In this document: one piece after another, positions 1-64,000 of the stretch
Numbering within the stretch: position 1 is the first letter of the stretch
Layout of the letters: each line of letters opens with the position of its first letter
Source of the DNA: Dipylidium caninum
Lineage: Eukaryota; Platyhelminthes; Cestoda; Cyclophyllidea; Dipylidiidae
DNA: 64,000 bases
Direction of reading: 5' to 3'
Assembly (NCBI GenBank): GCA_017562135.1
Contig: QEYB01000562.1
Coordinates: forward strand, 1 to 64,000
The notes under the pieces: model-generated
Databases searched by the model: none
The model's input: the letters and a program-made list of their open reading frames with translations, nothing else
Told to the model about the DNA's origin: nothing
Translations under genes and position numbers: made by a program

Positions 1-329
1 TCATCCCGTGGTTTCCTGCTATTCCTGGCTGCGTGAGCGCGCAACAGCCCATTTTCTCGACACCTCCTTGGGGCGTATGATAACCAACGCGATGAATTGC
101 GCGTCAAATCTTTTCGTCACCAGCGCTTTTGTTCGTGCCACCTTCAACCGCTTACTTCCGCATAAGGCAAAAAGGATTTGTGTCGATTTTGGTAAACTTG
201 CTCACAACACTCCGTCTACGGTGACACAAGTCAGTTCCTTTCTCGCCTTCCTACTGGCATCTTAAGCTATGTCAAGCCGATATTATGTTGCTTTACATTT
301 GTCAGCATTCATGGGACACCCGTGATTAT

Positions 330-840
330 GTGAGGCAGCATCTGCCAAACTTTAGTCTTATAGACCTCTATTCTCCCCCAGACGCCCACCATCCTGCATA
401 GTTCTCTGGGGCACCGCCGCCGTCTCTGATTCCCTGTTGAGCTCTCGGAGGATTGTTGAGGGCGGCGTCCTCGTGACCAGTGGCACAGCGCCGCCAACGG
501 AGGGACACCTGTAATCACGGAAACTCGGGGCGCTGCTTGCCGTTTATATAATGGTGAACGCACACGTCCGGCATAAACTACTGCTGACCAAAGCAAATTA
601 CGACGGAACGACCGGGATGAGAGCCACAACAAATGTGTGGCAGTTATGCCCGTCGATGTTCTTCGGCAGTTCCGGCAGAACATTCACCAAATAAGACTGG
701 CCTCCTCTACGCTGTGAAACAGCGAGGCGTCACCTGGTAGGCACTGAAGAGCCGCCCATACCCCCACGTGGACTGAGCTACGAGATCCGGATCGGAATGC
801 CGAGTTGACTGGCGCCCAGTTTCAATTGCTCTCTCTATCT
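330..840 (+). pseudogene. Corrupted copy of UBASH3-like last exon
   Basis: This stretch matches the intact exon at about 43,390-43,736. Shared strings include the segment giving the cytosine-rich run before the conserved Thr-His-Gly and the one encoding the Leu-Leu-Tyr-Ala-Val strand. Extra bases are scattered through it, so no frame stays open and the Thr-His-Gly motif cannot be read. The loss is not by large deletion: most bases of the good copy are present in order, with additional bases between them. I read it as noisy sequence or a dead copy, not a working gene. Confidence 0.7.
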
Positions 841-3800
841 TGTAATTTCGGCTTTTTCCTCGGTTAGGACCTCTCCACTATGCCTCACCGCGTCGGTCTC
901 CGTGAGAAACTCGTGCAACTTCGGCCCTAGCGCCTTTCTCCGTACACACAAATGCCGTCTTTTCACACCATACACACAGGACATTAAAAAACAGTCGACC
1001 CGTGACTGGGGTATCGCTTTTAACATTGCCACACCCCTTGCCCACTCCCACGACTCGTCTTTGCTTCTATTCTACTGTCCAATAGCGATCAGTCTGGCCA
1101 TCCGTCTGCCAAACCCTTTATGAAACAGGTCTGACCTATATTCTCGGGAACATGGCGCCAGGAATCGGTTGTACCCAAAGATTTGGGTCCCGTTCACTTT
1201 CAATATGTCCCCTTAACATTTTGGCCATGTAAGGTAGCCTGAAAGCTGAAAAGAGGCGTCCCCTGTCAGAAGTCTGTGCTGTACTTTCTCCTTCACGTCT
1301 TGATACCCATTAAACCGGTGTGATGATTGGGGTAATGCCTGCCGTAGAACTCCTCTAGCGTTGCACTCGGGTGACTGTGTACTACATGGTAACGCAGACC
1401 CTGGGGACCGGAGAACTCCGTAGACTGCCAATGCAGTCGGTTGTCTTTCAGACCACCTTGGGCCAGGTGTGGCTGCCTTGAAAACGGGCACCTCGCTGAA
1501 TAACCTTTGTCTTTCTCTCCGCGCTTCAAGAGATAAAGGGGCGGGGGATGGGTCGCGACAGGTCACTGTGGGGATAGGTGGGGCGAGGGCAGTGGGGAGT
1601 GGATTAGTGAAGGCTGAGATGAACGGCGCACCCTTTGAGTGGATGCGATTATGACTTTCTATTTCCACGCACAGTTGTTTGCGCCCTTGCCGCTTTGTCT
1701 CGGAATTTGTTGTATTAGCGCGAGTACTGCTGCTCCTAACCAGATCTAAGAATGTTTCCCTTCGGTCTAAACACGCAACACTGTCAATGAACAACATATC
1801 CACCGAAATCAAGGTCTTTGTTTACAGGACGTGTATGAGCCAGTGCTACTGAAAACCGATTGTCGAGCTCTTGGGGTCATTACGCTCGATATTTCCTAGG
1901 GGCGGGAAGACATTCCCCACGCGCCAGTAACTTCAACTCTCCCGATTGGGTGATCTCGTTTGAGCTCTGCGAGCTGCTCAGCGTTCAGGCGTGGTTGTGA
2001 CGGTATGGCAAGCACTTCGGAGGGGAACCTGTGTGTGACAAGCTCAACGTGAAGCGCATCAGCAAAAACACAAGCCCCTTGGTTCCATAGGTCTGCTGGA
2101 TGATCAAGGTCATCCTATTCTTAAATTGTGGAACGTATGCAATCGGCGGGGCCCGAAAAATTGTTGGGTAACGCACGTGTAAAGAATCTGGGGCAGTGAG
2201 TAGGACGACGACCATGGTGAGATTAATGAGGAGGCCGCACGCGAAACTTGCCCGGCGCGCAATACAATGTCAAAGTCAAGACAATTGGGTTATACCGAAA
2301 CACGTAGTTTTCGGTGTATTTTGGATCGAAGACTCCTCTGTTTCCAATTGTCGACTAAAATTGCCGAAGATAGAATGTCACGAGGCCGGCTTGTACGGCC
2401 GCCCTTACATGGCCGCTTGAAATTCTGCTACAAAAACAATGAACGCGATCCTTTGAGGTGTCTAGCCCCGGCTACCCCCAGCACCCCGGATTGATATGTC
2501 AATCGCCGTTTCAGTGCTTTGGCGCCCCTGGTCCAACCAATCTCCCCTAGCAGCCCACCCGAAAATGCGGGTGAGGGGGGAAGGTCGGAGACAATTCGCG
2601 CGCGAATGTTAATAACAGCGGATAGCACCCGCCGCTTTCCCTTTGACTTTATGGTGGGGACATTTATACCCGCCAATGGGCTCCGGCCTTCTGCGTGCAA
2701 TTGATCAAAATCACACGACCCAAGCGTAAGCGCTAGGCTAAATTGTCCCGTATCGTTGTGAGGAATGCTGGGGTCGTGTATATCCGCGAAGACTGTGCCG
2801 TAATTGAGGGCAAGAAAGCCAGTTAAGAGGTAGTAGCCAGCTTGCACCCGACGCATTTAACCTGATTCGAACATACCAGCATAAACGGCCTACCGACACG
2901 ACAGAAATGCCATCATTTCTCGCTGCGAGCTCCCACCCCCAACTAACCCTTGAATGGAAATAAGCTTCGGTTTTTCACCTTTAGAAGTCATGAATTGCCC
3001 GCCCCGGTAGCCCCCTCCTGCCCGATTCCGGCTCGACAACGACATAACTATGATAGTCGCTGGTGCGGTGAAGCTGAAATTCTTTCACATCCGTCCGGGG
3101 CTTATTAGCCAGTATTGTAGTAGAATTTATATACCCGGTATCAAAAAGTGCATCAAAAGAAATAGCCCTCCGTCACTCCCAGTCTCTAAAGCTTTCAACA
3201 CGCGTGAACCAAGAAATAAGACAGACTAATGCGACCTTTGTGCCGCGTCACTGGTAAACCAGTAGAACACATTGCGCCCCGCCGCGACCTTATACGCCCA
3301 ACGAGCGACTCTACACGACATCTGTCTCTGTTAATACTCCCTTGTGATTAAGTGTAATCAACCAACCACCAAGGGTCACACACAGGACGAGTCCTTCTAA
3401 TCTTGTGTCAAACCAAATATTCCTGCCTAACTATTATTTTATTATGTACTATAGAGCTCAACCGTGGAGAGGATCGCGAGCGGTTCGAATATAATGAGTC
3501 TCTCTGTGCCGTAGCTGTGGTCGAACCAAATTAAATTGAGAATATATAGACAAGGGATAGTGAAGTTAAGACGAGAGACGAGAAGGTTAATTTGGCCATT
3601 GAGTGGGATTTCTAGAAACACTCAAGTTATCCTGAGTGAAGTGAGAATCGTAGTAAGCAAACGAATATACCAAATTTACACAGCTTGAATGATATCAATC
3701 CGGATAATGGAATCTAACTAGCGCAAGATATATCATCCCCAGTTGAGCTGCTAAGGCAGCGCGAGCTCCGATGCAAGCAGCACTAACTTACCGTTGAAGG

Positions 3801-5700
3801 AAACAGGAGTCCTTGGTTTACCACTGGCAATCGTTGTTGAATCCACAACAAAGCCTTAAGGCTATTCCGTACGGACCGATGGTCTTTATCGATCACCAGA
3901 TCTGTCTCTGTATACATCACGACACCAGTGTGCTCTGAAATGCACATAACCTACCACAACGCCCACCAACTTTCTTTGTGGCTGCGATCCATCATTTACT
4001 TAATCTAATGTTACGCAAAGCGTCTCGAAGCCGCTCTATTCACATTAGCAGTCCATGGTACATGACCTGACCGCACAAGAAGAATCAAACACAGTTACTT
4101 CAGGTGTTCTGTGTACCCCTTTACCCCGCGGCGCGCTAACCAACTGTTCAGACCTCCACAACTGCCGGCCGCTGTTTTCTTGAGCTTAGACAGGCGCGAG
4201 CGAGGGACGACTGACGCAAATGATAGGCGATAATTTGTCCTCTAGTCTACCTGTCGTGTTAGCTTGCACAAGAACCCTAACTGCACAATTGTCTCAGCCA
4301 TTGAAATTGTTAGAAATGTATGTTCGAACGGCTATTGGTATTGACTACTTAACGAATCAAGTCATCCTCATTCCTTTCCATCCACTAAACATACATTTTA
4401 GTCGGTTGCATCAGTACGGTGAAGTATTGGTACCTATAACTTAGGCTGTGACCGCACCGAGCTGTACGATAGGGAGCTGATCCTCAACCGTCTTCTACCG
4501 GGGACGGTCTGGACGGGAAGCAACAAATACCGCGCCAGAGTCTCGTATAATATTATTAGAACACTCAATACCGTGCGAGCCAACCTTATCAGCATCTCAT
4601 GAGCAGCACCATAGTTGTTCCTCTTGCCTCGCCTGACTAGAGGAGCACTCGTCGACACTAAACAACGATTACCAGAATCGCTACCGGGACGTGCGCGGTG
4701 CTCACCCGACTGCGATATTCGTGCGTCAGCATCGCGAGTCCTAAATCAACGCATATTAGTCGCCGAAATAAAGAACTACCAACATACACAAAATGGTTTT
4801 GCGCCTGCCTGCGTATGTCGCTGCGGTGTGTTGGTCCAGAGCGCCGTTCGGCCGACTGGAAGTAGATTGAACCCAGAGGTCTGCCGCCAAGCATGCCCCC
4901 GTCCGGAAGTATTACGGAGATACGGCGCATCCGCACAGTAGATGTACCCGACAGCGGAGAGATTCAAGCACTGATTACGCTCTGTGTAGAAATTGCAGAC
5001 GTGATCCGGCACAGTGAACGCCGACAGCCTCTGTCAGACCTCTAACTGCGTGGTGGTGCCCAAGAGGAGGCTCACAAGGACGAGTGCAGGAGTATAGTTC
5101 ACTCGTGCGGTGGCAAAGTCACAAGTATCCAACAACGGAGCTTACTTTATGAATCCCCTCGTCGTCCAGAGATAGAACGTAAGGCGGCGATCCGAAGAGG
5201 TTGATGTCACCAGATTGCAGCAGAGAGCAGGAGTACGTAACAGGCATGCCTACGTGTGTGTGATACTTAATTCAACCCACACGAACTACCAATCTAGGCG
5301 GTGCCTAGAGAAGACTCTTCATAGGCGTGAGGTGTGAGTATTCATCACTTCGCCCGCCATCACTATACTGTGAAGAGCATGAGCTGAGGAATCAACGCTT
5401 AAATCATTTTAACACTAGGACTTATAAAGTAACATCCACCAAACGATCAAAGCGGTAGATGATTATAAAGCCCTTTAAAGAACCTGAATGGTAACCAGTT
5501 CATCGCCAAGAGTATTGCCGTGTATGGTTAATAACTTGTCGCGCCGGTTTCTGGCTGAGTGAGCGAAGCTTTAGTACAGGAAGACACAGAAAGTCTTCCC
5601 TTGGCGAGCTTCAAGTTCCTCGACTTATCCTCGCGGGTAACTCTAGTGAGTCAGCAGTTCTTCTAGTCGGGTGGCGCGATGGGAGAGATGGGCCGCGATA
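841..5700. other. Inflated copy of the UBASH3-flippase intergenic DNA
   Basis: This region parallels 43.74-46.7 kb but is about 1.6 times longer. Short islands match (for example around 1391, 1550 and 2328), separated by stretches where extra bases break the alignment. I see no supported gene, tRNA or mobile element. The short open frames are chance frames in randomised sequence. Confidence 0.65.
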
Positions 5701-8700
5701 AAGAAGAGAGAGGGTTGCGGTTGGGTGCTGGAAGACCTACAGGACACATCGTCACCCATGCGGACTATCCTAGCTGATGTGATCTGCAGATTCTGCTCTA
5801 ACGCACCGAGCACGTCCACAAGTTGCTAAGCACATTAAGTGTAAGGAACCCACAAGAACTATGAGGCGGTTGAGCGTGGAGCTGTTCCGTTGGCCGGCTC
5901 CAAATCTCTGGGCGAGCGAGAGCTACCAGCAGATTTTGCCCAACTGCCAGCTTCCGTCTTTTTATCGGTAGTCCTCTACTACTTTCCCTGCCCGGGAGAA
6001 TAGAGGCTTTTGACCAAAGAACTGATGTGCCCAGTGGCCGTCTCCCGTCCGCGGCTAGTGTAGATACGTTGCCCTTGGGCGCGACGAGCATCGGGGATTG
6101 GCAGCCAAACACGTCGGATGGATGGCGTGTCCACCCGCCAGTTAGGATGCATCCCGAGGATATAAAAACGTTTCCGTTTGGCAGCCATAAAGTGCACTGT
6201 AGAGGGCAAATGAAAATAAGAGGCGAGGTTTTTTCCCCTGGTGTGGAAAGAGAGTGGTGTAGTGGATGTGTTCGGAGGAGGGGGAATGTGTAAGGAAAGC
6301 GAGAGAAGCTGGTGCGAGTGGTTGTATGGGAACTTGTGCGAGATGTGTGGCGGTTGTCGGTGCGGAGGAAGCCTAGTTGCGAAGAGTGTTAAGTGCGAGT
6401 TCGAGTGTGGTGATTGGGTGACTCCGGACTCAGCCATGGAACCTGCTGCGTTTTCCTGTCACTCGACATCAACCAATATCCCTGGTGGTCTGCTAACCTT
6501 ATAAATAAATATCCATTGATCTTGTAATTCGCTAGTCTCTTATCTTATGTGGTGAGTTGTTGACGTCCCGATATTATCTATAATATCATGTTCTGGTAGA
6601 GTATCACAGGTGTGAGAGAAATCAATATGCAGAGAGTATGATGAGTCTCTCTCCACCATATTCAAAATTGTCCTAGGAGATTTCGTAAAAACTGTACACA
6701 AATGACAGTTATACTGCCAATATAACTATTACTCAAAAATCGGTAGGCCGATTTCGCCCTGCGATGGTCTAGAGTATTTCGTGGACTGGCGTCGATGTCG
6801 AACTGGCCAGACCTTGGACGGGGGGACCAATTCTAAAACTAGCCGTGAATGTGTTTCCGCTTTATGAACTGTTCAGCAGTGTAAGAACCTCCACCAATTC
6901 ACTCCTGAATGACAATTATGAGCTACCGCCGTCCATAAGAATAACCGTGCCAGCTGGCCGCTTCCGATACTCTCGTTAATGCTTATCTTCGCTGCAGTTA
7001 TTCAGTTTTCGCACATTTTGTTAATTTTCTGATACTCGTATTTCTTCAACTTCCGGATAACTTGGCACAGTACGTTTCATTCCCAATGTCCACCTGGTCC
7101 ATGCATTTCATGGATTTTCAAGATTATCTGACCTTACCCATCCAAGTCTGGTTACAATCTACGCCATGAATACTCAACGCCCTTATTCATCAAAGGCGAA
7201 ACAATCACCCTTACTGTAGCAGTCTGGCTTTCCTCAGTTACACAATTTTCCTACCCATACCTAAAAGTGCATTTTATAATTTCTCACAGCGCTATCTAAC
7301 TCCCATTCCAGCTGATCGCAAGGGATAGTCATTCAGATCTAAAGCTCAGCATCTTTTGTGGCTGACTTTACTGCAACTTTTTCACCAAAGTCAGATCTTC
7401 TGTTTTACCGAACGCCAACAACTTCTCATTTTACCATCGTCCCTCTTTTTAACAAAGCTGGGACGTTTGTCAGTCCTTAATAGCGACCGCCCCTGTTAAA
7501 CTCAACTTTGAAGTAATGAGTTCTGCTATAACTTCAAAGAATCAGGGATTTATTTTCTCCTTTTCTAGTTGGTGCGACTTTACCTATTCTATTTTTCATT
7601 AATGTTTATAAGCTCTTCTGTCTATATCTTTTAATGCTCAATCTCTCACAATTTTTCTACCTTGCAATTTATCTTTTCAATCTAGTTATCAACTCCAGAG
7701 GCACGCTCTTTCCCTGGGCCTCCGTTGAAGTGAGAAGCCCTCCCATCCAGAATCGTACCGCTTTCAAGTAGAATGTACAGACAATATGTCAAATTTCTCC
7801 CATTCCCGTCGCTCCATTTTTTACTAGACTGATATAGGACATCTTCGTACTTTGTGGACTTCCATAATAACTAGTACGACCATATTTTAATTTACCCAAA
7901 GTGTCCATACGTCGCAAAGTGTCTTGTTGTTTGTAGATGCGCGTTCGCCAGCCACGTGCGGACAAATGATCTTCATATCACGTCTTCCCTACCCCACTTC
8001 TGTTAAAAGAATGTTTAACTTGAGTAGGGGAAACCTTCCATTAATTACGGTATGACTGGCACCTTATACTGCCTCATTTGTTGCCCCAGCCACTTATCTA
8101 TCATGAGCAGGACATCCTCCACCACTTTGTGATAAGAGTCTCCAAGCAAGTGATCAAGATAAAATAGAGTGTACACATTCCTCCTGGAATACAGAGAATA
8201 TCATATCCATGTCCAATATTTTTTAAAATAATAATTCTATAAGCCACCACCCAACCCGACCCTAACAACCCCGTATCAAAGAACAAGAGAAATCCTACTT
8301 CCTTCCTGGTGCGGAAGCTCAATTACATCCTTCCGCGCATTAACGACCACATTGACTCAGAGCTAGAAGTGAGAGAACCAATATATATAAACCTGCTTAA
8401 TTGCTTGCTCAGCTGCGCAAGTGGCTCATGGTCATTTATGCAGTACCGGTGACTAACCCTTCCTCTATCCAGTCTCGCTCCTTTTCTTTATTGACACCAA
8501 TCTCCTGGTGTTGAAGCCTGGTTTGTGAGACGAAAATAAAGCTGTTATTGATATGAGACTCAGATAAAATTTTAGCTGCTTCGACGGGTTTAGTGGTAGG
8601 TGAGATTTTCATTTTTCACGGCTTAACCTCAAAACATTGTTTACATTGATCTTCCTGTCCCCCCATGCCCTACCAAACCGGTTATGTTCTGTATGAAACT

Positions 8701-11700
8701 ATTATGTTACTAATATTCTCCAAAGTGCCTAATTATCTCAGTAGGCGCACTATCGATTCACCAACTTGAGAGGTTTGAAAAAAGTAAAAGTGGAAAGAAA
8801 TGAAAGTGCCCATCCTTTGTGGATGGCCTTAGTCAATGTAACTCCCCTCATTGTACCCAAGAAATGCGCATTCTCAAAAGAGTGGCGAGAGAACTAAGAT
8901 GTATCATACTATAATGTATTATTGCTTCCAAGGTAAGCGTTACTCGACCTCTTTTCCTACCATTCGAAATGTATGTGACCACCAAGAATATTGCATGCAA
9001 CATCAGGCTTTTCTGGCCCCGATTTGAATACCCCCCGTTTGCCCCAGCGGCCCCTAAATTTGTGCTAAAAATCTATTTACAAATCAAAAAAAATTGGCCC
9101 TCCAACCAAAGTAGAAAGCGCAAAATATCATACAGAGAGAGAAATATGCAGGTTATCCTGAGTAATTTGGTCAACGCGCCTAGCATTATAGCAACTTCCT
9201 ATGCCGCTTGACGGTTAAGCCAATAACTGAAACGACACCTCTGAAAAGATCTTCTTTTTTATTGAGGTAGCCTATTTCGATGCTCAAAGTTGCGCATTAC
9301 AATCACCAAGAGCCCCAGGATAGTCCCATTAAGCCCGCCACCAATGATAGTTCTTCACTTTTCGGTGGGGAAGCCTCATTTGCCCGACACTGTTGTGCCG
9401 TCTTGTTAAACTTTCTGCCTACCCTCAGACTGCGGCCCCAAATCGATGTCATTGATTCTTAAAACCCTTAATATCTGAGCCACTGTCCAGCTGTTGTGGT
9501 CCTACGTGCGAAAAATCTCGCAGAAGGCCAGTATATCATCACAAAAAACAAACAAACATACCTCCGATTCCGTAAAGCACAAGAAGTCATCACAAGTACC
9601 AACAAAAATCCATCTAGAGAGAGAGGCCGCTCTGAAATAAAGGACATTATCTGTGTGTTCGTCTTAAATCCCTCGTCATCTTGTGCCATCAACCAAGAAG
9701 CCCTCCCGGTTAGGCCTGAATCCCTTTCTTGCTTTTATTCCATATGCCTTGAGCTATATTTTTATAACCAATCATAAATTCGATGACTTGAAGTCCCACC
9801 ATATCAATAATCCTGTCATAGTAAATACAAACAAGTAATCACTATACTCTAAAGGCTAGGCAGGTATTAAAAAAACTGATTAAGCTCAGAAAGCTGCAAC
9901 AACTATTTATTACGCCTTCTTCCGTAAGCCGGTTACTTTTAAAAAACTAAATGCTACCCTTCCCCCTGCCCCCCTTCTACTCCCTCTCAATACAATCCTT
10001 TCCAAGGCCTGTCGGCAACTTTGAGACAAAAATCTTGCGCATCCTTGTTTCCTTGATGGTCCCTGCCAAGGTGGGCAGAAAAAATTCAAAGATATCCATA
10101 TGCTTCGGCACGCTGCTAGGAGATACCCGGGAGCCATTAAATAAAATATAAGCCTCTCCAGCTCCTCAAATTTTTGGGAACCGTTCGTCGTCATAAAATA
10201 CATACAAAGCATTTAGCCTTGAATAATTTTACTTCTCGACAAACTGTGTTAGAGATCCAACTCTGTTCGATCGCAACCGAAGAAGCTGCGAGGGCGACAA
10301 ACGAACACTGCAACGCCCCCAGCATATTTGCTTTCCCCATATAATATTATAATAAATTATCTCGTAAATGCCACCTGTCAAAAAATTTGTCATGGTTGCC
10401 TACGACCAATGTGTTCTGAGCGTCATACTCACCAAATTATTGCACTGTCAATCTGTGAGTTCCTATTCAAAAGGCACGTCGTAATCCCCCCCCTTACCAA
10501 GGTTGTATACTAAGTCCGAAGGAAATGCAGGAAAAAATCAAAGTGTAGTAAAAAGTTTTACAAAAATTTTTTTCATGCCCAATCGGCCCGATCTGGTAAT
10601 TTCTAAACACGAAACCACAAAAACCTTTATTGTAGTTATATAAAGTGAAAATAATAAGAGTACTGCTTTCAATATTCCCGAGGATTTGGGTTCAAATATA
10701 AATTGAGAATAAGGACGATTTACAATATGGAAGTATGAGAAATAGTAACTGGTCTAACATTAGAGAGACTCATGAAATTCGGACAACTACTACAGATATC
10801 GATGTATTCAAGAAAGTGAACAACGTTGCCTCTCTCATGAATGCGCACAATGCACTACTGGGTATATTGACCAGAAGGTAAAAAATGATGAATATAACAC
10901 CACTACACACGAATACACTTACAAAATCACTCTCGTGGAATCATATAACATTCACCACATTATGCCTCTATAGATGTGATAATTTTAAAATTTATGGAGA
11001 AATGACAGGACTTGATGCACGAGCGAGTACGTGAGAGCGATGAAAGGACATTGCGCAAAATTGACGCATGATGTAGAAAGAACAGCCGGCCGACACTTCG
11101 ATCTACTAACTATATGCTCTCCGCTACACGTGATCGTACAGACGAATTATGCACTCTGAATTGAGTACGAAGTGTGGGCTACGTGATTTAGTATTCTGTC
11201 AATAGATACTGGGCGTAATCCACGTTGCGCCCACCGTCTCCGCTCCCCGCCAGTTTTTCACGCCCTGCTTTTCCCCCGATGGAATCCGCAGCCCTTTGTA
11301 AATTTTACTATTCAATATTAAGACTTTATCCTTCCGATGACCCGATTTCTGGAACCTCCCCCGACGACTCCAGTACTTGTCTCCCATGTCCTCATGTGGT
11401 AGATGCGTGTGCACCCTCCTTGTTGAGCCATCCCCATTTTATAACATATTTTGGAAACGAATTGGAAATGTACATTATAACGACAACAAAAAATGTTGCT
11501 TACGAGACTACGTAGGGTCATTACTATACACAGGAAGCCATTGTTACCTGTTTCCGTTTTACGGTTACCTCTGTGTAGAAAGGGATCCTCCAAGTCGCGA
11601 TGAATAGGAGCCCCTTAAGAGGACAGTGAGGGACTTTAGCTGCTAAATAAAAACCAAAACCAGTCTATCTCTCTTAGGCAGTGTCAACAAACAAACACAC

Positions 11701-14700
11701 GCTCTGCCAACAGAGCCAGTGAATTCACTTCCCTTCGTCTCCACCTCATTTGTCCAATGCACAACGGCACAAATTTATGCTCGGTAACACACGCCACATC
11801 TTTACCCCTAGTTATGGGGCTTGACATGCCACCACTTGATGGAGGACGATTCGGCCCCCGAGATTGCGCGTGCCACCGCCCACCCGCAAGGTCGTCATGG
11901 CAGGTGGAGAAGCAGGTGGAGATCAGGTCAGCAAATTCTCCATCACGTGTCAGGGACTTCTTCTTTGTCTTACCACTGCAACACGTCGGTGTTCTCGTCT
12001 CTGCCGAACAAAAATGCTTCCCAAGCTCCGGTTAGTTCCCCCAGTCTCTACTAGCGAACATTGCTAATGTTCCACGACGAGATTAGCCCAACAAAATTAG
12101 CATTTTTAGTTTTTGTTCCCAACCCTTAATAAGAGCTAAATCGCCCAGATGAGTCGTTTTAGACCAGCCCATGAAGTGAGCAGTATCCTAAAGAGGGCAC
12201 AAAGTACAAATATGCCGCTCTCTCACTCACAATACTCAACTTTAGCCCTTTGGTCTGCACGCAAAGTCTCCAGCAGTAATTAGACTGACGGCAATAAACC
12301 AAACCACCATTATGATAAAAAGAGACAGAAGCCCGCTTCGCTGCGACTCTATAACCAGCGTTTTAGCCCGCTTAGATGGCGTTGTTAAGAAACATCAATT
12401 GATATTCATTTCAGCAACTTGCGGTTTGTAGATATCTTTTAGTCTTTCCCCGAAATTTTCCTTTACTAATTAGACTTTGTGGGCAATAAGTTGTAAGAGT
12501 TTATATATTGATAAAGAACTTGTTCCCGTCTCAAAAATAATACTTTTCAGTGCTGAAAATGTGTAACAAAACTTCCCAAACGGCGAATATATATCTCCGT
12601 ACCCTCAAAACCGCCAAAAGGAAACATTTGAGCGGGCTGTCGTCGACGCTAACCGATTATCCACACGACACCTAACATCAATAGTGAATTATAACTTGGG
12701 GTGTGGGACGAAATTCCTCAATTCCTATTCTCTCACAATTACTTGATATCAGTGTGACATCTTTAGTACCTCGGTTTCGTCGCTCGGCATGACTATAATG
12801 CTTCTTCGAGCTGTCGGCGAGGAGAGCGGAGGTGATTCCCGGGAGTAGAGTTCATGACATGTCTGCTCTCAACGGACAGAGCCACACCTCTATTCGATTC
12901 CTAGAGTGCATCCTCTCTGAAGTATCAGAGACAAGATCGTCATAGGTAGCATACAGGTAGTCTCTGTTGCCTGCGTCAGCGCAAGAGCATGATCCACGCC
13001 CCTGAGAGGCACGATAGTGTAGGCATTCGTTCAAAATTTTCCAGGACCCATCGATCAACACTGAGTTGCGGGAACACGTATCAAAATATCTACTATATGT
13101 CCGCCGAGAACACCGTTGCAAATAGCTTTTCCGAACAGAGAGAGAGCCCTAGAAGGCTTTCCAGAGTTAAGAATCTCTCTAAATAGAAAGTTGGACCCAA
13201 ATTACAATGCCGACACACTGGTCCAGTATTACGGAGCGTGTTGGAAGACCGCGCGAAGACCACCATCCATTCCACATATCTCGAGAACCGCAGTGGGGAT
13301 AAAATCGACATACCCGTCACGGTTTCCCTAATCACCTAGTTCTTAAACTGAAAATCGGAAACCTAAATTGGTGTAAAAGTGAATGTAGAAGAAAATTATA
13401 ATAAGATTCTTTTTAGAAACGCACGAGGCCCAAGTTCCAATCCCATTCCTCCCTCGGACCGAGGAGACGGTGGGTGAAGGCTCCGCCTGCTCGGAGCAAC
13501 TGTTAAGCGGTCCGCAGGGCTGTCAATTAGACAATCGAGGACAACGAGTGCTGCGTCACCACTACAGATAATCAACCAACGTGCGATCATGCACAAAGCG
13601 CGAAAGTCCAAGTCTTATGTCGCATGCTAAATGAATGATGCACGTTGCACTAGCGAGGGAAGTTAATTGCTATAATCCGCTTGTATACGTACTCACTGCG
13701 AGGAAGCTGGGAAGATTGTGGCCAGGAGAACCCACAGATCGACCAGATCGAGCAAAAAATTACGAGTTCCTCCAGTTCTGCAACCACGACGCCCCCCTAT
13801 GTTCTCATTTTGACCATAAAAGTGAGGAGGACACGGCGGCGCTAATCTTGCGTGTGAATGCGGATAGCGCTAGAAGCATCGCGAAGAGCCAAGTATTCTC
13901 CACTATACGTGTTGGCAGTTTCTCAACGTTCCAGTTCATTCAAATAACTTGAGCAGCTTAATCCAACGAAAATCGTGTTAACGATCCTTCCACCTAATAC
14001 CTAAATCACAGAGGTTCGAATCCTATCGGAGAAAGCACTCTTGCCTAAATCGAGATTTACGAATCCGAGAGTCCGGGATTTGGAGTCCGACCTCATATAG
14101 TCGAAGAATGGTTGGATAATACCACACAGTAGAGATTACCGCAAATTTAACGAAGAGTTTTGTATGATGTAATTCAACACTACTTCAATTGCAACACCGC
14201 GGATCCGGACTTTGTCATTATCTGCAGCTCCCGTAATAGACTTTAGCTGGACTATTTCCTCAGTATTCTCTGCTCCGTCGTGCACTGATTGTGAAGGTCA
14301 AATTTCCTTGTTGTACCCCAGGGCCAAATCACACACGTACACGACAATTAGGAGAATGTGCTCTTGCGTCAGATTCCTGCTGTGATTAGTGTGCTGGTTG
14401 ATGCCTGGATCATATTACCTAAATTCACTTGAATCGTTAACCTCTGACCCTATATTCAACCTTTAGAGTCGATAGGCTGGTTTATACGACCACCAAAAGT
14501 AGAGGTGCTCAACGGTTCTCCCCTCTCGACGGAACGGCAAAAACGCGATGTATCCATCATACATCTCGTCACCCGATAACCCGACCACGAATTCGGTTCT
14601 CTACCTGAAGGGTGCTTGATTCTCTGTGCGATCTGTGCCTCGACTTAGAGCTCCTCAAAAAGGTAATCTTCATCCCGTTATTTCCGCTGCATTAGTGCGG

Positions 14701-15339
14701 AGAGTTCGACGGTGTTCCTGTTTCTCAGCTTACTCGTAAAATGGAAACTTTTGCGATCAAACTTTTCTTCCAATTGTAGGCGGATTTGTCGCCCGTCGAT
14801 CTTCACACATTCTTGAAATCAATGTACTTACTTGTCACGATCGACCGAATGTGCTAATTTTTTCCTCTTTTTTCTTGTCACTGTAATAAGACATTGTGGC
14901 GTGTGTGCAACCAAACCACGCCTCTCGGTCGTGTTAACCTCCACTGACGCAAACAGTTCAAGGTGACCTCAACAGCTAATCTATCTGAACACCCATCTAA
15001 ATTGACAATTACCTTTGCATTGGATACTTCTTTTTTTTTCTCTTTCCAATATCCCTTTCCCACTTGCGGCTGATAGATTTTTAACGTTGTCGATACGCAG
15101 TTCCACCCCCGAATGATTACAAAATAGCGAACGCCTAAAACTGAAAAGCAGCAGGAGAGGTGAGATGGACATGATACTACCACCGTTTGCTACCAAGGGA
15201 GGAATATCATCGCAAGGCATACTTCGTCCAAACTTTAATTGAATATTTACATCCGTACGCGTTATCGTTGACTGGTCTTATATTAGCATGGACCGATGCT
15301 TGACTTAGTTTCCGTCCATTCCATTTGTCCGCTTTTTAG
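5701..15339 (+). pseudogene. Unreadable left copy of flippase, 5' two thirds
   Basis: This parallels 46.7-53.26 kb, the first eleven exons of the intact flippase. Recognisable islands are the end of exon 1 near 6,000-6,190, the DGET exon near 6,780-6,870, the membrane-segment exon near 9,480-9,700, the start of the phosphorylation exon near 10,530-10,700 and the nucleotide-binding-domain exons near 12,830-14,560. The DKTGT phosphorylation motif that should follow the island at 10,680 is not present in any frame. Every exon has several frameshifts, nearly all insertions. Nothing here could encode a P-type ATPase. Confidence 0.75.
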
Positions 15340-15677
15340 GCGAGACATTCAAACAGCCAAGCCACAGGAGGAGTATCGAAGAGTACGCACGGTTTTCTTG
15401 TTTTGAGAACTGTTGGTAGAGTGATGCCAAATCTGGGTCAGTTTTTTACACTTTATGTATTTCTTAAATCCCTCTATATTGTTAGGTTCTTATGTAGGCT
15501 AACTTCGTGTTTTTTTGGCCTCGTCATGAGATGTCCTTGTCGCCCTTCCAGTCATCTCGGAGGTGGAGTATCGATCGTGGTCGTCGGCATGGTCGGGCAG
15601 CTGAACTGGACTATCAAACAGGCCGACAAGTTTGAAGTCAGTTGATGGAGGACAATTGAGTCAACTTAGAACTCTAG
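15340..15677 (+). pseudogene. Flippase left copy: exons 12-13, frameshifted
   Basis: These are counterparts of 53,260-53,342 and 53,457-53,583. This is where the insertion excess of the left arm falls away: the distance between the two exons is almost the same in both arms. Single-base changes remain. For example, the acceptor AG-GTC of the second exon has lost one G (15,549-15,552), and bases are inserted before the Gly-Leu-Arg-Thr-Leu segment. It is not translatable as it stands. Confidence 0.7.
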
Positions 15678-16199
15678 GTAAATTTACCACTTCACCTCTT
15701 TATTTTTCATCTCGCATTTATTTTCCATTCGTGTTGGGGAGAATTCGGATTATGACTTAAAGTGCCTCAACCACCTCATGATGGTGGATCGGGGAGTGTT
15801 CACAGCTTAGATAAAGCCCTATTCGCTTGCTTCTCTCGCCGACAGCATTAACGCTGCCTGTCGTATGATGTCGTCAAACTTTATGGAATCGTCATTGGAC
15901 ATTGCGGGCTAACCCGTGGAATATTTCTTGTTCGTGATCTCCCACTTCGTCAAATATCCTCTTCGTGGATTCGGTCTCCAAGTTTTTGCCTTGGACTTAA
16001 GACAAAATAGGGATATTTCACTCCTCCCACCCTTGGAGGGTAACCTGAATCAGCCTGCTTCCCCAGATGAACGTCGATCGTCTATTTGGAATATAAGGGA
16101 AGGCTAAATCACCTCGTCTGCGTATGTCTACTGTTGTAAACCGGCTAGAGTAGAATACATTCTAATTTGTTGATTTAAATTACTGGAGTACTGTGTTAG

Positions 16200-16842
16200 G
16201 TGCTACAGGCATAGAGGACAGTTCTGCAAAGAGGGGTGCCCGAGACTACTCAGCACTCGTATGCTGCATGAAGGTATGGGTGCAACCGGAGACAAACAGG
16301 AGACCGCCATTAGTATTGCGTATGCTGCAAAACTTCATTTTTAGCGAGGAACAGAAAGTCTTTGTCCTCTCCACCGCCACTGTGGTTAAGTCTCAGTTAA
16401 TCAGTCCTACCAACCTTCTCTCCGATGGACTTAGCCGCCTTTTGTGTGTAGGACGAGACGAAGCGCCAGTTGGCAGAACCTTTTTGGTCGACTTGTTACC
16501 CGCTTCGAATGTAACAAGCTCAACGTCTAGCAGCCTAACTTCAGTTTCTCCACCTCGGACTTTGAATCGTTCTATGTCACTTCCTAAGAACTCCCACTCT
16601 CTGACGGAGATACAGAGATGGAAGGGGAAAGTGATGCTATTCCTCGATCATTACTTCCCCCACTGTCTCCATAATTGACCAATGAAATACCATTGGACGC
16701 GCCGCAGGCGGGTGTTGCTCTCGTCCTCGACTCCATTTGCTTGCCATTTGTCTTAGAAGATGCAGTTAAAAAGACCTTGTATCAAATTGGCGCGTGTCTG
16801 TTCCAGTGTTATCTTTGCTGTCGGGTGACACCATGCCAGAAG
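16200..16842 (+). pseudogene. Flippase left copy: exons 14-15, frameshifted
   Basis: These are counterparts of the exon carrying the TGD hinge motif (54,097-54,281) and the following exon (54,350-54,733). The first has small indels around the Asp-Ser-Leu-Gln segment and two bases missing ahead of the Thr-Gly-Asp motif. Its donor reads GTTAAG instead of GTAAGT. The second has extra bases near its start and end. The matching is collinear and close to full length, so the origin is clear. Confidence 0.75.
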
Positions 16843-17479
16843 GTTGCGTTCACTTTATACATTCGCGATGTCTTAAACGTTAGTCTTCGGTGTGCCCCAT
16901 TTTCACCAGTTAATGGCCGTAAAGTTTTGTGAGAAAATACTCAACTTGCTCCCACGCATTCGAAATGCAAAAATTCCGTGTTGTCATCGTAACCGAGTAT
17001 TTAGATTGCCTGACAATTGCACGGTTTACCTTACAAATCCACTCTGCCTCGGGGAAGTAGAGTATTCACTAATTTATTCTCTCATCTTCGTGATCAGCCT
17101 TCACATTGCCACCTTCTTACGTCAAGTCCTGCTTTTACATCGTCAATAGCCGATGTTTTATAATATGCTTTCATCCACAAACAGCCATTCTAGGAAGCTG
17201 TATAATCTATGAAGCCATGTGGCTTAGCGGAGATAGTATTCCGTGTGTGTTTCTTTCCCCTCGCGGCTCCATTCCCCTCCCTCCCCCCCCCCCGCCCGTA
17301 GCTCAATATCGCCTTGTTTAACGTCTCCATTGACATTTTTTCTGATTTTATGCGCACCTACCAAACTACCAGAACGATTTCGTCTAACAATTACCTAGTT
17401 GAGGGTTGAGGTGAAGTAGAAATGCATAAATTAATGTGCCTACCTTTTTAATGGCAGCACACCATCCTTCCATTTTTAG

Positions 17480-17736
17480 CCTCGATAGTGGAGTTGGTAA
17501 AGCCACGAGTTAGGAGTTCAAACATTAGCGATTGGTGATGCGCAAACGACGTGAATATGATCCAACGCGCCTGATGTCGGCGTAGGCATAAGTGGTCAGG
17601 AGGAATGCAGGCGTCAATGGCCTCCGACTTCGCTGTCACCCAATTCTGCTTCCTCAAACGCCTCCTCCTCGTGCACGGACATTGGTGCTATGAGAAGTTA
17701 GCGCGTATGGCCCTCTACATGTTCTACAAGGACGCG
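17480..17736 (+). pseudogene. Flippase left copy: GDGAND exon, frameshifted
   Basis: This is the counterpart of 55,394-55,651. The hinge motif that binds magnesium in P-type ATPases is interrupted by loss of one G (GATGGCGCAAAC in the intact copy reads GATGCGCAAAC near 17,540). There are further single-base indels at the Ala-Asp-Val-Gly and Gln-Glu-Gly segments, and the donor G is missing at 17,736. Length is almost unchanged, in contrast to the exons left of 15.4 kb. Confidence 0.8.
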
Positions 17737-18158
17737 TACGTCAATAACACGATCTTTCTCATTAGGTAATGCCTTACACGGCGTTATTGTCATGGGTGAA
17801 GAGGGTGGACGTACACCTCGTTAGGGTGGAGACTACTTAGCTTGCGTGATTGTAATTATTAAGCTTCACAATTCCACATCTTCATTAGAAAGTTGACGTT
17901 TATTCGTAGTGTAAAAGGTATGTTGCTGAGGTGTAAGACTTCCCTTAAGTAACACAGCCATCCCCGTCTCTAGTGTCGTTCCATTCAGATTGAGGGTACT
18001 TTGAAAGGTAAAGTAATTATTTATTACCACTTGCTTTTTCCTACATTCGTTATTCTCGCTTTGAATACCACATTTTTAAGGTTCATTCGAGCTCTTTGAG
18101 GCGCTTTGTTAAAGCAAATAACCTGATGGCGGATTCTTTTGTCATCTCTGTCCTCCAG

Positions 18159-18360
18159 GTGTACATATTTTCTCTCTTTTGGTTCCAATTCTTTAACGGC
18201 TTCTCGGGCAGTGCGCACATTAATCAACTCGCCCAAGTTCTTTTCAACATTTCACTCACCAGCATACCTCCTTTTGTGTTGGGGGCTTTCGACAACCCCC
18301 TCGATGATCGAACGCTTATGGCTAACCCCCAAACTGTACCGCAATGGCAGGGATTCTATG
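18159..18360 (+). pseudogene. Flippase left copy: TM5-6 region exon, +1 frameshift
   Basis: This is the counterpart of 56,069-56,269 (201 bases); here it is 202 bases. An extra C in a C-run after the Leu-Met-Ala codons (about 18,325-18,330) shifts the frame, and one base is altered nearby. The first 160 bases are essentially identical to the intact copy, which makes this look like an isolated homopolymer error or a very recent mutation. Confidence 0.8.
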
Positions 18361-18847
18361 GTAAGTTGAGACAAAATATTTGACCATTTATTTGTGGAAA
18401 TCGCTATTTTGTGGGTGAATAGAGAGGGAATATTTCGACAGTAGAGAGACACTCTTTGCCTCTTGACAACTCTGATTCTTCGTCAGACAAAGCCACTCCA
18501 CTGGGTGCACTGTGACCTCGTTTGTCACGCTCTTGTCTAAGAGCGTGAGTCCATTGTTTGCGTTCGAGTATACGCGCGGTCTCCTACCGTCTTTGGCCAG
18601 AATCTCTGCAATCTCGATTACTTTGATTCAAACTGCCCTTCCCTGGTCGAGTTTTGCTAAATCGGTCTAACTTACTGGCAGTCAACCTTACCACCTTCGC
18701 ACCTATGGCGATGTGGAGAAAGAGAGCGTGGCATGAGCCAAAGAATTCACCACGAGCGCTGAAAGGACTGTTCGACTGTCGGAACTGTCACTCCATCCTT
18801 GGATTATTCTGATTCCCTCTCACCTTACCCGCTTTCCTTAATTCCAG

Positions 18848-19034
18848 ACGTACAGGTCATGGCACTTCTGGCTCAACACATTGGACGCGATATGGCAATC
18901 TCTGGTGATCTTCTTCATTCCTTGCCTCGTCTTCGCCGATACAACGCCAGTATGGACGAACTCGGTACCACGTGCATGAATGCCCTCGTATTCACCGCCA
19001 TCGTGCATATCGCTCTGGAGACTAAGTCCTTTCG
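18848..19034 (+). pseudogene. Flippase left copy: Thr-Tyr-Arg-Ser exon, frameshifted
   Basis: This is the counterpart of 56,795-56,980. One C is missing near 18,941 (CGATAC-AACG versus CGATACCAACG) and one T is gained near 19,028, so the middle of the exon is out of frame. The splice acceptor CCAG and the donor GTAAGG are both preserved. Confidence 0.8.
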
Positions 19035-19157
19035 TAAGGTTCCTCCTGTTAGATGTTGGAAGGGCATGGGATTTCAGGAATGTGCTTTTGCCTCTCTCAG
19101 AGTAGGCAGGTAATTTGGCAGCTCCTCGGTATGGCCAGCTAGAGCGATTCCCGTCCT

Positions 19158-19381
19158 TTCGGTAGGGACGGCGTGTTAGATGTTCCACCCACCGGACAGA
19201 TAGTTTAGCCTTCTTCCTCCCCTCCCTTGACCTATTGCCAGTAGGACGAGGGCTCGCTGTGATGGAAGTAAATTCATTTTGCGTGTACGTATAACATCAT
19301 GCGGTGGCCTTCTTTTGCCCACATTTTCATCCACATGCAGGCGGTTTGAAGAGCGCCTTCATCCGCGACGGTGTTTCTCTT
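19158..19381. other. ~220-base insertion unique to the left flippase copy
   Basis: The intact copy runs from CGTCCT straight to CTCCACAATG in this intron (about 57,098-57,110). The left copy has about 220 extra bases between the same two strings. The insert contains no open frame, no obvious terminal inverted repeat and no poly-A tail. I cannot assign it to a transposon family. Confidence 0.6.
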
Positions 19382-19612
19382 CTCCACAATGTCTCGGTAG
19401 AGTAAAAAACTGATAGATGTTAATTTGTTGCTCACTTGTGACGACTTCATTCGGCCCCGACTACGAGATATTCCTATAATCGAATCAGGGTGGGTTGTAC
19501 GACCATTAAATCGGTTTTAATGGTCACGAAGGAGTTGGTGGACTTCGGCTTGCCGAGGAGAATATGACACATCGAGATTATTAATCCTCCTTTACCACAT
19601 TTCCCCCAACAG

Positions 19613-19803
19613 ACTGTCATCCACTTTGTCGTGTACATTGGCAGTTATGTCATACTCTGGTTCTGCTTCACTATGGCCTACAATATCCTCGGTGTGACAC
19701 AGCTCGCTCCAGATCCACCCTATTACGTTATCTTCGTCCTCATGCGTGATCCTCGCTTCTGGCTGTGCATGCTTGTAACCAGTACAACTGCCCTCCTTCC
19801 CAG
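19613..19803 (+). pseudogene. Flippase left copy: intact C-terminal TM exon
   Basis: This 191-base exon matches 57,339-57,529 base for base as far as I can see, with the same acceptor (CCCAACAG) and donor (GTTTGC). It encodes the last hydrophobic pair of the flippase, ending Leu-Leu-Pro-Arg. It is the best preserved exon of the left copy, but neighbouring exons are frameshifted, so the locus as a whole is not functional. Confidence 0.85.
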
Positions 19804-19883
19804 GTTTGCATTTTTCCCTCTATTTTCATTCTCCTTTGCCTTCGTCAAAACAGTCTTTACTCGCACGTTACTTCTTTCTTTAG

Positions 19884-20430
19884 GATACTGTTGAACTCGA
19901 TCCTGAACACTTTCGCCCCGAGTTTGGACACCTTAGCAGCACGACTTCGAAGGAAATATGGAGTGGGCGTGAGCTTGCCCCTCGGCGGTACGTCGAGGAG
20001 CACGATAACTGCCAACTTCGACGTAGTGTACGAAGACGCCGGAACCTACGAGTGGGCGAGCCGAACAACATTCGATCCCATATCACACAGTGGTTCACTT
20101 CGGCATATCGTCTTCTCCAGCGCATGCCTACTTTACGCCGAAACATTGACCAGCCCTCCGTAGTCCTGGTACGCAACGTTTCCCTTGTGTGGCCACGTCG
20201 CTCATCCAATCCTGAGCTAGTGACCCAAACTCTCCCTCGTGTCGGTCCTGTCATGGTGGCCACATCCACTAACCTCCGCAGAGTCAAGACCTATGCTGGC
20301 GGAACAGTCAATAGTAAGCGATGTCACGATTGTCTGGAGACTGCTGAATTTAATTGTCTCTCTTGTGAGCACAGGTTTGTGGGGCGGAGTTTCTCGTTCA
20401 GGTGGATGACTGTTTTCATTCGTTTTAATG
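19884..20430 (+). pseudogene. Flippase left copy: last exon, one-base deletion
   Basis: This is the counterpart of 57,610-58,135. The sequence is nearly identical, but one G is absent in CTCGGGCGG (left copy CTCGGCGG, about 19,981-19,986). That throws the arginine-rich C-terminal tail out of frame. After about 20,370 small indels increase again and the stop region differs. Confidence 0.8.
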
Positions 20431-21450
20431 TGGACAATTGCTGGACGGAGACGAAGGGATCCTTCTGCACTCCACAGCGCCACTGACAGTACGAAAACAC
20501 TGGCGCGAGACAGAAGCTGTAGACTCTAAGACTTGGTGATGGAATAATTCAGAGTGGTTTTAGACCGTTTGCGGTAGAATACACCCAACTCTTTGTGTTG
20601 GCAGATGACCATGGGAGAGTGAATGGTCCCTACATGACGAGGATCTCGAGGGATGCCTTCATGAGTCCGACATCGAGCAGCCTGGCATCAGTCAAGAAGT
20701 AACCTATATGACGAGAATGCCCCTCCCCATGCAGGGAGTTTACTTAAAGTCTTTCATCGAGAGTAAGCTTTACTCTTCCCCCATTTCCATACTGTCCAGG
20801 ACAATTAGGACTCGCCATCCTTCGCGCTGTCCTCACCCCATTCCGGGCTGTGATTCTCATTTGCGACCCTCTTTTTTATTTCCATCCTGTACATGTCTCC
20901 CCTGTCAACAATGGTTATTCTGCTTTTTTTTCTGAGCCATTTTAAGGTTTATAAATAACACCAGAATGTTTCAGGTCTTTTCTTATCCCACCAATGTTAA
21001 CATCCGAAGGATTGTTGAATCAAGACCATTGTCTTCAGCAATGCAGATGGTGTTGGGAATGGAATATACTGGGTCTGACCGAGCAAACTGTCCGAATCCC
21101 GTCATGTTGCGGGGTAGTGTTAGCAAAAAGATACCTGCCGCACATACAAATGTGATTTGGGTCAGAGTAAGACCTCCTCCCATTGCGTGGAAGAAAATGA
21201 ATGATAAGTAATTCACCAAACTGAAACTGAGGGCGATGGAGAGACCAGCACAAATACGCACACAAACGAGGGGAAAAGAGAGAGAAAGAGAAAGAAACAG
21301 AGAAACAGAAAAGAACAACGATTCGCCATTTCGGAAAGACAATAAAGCCTCAAGCGAAGATAAGTTCTTTCACTTTATTGCGAAACAATGCGTTAGATCA
21401 AATTTCGTCGTATTAAAAATGGTACGTGCAAAAATCACTCCGATCCAAAC
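20431..21450. other. Flippase-Argonaute spacer, left copy
   Basis: This is the partner of about 58,140-59,180. From about 20,700 to 21,420 the two differ mostly by base substitutions at perhaps one in eight positions. The flanks differ only by rare indels. A minus-strand frame (20,983-21,342) codes for a hydrophobic stretch, and much of its C-terminal half is similar in the other copy, but stops interrupt the frame there. I do not recognise a protein family and do not call a gene. Confidence 0.5.
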
Positions 21451-21452
21451 AA

Positions 21453-23513
21453 GAGGCATACACACAACCTTGCAACGCAGTCGCCTCGGAACGGGTTGGT
21501 AGAAGGGCTCCTGGTTCCACATTACCCCTTCCCCGTTCACGCGTTACTTTGCGAAAAATACCAACAGGTTGTCCCAGTTCTCGTGCCTCAACACGAAGCG
21601 GCCTCAAACTCTTCAAATTTATCGCCAGCTTCTGCTTCAGCGTGCTGGACCTACAGTAAACAACACGACAGCCTCAATTGTAAGCCCCACCACCCCCAGG
21701 ACACTAACACAACCGCCATCAAGGCTCCTTTACGTACAACCGACAGAAGCTCTCGATATACGTATTCAACGTCTTAAATCGTTCACTCGGCGGCACCGCT
21801 GCACAACGGATAACATCTCTGGCGATCACACCCGGGGTCTTCTCTCGAATTTTGGAAGGGCATAACATGCAATAATTCCATGGGAATGAACTCGTCCTTG
21901 TCCTTCTTGGTCTACAATGTTCAGAGAAACATCATCCACTTAACGGCCTGTTCAGGCACCAACCGGCAATACAACCGCATTCATCTCGAGGGCTCCTCTC
22001 TCTCAGTCAACCAACCGACTACACCCCTCCAACCCCAAACTCCACCTTACAGTCAGTCGAGAGACAGTTGCACATCAGCCCCCTCTCACCACCCAACTCA
22101 ACCCATCCTCTCATCTCCCCTCCACAGCAGCTCCACCCCGCGAATGACACCTCACCTGCTCACCTCCGACCACTCGACCACCAAAAGCGTCTGCACCTTC
22201 TAACCACCTCTCATGCACATCAGGCAAGCAACCAGGCCACAGGCCGCACCACTCGTCGTAAGAACTCTCAACAAGCCTATCTCAATCTCCACCTACACTA
22301 CTTGGCCATCAGGTGCGCACACACAACCAAACACACTCACCTTAATGCACGGTAGTTCCGGATATTGCAGCGTTATGCTATACTTCTCCTTAAAGTATTG
22401 GGCGATTGTTTGCTTTCGTGTCGCCCACCGTCTCCGCATCAGCCCCTCTTGGAGACAAGCCATGCACCACAAAACTCTTCTTATACGGCTTCCCTGTAGA
22501 CATCATACAAATGTACACACCGGTCAACATCATGAACCGCAGTCAGCAGTTACAAAACTTAGCACTGCCACCTTCAGCTGTCTGCCAAACCACAACAGAC
22601 ATACCATATGATGCCAGCACACACTGGGTTGACAGTCGAAAGCATAATCGGGGAGGGGGGGGGAAAGGGGGGGCCGAACAAACAATTCCACTCACACCGT
22701 GTCATGCACCAGCGCAAAGTACTCACCCTCGTGGCTATAATGGCTGGCTTCCACACGCAATGACAATATCTGCGCCTTCATGCGATCCCACGTCGACTTG
22801 TCATACATCGTGTCGCGGAATTTCTCGTACAGAATTTCGGCCAGATTGCCGGGTGGAAAGAAAGCCCGGTATACCTGAGGAAACAAACATCACATGAGCG
22901 CCAGCCTCCCTTGACGCGTCCGAGCAAACAAAGCATCACGCCGCATCGCCACACTCACCAGGTCAACATTCAGTCTACACTTCCATTGTGGCCGAACACT
23001 TAATGAAAATCCTCTATGTATGTGGAAGAGGCCATTGGTTTTGCTTTGCCATGGTGTGGTTGAATAAATCCCCGATTTGAAAAAGACCGAGGACCCCTGT
23101 CCGGCAATTTGCTTACACGCGTTATCCACCATGTTGATGCAATCCTGCGGTATCTCCTTTATTGTCCTCCGGCTCTCAATATACTCCCTTAGCCGATGAG
23201 CCGAGACGCTGGACACTCTTTTAATGTTATATTCCAGGACCAAATCATCTTTCCCCTGAGGATCTGTCACCGGGACCGTCTCACTCGTTTCCGTTTTACC
23301 ACCGAACAAGGGCGACAGTGAGTACACTATCTTTCCACCATCGTGAAAAACATCGCCGCCCAGTCTAAAAAAATACATTACAAGGGCGCACAGGCAAAAT
23401 TCACACCTATGCATCCCTTCACAAGAGTGAATCAACCTCTCTAGGGGGTTCTCTGCACCGCCCTCGACATACAGATTACGCCAATTACGTGTTCTCACGT
23501 CATAACAAACAAT
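21453..23513 (-). pseudogene. Truncated Argonaute copy A (ArgoN-PAZ-linker exons only)
   Basis: Minus-strand exons read 22,959-23,364 (N domain and start of linker 1), 22,727-22,874 (DUF1785/linker 1), 22,341-22,493 (PAZ), 21,734-21,911 (PAZ end and linker 2) and about 21,453-21,650 (linker 2). They correspond one to one to 35,884-33,976 in the full Argonaute. The RGG N-terminus and the whole MID and PIWI domains are missing, so no slicer activity is possible. Private single-base changes include an extra C near 21,833 and an extra T near 22,424. In the first exon this copy keeps the frame that copies B and C lose. The block ends on the right in an Argonaute intron that is joined directly to an intron of the coiled-coil gene. 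Confidence 0.8.
22649..22677. repeat. G-run cluster in truncated Argonaute intron
   Basis: Consecutive runs of four, nine and seven guanines lie in this intron. They are also present in copy C (about 60,382-60,406). The full Argonaute at the same point (about 35,188) has ordinary sequence instead, so the runs link copies A and C to the exclusion of B. They may be an assembly-sensitive or quadruplex-forming site. Confidence 0.7.
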
Positions 23514-23554
23514 GTGGGAATGTAAGCGCCTCTCTTTTCTTTCCACATGCGCAG

Positions 23555-23791
23555 GAGCAAATGGAAGCGAGGGAAGTTGAGACACGCAAACTACGGGACA
23601 CAGAACTCGAAACGGAACGAAAGTTGGTAGCACAACAGCGCGATTGGGACAGTCGTGTAGGGGCAGCGAAGCAGAAACTGATGGCACACTTCGACGCTTG
23701 GAGGAGCAGTCTCACGCCAACTACTCGATTCAACCCACTTAATGTTAATGCGCTTTGCACGAACCAGCTGCAACTGTCTCGTCGGTGTTAA
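23555..23791 (+). pseudogene. Orphan last exon of the coiled-coil gene, copy A
   Basis: This is identical to the last exon of the intact gene (29,734-29,970), including the GCGCAG acceptor and the TAA stop. No upstream exons of that gene lie to its left: the DNA there is Argonaute intron on the opposite strand. It encodes a charged helix (Glu-Gln-Met-Glu onwards) of 78 residues. Without a promoter or start exon of its own it is unlikely to be expressed as the original protein. Confidence 0.85.
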
Positions 23792-25520
23792 CTCGTCGGC
23801 ACCCTTGGAGTTGCCCACCTCACATCCCAATGTCATGCGCCCCAACCGGCAACCGGAGAGTTGTAGTCACCGCAATAGACAACCATCGCTTGCGCTCCTG
23901 CTCACCACACGTCAGTGTTCAAACGTGAGAACGGCAACCCCACCCACGCATGACGTCTCCACACTCTGTTACGGGCACACATGCCATCACCGCTCCTTCA
24001 CCTCTCCCTCACCATCGCACCAAGCGCCATCCCGCGATCCCCACCCCCCCCTCCCGACTCCCCGCTCTGCAACAAGGCTTCAAACCACCTTCGGCTAAAA
24101 GACGCCTCTCAGCCCACCCCAACTGCCATTCTACATGCACGCTGTTTTCCCCACAAAGGCCGTCAAGATCGCGTCTCCTCCTCCGTCGCCCAATCACTCC
24201 TTCAACTCTGTGCACCACTCGACCTGTGCGTAACTGCCACGAGTGTCACCACCGGTTCACCTTCACCTCAATGGCCTAACACCACCACCGCAAGCTCCTC
24301 TCCGCGCACTTGCACCCCCCTCCTCGGTAGTCGCCTCAAGCCACTTTCACCTCGCACACCGCCGCCGACAAGGCCTCGCCTCTCCTTCTGCACCAGACTC
24401 CGGTGGGCCACGCCAACCCCGCACCTTATCTCAGGAGAATGGAAGCAGAGCTCCCGAGGCAACCACCCAACCTGCGTGCAGGTTGACACGCTTTCGACAA
24501 GCCGCACCCCTCCCCTCCCCGACGCTTGCCCCTCGCCTCCGGCTCCGGCTCCCCCTCCCACCCACTCACCCCACCATCTGCTCACCAAAACCTCAGTCCT
24601 ACCGCATTGCCACCACCACCACCTCGTTCCTCCCTATGGCCATCGATTCTCCACTACATGGACCCAATCATCATACGCCCCTCACTTGAGAATTTTGCAA
24701 AATAAAGGGACGCCGTGGTAGGACTCAAGACAGCCCTTCCCCACCTCCCGCGTAGACAACAGCGCGAACCAATGACACAGGCAACACACCACACGCACAC
24801 ATCGACAGGCCAACCAGCGGAATCACGCGAAACACTACCACCGCACCAGCATCAGACACCGGTCAAACCACTTCCGACCACCCACACCCCCCCCCCCACC
24901 CCACCAATCTTAACACAACCAAACGCGGTCACCCAGGCACCATCCACTCTCCTCTCCACGCCCCACTCACCTCCGCGGCCACCACACCCACGTCCCACTG
25001 CAGCAGAAATCGTTGAACTGATCGCCACTTCCACCACATCCCCACTCAGAGGTGAAATGAAAGCAAACTCCTCCCATCCTCGGGCCACTCATCTAGCCGT
25101 CAACACTCGATAAACTCTATAAAATCCACGCACCTACTCCATCAACGCGTTGCCACAACTGCCTCTGAAAACTCACAGTCCATGAACCCTGTTCAGATTA
25201 GCCAGCGAGGCGTCAATCAGAAGTCTCCATCAACAAGGCCCAGTGGTCGCAGCTAAGTGGGACCCCTAACATCTCCTCCACCAACAACGACTGCACGTTA
25301 CACACAAACACACACACAGACACACGTACACACCCACATATACGTATATACATATACATGCATGCATGCATGCATACAGACAGCCATAAACAAAGGAAAA
25401 GGCAAGAGGAATGAGGGAGAGAAGGTAGGGCGGGAGTTAGGGCGAGAGGGAAGAGGGAAAGAGGTGAACAAAATAAGGTCAATGTGGGCGAATGGGTTGC
25501 GACAACAAGTGAACTGCCCA
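23792..25520. other. C/A-rich non-coding stretch 3' of SEC62
   Basis: Both strands carry several open frames of 60-250 codons here, but they are proline, threonine and histidine rich with no domain pattern. They arise from a C- and A-rich composition. The first 480 bases are also found after the coiled-coil gene at 29,971-30,453. The rest recurs at 61,990-63,180 with many indels. It probably includes the 3' untranslated region of SEC62 on the minus strand. Confidence 0.55.
25294..25383. repeat. Microsatellite: (CA)n, (TA)n and (CATG)n
   Basis: A compound simple repeat of CA dinucleotides, then alternating TATA/CATA, then four CATG units, then CAGACAG. The other arm (63,017-63,093) has a shorter and rearranged version with two CATG units. 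It is useful as a marker for telling the copies apart in reads. Confidence 0.85.
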
Positions 25521-26704
25521 TCACCCCTCGCCTTCCGCACCTGTCGGGGCGATTTCGGCAACACCGAGGCGTGCAGTGTCCACCCGATTAAGCGTGTACA
25601 AAGGCCGAAATGACTCAAAGAACCCACAGTCAGCGAAGAAGTTAGGGAACAGCCAGAAACGCAGACGACCGAGGGAAAGCACCAGCAAGGACGCATACAT
25701 GACAGCGCGCACGGCCCCCAGCAAAAGGAGCACGCCAAGCAGCATGAGTGCGGCCAGAGTCACATAGTACGCACCTTGACGCGCCTCCCAAGGCCACATG
25801 GGGAAAGCACAGCACACGATGACACCGCAGATCAGGGCCAAACCCAATAACCATGTGGTCAGGCTGGGGGGCGCTTCGTAGATCCACACATACACTCCCT
25901 CATCGTCAGCCTCGCCGTCCATTGTAAACACCTGATCTGACGCGTACTCCAACCTCGCTGGCTTCTTACGCTTACCCTCACCACTCGAACACGACCACGA
26001 CGACGCGGGGGGTAAGGCGGAAGTGGAAGGGCGGGAAAAGGCGCCAAACAAGTAGGACATCCAGGTGACGCTCTTCGAACCACCAACTCGCGGCTTCCTT
26101 GCTCCCACTGCCGCCGTTGTCTCCAATCTCTCTCCGAGCGATGCCGACGCCTCACTCTTCTTCTGTTCAGATGACAAAGGAGAAAGTCAAGTGCGAGGCA
26201 ACAACACCACAACCAGCAAAGTAAAAACCCCTCTTCTCCCAACACACCGTCGTCCCATCTCTTCTACTCTGCTCCCTCGATTGGCCGCTTTTCCGCGAGT
26301 TCCCTCGCTTCTCATCGTCCTTGCGCTTCCCACCCACCTTCCGCCTCACCTTCACGGCTCTAAACCACCCTATTAGACAAACGTCACATTAGTGCGCCAT
26401 ACCTCACAATTAACCTCTTTTCCACTAGCTTCTCCATGAATCGAACAACTTCACTCGTGTTGGAGAAATCCGTTGACCTGGAACCCTTCCCCTTCCCCAC
26501 CCGACCAGTCCACTTCGATTGTCGGAGGCATTCAACAGCGTCGTTCGCATAGAAGTAATTAACACGACGTCCTCCAAGGCGGCCCTCGTGCGACGCCACT
26601 CGTGTGTACAAATATCGACAACCTTCCAGTTCAGTTGCAGTCGGCTGCGATCCTTCGTCGTGAACTCCGCTTCTTCTTCCTTTGCGTCGTACCTTACATT
26701 CCAT
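25521..26704 (-). CDS. SEC62: Protein translocation subunit SEC62
   Basis: SEC62 is an ER membrane protein that joins SEC61 and SEC63 in post-translational import of short secretory proteins. I read two exons: 26,704-26,408 (donor ATT-GTGAGG) and 26,162-25,521 (acceptor GAACAG), giving 312 residues with matching phase. Exon 1 carries the cytosolic N-domain pattern Arg-Val-Asn-Tyr-Phe followed by Ala-Val-Glu-Cys-Leu and Ser-Lys-Trp, the typical SEC62 layout. Exon 2 has the Asp-Gln-Val-Phe and Tyr-Val-Trp-Ile-Tyr motifs, then two membrane helices separated by the short luminal Phe-Pro-Met-Trp-Pro loop. It ends with Phe-Trp-Leu-Phe-Pro-Asn and Phe-Arg-Pro-Leu-Tyr-Thr. The C-terminal acidic tail of vertebrate SEC62 (about 399 residues) is absent. 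The start Met is the one giving a basic N-terminus like the family; a few codons more are possible. It is the only intact copy in the window. Confidence 0.85.
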
Positions 26705-28039
26705 GTCGCGACCGCGGCCACATCCACTCCACACACCAAACACGCATGTGCATGTGGGTCAACGACGCACACATGGGAAGGTCAGATGCCACGTCTGGGG
26801 GGAGTTTGACCAACCACATGACCATATGGATAATCACTCGATTTCGCCAAAAATCCATCCCCATGCGCCACTTCGACCCGAATGTAGAAAGGCAACGTCC
26901 ACTTCTATCACCGCGCATTTACTACTACACCAGTTGGCCCCAACACACCGCGTAGTGTGAGTTGTGCTAATCACTCTCGAGGACTTCCAACTACGCCAGT
27001 CTAAAAGGCGTGTGCGGCTCGCTATGACAGGCTGCATGGCAGGTTACGGCAAGTTCTGCAGACGGCAAGAGCCATCAAGTCTGCTGCTCTTCCACTGCCC
27101 CACATTGCCACCTCAGGAAGTCGTGAACCCCCCACCTCTACGCTATCCACACAAATCGTCCCGATGGAGATTCGTCTTAGAGTAGAATGAAAAAGGCTCC
27201 GTGATCCCCCAAACTACTAACACCCTCGTCAGCCCAGGTTTCAACATCAATTTTTTTGGTCACGGTGGGATATGGCAACCGATAACCCCCCCATGTCGCC
27301 TGCATTGAGGAGCAATTCACGAACAACCAAAAGACAAAATGCACATGACAGCAATTATTAGTACCGAGCGCCCCAACTCCGTCCCACTATAGCCGCGACA
27401 GTCGAATCTACTCTCACTCTCACATCTTCCGCGAGTCCCTTAGACGGTTCTTGACAAATGAAGATGCCTCCCCTCCGTCGGCCTCTATTCACTCCTCTAA
27501 CCTAAGGGCAAGCGGTTCAGTACTCACCACTCAAGTGGCCGGGTCGACTCCCACGCCTCCTGCTACAGCACAGCCAACGTGGCCTCGGCTACCAGAAGTC
27601 AGGTGTCTTTGCGTCTCGCGTTGACAACAGCTGCCATCATCTTCATTACAACCATGTGCAACTTCAACAGTCTGCTAAAGCTCGGCTACGGTCAATCCGC
27701 CATTTCCTCACATCTCCCTTCCCCACTCTCGCCCCGACCTCGCTAACCTGTTTTTGACGCACAACTTCCAGCGTTACTTCGTGGGGCGGCACATTAAGAC
27801 ACCCTGGCCCCGTCCAAGTCACCCCCCACCCAATTTATCCAAGTTGTCACTCCTCCGAGTCTGCTTGCCAACTGCGTCTCTGTCACTCTCAGGCCCAAAA
27901 TAATCGTTAGCACCACCCCCCACTGACCAACGGCTACTTGAGCCGCTCCCACTTTCAACGTCGAGGAGCCTGCGCACATCACCTCCTGCCAGGCCGTTCC
28001 TCCACATCTGTCTGACACACCAAAAGCCGACTTTTCATT
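26705..28039. other. Intergenic DNA between SEC62 and the coiled-coil gene
   Basis: The two genes point away from each other, so promoters for both are expected here. Only short frames without recognisable domains are present on either strand. I see no RNA gene or repeat that stands out. Confidence 0.5.
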
Positions 28040-29010
28040 CGGCCTCTCTTCGTTGGTGAGAGTCTACACGAAATAGCACCACCTATCGCGTGGGTGGACT
28101 GCACTCCGCGACAGCGCTGGCAAATCTCATGCTCCAACGCGTTGAGTCAGGGTGAAATCGTCAATCGAGTGGATGCTCCACCTTCTGAAGTTCATGTGTG
28201 GTAGTATGCGGTACACACACATAAACCCCCGAAACCTCAGATAACCGACTATTTACACTCTGCCCCACACCCCGATCCACTCTTTCGTGCGTGTTCCAAG
28301 ACATAAAGTCAGGCAGGACACTCTCCCCTTTTTTTCCCTATGCCAAGCGTACTCCGTGACGCGGGCCGCCTTAGCACCAAAGTTCGGTAGGAGAATGTGT
28401 ACCACGCGCACCAAGCGAGGAAAACAGGCGCCGCCACTTGGGAGAAAAGGAGAAAGAGAGAAGGGGAGAGTAGCACATTCCACACACCACCCCCACCGCG
28501 GCAAAGTGAGCCGCCCGCGATACAAAAAAACCACACTGGGAGATGCGGGTTCAGAGTCTAAGTAATGCTTATGAATACTAGGGAGAAGGAGGATTCACTT
28601 CGGCGTAAGGAGGCATTCAGGAAGAGCACTCTCGAGGCCCTGTCACGACGTGAGAAGCGGCGGTTGGCGGAGAGGCGGATGGAGAGCGATCTCGAGATGG
28701 AGAAATATTTAGAACTGACTACTCTTCAGGCTGCCAGTGATGGGGCACGAAACGCCTGGCGGAAACAGGTGGATATCACGCGGAGCAGACAGGCAAGCGT
28801 AACAACAGCAACTACCTGTAGATTCTCAATGCTAAACAGATACATTTCAATGTTCCTTACGCCCTCCGTAAAATCACTAACTCCCTTCCTCCGTTTTCGT
28901 GGAACCTCGTCTTCATGTAGGATTTGGCTGCCAAGAAACTGGTCGAGATGCAACGTATTGCAGAAAGCAGTCTCTCTGAACGCGCTGACAGAGCATTCAA
29001 CGAGGTGGCA
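28040..29010. repeat. 5' part of coiled-coil gene, duplicated at 30.45-31.5 kb
   Basis: The flank and first exons of the coiled-coil gene recur from 30,449. Similarity is very high over 28,040-28,600 and drops through exon 1 and exon 2. The copy begins in the middle of the 3' flank of the same gene. This is the signature of a tandem duplication joined at the five-base shared string GGCCT. Confidence 0.85.
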
Positions 29011-29970
29011 GTAAGTCGTGCGCTTCTACTATCAGCAAGAGACTCGGATCACGTTTTCAACGAAACGACCAGACGCGTCAAAACACTATGTGACTATCGA
29101 AATAGTCTCAACCGTCTATTGAACTTCAAGAAGGCTGCAGCCAAGGTAGGTGTTGAGCTCCAACACTCTCTTTTCTCTCTTCAAACCACCACTTCCCAAC
29201 TTACCATGTGCGTTTGCACACGACCGCACAGGAGGAAAGCGATCGGCAGAAGGATCTCGACAAAAGTTACGCGGAGGCCTGCAAAGAGGAGGAGTCCAAA
29301 AGACGCGATGTCGAACAGCAGCGACGAGCCACCCTTCTCCAGATGGGCAAATGTTTGAAGGTAAAGATTTACGAAGCATCATTGCCTCGTACACCCGAGC
29401 TAAATGTTAGCAAGAAATGATGCTAAATCCGATACAACTTAGAATTTCAGCACCACGTAGCCGATGGAATTAAGCTCGATATGGATGCTCAAACCTGGAG
29501 GCATAAACACCTCCACCGTAGGGGAACATAGCCAACCACCTCCTAACAATTCCCTTTAATACAGAAGCGCAAATAGTTACAGAGTAAAGTAAGCCGCGGC
29601 AGCCATACGGCGAACGAAGAAAGAGGCGATATCGTGATCCGGCGGCCTGCAAAGAGATAAACTGGCGAGTAGCATCCACATCCACATCCACCCTTTGACA
29701 CATATAACAGACTTTCCCTTTCCCCATGCGCAGGAGCAAATGGAAGCGAGGGAAGTTGAGACACGCAAACTACGGGACACAGAACTCGAAACGGAACGAA
29801 AGTTGGTAGCACAACAGCGCGATTGGGACAGTCGTGTAGGGGCAGCGAAGCAGAAACTGATGGCACACTTCGACGCTTGGAGGAGCAGTCTCACGCCAAC
29901 TACTCGATTCAACCCACTTAATGTTAATGCGCTTTGCACGAACCAGCTGCAACTGTCTCGTCGGTGTTAA
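28565..29970 (+). CDS. Coiled-coil protein, four exons, family unknown
   Basis: Exons are 28,565-28,792, 28,921-29,145, 29,232-29,360 and 29,734-29,970, all in phase 0, giving 272 residues. The start Met follows an in-frame stop six bases upstream. Donors 2 and 3 are GTAGGT and GTAAAG. The first intron would use a GC donor (CAG-GCAAGC), or alternatively the GT eight codons earlier at 28,769. The protein is almost entirely charged helix: Arg/Glu/Lys/Gln rich with heptad-like spacing, low in Pro and Gly until the last 25 residues, no signal peptide and no membrane segment. Composition resembles ciliary trichohyalin-plectin-homology proteins, but I see no diagnostic motif and do not assign it. 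The last exon and its 3' flank are copied at 23.55 and 61.29 kb, and a decayed copy of exons 1-2 follows at 30.97 kb. Confidence 0.65.
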
Positions 29971-30453
29971 CTCGTCGGCACCCTTGGAGTTGCCCACCTC
30001 ACATCCCAATGTCATGCGCCCCAACCGGCAACCGGAGAGTTGTAGTCACCGCAATAGACAACCATCGCTTGCGCTCCTGCTCACCACACGTCAGTGTTCA
30101 AACGTGAGAACGGCAACCCCACCCACGCATGACGTCTCCACACTCTGTTACGGGCACACATGCCATCACCGCTCCTTCACCTCTCCCTCACCATCGCACC
30201 AATCGCCATCCCGCGATCCCCACCCCCCCCTCCCGCCTCCCCGCTCTGCAACAAGGCTTCAAACCACCTTCGGCTAAAAGACGCCTCTCAGCCCACCCCA
30301 ACTGCCATTTTACATGCACGCTGTTTTCCCCACAAAGGCCGTCAAGATCGCGTCTCCGCCTCCGTCGCTCAATCACTCCTTCGACTCCGTGCACCACTCG
30401 ACCTGTGCGTACTTGCCACAAGTGTCACCACCGGTCCACCTTCACCTCAACGG
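29711..30453. repeat. Last coiled-coil exon plus 3' flank, three copies
   Basis: This matches 23,534-24,277 almost perfectly and about 61,270-62,000 with substitutions and indels. The copy here stops at the string GGCCT (30,449-30,453), where the sequence switches to the 28,040 repeat. The other two copies continue from the same string into DNA downstream of SEC62. Confidence 0.85.
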
Positions 30454-30969
30454 CCTCTCTTCGTTGGTGAGAGTCTACACGAAATAGCACCACCCTATCG
30501 CGTGGTGGACTGCACTCCGCGACAGCGCTGGCAAATTCTCATGCTCCAACGCGTTGAGTCAGGGTGAAATCGTCAATCGAGTGGATGCTCCACCTTCTAA
30601 AGTTCATGTGTGGTAGTATGCGGTACACACACATAAACCCCCGAAACCTCAGAATAACCGACTATTTACACTCTGCCCACACCCCGATCCGCTCTTTCGT
30701 GCGTGTTCCAAGACATAAAGTCAGGCAGGACACTCTCCCCTTTTTTCCCTATGCCAAGCGTACTCCGTGACGCGGGGCCGCCTTAGCACCAAAGTTCGGT
30801 AGGAGAATGTGTACCACGCGCACCAAGCGAGGAAAACAGGCGCCGCCACTTGGGAGAAAAGGAGAAAGAGAGAAGGGGAGAGTAGCACATTCCACACACC
30901 ACCCCCACCGCGGCAAAGTAAGGCGCCCGCGATACAAAAAAACCACACTGGGAGACGCGGGTTCAGAGT

Positions 30970-31545
30970 CTAAGTAATGCCTATGAATACTAGGGAAAAG
31001 GGAGACTCACTTCACTTCGGCATAAGGAGGCATTCAGGAAGAGCACTCTCGAAGCCCTGTCACCACGTGAGAAACAACGGTCGGCAGACAGGCGGATGGA
31101 GAGCGATCTCGAGATAGAAACTTCTACAACCGGCTGCTTTTCGGGCTGCCAGTGATGTGACACGAAACGCCTGGTGCAAACAGGTGGGTATCACACGGCG
31201 CACACACGCGTACAAGTGTCACCGCACGGCCCACTCGCCACTTCTCTCTACAAACTGCCACCTCTAGCTCCCCCTACTTCCCTCCCCTACCTCCCTGCCC
31301 ACTTGCTCACCTGCCTGCCTACCCACCTACCCGCCCATATATCACGCCCCCACCCACCCACCTCCTCCCCTTTCTTCCTTCCATCCATCCCTCACTCATC
31401 CCCTTCCCCTCCTCCCTCCACCTCGCCTTCACGTAAGATTTCAATGCCCAGAGACTGGTCCAGACGAAGCGCACCGTAGAAAGCACCCTCCTCTGTACCC
31501 GCTGACAGAGCACTCAACGAGGAGGAAGAAAGTCGTCTGCTTCTT
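30970..31545 (+). pseudogene. Decayed copy of coiled-coil exons 1-2
   Basis: Bases 30,981-31,185 align with exon 1 of the intact gene, and 31,437-31,545 with the start of exon 2. They carry many substitutions and small indels. A six-base duplication (CACTTC) lies near 31,010-31,020, and the exon 2 acceptor GTAG-GA has become GTAA-GA. The intervening intron is replaced by a longer pyrimidine-rich run (31,230-31,435). Substitution-type decay makes this a genuine old pseudogene, unlike the insertion noise at the left edge of the window. Confidence 0.75.
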
Positions 31546-31849
31546 CCCTCCCCTCACCTATTGCAACGAAATCCCCTCACAAACCTACGCGATGCAACGA
31601 AACAGCGTTTGCCAGCAAATTATTTCGTCGTCTGCATCAACCAACAAGACATCTACTTCGCGCGCCTGCCGGCACCAGCTCCACCACTCCCCACGAGATT
31701 CCCTCATCGCCAAAGCAAACACATCTCCGCAACCAGCCAACACCACCAATAACCACATCTAGTAGGAGGAGGAGGCGTGAACAACAGTACAAAGCGTTCT
31801 ATTGCAAAAGCCTCCGTGTCCTCCTACGATCTGGCCACCACACACAGAG
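31546..31849. other. Short gap before the Argonaute stop codon
   Basis: No gene seen. The stretch is CA-rich and probably contains the Argonaute 3' untranslated region on the minus strand. Confidence 0.5.
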
Positions 31850-34800
31850 CTACAGGAAAAACATGCTCTCCTGTTGGCCTGGGTGGATCTTGAAACGATT
31901 GTCTTGCAATATGGTCTGCGGATCACTCAGTCCTTTCAACCAATCCCGTGCCCGGAACGCTGCAAGATGGGAGTAGTATGTGGGCGCCGGGTAGGACACA
32001 CTGCGGCAGCATCGCATATACGCGTGACACAAGCAATAGGTGAAATTTTGTAGGCTGTTCGCCTCCCAGTTATTGTCATCGTAAAGCACATAGTAGTGCG
32101 CAGGTTTCGATGTGCCCTACAACACAAATTCACATTACCATGCCACAAAGGAAGGCCATGCCGATGCGCAACCACGGCCGCCACATCGAGGCATCGCGCG
32201 AAACAGCAATAAGCACAATGTCAACTCACCTGAATGCCCTCTTGAGAACACAAGTAGAAATCAAATTCGCGGGGGTGTGTAATCTCGGTGTCCACCACGG
32301 TACCAGGCTTCACATTCCTATCCCTAGACACAGCAAAGGCTTCTTATCCCCGACCTTCCTCCATTCCCTCCACCCAACCAACTATCTACCAATCCCTTTC
32401 ACACCACCACCAAATGCAGCCAACTGGCCAACTCTGTTCCATCAAGATCCAACAGGCACACACGCACACGCACACGCACACGCACACAACGACTCACATG
32501 AGTAAGGCGTCTTACCGGGAATTAGCTGGGTTAAATCGAATGTGATGGCGCTTCTGCACCACAATGAAGGTGAAGCCTGGCTCGTAGCCGGGTCTAAGCT
32601 CAGAACAGGCTTTTTGCATAGCTTTCAACTCGATCCATAAAATTTGGTCAAATTGGCCCTCCGACACACCGTCGCGGTAAAATATTATCTTTGTTGGCAG
32701 ACGACCGTTGTTACGGTCGGCGAAAATCTGGATACAAATGCAAAACAGGCACCTGTGAAATACCCGCACAGTAAAACGACAATTCAGAGCAACGCACAAC
32801 TAACTCGGCCCACTCAACTCGCAACGAATAAACTGATGATGTAAACATGCGTCCACCAGTGAAAAAGCAGCAGTGGATACCTAAGTACTAAAGTAAAGCC
32901 AGCATACCCTTAAGAGATCGGTGAAAATGCCTTCCATTCCCTCGATTTCCTCCCTTGATACATCACCGGCCTTCTTGTGTTCCTGTTGACGAACGATGGC
33001 AACATATCGCATCAGATCACTCGAAATTGAGCCAACCACTGCGGCAACCGATTTCGCAAAGTCGCGCCTACCACCCGTTGACATCGGATGAGTGACGTCA
33101 GCGCCCATCACCATGACGAACTCATCGTGCAACCTTCGAGACAGATCTCCCACCACCCAATTCAGTCCGCCAAGCTTCCCGTTTATCTTCAGCATCAGAT
33201 TGTCTATAACACAAGGCCACATCTCAGACAAACAAGTGCAGAATAGAAGCAAGGTGGGAAAAAAAAGGGAGAAGAGAGGGAGCAACATCGCTCGCAACTA
33301 CGCGCCTTTCAGTCAGGACGCAACCAACGCTCAACACATGTGCCGAAGCGTCACGGAGGAGAGGAGAGAGCCGCGAAGAAGGGGCGAGGAAGGAGGACAC
33401 GTGCACCAGTGTATAAACAAACAACTTACTGAATACATTCGGCTTCCGTAGTGTGGCGTCCTTTATACACTGTGTCACCATACAGTCGTACAGCTCACCC
33501 TGGCGCTTTATGTACGGATATTCTGTGTTGCCACTCAATACAAAAATTGCCAAATCCACCTTCTACAATGGGAAAAGTGGTCACACGCGCATGACGCACA
33601 TCTTCAAGGAAGATTACACTATAGCAAGGCAGCTCAGCTCAACTGCGCAAGGGCGCTTTCTCGTTCAACCTGCTAGTAACAATGTGCTCACCTCTTTCCG
33701 AAAATCCGCAAACAGTTTCGTCAAATCGACCAATGTTTTACCCACTATCTTCTTATCCATATCCAAATTGACGCCCCAATTTGCCGCCACGACCGGAAGT
33801 TGATCGACTACCTGATAAGCATTCCTTTCCTAAAATGCATCGAACAATCATCAGTTCATTCGCTCACATCTATTGCATTATTGGTTATAAGTGCAAAAGA
33901 CGACCAACACTAATTACTAGCCCCCCTCCTTAGTGTGGGTGGATCTCGGCTTAAAACAAAAGTCACACAACTTACGCGGCCAGGAGGCATACACACAACC
34001 TTGCAACGCAGTCGCCTCGGAACGGGTTGGTAGAAGGGCTCCTGGTTCCACTTACCCCTTCCCAGTTCACGCGTTACTTTGTGAAAAATACCAACAGGTT
34101 GTCCCAGTTCTCGTGCCTCAACACGAAGCGGCCCTCAAACTCTTCAAATTTATCGCCAGCTTCTGCTTCAGCGTGCTGGATCTACAGTAAACAACACGAC
34201 AGCCTCAATTGTAAGCCCCACCACCCCCAGGACACTAACACAACCGCTATCAAGGCTCCTTTACGTACAACCGACAGAAGCTCTCGATATACGTATTCAA
34301 CGTCTTAAATCGTTCACTCGGCGGCACCGCTGCACAACGGATAACATCTCTGGCGATCACACCGGGGTCTTCTCTCGAATTTTGGAAGGGCATAACATGC
34401 AATAATTCCATGGGAATGAACTCGTCCTTGTCCTTCTTGGTCTACAATGTTCAGAGAAACATCATCCACTTAACGGCCTGTTCAGGCACCAACCGGCAAT
34501 ACAACCGCATCATCTCGAGGGCTCCTCTCTCTCAGTCAACCAACCGACTACACCCCTCCAACCCCAAAACTCCACCTTACAGTCAGTCGAGAGACAGTTG
34601 CACATCAGCCCCTCTCACCACCCAACCCAACCCAACTCAACCCATCCTCTCATCTCCCCTCCACAGCAGCTCCACCCCGCGAATGACACCTCACCTGCTC
34701 ACCTCCGACCACTCGACCACCAAAACGTCTGCACCTTCTAACCACCTCTCATTCACATGGGGCAAGCAACCAGGCCACAGGCCGCACCACTCGTCGTAAG

Positions 34801-37800
34801 AACTCTCAACAACCCTATCTCAATCTCCACCTACACTACTTGGCCATCAGGTGCGCCCACACAATCGATCACACTCACCTTAATGCACGGTAGTTCCGGA
34901 TATTGCAGCGTTATGCCATACTTCTCCTTAAAGTATTGGACGATTGTTTGCTTCGTATCGCCCACCGTCTCCGCATTAGCCCCTCTTGGAGACAAGCCAT
35001 GCACCACGAAACTCTTCTTATACGGCTTCCCTGTAGACATCATACAAATGCACTCACCGGTCAACATCATGAACCGCAGTCAGCAGTTACAAAACTTAGC
35101 ACTGCCACCTTCAGCTGTCTGCCAAACCACAACAGACATACCATATGATATCAGCACATACTGGGTTGACAGTCGGAAGCATAATCGAGGTGTGGACAAA
35201 CAATTCCACTCACACCGTGTCATGCATCAGCGCAAAGTACTCACCCTCGTGGCTATAATGGCTGGCTTCCACACGCAATGACAATATCTGCGCCTTCATG
35301 CGATCCCACGTCGACTTGTCATACATCGTGTCGCGGAATTTCTCGTACAGAATTTCGGCCAGATTGCCGGGTGGAAAGAAAGCCCGGTATACCTGAGGAA
35401 ACAAACATCACATGAGCGCCAGCCTCCCTTGACGCGTCCGAGCAAACAAAGCATCACGCCGCATCGCCACACTCACCAGGTCAACATTCAGTCTTACACT
35501 TCCATTGTGGCCGAACACTTAATGAAAATCCTCTATGTATGTGGAAGAGGCCATTGGTTTTGCTTTGCCATGGTGTGGTTGAATAAATCCCCGATTTTGA
35601 AAAAGACCGAGGGCCCCTGTCCGATAATTTGCTTAAACGCGTTATCCACCATGTTGATGCAATCCTGCGGTATCTCCTTTATTGTTCTCCGGCTCTCAAT
35701 ATACTCCTTTATCCAATGAGCCGAGACGCTGGGCACCCTTTTAATGTTGTATTCCAGGACCAAATCATCTTTCCCCTGAGGATCTGTCACCGGGACCGTC
35801 TCACTCGTTTCCGTTTTACCACCGAACAAGGGCGACAGTGAGTACACTATCTTTCCACCATCGTGAAAAACATCGCCGCCCAGTCTAAAAAAATACATTA
35901 CAAGGGCGCACAGGCAAAAATTCACACCTATGCATCCCTTCACAAGAGTGAATCAACCTCTCTAGGGGGTTCTCTGCACCGCCCTCGACATACAGATTAC
36001 GCCAATTACGTGTTCTCACGTTATAACAAACCAAATATAAAAGCACGAATTTGGTCGATTCCACAGCAATATACGTACTTGCCAACAACTTCTTTAACAA
36101 ACTTCTTCAAACGTTTCTCATCAGTGATCAATTCCTTTCCGTCAGCGCCTTTAAGCCTCTTCGGCGTTAAGTCATAGACCAAGACTTCCCGGTCTGATAA
36201 CTCAAAATCCCAACAGTTGACCTCCACTAAGACGTGCTCTCCGCTTTCTCCTGCGTTCGGACGGACAGGAAACGCCTGCTCTCCTTAGGACAACTTGATC
36301 TACAAATGACATCATCGCATACCTAATCACGTCCTCATTGCAAGGGGTTGGACACCCGTGTGCAAGCTCTGCCGCTGGAAGAAAATGCCACCAACACTTA
36401 CGAAGAAGATTGGCCCAGCTCTCCTTGCCTACAATTACACAAAACATCATCGTTACTTCTCACTTCTGTCACACCTTCCCAGATATCGCAATCTCAAATT
36501 ACTCGAAGGCTAGAACGACTCACCGAGCCTTCTTGGACTTTTTCTTTCCGCCTCCAGGTGAATGACCTTCTCCCGCCTGCGATGCTGAGGTGCTACAATG
36601 CATTTCACAAACAACACTTCAACACATCTTAACCATTCTCGTATTCCTCCTGCCTCCACATAATTGGCAGACCCATAACTCCAACCTACCTGGGTGGCTC
36701 GCTAACGACGTCCCCTTTCCCACTAATGCGCTGTGCTGGCAAGTCACCGGGCCCGATCGGAGCGTCCCTGGCCCCCGTCTCAATTGATAATGAACTTAAG
36801 CTGCGAGATAACACCAAACACAATAAAAAGAAGACAGTAAATTCCTGTTAGACAAAGAGAGTGGACGCCAAAACAACCAGAACGCTACTGCAATGCTTTT
36901 CTCGCTCGCACTTTGGACCGCCGACCCGAAAACCCGCCAGCCCTTTCCCCCTCGCTCCCCCCCCCCCGGCGTCCACCAGCTCACCCAACCCCGCACCCAA
37001 GGACTGGCATACGCACAAAAACAAACACACGCATACGAATAGACAACCCCTACTCGCCAACACCTTATGAAACAACGGCAAACCAACAGGCAATAACCGT
37101 GAGTGTCACCAAAACCTTTTGAACACGTCAACAAACATGAATACCTCCCTCGCACTTACAATGATGCCAGCTCTGATGAGATATTTGCGCCTACATCAAA
37201 ACATCATGAGGTAATTACTGCCAGTATGGAGTGCCACATCATCTACAGCCACTCCTCTCTTCCAAGCCCTCTTCACTGGGCAATGAGTGATACGGACATT
37301 TTTCATCCCAACATACCCGAATAAGTATAGCGCATTTGACCCGTCATTGCGACTAGACACTAATGTTTGTCTTTACAACAAATAGCGAGTCGGTCTTAGC
37401 CTTGCCACAAATGAAACCCACGTGACCAAAATGGGCAACACCGGTTGAAAAATAACAGCCTAACTTTGACCAGATATGACCCAATCAAAAGGCAATCAGT
37501 TATAAAGACGTTGGACGTACGATGGCAAAGGAGAATTCGGCTCCAGTTCTCTTTGCCGACGGCGATCACTACGCAAATCACCATCTCCTCCTCCCTGATC
37601 TTCAATAACAGTGAAGCTCATTTCCCACCCTCTGTGTCCACCTCTGTCTCCGCGAGTTTGGAAGCCACCACCTCTGCCTCCACCACGTTGGAAGCCACCA
37701 CCTCTGCCTTCGCCACGTTGGAAGCCACCACCTCTGCCTCCGCCACGTTGGAAGCCACCACCTCTATCTTCGCCACTTTGGAAGCCACCACCTCTGCCTC

Positions 37801-38034
37801 CACCACGTTGGGAGCCACCACCGCGACCTTCCCAATCTGGATGATCGCCACCTATGCCTCCGCGACCACGACCTCGACCACCTCGGCCCCGGCGGTCTTC
37901 AAATTCACCACCTTTGAACATGTGCACTTGGTCACTTTAGCAAATCACAAACTCTCTTCACCTATTTATACTCATGTATTTATGTACGCTCTGCTAAATG
38001 GAAACAAACTCACCTCGACCCTCAAAGCGACCTC
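31850..38034 (-). CDS. Argonaute (AGO-clade, RGG N-terminus, slicer residues)
   Basis: Small-RNA guided silencing protein. Minus-strand exons I can support: 38,034-38,011; about 37,930-37,530 (RGG repeats); 36,592-36,524 (Lys-rich); 36,250-36,079; 35,884-35,477 (N domain); 35,392-35,245 (DUF1785); 35,030-34,879 (PAZ); 34,441-34,265; 34,181-33,976 (linker 2); 33,829-33,692 (MID); 33,562-33,430; 33,203-32,908; 32,727-32,516; 32,323-32,230; 32,116-31,850 (PIWI). PIWI keeps [15 protein letters not shown], the Asp-Asp-Asn-Asn-Trp loop and Tyr-Tyr-Ser-His-Leu near the end, so the catalytic Asp, Asp and His are present. The N-terminal half is highly divergent, and joins between 36.25 and 37.5 kb are uncertain. 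Extra single bases near 34,131, 35,494 and 35,597 (and one missing near 34,050) break the frame relative to the other copies; these look like sequence errors. Confidence 0.85.
32452..32488. repeat. Microsatellite (CACACG)n in an Argonaute intron
   Basis: Alternating CA and CG dinucleotides in six-base units, just beyond the donor of the exon ending at 32,516. No function is suggested. Confidence 0.8.
33981..36030. repeat. Argonaute exon block, copy B of three
   Basis: This block within the full Argonaute gene is repeated at 21,453-23,513 and 59,183-61,230. The low-coordinate edge (string GAGGCATACACAC) falls within ten bases of the end of a coding exon. The other edge lies inside an intron. 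Order and spacing of the five exons are the same in all copies. Confidence 0.9.
37651..37830 (-). repeat. 30-base tandem repeat coding RGG decapeptides
   Basis: Six units with a strict 30-base period. On the minus strand each encodes Gly-Gly-Gly-Phe-Gln-Arg-Gly-(Gly/Glu)-Gly-Arg or a close variant. RGG/RG motifs are typical arginine-methylation and RNA-binding sites and occur at the N-terminus of several Argonautes and PIWI proteins. Unit variation (Gly/Glu, Arg/Ser/Thr, Gly/Asp) is in coding-relevant positions. The first unit toward high coordinates has Ser for Phe. Confidence 0.9.
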
Positions 38035-38990
38035 TTCTCCTATAAATAGAACAGCGGTGAGTAGGCTGCAATTCTCATAATCGGTCAAACTAACTCGATC
38101 ATAACTATTTGAAGATTGCGTGCGCCAGCTCCTCGCTAATCTATTCTTCAAGATCACCGAGAAGAAGCAAACCATACCAAGTACAGTGGCTAAGTGAACG
38201 AAGTCAACAACTTACGGATCAGCCATATGTGAGTCCTAAAAAGTGATAAAAAGCGTGAGTGGGCGAATAGCAAAGGAATCACATATTTAATATGCTGATA
38301 GTGTCGCATGTGAGGCACTATAACCTGCTCATACATTCAACCAGGAGTAATTACTTATAACAAAGTACGTGTGGTAAATTCTTGTCCCGATAACTACAAA
38401 AACAGTGCTGAACTACGACGACGTTCGCAAAAGGCACTGCAGAAGGACGCACTGACGGCACCAGCTCTCATCCGCATCGGTGACCAAGACCCAGTGAATT
38501 ACAACAAATGACAAATGAACAACTAATAAATGATTTCAAGAGAGCCGAGGCCTGCAAAATTCAAACAGTATATCCTGAGAATTTCTAGATAAAGTTTCCT
38601 GGTGGGAATCGTAACAATTCAGAAGAAGGTTAATAATTAAATAGTGAATTTTGTTGAAACTCACGTGTTTGAGGTTCATTTAAATTGCTGCATACTTCTT
38701 ACCGACGCGTGGCTGCAGCTTTCGACCACCCCTTTAAATGATTTTCAGTAGATCTCATTCTTTCATGGTACACCGCGATAACGAATTAACATTGATAGAG
38801 TGAATGAATTTCTAAGTGGCGCATGAATGACAGCTTTCTGTTATTTTGTAAAATGTAATTGTCTTCGAGTCACCGCGGTGCAATTAATTGTCCGATTTAG
38901 TCCGCTTTCTAAGTTGCCGGCGTCTCATATCTCGGCGTTCCCGCATTCCAAACTTCGCCATAGTTATTGTCTCCGCTCCTGCTTGTTTCT
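38035..38990. promoter_or_regulatory. Head-to-head spacer between Argonaute and UBASH3-like gene
   Basis: Argonaute starts leftward and the phosphatase-fold gene reads rightward, so the spacer of about 1 kb may hold promoters for both. It is A/T-richer than the flanks, with several short A/T tracts. I see no firm TATA box or initiator and no open frame of note. An upstream untranslated exon of either gene could be here. Confidence 0.3.
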
Positions 38991-39233
38991 GACAGGCGGA
39001 CTAGAGTGTGTACTGTTTTCGGCATGCCTGACAAGGAAAGTGGAGATTAAATGTGGTGGCATCGTGGAGTGCATTACACCAACTGCCACTTGCACTCCAA
39101 GGTCGTTGGTCATTTTCCGCCGTAGGTAAGGTGATAATTTTGCCTGTGAAACTGCCCAGTCAGCCGCTCCTACCTCATAATAATAATGCCAAATTTGTTG
39201 TGAAGTTCACCTAAAGCCATTTGGACAATTTCT

Positions 39234-42200
39234 AGGCACTTCTGTGTTTCGGGTAGATGGCCAGGTGGGGAAGATTTTTCGCGCCATGATGTCTGGCGCA
39301 GTTCTTTCTGCCTACCAAGCCCGACCACTCTCGTGGCCGAGCTGCGACCGGACGTAATCGGCTCGTCAGTGGGACGGTGTGAAGTAGTAGAATGGCCTCA
39401 GAGCCTGGGGGACGGACCTCCTTTTGTCTTCCTCCTGTCCCCCCTGAGATTTACAAACTGTCCTTTTACCTTCTGCAGGGCACTTTGGCCGTCCGGATTG
39501 AGCCTCTTCTCTTCGAGTGGCTCGGTTGGTACTCAGGCAAATTGCCCAACTTCCTGTCTTCCACACTACTCCATGAAATGGGCTACAATGTGGACCAGAG
39601 TTATAAAGCTCTCTCCTCAACCAATCAATTCAACATGCAAGAGACGGTGTCCCAGTACTACGCGCGCTCTGCCCAACTTGTCAAAAACATTCTAGATCAC
39701 ACTCCGGCAAGGAGTAAGTCTTTCTTCCCTCCTTTTTCCATGGTGACGTGATTCCGATTGGGCAGTACCAATTCTTTCACCCTGGTCTCACCGACTTTGT
39801 CGCTCCATCGCTGTTGGCCAATCCAGTCCGCATTGATGTCTGATTTCGCCTACTTGTCATTTTAGATCGATATCGATTTGACAACACTGTGACATTGTCC
39901 GGGACAGGGGGGGGAGGGTAACCACCCCCTATCCCGGCTAATTCCTTTGTATCCCTCTAATTAATCACTACAATGATGGTGGTGGTGGCCATTACTTCCA
40001 CTCCCCCATGTCTCATCAGTCGACTGTGAAGGCTGTCCGATTTGATTGCAGAAAAATCCGCCCTCCTGTCTCCCGCGGCTCCCATTCTCTCCTCCACTCT
40101 TCATCGCACCCCTCTGATCTATGGCAGGCGGGAGCAGGGTTTTGCTTATGTCCTCCTTCACCTTATTGCTCCTGACAATTTAGTCGCTCGAGTATTGTAT
40201 AAGGTCTACCGGAATGTTCTGTCCGCTTCTAAGACAATTTTTTGACATATGGCAAATGTTTATTTGTCGCATGTTCGCATGGCTATTTTTTATCACGTGA
40301 TGTAACAAATTGGCCAAAACAATCTTGATTCACGTTAGCCTTAAATGTGAAGTCACTGAGGAAATTCACTCTCGTCACTGTAATTTGTAGGCATTTCAAC
40401 AAGGAAGGAAGGCTACAGTAGAATGTAGAAATCTATTGAAAGTGTTTGTTGAAGGTACGGTTTCTGGTGGGGCATGCAGAAGGTGGTACAAAGAGACTGG
40501 AAATGGGTGATTTCGGGCTTCGTGAATGACCGTCATTGATGGACGAGGATGTTGTTGAGACCAGGTCGGTGGGAGATGGCAGAAGGCCCTCATTCAGCTC
40601 AGCAGGCCCCTTCACACCCTCCCTGTTCGGAGGATGGGCTTGGAGTGGAAATGCACCCGAAGGGTGTAACATCATTCGAATGAGGAGAATTTGGACGATC
40701 GAGTTACCGCATGCAAATTTTGGCTTGCTCGAAAGAAGATCGAGGTCTTCTCGCATCGGACGACAATTGGGGATGAAGGTGGATTGCCTACGAAAAATAT
40801 CGTAAACAAAGGAACTCAGCCCTTCCACCTCTAAGCCAAATTTGACTTTGAATAGGAGAATTTTGTGGTGTGTGTGTGTATGTGTGGTGAGACATTCGAG
40901 GACTCCAATGCATTATGAGCACGTGAAAAGCGAATGGAAAGCTCATTTGGGAGAAGAGAGGCCAGCGATGTTGAAGAGGAAGAAAGGAAAGAAGGAAGGA
41001 AGGAAGGAAGGACAACAAAGTGCATGATGATAATGCCAGACCATTTGGTGCTGTCGGGGATTAGGCTGGGAAATTCTGTTACCTGCACCATATTCCCTGG
41101 ACACTTAGCACCTCTCGACTATCACTTGCACTGTTTGTTACTATATTCTTTTAGTGGCGAAAAAAATGAAACACTTTTCAGAAATGGGTTACAGCGATTT
41201 CTCTCACGCGGGCAAGAAGACATTAATAATATGAATGGGGATTGTATTATTTAAGAAAGTTTATTACGGCAAGAAGTAATTGTGTTTTTACCCCAAAAAC
41301 GCATAGAACTTCCCAGTAGGGCGTAATGGAGTGGATGAACAACGAAAAGTTTACTGGCTAGAGACCGAGTTTCTGGTGAGATTTTGAGTGGGAGGCAACG
41401 ACACCGAGTCGAGGTGTGTGCAGACCTTGGGAGACTTGTTTGCAGAACCGTCTTGCTCCCTCTAAATTGTAACAACCTGCCGGCTTTTTTCTGTTCCCAA
41501 ACACCGCCACTTTCCCGCCTCTGCCACCCCCCCTCCTGGCGTCGCAGTTTTGCCTGTCCTTTCCACCAAATTGTCGATGAAATTATCTAACTGTACTTTT
41601 TATGGTAGCGTGCGTGTCTGTCTGTGCCTCCGCTGTTGACTTTCTTATTCCCTCGTTTAGTCCTGTTTTGCCATAGTCGTGCTGTCTGGGTCCGATCGCC
41701 CTTAGACCGGCCCTCCCTTCCGCCCTCCCTCTCTCGTTTAACCTCTCCCACTCTGCCGTCTGTCGTCACATTGCAATATAAATCAGCCCCCGTTGATGAT
41801 CAGCGAATATTCATGAGATGCTGCGTCCCCAGATCAACTCAAGACAGATGGTAACTTTCAGAGTTTGTACCACCCTTTTTAGTCTCGAGACGAAGGAATT
41901 CGCCTTTCAACTAGTCAGTCCTCCTCCACCCTCCAGCTCCCGAGTCCGGTGGCGTTTAGGCTGGGGTGGAGCATGGCGGATGGAGATCTTGTTCTGTCTA
42001 CGGTATTTCCCCATTGACGACCGCCATCTCTTTCTCTCTCTCTGACTCTCACGGCTTTATAGAAGCATCTGCCGTGAATGTGTGTCGTCAAGTCTCCCCG
42101 GCACCCCAAAGGTTTATTGTGGAAGCTGCTGGGATAAACCAAGTCGAAGTGTTGACATATGCACACTGGTGCACACGTAGAGCGATGTGGAGAGGAAGAT

Positions 42201-43736
42201 AGAGAGAGCGAGAGAGGGTAGCGTAGGAGGAAGGGGGACGGGAAGGCTACAGCGCCAAATTTGTCAGGAATTGGTTCAACTTCTCGGCTGACTGATTGGT
42301 CGGCCAGCTCGTCTGTATCAACGTGCGTTTGTACGCGCATTCAGTCTCTTTCCTAACTCCGAAATTTGGCCGAGTGCCCGATGCCACTTCTTCTCTGCTC
42401 CTGTCAAAGGCATGTCGTTGGAAAGCAAGTCAAACTTTAAATGACCCCCCGGTCCAGTGATTTTTAGGCACGCAAAAGATTGACACTTCGCCCCTTAATT
42501 CCCTTCTACCCGTTGTAACACGTTTGACGAGCTAATTTTCCTCACCCGTACATCGTTTTGTTTGCATTGGTTCGGCTTGCAAACATATTGACGACGTTAG
42601 ACGTAATAAGATGGGAACTAACTTCGGGTGTTCTTCTCGCCTCGGGCCGGACATCTGCATAACCGGGAGCCTGGCAGACAACGACGTATGCTCGAACTTC
42701 GTCGCTCTCCGTGCGAATTGCAGGGAGAACCGCATTCCGTGATACCTCGTATGTCTGTTAATTAAAACATAGAACCGGAGGAAGAAGTTGCCCTATTTCC
42801 GTCTAGGTTAAACACTTTAGCGAATAGTTGTTTCTGTGGCGCTGAAATAAAGTCGAAACTCTTCTTTCATCCCCAAGGTGGCGAATGGGAGGGGAATGAG
42901 GCTGGGGGCATCACATTTCCCATGGCGGATTCATTCTATTCTTAGGGCTACGCACGGACTAGGCTGTCGTAAGTACCCCTCGCCCTATCAGGGGACGTCT
43001 CGTCTTCTCCCCATCATCATCCGTGTTTCCTGCTTTCCTGGCTGGTTGAGCGCGCAAAGCCATTTTCTGACACCTCTTGGGGCGTATGTAACCACGCGAG
43101 CGCGCAAATCTTTCGTCACCAGCGTTTTTTCGTGCCACCTTCACCGCTATTCCCATAAGCAAAGTATTTGTGTCGTTTGTAAACTTCCACACCGTCTACG
43201 TGACACAAGTCATTTTTCTCGCCTCCTACTGGCATCTTTAAGCTGCAGCCAATATTATGTTGCTTTACATTTGTCACATTCATGGGACACCGTGAAATGT
43301 TGGCAGCATCTCCAAAACCTTTAGTCTTATTTCGACTTATTCTCCCCCAGACGCCACCATCCTCATAGTCGGGCACGCCGCGTCTCTGGATTCCTGTACT
43401 CGAGGATTGTTGAGGCGGCGTCCTCGTGACAGTGGCAACAGCGCCGCCAACGGAGGCAACTGTAATCACGGAAACGGGGCCGCTGCTGCCAGTATAAATG
43501 GCGTCGGCACTGCTACTGCTACCAACAATTCGAACGGCGACGGGATGGGCCACATTGAGGAGTTGCACCGTCGATGTTCTTCCGTGCCCTATTGTGGCCT
43601 CCTCTACGCTGTGGAAGGCGGGCGTCGGTGGCACCTGGAAGAGCCGCCCATACCCCCACTGACGCATGGTCGGAATGCCGAGTTTGACTGGCGCCAGTTT
43701 AATGGCTCTTCTATCTGTAATTTCGGCGTTCGGTAG
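39234..43736 (+). CDS. UBASH3/TULA-like histidine phosphatase domain protein, partial
   Basis: UBASH3 (Sts/TULA) proteins carry UBA, SH3 and a C-terminal phosphoglycerate-mutase-fold phosphatase domain. Two exons are clear. 39,479-39,713 (acceptor TTCTGCAG, donor GTAAGT) reads Val-Arg-Ile-Glu-Pro then Leu-Phe-Glu-Trp, with the following helix, as in that domain. About 43,390-43,736 reads Tyr-Cys-Gly-Leu-Leu, Pro-Pro-Ile-Pro-Pro-Leu-Thr-His-Gly and Phe-Asp-Trp-Arg, ending in TAG. A possible exon from 39,234 (acceptor TTTCTAG) and one near 42,020-42,180 containing Ser-His-Gly-Phe-Ile-Glu-Ala could supply other domain strands; both are tentative. The last exon has an unusual Asn/Gly/Ala-rich insert just before the final strands. 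The UBA and SH3 parts and the Arg-His-Gly catalytic motif are not found, so the 5' end is either in unrecognised exons or missing. Cell role cannot be inferred further. Confidence 0.6.
40985..41013. repeat. Microsatellite (GGAA)n
   Basis: Purine-rich tetranucleotide repeat in an intron of the UBASH3-like gene. Nothing further can be said. Confidence 0.8.
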
Positions 43737-46713
43737 GACCTCCCGGCCTCACCGCTCGGTCCGCAACCTCTTCCTCCTCCTCACACAAGATGCCTGTCTT
43801 TCACACCCACACAGACATTAAAAATAACAGTCGACCCGGGTCGCTTTTAACATCCTACACCCTTGCCACTCCCCCTCTGTCTTTTTTCCATCTCTGCTCT
43901 CTGCCAACCCTTTATGAACCAAGTCTGCTATTTCCACGACCTGCAAGATTTGGGTCGTTCACTTCAATATCCTTAACATTTTGGATTACTGAAAGAAAAC
44001 GCTCTCAATTTTGCTACTTTCTCTTCACCTTGTATACATTAAACGGTGTGATGATTGGGGTGAATGCCTGGCCGTTTGATCAGGTGACTGTGTATATGTA
44101 ACGCAGACCCTGGGGACCGGAGAATCCACAGGCCAAGCTTCAACCACCTTGGGGGAGAAGGGGATGCGTTCTTTGTCTTCTCTCGCGGGTAAAGGGGGCG
44201 GGGATGGGTCGCGACGGTACTGTGGGGATAGGTGGGGCGAGGGGCGGGAGTGAGGCTGATGAACGTGCACCCCTTTGAGGGATGCGATTATGACTTTTTT
44301 CCACCCACAGTTGTTTGCGCCCTTCCCGCTTTTCTCGGAATTGTGGTTGCGCAGTTGCCTCACCAATCTAAAATGTTTCCCTTCGGTCTAACCGCAACAC
44401 TGTCATGAACAACATCCACGAATAAGGTTTTGTTAAAGGACGTGTTGAGCCAGTGCTACTGTAACCCATCTTGCTTTGGTGGGTATTACCTCGATATTTC
44501 CTAGGGGGAAGCCTTCCCCACGCGCCAGTAACTTCAACTCTCGATTGGGTGTCTCGTTTTGAGCTCTGGGGTGCTCAGCGTTCAGGTGGGTGTGACGGTG
44601 CAGCACTTCGGAGGGGACCCTTCACAGCTCAACGTGAGGCATAGCAACACAAACCCTTGGTTCCATAGGTCTGCTGGATGATCAGGTCGCCTAGTTTACA
44701 TCTGATCGGCGGGCACGATGGTGGCGGTACCGACGACAGTGTTGGCCCTCGATCCGAAATCATGTCACAAGTCAAGACAATGGGTATACCGAACACGAGT
44801 TTCGTGTAATTTTGGGATCGAAGACTCCTCTGTTTCAATGTCGACTAAATGCCGAAGTAGAATGTCGAGCCGGCTTGTACAGCCAGCTTACATGGCGCTT
44901 AAATTCTGCTACAAAAGAACAATGGAACGCGATCTTGAAGGTGTCTAGCCGGTACTGCACGGTGATATGTCGATGCGTTCAGTGCTTGCGCGTCAACAAT
45001 CTCCCTACAAGCCCCACGAATGGGGGAGGGGGGAGGAAGGGAGATGGAGTATACAGTCCCGCTTCCCTACTTTATGGTGGGGACATTTTACCGCAATCGC
45101 CACGGCCAATAAGAAGACGAGGGCAGCTATCGCCTTCTTAGTTGTTGGGGCCGTCGAGATACATGGGCAAAGCGTTAGCTTGCCCGACGCATTTACATCC
45201 CACACAGCTCAACATCGGGTCTCTCCACCACTACCTTGATGATAGTTGGTTTTTTCACTTTAAGTCAAATGCGCCGGAGCTCTGCGTAGCGCCAAAAACT
45301 AGTAACAACTGGCGAGTGAATTCTTTCACCAATCGTGTGATTAGTGTAAACACCGGCCACAGGGTCTCTTTTGAACCTCCATTTTCAATTTTTATATTTT
45401 CTTGCTACAGGGGAAGAGGGAGGGTCGTTTGTATTTTCACTTTAATTTGGATTTAGAAGGTGAGGAGAAGGTTATTTGCCCATTGAGTGGGGATTTCTGA
45501 ACACTCAGTTATCTAAAGCATGTGTGAGACGTACAAAAATAGATAAATAGCATGTGAATCTAAGAAAGCTGAGTGCTAGCGAATCAGCAGACTAATTCCG
45601 TTTGAAGGAAAGGTGGCAAACACAATTTCCTCTTTTTTCGACATGGTCATCCGTGAAAATCCCCAAATTTTCTTGTGGCTGCTATTATTTAATGTTACGA
45701 AGCGTCGAATCTACACTAATCCATTAAATGGACCACCAAGAAGAATCAACAAGTTACTTCAGGTGATTGTGTACCCTGGTAATTGTTGTACACCCGTTTT
45801 TATCAGAGGGGGTATTTGTCCTCTAGTCTACCTGTCTTGTAGTTCACAAGAATTAACTGCAAATGTCGCATGAAACATTAGAAATTGAACGGATATTTTG
45901 ACTATAAGAATCAATCAAACATTTACCATTACATTTTAGTCGGTTGCAAGTACGTGAAGTTGGTAGATAATTAGGTGTGGCGATGTACGTAGGAGTATCA
46001 ACGTTCTCCGGGGACTGAAGAGAAAATACGCTACGTTATTGAAATGTGAGCAACTTTAGCTCTGACCAAGTTGTCTTCGCAGAGGGCACGTTATAAAAAC
46101 AGAGTGGCCGGGGGCCACCGTGCGATATTGCAGCAATAACGATTTTAGTCAAATAAAGATTCAAAACAAGGGTTTTGCGCTGCCTATATGTCTGCGTGTG
46201 TGTCAACGCGTTCGCGCACTGGAAGTGATTTAACCAGATCTGCGCAAGATGCCCGTCCAGTATTAGAATAGGCAAGTAGTAAGAATTAACATATTAGCTC
46301 TGTTAGAAATTGGCAGACGTGCAGTGAACGTAGAGTGGCAAAATCAAGCACAGAGTAGTTCATGTGGTCAAAGAAAGTCAACAACGAGGTTATTTATGAG
46401 GTTGTCGACTAGAAAGCGCATAAGGTTTCTGAGTCGTAACAGGCGGTGGTCTCTTAATTAACAAATCCCAAAGGCCTAAAAAATCTTAGTAGTTTATTTT
46501 ATCATACAATACACTTAAGCATACGAGATAAAATATTAATTTAAATTAACAAAATAAGCAGTTTGTTTAAATGCCCTTTAAACCTTGAGGTAACCATTCA
46601 CGGCAGAGGACACTGCCGGTGTTTATAAACTGGTGTTTTCTGTCTGGCGTTGTCGCCACGGATTCCTTGCGACTTAATTTACTTCATCGGATGGTCACTT
46701 CTTTAGTCGTTCC
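43737..46713. other. Intergenic DNA upstream of the flippase
   Basis: About 3 kb with no recognisable gene, RNA or transposon. The last 700 bases are A/T-rich and may carry the flippase promoter. Frames above 90 codons (for example 44,967-45,239) have no family resemblance and lack an upstream context. Confidence 0.5.
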
Positions 46714-49700
46714 ATGGGAAATACCATAAGAAAAAGGGTTCTTTCTGAAACCTACAGGACAATCTACCCATGCGTCTCTCCTACTGATTTGTCAGATTCT
46801 GTTAACGCAAATTCAAAGTTTGCTAACAATTATGTAAGAACCACAAAATATACGTTGCTGACTTTCTTGCCGCTCAATCTCTGGGAGCAGCTACACAGAT
46901 TTGCCAACTGTTACTTTCTCTTTATCGTCGTCCTTAATTTCCTGCCGAGAATAGAGGCTTTTGCCAAAGAATTAGCCGCGATTCCTGTATTTGGCGTGAT
47001 GGCATTCACTGCAGTTAAGGATGCCATCGAGGATATAAAACGTTTCCGTGCAGACCAAAGAGTGAATAACATAGAGGCCGAGGTTTTTTCTGTGTAAGAA
47101 TGTTTATTATTTTCAGAGATATGTTAAAAAATACTCATCATATTATACCTGTGCAATGCTATGCTTTCTCAACTATTCGAATTTATCGATTTCATCTGTA
47201 CTTGGGCTATCCTGTACTTTTTTCTCACGCTAAAAATCCTATGTCTAGTGAATTGTTTAATCTGCCATTTTAATTCGCTGATGTTAGGGAAGAGCGGGAG
47301 TATGTCAAACGCAAATGGTCCATGATTCGTCCAGGAGATTTCGTAAAACTGTACACAAATGAGGTTATACCTGCAGATATACTATTACTCAAGTCGTCTG
47401 AGATTTCTGGACTCTGTCATATCGAAACTGCCAACTTGGACGGGGAGACCAATTTAAAACAGCGTGAATGTGTCCGCTTTTTGAATGTTCAAGTGAGTAA
47501 CCACATCATCCATTCCTTAATAAATCAAGTAATTATGCCATGGCGTTCCGTACTCTCGTTAATGCTTATCTTCCTGCAGTTTTCAATTTTTCGCAATTTT
47601 TAATTTTCTGATTATTCTTAACTTTAGGAAGCTGAGCACAGTAGTTTTTTCAATGTCACCGTGGTCCTGTTCAGTGATTTTCAAGATTAATTGACCTTAC
47701 CCATAAGTCTGGTTACAATCTACGCCATTGAAATATAACCTTATTTCATAAAGGCGAAAATCTACCCTTTACTGTAGAGTCTTGGCTTTTACAGTTACAC
47801 AATTTTTTACCCATACCTAAAAGTGGATTTTATAAAATTTCTCCAGCGCTAACTCATCAGCTGATGAAGGATAGTCATTCAGATCACCTCACATCTTTTT
47901 GTGGCTGACTTTAACTACAACTTATTTCAAATCGTTTTTTACCGTATGCAAAATTCTCTCATTTTACATCCCTTTTACAAAGCTGTGATTTGTCAGTTCC
48001 TAAAGCCACCCCGTTAATATTTGGGGTATGCTTTGTATGTCAAAGAATAGGATTTTCTCCTTTTAGTGCTGCGATTTATCTTTTATTTTCGTAATGTTGA
48101 TAACTCTTCTGTCTGATATCTTAGCTACTCAATTTTCTACCTTGAATCTATCTTTTCAATCTAGTTATCCACTCCAGAGGACTTTCCCTGGGCCGTCGAG
48201 GTGGAAGCTCCCAATCCAGAATTGTACCGCTTCAATGGTAGAATGTAAGACAATATCAAATTTCCCCCATTTCCTCGCATTTATGACTAGGTGATATCGG
48301 ACAATTTTATTAGTGAGACTTATATCACTATAGACAATTGTACACATCCTACACGAAGGCTTTTTATTTATTCCGTTGGAAATATTTCATATCACTTTTC
48401 TACCGTTAGGTTAAAGATGTTTACTGGGCGACTTTGTGAATTGTGGCATTCTTTATGCAATATTTTTGAGTCTCACTTGTCGATACTTGTGCAGGACACA
48501 ATAGGGATGCCTCTAAGATTGATACGTCAATGATTTTCTAATCTAATTTGTAGCCACACACCGACTCCAACAACCGTTAGAAAAGAGAATCTACTTCTTC
48601 GTGGATGCATTCTTCGCAACACCAATTTCGTGGAGGGTATGGTCATTTATGCAGGTACGGTGAAACCCTTCCTCTTCCATTTCCTCTTTTCTTTGTTGAC
48701 CACCGTCTCAATGTTGGAAGCCTGCTTGCTAGGCGAACAGAATGATGAGGTTGAGGCGGGTTTAGTTAGGGTGAGATTTTCTTTTTCTACGGCTACTCAA
48801 ACATTGTTTGCATTGTCTTCTGTCCCCATGCTACACGGGTGTTCTGTTTATTTAACTCCAATCTTTTTATGATGCTCTACAATTGAGAATTTGAATTAAG
48901 TGCGAGATGAATGTGCTTCTGTGTGTGCATAAGTGCGTATGTCGTCGTAGTCTATAATTATTTCTTCAATGGAGGCATTTACTCGACCTGTTCCTACCAT
49001 CAAAAATGTATGTGACACAAGATATTGCATGCACATAAGCTTTTCTGGCAATTTGGAACCATGCAGGGCCTACTTTCGGAAGACTTTGTGCTAAATCCTA
49101 TTTACATCAAATTGCCTTTCACAAAAAGATAGTCGAGGTCGGTTTTATCCTTTGTCCCCTTCATCCCTGAAGCACTGCCATGATTTTTCTTTTCTTTGGG
49201 TAGACAATAGTCAAATCTCTATAATTCCTTCGGTTTGAATCTATTTGCCGACATGTTGTGCGTTTTGTTAAACCTCTCTACCCAAATGCGCAATTTATGC
49301 ATTGATTTTAAACTTAATTTAGGTCGTGAAACCAAGGCTGTTCTCAACAACTCGGGACGACGATTCAAAAGAAGCAAACTCGAGAGGCGTCTGAATAGGG
49401 ACATTATCTGGTGTGTCTTCATCCTCGTCATTTTGTGCATCACAGGAGCCCTCGGTAAGCTGTATCCTTCTTGTTTTATTCATATATTTGCCAATTTTAC
49501 CGTATTTTACTTGACCCTAAATCGTAATAATACAGCAGCTGATTAGGCTAGGAAGGTATTAAAAACTGACTAGCTAAAAAGTGCACAATTTTATTACATT
49601 CTCGTAGTTACTTTTAAATTAAGCTCATTCCCTGCACTTCTACCCTCTCATACATCTTTCAGGCTGTTATATCTGGTTGAATGGTTTGCCCGGTGGGAAT

Positions 49701-52700
49701 ATTTTCTTCATTCGCCCTGTGGAGTCAGAAAATATAGCTCTCACCGCTATGCTCAATTTTTGGACTTTTGTGATAATTTTGCAGGTTAGCACTTATCTTT
49801 TCAGTACTCTTTTCACAAACACACACTCAGAAAGGTACACGGATACATCCGTACATCTATTCCCCAATTTTTGTCTTCTTAATGCCACCTGTCAATTTGT
49901 CATTGGTTGCCTAGACAATGTGTCTGAGCTCATCGTTCCATCTTCCTTTGTCCTCTCCAGGCCGTAATCCCCCTTCCATTGTACATCACTGTGGAAGGTG
50001 TAAAAGTCTTACAAATTTTTTTCATGCATCGCGATCTGGGTCTCTACGATGCAAAACGAGATCAAAGTATAGAGGTGCACGCTTTCAATATCCCCGAGGA
50101 TTTGGGTCAAATTGAATACGTGTTCTGTGATAAGACTGGCACTTTGACTGAAAATAAGATGGTTTTTAAACGTGCTGTCATTAATGGCGTTGACTACTGG
50201 GTTGACGAAGGTAAGTGAACGTTGTTTCCACACCCTCGAATACCTTCCTCATTTTTTGACGTTATAATTTTAAATTTATAGAATTACCTGTGGAAGTATT
50301 GGATGAAAGCATTCCGCAAAATGACGATGTGAGTCCCCATTTCACAATTTTTTCTTTCTTCTGTCGTCTGTAAATGATCGTGCAGTCGTGGGTACGAGTG
50401 GGCGGGTGATTTAGTAGAGTCCCTCAATAATCTGGCGTATTCAAGTGCCCCACCCGCTCCGCCCCCGTCAGTTTTCACGCCCTGTTTTTCGCTGGAACCG
50501 CACCCCTTTTTAAAGGTTAAATCAAATAGACTCTTCTTCCGATGACGTTTTCTCAACTCGAGACTCCAGTACTTGTCTCCGTGTCTCATTTGGTGAAGTA
50601 TGCCCCTTTCTGAGCATCATTTATAACCTTCGGACGAATTGGACATTCACTCTGTGTAGAAAGGTGTCCAAGTTGATGCATAGGGGAGCTCTAAGAGGAC
50701 ATAAGAGATTCAGCGTTAAACTAACCAAAACATTATCTCTTTAGGCAGTGTCAACACACAACACACGTCTCTCAACAGTGCGTGAATTTATTCCTTTCGT
50801 TCCACCCCATTTGTCCAATGCACAAGACAATTTTGCTCGGGTAACAAGCCACTCTACCCCTAGTTTGGGTTGCATGCCACCATTGATGGAGGAGATTCGG
50901 CCCTCGGATCCCGTGCCACCGCCACCACAAGGCGTCAGGGCAGGTGGAGAAGAGAGGAGGGGTAGCAAATCCCAACGTGTGCAGGACTTCTTCCTTTGTC
51001 TTACCATCTGCAACACATGTGTCGTCTCTGCCAACAAAAATGCTCCAGCTCCGGTTAGTTCCCAGTCTCTCATGACCTAGTTCCACGAGATAGCACAAAT
51101 TAGCATTTTAGTTTTGTTCCAGCCTTAAAGAGCTACTGCAGGGTGTTCCCAAGAGAGGCAATAATGCCTCTATCATCTCTTTAGTCTCGTTGCCATGACC
51201 GCAATTGTATAGCCTATCGTGACTCTTATCACTTTTAGCCTTAATGGCGTTTTAAACAATTGCTATTCTATTCAATCGCGTGCGGTTGTAGAACTTTTTA
51301 TCCAAATTTTCTTCTATCTACTGAGTAGGCAACATTTGTAGTTTAATTATGCCTGTCAAAAAATAACACCTTCATTATATATGTACAACTTCAACGATAG
51401 CTTGTACCTCAACGCAAAAGGAACCCATTTGAGCGGCTGCGTCGGGGCATGCGATCGAGGTTTGGTGTGGACGAAATTCCTCATTCTTCCTCGCGTTTCC
51501 GTCGTTTCTTTATCCGCGGCTCTCGTGATGAAATTTTCGAGGTGGGAGAGGAGGCGGAGGTGATTCCGGAGAGTTCTGACATTGCTTCAACGACAGACAC
51601 CACTCTATTCGATCGGTCGATTCGCAAGTCATTGAGCATCGGTAGTCTCTTTGCTTGGCGTCAGCGCAGGATGGATCCATCGCCATGGGAGACAGATAGT
51701 GAGGATCGTCAATTTCGCAGATCCTCGGGTGGCGTGCTCAATTCTCTCGTGGAGCCGTTTCAACGGGGAGAAGCCAGAGTGAATCTTAAAAGTCGTATTA
51801 AATCCAAGTTCTCATTTACGGAGGGTGTTGGCAGACCGCCGACCACCATCATTCCACTATCCGAGACGCAGGGGGATAATGAATCCCGTACGGTTACCCT
51901 AAGTAGTCTTATTGAAATGACTAAATGGTATAAAGTGAAGAGAGGAATTTATGATTCTTTTAGAACGCACGAGAAGTTCATCCATCTCTTCGGACGACGA
52001 GAAGGGGAGTGAGGCTCAAACACAACCTGCCCGACAGCCACTGTTCCAGCCCAAGGCGAGGCCCCTCATTACGAAACAATCGAAGGAACACAATGTACAT
52101 ACTCAACAGCACCACCACCAACAAAAAGAGCAACAACAGCAGTCAGGTCCCCTCCTCTCCCCTGACTATGATGATTGGAAGGCACTAAGCCATGCGGGCT
52201 CATCGACTCGGTGGCGGAGGAGCAATAGTTCTTTACATGGTAGACTTTTGCACAAAATTTGTCCACTTTCGGAGAACACTCTTCTCAATGGTTACGAATC
52301 CGAGAGTCCGGATGAGGTCACTCTCGTTAGAACGGCCTGTAAATATGGTTGTAAACTGTTGCAACGAGGTCTCGACTTTGTCATTATCTGGCTCCCTGGT
52401 AAGACTTTAGTGGAATATTTCCTCAGTATTGTCTACTCCTTGCACTATTGTAAAGGTCAAATTTCCTTGTTTACCCCCGGGCAAATAAGTAACGATGAAG
52501 GTGTGTTTGCGTAGATGTATCTTTAATAATTACTTGAATCGTTACCTCTGACACCTCTATCACATTTAGGTGATGGTTTAATACGAGTAGAAGTGCTCAA
52601 GGTTCTCCCCTTCGCCACGGAACGCAAACGCATGTCCATCATAATTCGTCATCCCGATACCGACCAAATTGTTCTCTACTGCAAGGGTGCTGATTCTGTC

Positions 52701-55700
52701 ATCTTGCCTCGTTTAGATCCTCAAAAAGGTAATTTCATCCTCTTTCTGTGGATTAGTGGAGAGTTGACGTTTCCTGGTCCTCTTTCTCTAAAGTGAACAC
52801 TTTTGCGATAAACTTCTCACTAGCGATTTGTGCCTGTCGATCTTCAATTCTTAAAATTAATTCTTATTATACGTCGATGTGCAATTTCTTCTCTTCTTGT
52901 CACTTAAACGTCTTGGCGTGTATCAAAACCACGCTCTGGTGTTAACGCATGACGCAACATTAAGTCTCAACAGTAATTATATGACATCCATCTAAATTGG
53001 CAATACCTTTTATATGGGTACTTCTTTTTTTTCTCTTCAATATCTCCTTTCCACTTGCGGCTGTAGATTTGTTAATGTTAGTCACGATTTAAAATGCCCT
53101 TAATGAAGGAGGGAGTGAATGGAATAGATACTCTCCACCGTTCTTACCAGTGAGGATAATGAGGCATTTCGTCAACTTTAATTGATATTACATCCGTATT
53201 TGACTGTCTTTTAATTAGCTTGAAATCCTACTACTTCCGTCTTCCATTTGTTCTTTTAGGCGAGACATTCAAAAGCAGCACAGAGGAGTATCTGAGAGAG
53301 TACGCACGTTCTGGTTTGAGAACTTTGGTGATGGCCAAACGGGTCAGTTTTGCACTTTTTATAGTATTTCTTAAATCCTCTAATATGTCAGGTTTTTATG
53401 TAGGCTAACTTCGCGTTTTTGGCCTTGTCATTGAGATGTCACTTGTGCCCTTCCAGGTCATCTCGGAAGTAGAGTATCGATCGTGGTCGTCGGCATGGTC
53501 GGCAGCTGAAATGGACTATCAACAGGCCGACAAGTTGAAGTGCAAGTTGATGGAGGACATTGAGGTCAACTTAGAACTTCTAGGTAAATTCTACCTACTT
53601 CACCTCTTATTTTTTTCATCTCGTTTATTACCATTTGAGTTGGGAGGAAGCGGATGTATGACTTAAAGTGCCTCAACCACCTTATGAATGGTGGATCGGA
53701 GTGTGCACAGCTTAGATAAACCCTATCCGCTTATTTCTCTCGCGACAGCATGACGATGCTGTCGTATGATCTCGTCAACTTTATTGAAATCTCATTAGAC
53801 ATTACGGAGCTACCCGTGGAATATTTCGGTCCTGATCCTCCACTTCGTCAATATCCTCTTCGTGGATCCGCGTCTCCAATTTTTGCCTTAACTTAGACAA
53901 TAGGGATATTTCACTGCTCCACCCCTTGGGGGGTAGACCTGAATCAGCCTGTTCCCTAGATGTCACGTCGATCATCTATTTAGAATATTTGAAGGCTAAA
54001 TCACCTCGTCTGCGCAATGTCTACTTGTTGTAAACGGCTAGAGTAGAATACAATTTCTAATTTGTTGATTTAAATCTACTGGATGTGCTGCTTTAGGTGC
54101 TACAGGCATAGAGGACAGTCTGCAAGAGGGTGTGCCCGAGACCATCTCAGCACTACGTGATGCTGGCATGAAGGTATGGGTGTTAACCGGAGACAAACAG
54201 GAGACCGCCATTAGTATTGCGTATGCTGCAAAACTCATTAGCGAGGAGCAGAAAGTCTTTGTCCTCTCCACCGCCACTGTGGTAAGTCTCAGTCAACCAG
54301 TCCTACTGACCTTCTCCTCTCCGTGGACTTAGCCGCCTTTCGTGTGTAGGACGAGACGAAGCGTCAGTTGGAGAACTTCTTGGTCGACTTATTACCCGCT
54401 TCGAATGTAACAAGCTCAACGTCTAGCAGCCTAACTTCAGTTTCTCCACCTCGAACTTTGAATCGTTCCATGTCACTTCATAAGAACTCCCATCTCTCCG
54501 ACGGCGATACCGAGATGGAAGGGGAAAGTGATGCTATTCCTCATCATTACTTCCCCTCTGTCTCCATAATTGACAATGAGATACCACTGGACGCGCCACA
54601 GGCGGGTGTTGCTCTCGTCCTCGACTCCACTTGCTTGCCATTTGTCTTGGAGGATGAAGCTAAAAAGACCTTTATCAAGTTGGCGCGTGTCTGTTCCAGT
54701 GTTATCTGCTGTCGAGTGACACCATGCCAGAAGGTTGGTTCACTTATACATTCGCGATGTCTTAAACCACATTAGTCTTCGGTGTGTCCCATTTCATTAG
54801 TTAATGGCATAAAGTTTTGTGAGAAAATACTCAACTTGCTCCCACGCATTCGAAATGCCAAAATTCCGAGTTGTCATCGTAACCGAGTATTTATGCCTGA
54901 CAATTACACGGTTTGCCTTACAATTTCACTCTGCCTCGGGAAAGGAGAGTATTCACTAATTTATTCTCTCATCTCCTGATCAGCCTTCACATGCACCTTC
55001 TTACGTCAAGTCCTGCTTTTACATCGTCAATAGCCGATTTTTTAAAATATGCTTTCATCCACAACAGTCATTCTAGGAAGCTGTATAATATATGAAGCCA
55101 TGTGGCTTAGCGGAGATAATATTCCGGGGTGTTTTTTTTCACCCCTCGCGGCTCCATTTCCCTCCTCTTCCCCGCCCATAGCTAAATATCGCCTTGTTAA
55201 CGTCTCCAATTGACATTTTTCTGGGTTTTATGGCACCAACCAAACTACCAGACCGATTTGTCGAATAATTACCTAGTTGAGGGTTGAGGTGAAGCAGAAA
55301 TGGTATAAATTAATGTGCCTACCCTTTTAATGGCAGTACATCTGGGTGTCTCTATCCATCTGGGTGTCTCTATCCACCATCCTCCATTCTTAGGCCTCGA
55401 TGGTGGAGTTGGTGAAGCACGAGTTGGGAGTTCAAACATTAGCGATTGGTGATGGCGCAAACGACGTGAATATGATCCAACGCGCCGATGTCGGCGTAGG
55501 CATAAGTGGCCAGGAGGGAATGCAGGCGTCAATGGCCTCCGACTTCGCTGTCACCCAATTCTGCTTCCTCAAACGCCTCCTCCTCGTGCACGGACATTGG
55601 TGCTATGAGAAGTTAGCGCGTATGGCCCTCTACATGTTCTACAAGGACGCGGTACGTCAATAGCTCGATCTTTCTCATTAGGGAATGTTTTACACGTTGT

Positions 55701-58135
55701 ATTGTCATGGGTAAGAGGGTGGATGTACACCTCGTTAGGGTAGAGACTACTTAGCTTGCGTGATTGTAGTTATTAAGCTTCACAACTCCACATCTTCATT
55801 AGAAAGTTAACGTTTTGTCGTAATGTAAAAGGTATGTGCTGAGATGTATGACTTCCCTTAAGTAACACGGCCATCCCCGTCTAGTGTCGTTTAATCAGAT
55901 TGAGGATACTTTGAAAGGTAAAGCGATTATTTATTACCACTTGCTTTTCTTACATTCACTATTCTCGCTTTGAAATACCACATTTTTAAGGTCATTCGAG
56001 ACTCTTTGGGGCGCTTCGTTAAGGCAAATAACCTGATGGCGGATTCTTTTGTCATCTCTGTCCTCCAGGTGTACATATTTTCTCTCTTTTGGTTCCAATT
56101 CTTTAACGGCTTCTCGGGCAGTGCGCACATTAATCAACTCGCCCAAGTCCTCTTCAACATTTCACTCACCAGCATACCTCCTTTTGTGTTGGGGGCTTTC
56201 GACAACCCCCTCGATGATCGAACGCTTATGGCTAACCCCAAACTCTACCGCAATGGCAGGGATTCTATGGTAAGTTGAGACAACATATTTGACGATTTAT
56301 TTGTGAAAATCGCTATTTTGTGGGTGAATAGAGAGGGAATATTTCGACAGTAGAGAGACACTCTTTGTCTCTTGATAACTTTTTGCCTACAACCACCACC
56401 AAAATCGCACCTCTGATTTTTCGTCAGACAAAGCCACTTCACTGGGTGCACTGTGACCTCGTTTGTCACGCTCTTCTCTAAGGACGTGAGCCCATCGTTT
56501 GTGTTCGAGTATACGCGGTCTCCTCCCGTCTTCGGCCAGAATCTCTGCAATCTCGATTACCTTGATTCAAAATGCCCATCTCTGGTCGAGTTTTGTTAAA
56601 TCAGTCTAATTACTGGCTGTCAACCTTACCACCTTCGCGCTTGTGGCGATGTGGGAGAAGGAGAGCGTGGCATGAGCCAAAGAATTTGCCACGAGCGCTG
56701 AACGGAGTGTCGACTGTCGGGACTGTCACTCCTCCTCCTCCATCCTTGGATTATTCTGATTCCCTCTCACCTACCCGCTTCCCCTTAATTCCAGACGTAC
56801 AGGTCATGGCACTTCTGGCTCAACACATTGGACGCGATATGGCAATCTCTGGTGATCTTCTTCATTCCTTGCCTCGTCTTCGCCGATACCAACGCCAGTA
56901 TGGACGAACTCGGCACCACGTGCATGAATGCCCTCGTATTCACCGCCATCGTGCATATCGCTCTGGAGACTAAGTCCTTCGTAAGGTTCCTCCTGTTAAA
57001 TGTTGGAAGGGCATGGGATTTCAGGAATGTGCTTTTACCTCCCAGAGTAGGCAGGTAATTTGGGCAACTCATCGGTATGGCCAGCTACAGCGGTTTTCGT
57101 CCTCCCTCCACAATGTCTCAGTAGAGTAAAAAACCGATAGATGTTAATTTGTTGCTCAATTGTGACGGCTTCATCTGGCCCCGGCTACGAGGTATTTCTA
57201 TAATCGAATCAGGGTAGGTTGTACGGCTGTTAAATCGGTTTTAATGGTCACGAAGGAGTTGGCGGGTCTTCGGCTTGCTGAGGAGAATATGACACATCGA
57301 GATTATTAATCCCTCCTTTACCACATTTCCCCCAACAGACTGTCATCCACTTTGTCGTGTACATTGGCAGTTATGTCATACTCTGGTTCTGCTTCACTAT
57401 GGCCTACAATATCCTCGGTGTGACACAGCTCGCTCCAGATCCACCCTATTACGTTATCTTCGTCCTCATGCGTGATCCTCGCTTCTGGCTGTGCATGCTT
57501 GTAACCAGTACAACTGCCCTCCTTCCCAGGTTTGCATTTTTCCCTCTATTTTCATTCTCCTTTGCCTTCGTCAAAACAGTCTTTACTCGCACGTTACTTC
57601 TTTCTTTAGGATACTGTTGAACTCGATCCTGAACACTTTCGCCCCGAGTTTGGACACCTTAGCAGCACGACTTCGAAGGAAATATGGAGTGGGTGTGAGC
57701 TTGCCCCTCGGGCGGTACGTCGAGGAGCACGATAACTGCCAACGTCGACGTAGTGTACGAAGACGCCGGAACCTACGAGTGGGCGAGCCGAACAACATTC
57801 GATCCCATATCACACAGTGGTTCACTTCGGCATATCGTCTTCTCCAGCGCATGCCTACTTTACGCCGAAACATTGACCAGCCCTCCGTAGTCCTGGTACG
57901 CAACGTTTCCCTTGTGTGGCCACGTCGCTCATCCAATCCTGAGCTAGTGACCCAAACTCTCCCTCGTGTCGGTCCTGTCATGGTGGCCACATCCACTAAC
58001 CTCCGCAGAGTCAAGACCTATGCTGGCGGAACAGTCAATAGTAAGCGATGTCACGATTGTCTGGAGACTGCTGAATTTAATTGTCTCTCTTGTGAGCACA
58101 GGGTTGTGGGCGGAGTTCTCGTTCAGATAGGATGA
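46714..58135 (+). CDS. P4-ATPase phospholipid flippase, ATP10-like (class V)
   Basis: Moves phospholipids from the outer to the cytosolic leaflet; family members normally need a CDC50 beta subunit. Twenty exons: 46714-47093, 47288-47492, 48165-48244, 48554-48654, 49323-49454, 49663-49784, 49961-50210, 50282-50328, 51401-51902, 51964-52398, 52570-52728, 53260-53342, 53457-53583, 54097-54281, 54350-54733, 55394-55651, 56069-56269, 56795-56980, 57339-57529, 57610-58135. They sum to 1,518 codons with all phases consistent. Landmarks: DGET at residues 178-181, Pro-Leu-Pro-Leu in TM4 near 344-347, DKTGT with the phosphorylated Asp at 397, Glu-Ser-Pro-Asp-Glu in the nucleotide domain, KGAD 790-793, TGD 905-907, GDGAND 1083-1088. 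The strings Leu-Asn-Asn-Ser-Gly and Lys-Leu-Glu-Arg-Arg fit the ATP10 branch. A long Ser-, His- and Gln-rich insert lies between DKTGT and the nucleotide-binding core, and an Arg-rich cytosolic tail ends the protein. Confidence 0.92.
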
Positions 58136-59180
58136 CTTTGTTTTCATTTGTTTTAATGTGGACAATTGCTGGACGGAGACGAAGGGACTCTTCCACACTC
58201 CACAGCGCAACTGTCAGTACGAAACACTGGCGCGAGACAGAAGCTGTAGACTCTAAGACTTGGTGATGGAATAATTCAGAGTGGTTTTAGACCGTTTGCG
58301 GTTGAATACACCCAACTCTTTGTGTTGGCAGATGACCATGGGAGAGTGAATGGTCCCTACATGACGAGCATTTCGAGGGATGCCTTCATGAGTCCGACAT
58401 CGAGCAGCCTGGCATCAGTCAAGAAGTAACCTATATGAAGAGAATGCCCCTCCCCATGCGGGGAGCCTACTTAAAGTCTTTCATCGAGAGTAAGCCCTAC
58501 TCTTCCCCCATTATTATACTGTCAGGTCAATTAGGACTCGTCATCCTCCGCGCTGTCCTCACCCCATTTCGGGCTGTGATCCTAATTTGTACCCCTCTTT
58601 TTTATTTGCATCTGTACATGTCTCCCCTGTCAAATATGGTTATTCTGCTTTTTTTCTGAGCCATTTTAAGGTTTATAAATAACATCATAATGTTTCATGT
58701 CTTTTCTTATCCCACCAATTTTAGCATATGAAGGGATGGTTGAATAAATGCCATCGTCTTCAGAAATACAGATGGTGTTGGGAATGGAATATGCTGGGTC
58801 GGACCAAGCAAACTGCCCGAATCCCGCCACGTTGCCAAGTAGGGTTAGTAAAGAGATATCTGGGACACACACAATTGTGATTTGGGTCAGAGTAAGACCT
58901 CATCATATTGCTTGAAAGAAAATGAATGATAAGTAGTTCATAAAAAACTAAGATGAGCTGAAACTGGGGGCGATGGAGAGCCCAACACAAATAAGCACAC
59001 AAACGAGGGGGAAAAGAGAGAGAAAGAGAGAAACAGAAAGGAACAACGATTCTTTATTTGGGAAAGGCAATAATGCATCACGCGAAGATAACTTTTTTCA
59101 CCCTATTGCGAAACAATGCGTTAGATCAAATTACGTTGTAGTAAATATTGTACGGGCAAAAATCTCTCCAATTCACCCAC
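58136..59180. other. Flippase-Argonaute spacer, right copy
   Basis: Probably holds the flippase 3' untranslated region. The first 300 bases are almost identical to 20,430-20,700. From about 58,430 to 59,150 the copies differ by substitutions. No gene is called; the A-rich stretch around 59,005-59,045 contains GAGAGAAA-type purine repeats in both copies. Confidence 0.5.
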
Positions 59181-59182
59181 GA

Positions 59183-61230
59183 GGCATACACACAACCTTG
59201 CAACGCAGTCGTCTCGGGACAGGTTGGTAGAAGGGCTCCTGGTTCCACATACCCCTTCCCCGTTCACGCGTTACTTTGCGAAAAAATACCAACAGGTTGT
59301 CCCAGTTCTCGTGCCTCAACACGAAGCGGCCTCAAACTCTTCAAATTTATCGCCAGCTTCTGCTTCAGCGTGCTGGACCTACAGTAAACAACACGACAGC
59401 CTCAATTGTAAGCCCCACCACCCCAGGACACTAACACAACCGCCATCAAGGCTCCTTTACGTACAACCGACAGAAGCTCTCGATATACGTATTCAACGTC
59501 TTAAATCGTTCACTCGGCGGCACCGCTGCACAACGGATAACATCTCTGGCGATCACACCGGGGTCTTCTCTCGAATTTTGGAAGGGCATAACATGCAATA
59601 ATTCCATGGGAATGAAACTCGTCCTTGTCCTTCTTGGTCTACAATGTTCAGAGAAACATCATCCACTTAACGGCCTGTTCAGGCACCAACCGGCAATACA
59701 ACCGCATCATCTCGAGGGCTCCTCTCTCTCAGTCAACCAACCGACTACACCCCTCCAACCCCAAACTCCACCTTACAGTCAGTCGAGAGACAGTTGCACA
59801 TCAGCCCCTCTCACCACCCAACCCAACCCAACTCAACCCATCCTCTCATCTCCCCTCCACAGCAGCTCCACCCCGCGAATGACACCTCACCTGCTCACCT
59901 CCGACCACTCGACCACCAAAGCGTCTGCACCTTCTAACCACCTCTCATTCACATCAGGCAAGCAACCAGGCCACAGGCCGCACCACTCGTCGTAAGAACT
60001 CTCAACAAGCCTATCTCAATCTCCACCTACACTACTTGGCCATCAGGTGCGCACACACAACCAAACACACTCACCTTAATGCACGGTAGTTCCGGATATT
60101 GCAGCGTTATGCTATACTTCTCCTTAAAGTATTGGGCGATTGTTTGCTTCGTGTCGCCCACCGTCTCCGCATCAGCCCTCTTGGAGACAAGCCATGCACC
60201 ACAAAACTCTTCTTATACGGCTTCCCTGTAGACATCATACAAATGTACACACCGGTCAACATCATGAACCGCAGTCAGCAGTTACAAAACTTAGCACTGC
60301 CACCTTCAGCTGTCTGCCAAACCACAACAGACATACCATATGATGCCAGCACACACTGGGTTGACAGTCGAAAGCATAATCGGGGAGGGGGGGGGAAAGG
60401 GGGGCCGAACAAACAAATTCCACTCACACCGTGTCATGCACCAGCGCAAAGTACTCACCCTCGTGGCTATAATGGCTGGCTTCCACACGCAATGACAATA
60501 TCTGCGCCTTCATGCGATCCCACGTCGACTTGTCATACATCGTGTCGCGGAATTTCTCGTACAGAATTTCGGCCAGATTGCCGGGTGGAAAGAAAGCCCG
60601 GTATACCTGAGGAAACAAACATCACATGAGCGCCAGCCTCCCTTGACGCGTCCGAGCAAACAAAGCATCACGCCGCATCGCCACACTCACCAGGTCAACA
60701 TTCAGTCTACACTTCCATTGTGGCCGAACACTTAATGAAAATCCTCTATGTATGTGGAAGAGGCCATTGGTTTTGCTTTGCCATGGTGTGGTTGAATAAA
60801 TCCCGATTTGAAAAAGACCGAGGGCCCCTGTCCGATAATTTGCTTAAACGCGTTATCCACCATGTTGATGCAATCCTGCGGTATCTCCTTTATTGTTCTC
60901 CGGCTCTCAATATACTCCTTTATCCGATGAGCCGAGACGCTGGACACCCTTTTAATGTTGTATTCCAGGACCAAATCATCTTTCCCCTGAGGATCTGTCA
61001 CCGCGACCGTGTCACTCGTTTCCGTTTTACCACCGAACAAGGGCGACAGTGAGTACACTATCTTTCCACCATCGTGAAAAAACACCGTCGCCCAGTCTAA
61101 AAAGACACATTACAACAGCGCATAGGCAAAAAATTCACACCTATGCATCCTTCACAAGAGTGAATCAACCGCTCTAGGGGGTTCTCTGCACCGCCGTCGA
61201 CACACAAATTACGCCAACTACGTCTTACTA
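59183..61230 (-). pseudogene. Truncated Argonaute copy C
   Basis: Minus-strand exon equivalents are 61,096-60,691, 60,606-60,459, 60,225-60,075, 59,638-59,461 and about 59,378-59,183. As in copy A, the N-terminal RGG part and the MID and PIWI domains are absent. Private indels include an extra A near 59,616, a missing C near 60,176 in the PAZ exon and a missing C near 60,803. The N-domain exon is damaged at its start (Asp-Val-Phe-His region, about 61,078-61,092). It lies directly downstream of the flippase and on the opposite strand. Confidence 0.8.
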
Positions 61231-61286
61231 CACCATGAAAAACATGTAGAAATATCAGTTGTTATCTTCATTTTGCCCTTGCGCAG

Positions 61287-61522
61287 GAGCAATTGAAGCG
61301 AGGGAAGTTGAGACACGCAGACTACGGACACAGAACTCGAAACCGAACGAAAGTTGGTGGCACACCAGCGCGATTGGGACAGTCATGTAGAGGCAGCGAA
61401 GCAGAAACTGGTGGCAGACTTCGACGCCTGGAGGAGCAGTCTCACGCCAACTACTCGATTCAACCCACTTAATGTTAATGCGCTTTGCACGAACCAGCCG
61501 CAACTGCCTCGTCGGTGTTATA
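61287..61522 (+). pseudogene. Orphan last exon of the coiled-coil gene, copy C
   Basis: Corresponds to 29,734-29,970 but with several substitutions and at least two short deletions. One is at the start (Gln-Met-Glu region) and one is a missing G near 61,326. The TAA stop has become TAT, so the frame runs on for another 40 or more codons. The left junction sequence differs from copy A. This copy has drifted by substitution, which suggests a real paralogue. Confidence 0.75.
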
Positions 61523-63182
61523 TCGTCGGCACCCTTGGAGTTGCCCACCTCACGCACTCCATGTCATGCGCCCCAACCGGCAACCGGGTAGTTGTTAGTC
61601 ACCGCAATAGACAACCATCGCTTGCGCTCCTGCTCACCATACGTCAGTGTTGAAGAGTGAGAACGGCACCCATCCACGCATGACGTCTCCACACTCTGTT
61701 ATGGGCACACATGCCATCACCGCTCCTTCACCTCTCCCTCACACCGCACCAATCACCATAACCGCGACCACTACCCCTCCCGCCTCCCGACTCTGCAACA
61801 AGGCTTCAAAATCACCTTCGCGCTAAAAGGCGTCTCTCAGCCCACCCCAACTGCCATTTTACATGCACGCTGTTTCCCCACAAAGGCCGTCAAGATCGCG
61901 TCTCCGCCTCCGTCGCTCAATCACTCCTTCGACTCCGTGCACCTCGACCTGTGCGTACTTGCCACAGTGTCACCACCGGTCCACCTTCACCTCAATGGCC
62001 TAACACCACCACCGCAAGCTCCTCTCCGCGCACTTCCACTCCCCTCCTCGTAGTCGCCTAAAGCCACTTTCACCTCGCACACCGCCGCCGACAAGGCCTC
62101 GCCTCTCCTTCTGCACCAGACTCCGGTGAGCCACGCCAACCGCACCTTATCTCAGGAGAATGGAAGCAGAGCTCCGAGGCAAACCACCCAACCTGCGTGC
62201 AGGTTGACACCTTCTCGACAACCGCACCCCTCCCTCCCCGACCGCTTGCCCCTCGCCTCCGGCTCCGGCTCCCCCTCCCACCCACTCACGCCCACCATCT
62301 GCTCACTAAAACCTCAGTCCTACGCCATTGCCACCACCACCACCTCGTTCTCCTCCCTATGGCCATCGATTCTCCACTACAATGGACCCAATCATCATAC
62401 GCCCCTCACTTGAGAATTTTTGCAAAATAAAGGGACGCCGTGGTAGGACTTCAAGACAGCCCTTCCCACCTCCGCGTAGACAACAGCTGCGGAACCAATG
62501 ACACAGGCAACACACCACACGCACACATCGACAGGCCAACCAGCGGAATCACGCGAAACACTACACCGCACCAGCATCAGACACCGGTCAAACCACTTCC
62601 GACCACCACAACCCCCCCCCACCCACAATCTTAACACAACCAAGCTGGTCACCCAGGCACCATCCACTCTCCTCTCCACGCCCACTCACTCCGCGGCCAC
62701 ACACCCACGTCCCACTGCAGCAGAAATCGTTGAACTGATCGCCACTTCCACCACATCCCACTCAGAGGTGAAATGAAAAGCAAACTCCTCCCATCCTCGG
62801 GCCACTCATACTAGCCGTCAACACTCGATAACTCTATAAAATCCACGCACCTACTCCATCAACGCGTTGCCACAACTGCCTCTGAAAACTCACAGTCCAT
62901 GAACCCCTGTTCAGATTAGCCAGGAGGCGTCAATCAGAAGTCTCCATCAACAAGCCCAGTGGTCGCAGCTAAGTGGGACCCCTAAATCTCCACAAACAAC
63001 GACTGCACGTTACCACAACACACACACAGACACACTACACACATATATACGTAATATTACATATACAATACATGCATGCATACATACAGACGCATAAACA
63101 AGGAAAAGGCAAGAGGAATGAGGGAGAGAAGGTAGGGCGGAGTTAGGGCGAGAGGGAAGAGGGAAAGAGGTGACAAATAAGG
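61523..63182. other. Noisy copy of the SEC62 3' flank
   Basis: Parallels 23,792-25,480, with indels every few tens of bases. In its first 450 bases it carries variants of the 30.3 kb copy at about eight positions, yet it continues past GGCCT into the 24.3 kb type of sequence. No coding sequence is supported. Confidence 0.6.
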
Positions 63183-64000
63183 TCAATGTGGGGAATGGTT
63201 GCGACATGAACAACTGAACTGCCCATCACCCTCGCCTTCCGCACCGTCGGGGCGATTTCGGCAACACCGAGGCGTGCAGTGTCCACCGATTAAGCGTGTA
63301 CAAAGGCCGAAATGACTCAAAGAACCCACAGTCAGCGAAGAAGTTGGGAACAGCCAGAAACGCAGACGACGATGGAAAGCACCAGCAAGGACGCATACAT
63401 GACAGCGCGCACGGCCCAGCAAAAGGAGCACGCCAGAGCAGCACATGAGTGCGGCCAGAGTCACCATAGTACGCACCTTGACGCGCCTCCCAAGGCACAT
63501 GGGGAAAGCACAGCACACGATGACACGCAGATCGGGCCAAACCCAATATACCATGTGGTCAGGCTGGGGCGCTTCAGCTGTAGATCCACACATACATTCC
63601 CTCATCGTCAGCCTCGCCTGTCCATTTAAACACCTGATTGACGGTACTCCAGACCGTCCTGGCTTCTACGCTCCTCACCAAGATCGACCCGACCAGACGA
63701 CGAGCGGGGGTGGTAGGCGGAAGTGGAAGGCGGGAAAAAGGCGCCAACAAGTAGGTAACATCCAGTGACGCTCTTCGAACCCCAACTCGCGCTTCCTTTG
63801 CTCCCACTGCCCGCGTTGATCTCAATCATCTCTCCGAGCCGATGCCAGACGCCTCACTTTCTTCTGTTCAGATGACAAGGAGAAAGTCCAAGTGCGACGG
63901 CAACAACACCACAACCAGCAAAGTAAAAACCCCTCTTCTCCAACACACCGTCGTCCCATCTCTTCTACTCTGCTCACTCACTTGCCCGCGCTTTTCGCGA
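63183..64000 (-). pseudogene. Corrupted partial copy of SEC62 last exon
   Basis: Matches 25,480-26,280. The Phe-Trp-Leu-Phe-Pro, Ser-Phe-Arg-Pro-Leu-Tyr-Thr and Tyr-Val-Trp-Ile-Tyr segments are recognisable but fall in different frames. Indels occur about every 20-40 bases, both gains and losses. The window ends before exon 1 would be reached. Confidence 0.75.

Follow-up and report, generated by a model that had tools for sequence, protein, structure and literature searches.

A swollen contig end in a Dipylidium caninum assembly that looks like two interleaved loci

When more than one polymerase occupies a well in PacBio sequencing, the signal at the start of the run is merged, as described in an excerpt of PMC7052699. 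Ordinary raw reads of this type carry their own noise: the excerpt of PMC5553090 used here gives 5.9% insertion, 3.0% deletion and 5.3% mismatch for a typical subread. Our search of the literature on contigs interleaved from two reads returned no paper judged to be on point. The window analysed here is a stretch of 64,000 nucleotides from D. caninum whose first base is base 1 of its contig (C8), so that its left arm lies at the contig terminus. The partner of this arm, the right arm, lies within the same window; an earlier note on this DNA had it start at 43,016, which we refine to 43,017 as the counterpart of left base 1.

The left arm is strongly inflated relative to the right arm. The global alignment with indel and substitution rates that the earlier note had proposed reproduced all 11 of its length ratios at the same anchors (1.29, 1.30, 1.72, 1.68, 1.42, 1.54, 1.47, 1.64, 1.30, 1.03 and 0.99) and confirmed the edge. 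Over left 1-15,340, the alignment contains 9,508 matches and 403 mismatches. Its 1,983 insertion events add 5,429 bases and its 254 deletion events remove 333, which corresponds to 53 inserted bases per 100, 3.3% deletion and 4.1% mismatch, the last including true divergence between the copies. When the right arm is binned by 500 bases, the ratio is 1.16-2.15 in all 21 bins as far as left 15,611 and 0.94-1.05 in 10 of the 11 bins to the right of it; the remaining bin (1.44) has 225 surplus left-arm bases. The sharp edge claimed near 15.4 kb falls at left ~15,495, where insertion events drop from 11-20 to ~3 per 100 bases, and inflation ends near 15.5 kb. With contig C903 as a third copy (7,141 sites), 1,395 insertion events are placed in the left arm versus 111 in C903, and 66 of the 1,395 lie no more than one base from a C903 insertion. 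Within left 3,001-6,000, 94.7% of right-arm bases are retained in order versus 80.8-81.1% in five shuffles; retention is above chance, yet chance alone is already high. The description of the shorter copy as present in order with short extras holds to this extent, but nine blocks chiefly follow another sequence.

Many of the surplus bases are largely those of a second, unrelated genomic locus, in order, and not mainly random error. A genome search with left 5,001-15,340 gave four collinear matches to the minus strand of contig C683, the best with E 3.8e-34, and a search with left 1-5,000 added a fifth that continues the diagonal upstream (E 1.5e-16). When C683:445,200-445,799 was searched in turn, the sole matches were C683 itself and C8:3,098-3,240. 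Comparison of the left arm with a 10-kb piece of C683 gave 13 matches at E <= 10. Nine of these, each with E <= 0.003, form a single collinear order (Table 1), a tenth (E 0.54) likewise falls on that order and three lie off it; the opposite strand of the piece gave only two, each with E 4.3. Together the nine blocks cover 1,198 left-arm bases, with exact runs of up to 34 bases, and within them the left arm chiefly tracks C683, not the right arm. Between left ~701 and 14,186, the minus strand of C683 (~446,080 down to 442,489) can be followed in order, interleaved with a copy of the P4-ATPase locus of the right arm.

Table 1. Features of the window; C683(-) denotes the minus strand of contig C683
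Feature	Position	Strand	Remarks
Probable artefactual stretch: copy of the right-arm locus (43,017-53,400) interleaved with C683(-), plus read-like noise	1..15490	+	Contig end; inflation, edge, second locus
C683(-) block 1, C683 445,770-445,694	2163..2259	+	E 1.8e-5
C683(-) block 2, C683 445,490-445,341	3098..3279	+	E 4.6e-30; right-arm progress 36 bases
C683(-) block 3, C683 444,481-444,388	8322..8430	+	E 1.3e-12
C683(-) block 4, C683 444,302-444,239	8846..8921	+	E 5.8e-14; exact runs 21 and 17
C683(-) block 5, C683 444,184-444,102	9199..9311	+	E 8.3e-7
C683(-) block 6, C683 443,829-443,732	10196..10328	+	E 8.3e-7
C683(-) block 7, C683 443,390-443,304	11470..11565	+	E 8.9e-20; exact run 34
C683(-) block 8, C683 442,851-442,611	13656..13949	+	E 1.2e-50; exact runs 23 and 21
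C683(-) block 9, C683 442,566-442,489	14089..14186	+	E 0.003; last one detected
Transition zone	15490..16300	+	2-8 insertion events per 100 bases until ~16.3 kb, then 0-3
Left-copy P4-ATPase C-terminal exons (PF16212)	17617..19813	+	Open; exons of the same gene beyond the edge
Right-arm counterpart of the left arm	43017..53400	+	No inflation versus C903 over the part shared with C903 (to 50,170)
P4-ATPase N-terminal exon (PF16209)	46801..46968	+	Open here as in C903; not detected in left arm
P4-ATPase exon (PF13246)	52590..52715	+	Open here; undetected in left arm
Start of noisy right contig end	61106..64000	+	Runs to 67,646; 1-3 base indels climb endward; length ratio ~1

The C683 signal was also followed between the blocks. 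The surplus bases alone scored 236.5 against the C683 minus strand (best stretch left 7,896-14,197), versus 37-67.5 for eight controls. In a joint three-sequence alignment, C683 beat all 12 controls in eight of eight inter-block intervals, some narrowly (z 1.5-6.9); with a second control set, it outscored each of 20 shuffles in 8 of 9 intervals and each of 20 other pieces of the C683 minus strand in 7 of 9. For left 1-2,162, the length of C683 used (400 bases) is the best of four scanned, and that interval is not independent. An unanchored 10-kb search placed 6 of 9 chunks on the expected C683 diagonal, in two of which at least one other sequence outscored it. The separation was modest in an earlier joint alignment with loose scoring (40,218 for C683 versus 38,709-39,131 for four controls), in which unexplained noise was as large with C683 as with the controls and which the stricter tests superseded.

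Inflation runs from contig base 1 to the ~15.5 kb edge, whereas the C683 signal runs only from ~701 to 14,186. It is absent in left 1-700, 3,280-5,700 and 14,851-15,490, though all are inflated, and weak in the inflated stretch 14,187-14,850, where 1 of 40 controls is equally high; the surplus in left 1-700, 3,280-5,700 and 14,187-15,490 is unaccounted for by C683. To the right of 14,186, C683 was not found to continue in any of 21 forced settings (z at most 1.1; one without variance), and a turn-around onto its plus strand was not seen there either (29/40 and 13/40 controls score equally high). A search for a third locus in left 3,280-8,321 or 14,187-15,600 matched only C8 and C903 at E <= 1. 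As for sources closer at hand, local duplication was rejected (fit to the own neighbourhood no better than to distant sequence, mean z -0.11 in 25 of 26 test intervals), as was reverse-complement stutter (mean z -0.14, 24 of 26), intervals without variance being left out of both tests. A single inserted base equals its neighbour in 29.6% of cases in left 2,501-6,000 and 32.3% in left 6,001-15,340; the values in random-insertion simulations were 27.8-30.8% in two and 32.7% in a third. Left 1-2,500 shows an excess (42.9%, 66/154).

Left 701-14,186 comprises 13,486 bases, over which the right arm progresses by 8,760 and C683 by 3,592, or 12,352 together. Since the two lengths nearly sum, the pattern looks like riffling of the sequences rather than merging by alignment. 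The sum is what template bases that are not shared would give, the lengths being additive with ~9% noise, although sharing offset by more noise could give it too. Three simulated riffles with pauses, chosen by hand, gave a ratio of 1.42-1.46, 11-18 C683 blocks and a mean insertion of 2.5-3.0, versus 1.50, 9 and 2.74 in the real left arm; they had 1,594-1,769 insertion events versus the real 1,983 and retained more right-arm bases (0.953-0.956 versus 0.928). A riffle without pauses gave 0 C683 blocks and 2-4 right-arm blocks, versus 9 and 16.

Given the collinear interleaving of two loci over left ~701-14,186, their nearly additive lengths and the position at a contig end, the left arm up to ~15.5 kb is in our judgment probably an uncorrected read of PacBio type from a well in which two polymerases were at work, that is, a contig-end artefact. 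A single unpolished long read would form the terminus, and we infer that both polymerases were active in one well over most of the stretch, one copying ~10.2 kb of an array unit like the right arm and the other ~3.6 kb of the C683 minus strand. Base calls from both templates would have been written by time, so that two sequences are riffled together with the usual insertion noise of a raw read on top; a presumed pause of one polymerase would leave a run of the other template. Where the second signal ended, polished or multi-read sequence would have taken over, stopping the inflation at the edge.

The assembler may instead have placed one read of the array and one of C683 on top of each other at a thinly covered contig end, for instance through a chimeric read, and output both. 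Two loci are mixed in the left arm, contig ends of this assembly are poorly corrected, and an excerpt of PMC10166144 describes racon output as error-rich where reads are too few. However, a match-maximising alignment would share many bases, whereas here the template lengths nearly sum. In 12 simulated merges (three scorings, two noise levels, union or longest branch; all simple pairwise merges), inflation reached only 1.00-1.12x with 0-6 C683 blocks, versus the real 1.50x and 9. We therefore reject an alignment-merged consensus of array and C683 sequence as a sufficient cause, and consider this route unlikely overall. The earlier note favoured an uncorrected, insertion-prone long read at the contig end, of which the contig-end, long-read-like artefact stands and insertion noise as the main source does not. 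On the one hand, a single raw read in which random insertion errors are very frequent suits the contig-end position, the inserted bases without local duplication and simulations that give a similar ratio and kept fraction; the three other ends compared (right ends of C8, C422 and C903) are indel-rich too, increasingly so toward the terminus, and such error may apply to left 1-700, 3,280-5,700 and 14,187-15,490. On the other hand, it cannot produce nine ordered C683 blocks (noise alone, in simulation, gave an inflation of 1.46 and 0 matching blocks), and the insertion rate of a typical subread falls far below the 53 inserted bases per 100 seen here. The ordered C683 matches refute it as the main cause and make it very improbable as the explanation of the left arm, although random insertion noise is likely a minor component.

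Almost no weight falls on a natural chromosomal process, be it massive short insertion or repeated template switching between array and C683, which has no support apart from the sequence as written. The insertion load is alike in conserved exons and their flanks (238 versus 249 and 290 per kb; 143 versus 183 and 160 per kb), with 40 insertion events in the left counterpart of the PF16209 exon and 18 in that of the PF13246 exon, yet four P4-ATPase exons right of the edge have 0-5 per kb. There, PF16212 matches lie at 17,617-17,760, 18,159-18,335 and 19,610-19,813 in the left copy, and the right copy carries four such matches. The mismatch rate against the right arm stays near 4% across the edge, and the changes are tied to the contig end and to a second locus. 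The earlier note was correct that this is not natural pseudogene decay; the new mutational process it entertained is not needed. Two loci interleaved at a contig terminus are an arrangement that, to our knowledge, fits no known repair process. Elsewhere, an Rfam search of the window and a PDB search with one open reading frame (ORF) gave 0 matches, and Pfam scans of 14 ORFs found Sec62 in one, sub-threshold ArgoN in one and nothing in 12.

The swollen left end is not genuine chromosome sequence, and with it go the proposed new mutational process and a spurious decayed gene copy. We lean towards the view that merged reads from two polymerases survive in public long-read assemblies as contig ends, forming a recognisable and separable error class. 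If so, its signature would be two loci riffled in order, their lengths adding up, such ends could mimic decayed gene copies or odd mutation patterns, and this window would be an instance where the assembly by itself suffices to name both templates. A contig end can be tested for this artefact by comparing its surplus bases with the rest of the assembly and then summing the two template lengths, and ends of this type should be masked before pseudogenes, duplications or indel spectra are counted in such assemblies.

Among known systems, the poorly corrected right ends of C8, C422 and C903 share the endward rise in indels with the left arm, but their ratios are 0.90-1.11 in all bins, without comparable inflation. 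Raw PacBio subread noise, as given in the PMC5553090 excerpt, is alike in its insertion-leaning errors and similar deletion and mismatch rates; however, inserted bases are about nine times commoner in the left arm and are largely the sequence of another locus. Multiple loading of a PacBio zero-mode waveguide, in the part of PMC7052699 considered, resembles the proposed origin of the left arm in that two templates are read together and the bases are likewise unalignable as one sequence; in that account the merging occurs at the start of the run. There, the outcome is unalignable raw-data yield, whereas here it seems to have survived in an assembled contig, presumably of that platform, and, unlike in that account, both templates can be named.

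Global alignment at the anchors used in the earlier note reproduced all 11 of its left/partner length ratios, and left 1-15,340, compared with the right arm (the partner copy, from 43,017), carries 5,429 extra bases in 1,983 events; deletions there amount to 333 bases over 254 events, and mismatches number 403. With C903, another contig of the assembly, as outgroup, 1,395 insertion events fall on the left arm versus 111 on C903 (7,141 sites); thus, the insertions are specific to the left arm. At 162 clean sites that split the right arm from C903, the left arm sides with the right arm in 154, with C903 in 2, and with neither in 6, so one left-arm component is a copy of the right-arm lineage. 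The sharp edge claimed near 15.4 kb was also borne out: we place the drop at left ~15,495, with a weak residue until ~16.3 kb. Inflation is strongest at left 2,560-5,371. In window 1-2500, a single inserted base matches a neighbouring base in 66 of 154 cases, versus ~30% further right.

Searching the genome with left 5,001-15,340 returned, beyond C8 (the contig of the window) and C903, four places on C683, a 1.69-Mb contig, collinear and all on its minus strand (E values from 3.8e-34 to 8.0e-5); with left 1-5,000, a fifth appeared further upstream along that diagonal (E 1.5e-16). The only genome matches of C683:445,200-445,799 are itself and C8:3,098-3,240. A sensitive comparison with C683:440,000-449,999, minus strand, gave 13 matches at E <= 10. 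Nine of these (E <= 0.003) form collinear blocks from left 2,163 to 14,186, corresponding to C683 445,770 to 442,489; one further match (E 0.54) lies on the same C683 line and three lie off it. The opposite C683 strand gave two matches (E 4.3). The longest exact runs shared by the left arm and the C683 minus strand are 34, 23, 21, 21, and 19 bases, and right-arm 43,017-53,500 shares no exact run above 14 bases with that strand. Together, the nine blocks account for 1,198 bases of the left arm. The extra bases alone, compared with the C683 minus strand, scored 236.5 over left 7,896-14,197, against 37-67.5 for eight controls.

Between the blocks, the right-arm copy and C683 are mixed. When left arm, right arm, and C683 were aligned jointly, the real C683 piece came out above each of the 12 control pieces in every one of the 8 intervals (z 1.5-6.9); some of the margins amounted to just a few points. 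In a second round, real C683 exceeded all 20 of its own shuffles in eight of nine intervals and all 20 other pieces of the C683 minus strand in seven of nine; the exceptions were 3,280-8,321, where 2 of 20 other pieces were as high, and 13,950-14,088, where 1 of 20 was as high in each control set. An unanchored search of 10 kb reached the expected C683 diagonal (within ~60 bases) in six of nine chunks (see table). C683 ranked top among seven sequences in four of these six; one other sequence scored above it in 701-1,400 and four did so in 11,566-12,300. Against 40 controls, the C683 signal was clear in 701-1,400 and 1,401-2,162 (0/40 each), weak in 7,001-8,321 and 14,187-14,850 (1/40 each), and inseparable from the controls in 5,701-7,000 (7), 1-700 (12), 3,280-4,500 (13), 4,501-5,700 (20), and 14,851-15,490 (21). 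In the clean stretch 15,700-16,400, 15 of 40 controls were as high, as expected there.

The inflated parts with no clear C683 signal are 1-700, 3,280-5,700, and 14,187-15,490. C683 progress across left 3,280-8,321 is just 859 bases, no contig, C683 or other, was found to account for the extras of the strongly inflated 3,280-5,700, and a search for a third locus found none. The second molecule may hold sequence absent from the C683 contig, or noise may be locally heavier.

Left 701-14,186 comprises 13,486 bases; right-arm progress (8,760) and C683 progress (3,592, a figure that presumes continuous C683) together give 12,352, and the surplus, ~9%, is comparable to a raw insertion load. Because the lengths are nearly additive, the two sequences look riffled, with each base used about once. 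Simulated consensus-like alignment merges (n=12) shared bases and inflated 1.00-1.12-fold. Riffling of two noisy templates with independent pauses gave, in three runs, 1.42-1.46-fold versus the real 1.50, a mean insertion of 2.5-3.0 versus 2.74, and 11-18 C683 and 17-24 right-arm blocks versus 9 and 16. Riffling without pauses left 0 C683 and 2-4 right-arm blocks. With hand-picked pause settings, the simulation demonstrates sufficiency only, and it misfits in insertion events (real 1,983 versus 1,594-1,769) and in right-arm bases kept (0.928 versus 0.953-0.956).

The gene product at the inflated locus is a P4-ATPase. In a Pfam comparison of the left arm with the right arm and C903, PF16209 was present in the latter two and not found in the left arm; PF13246 was present in the right arm and likewise not found in the left. 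PF16212 occurs in open frames in both arms (four right matches, three left), the left ones all lying right of the edge. Insertion events number 40 and 18 in the left counterparts of the PF16209 and PF13246 exons, about as dense as in the flanks, whereas four P4-ATPase exons beyond the edge, on its right, have 0, 1, 1, and 0. The left-arm inflation is not a feature of the chromosome shaped by selection or by decay.

C8 (67,646 bases, of which the window is 1-64,000, in an assembly of 106,277,105 bases and 920 contigs) carries part of a direct repeat: 57,106-67,615 matches 19,382-29,886, and left 1 pairs with 43,017, the spacing being ~37.7 kb where both copies are uninflated. The repeat contains the P4-ATPase gene, a weak Argonaute-N match, and SEC62, whose best named matches are from taeniid tapeworms (73-77% identity across ~60% of the query); one of these, Taenia crassiceps, shows 57% identity over 88% of the query. 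The SEC62 matches make a cyclophyllidean tapeworm the most likely source. Identity between the copies is patchy, with one mismatch in left 22001-23000 and 7% in adjoining bins; a different aligner and binning gave 1.1-1.4% mismatch for the same region. Away from the artefact zone, the left copy also has ~225 bases that its right counterpart lacks. The right-arm locus occurs a third time at the C903 end (396,440-407,618), with 87-90% identity to C8 38,868-50,170. The end of another contig, C422 (308469-341768), carries the same repeat units, some inverted (310846-318858 versus 338749-330776, ~90%); thus, C8, C903, and C422 all break inside one duplicated region. On a further contig, C577:124533-124950 is a rearranged partial copy of the P4-ATPase: its two pieces (~99% and ~94% identical) are ~10 bases apart, and their window equivalents, 56840-56981 and 57639-57905, have ~660 bases between them.

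Features of the window
Feature	Coordinates	Strand	Remark
On-diagonal chunks, unanchored C683 search	701-1,400; 1,401-2,162; 9,312-10,195; 10,329-11,000; 11,566-12,300; 12,301-13,000		
Extra left-copy bases	19157-19382		longest single insertion 156 bases
Weak Argonaute-N match	22890-23711	minus	under Pfam cut-off
SEC62	25,521-26,186	minus	Pfam Sec62, E 1.4e-40
Tandem array	37638-37861		30-base unit; one frame open
Open frame of the array	37415-38080	plus	no Pfam match
PF16209, right arm	46,801-46,968		
PF13246, right arm	52,590-52,715		

All four contig ends in the comparison, namely the two of C8 and the right-hand ones of C422 and C903, look poorly corrected. At the C8 right end, three of the initial four 1-kb bins have below 15 indels of 1-3 bases per kb (the other, 58,106-59,105, has 29), and the density climbs to ~110-120 per kb over the final 1.5 kb of the comparison, with mismatch only ~1% over 62.1-66.1 kb; C422 as second reference shows the same rise in C8, as far as 66.3 kb. 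C422 over its final 2 kb and C903 over its final kb likewise become rich in indels, with few mismatches and against one reference each. The gapless paper links few reads to many errors in racon output (PMC10166144). Across all bins of these right-end comparisons, the length ratio stays at 0.90-1.11, and 1.5-fold inflation occurs, among the four ends, only at the C8 left end. The earlier note had proposed uncorrected, insertion-prone long-read sequence at a contig end; it was right about the kind of explanation, an artefact, but not about the main cause, as the extras are largely C683 sequence in order and not mainly insertion noise. Two active polymerases sharing one PacBio well would produce such a riffle, and this, though inferred, is the most likely origin. 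Wells with more than one polymerase have been described as yielding a merged signal early in the run (PMC7052699). There is no new mutational process here, and the inflated left arm is not a real biological feature. For ordinary subreads, a PacBio-Nanopore comparison puts insertion at 5.9% (PMC5553090).
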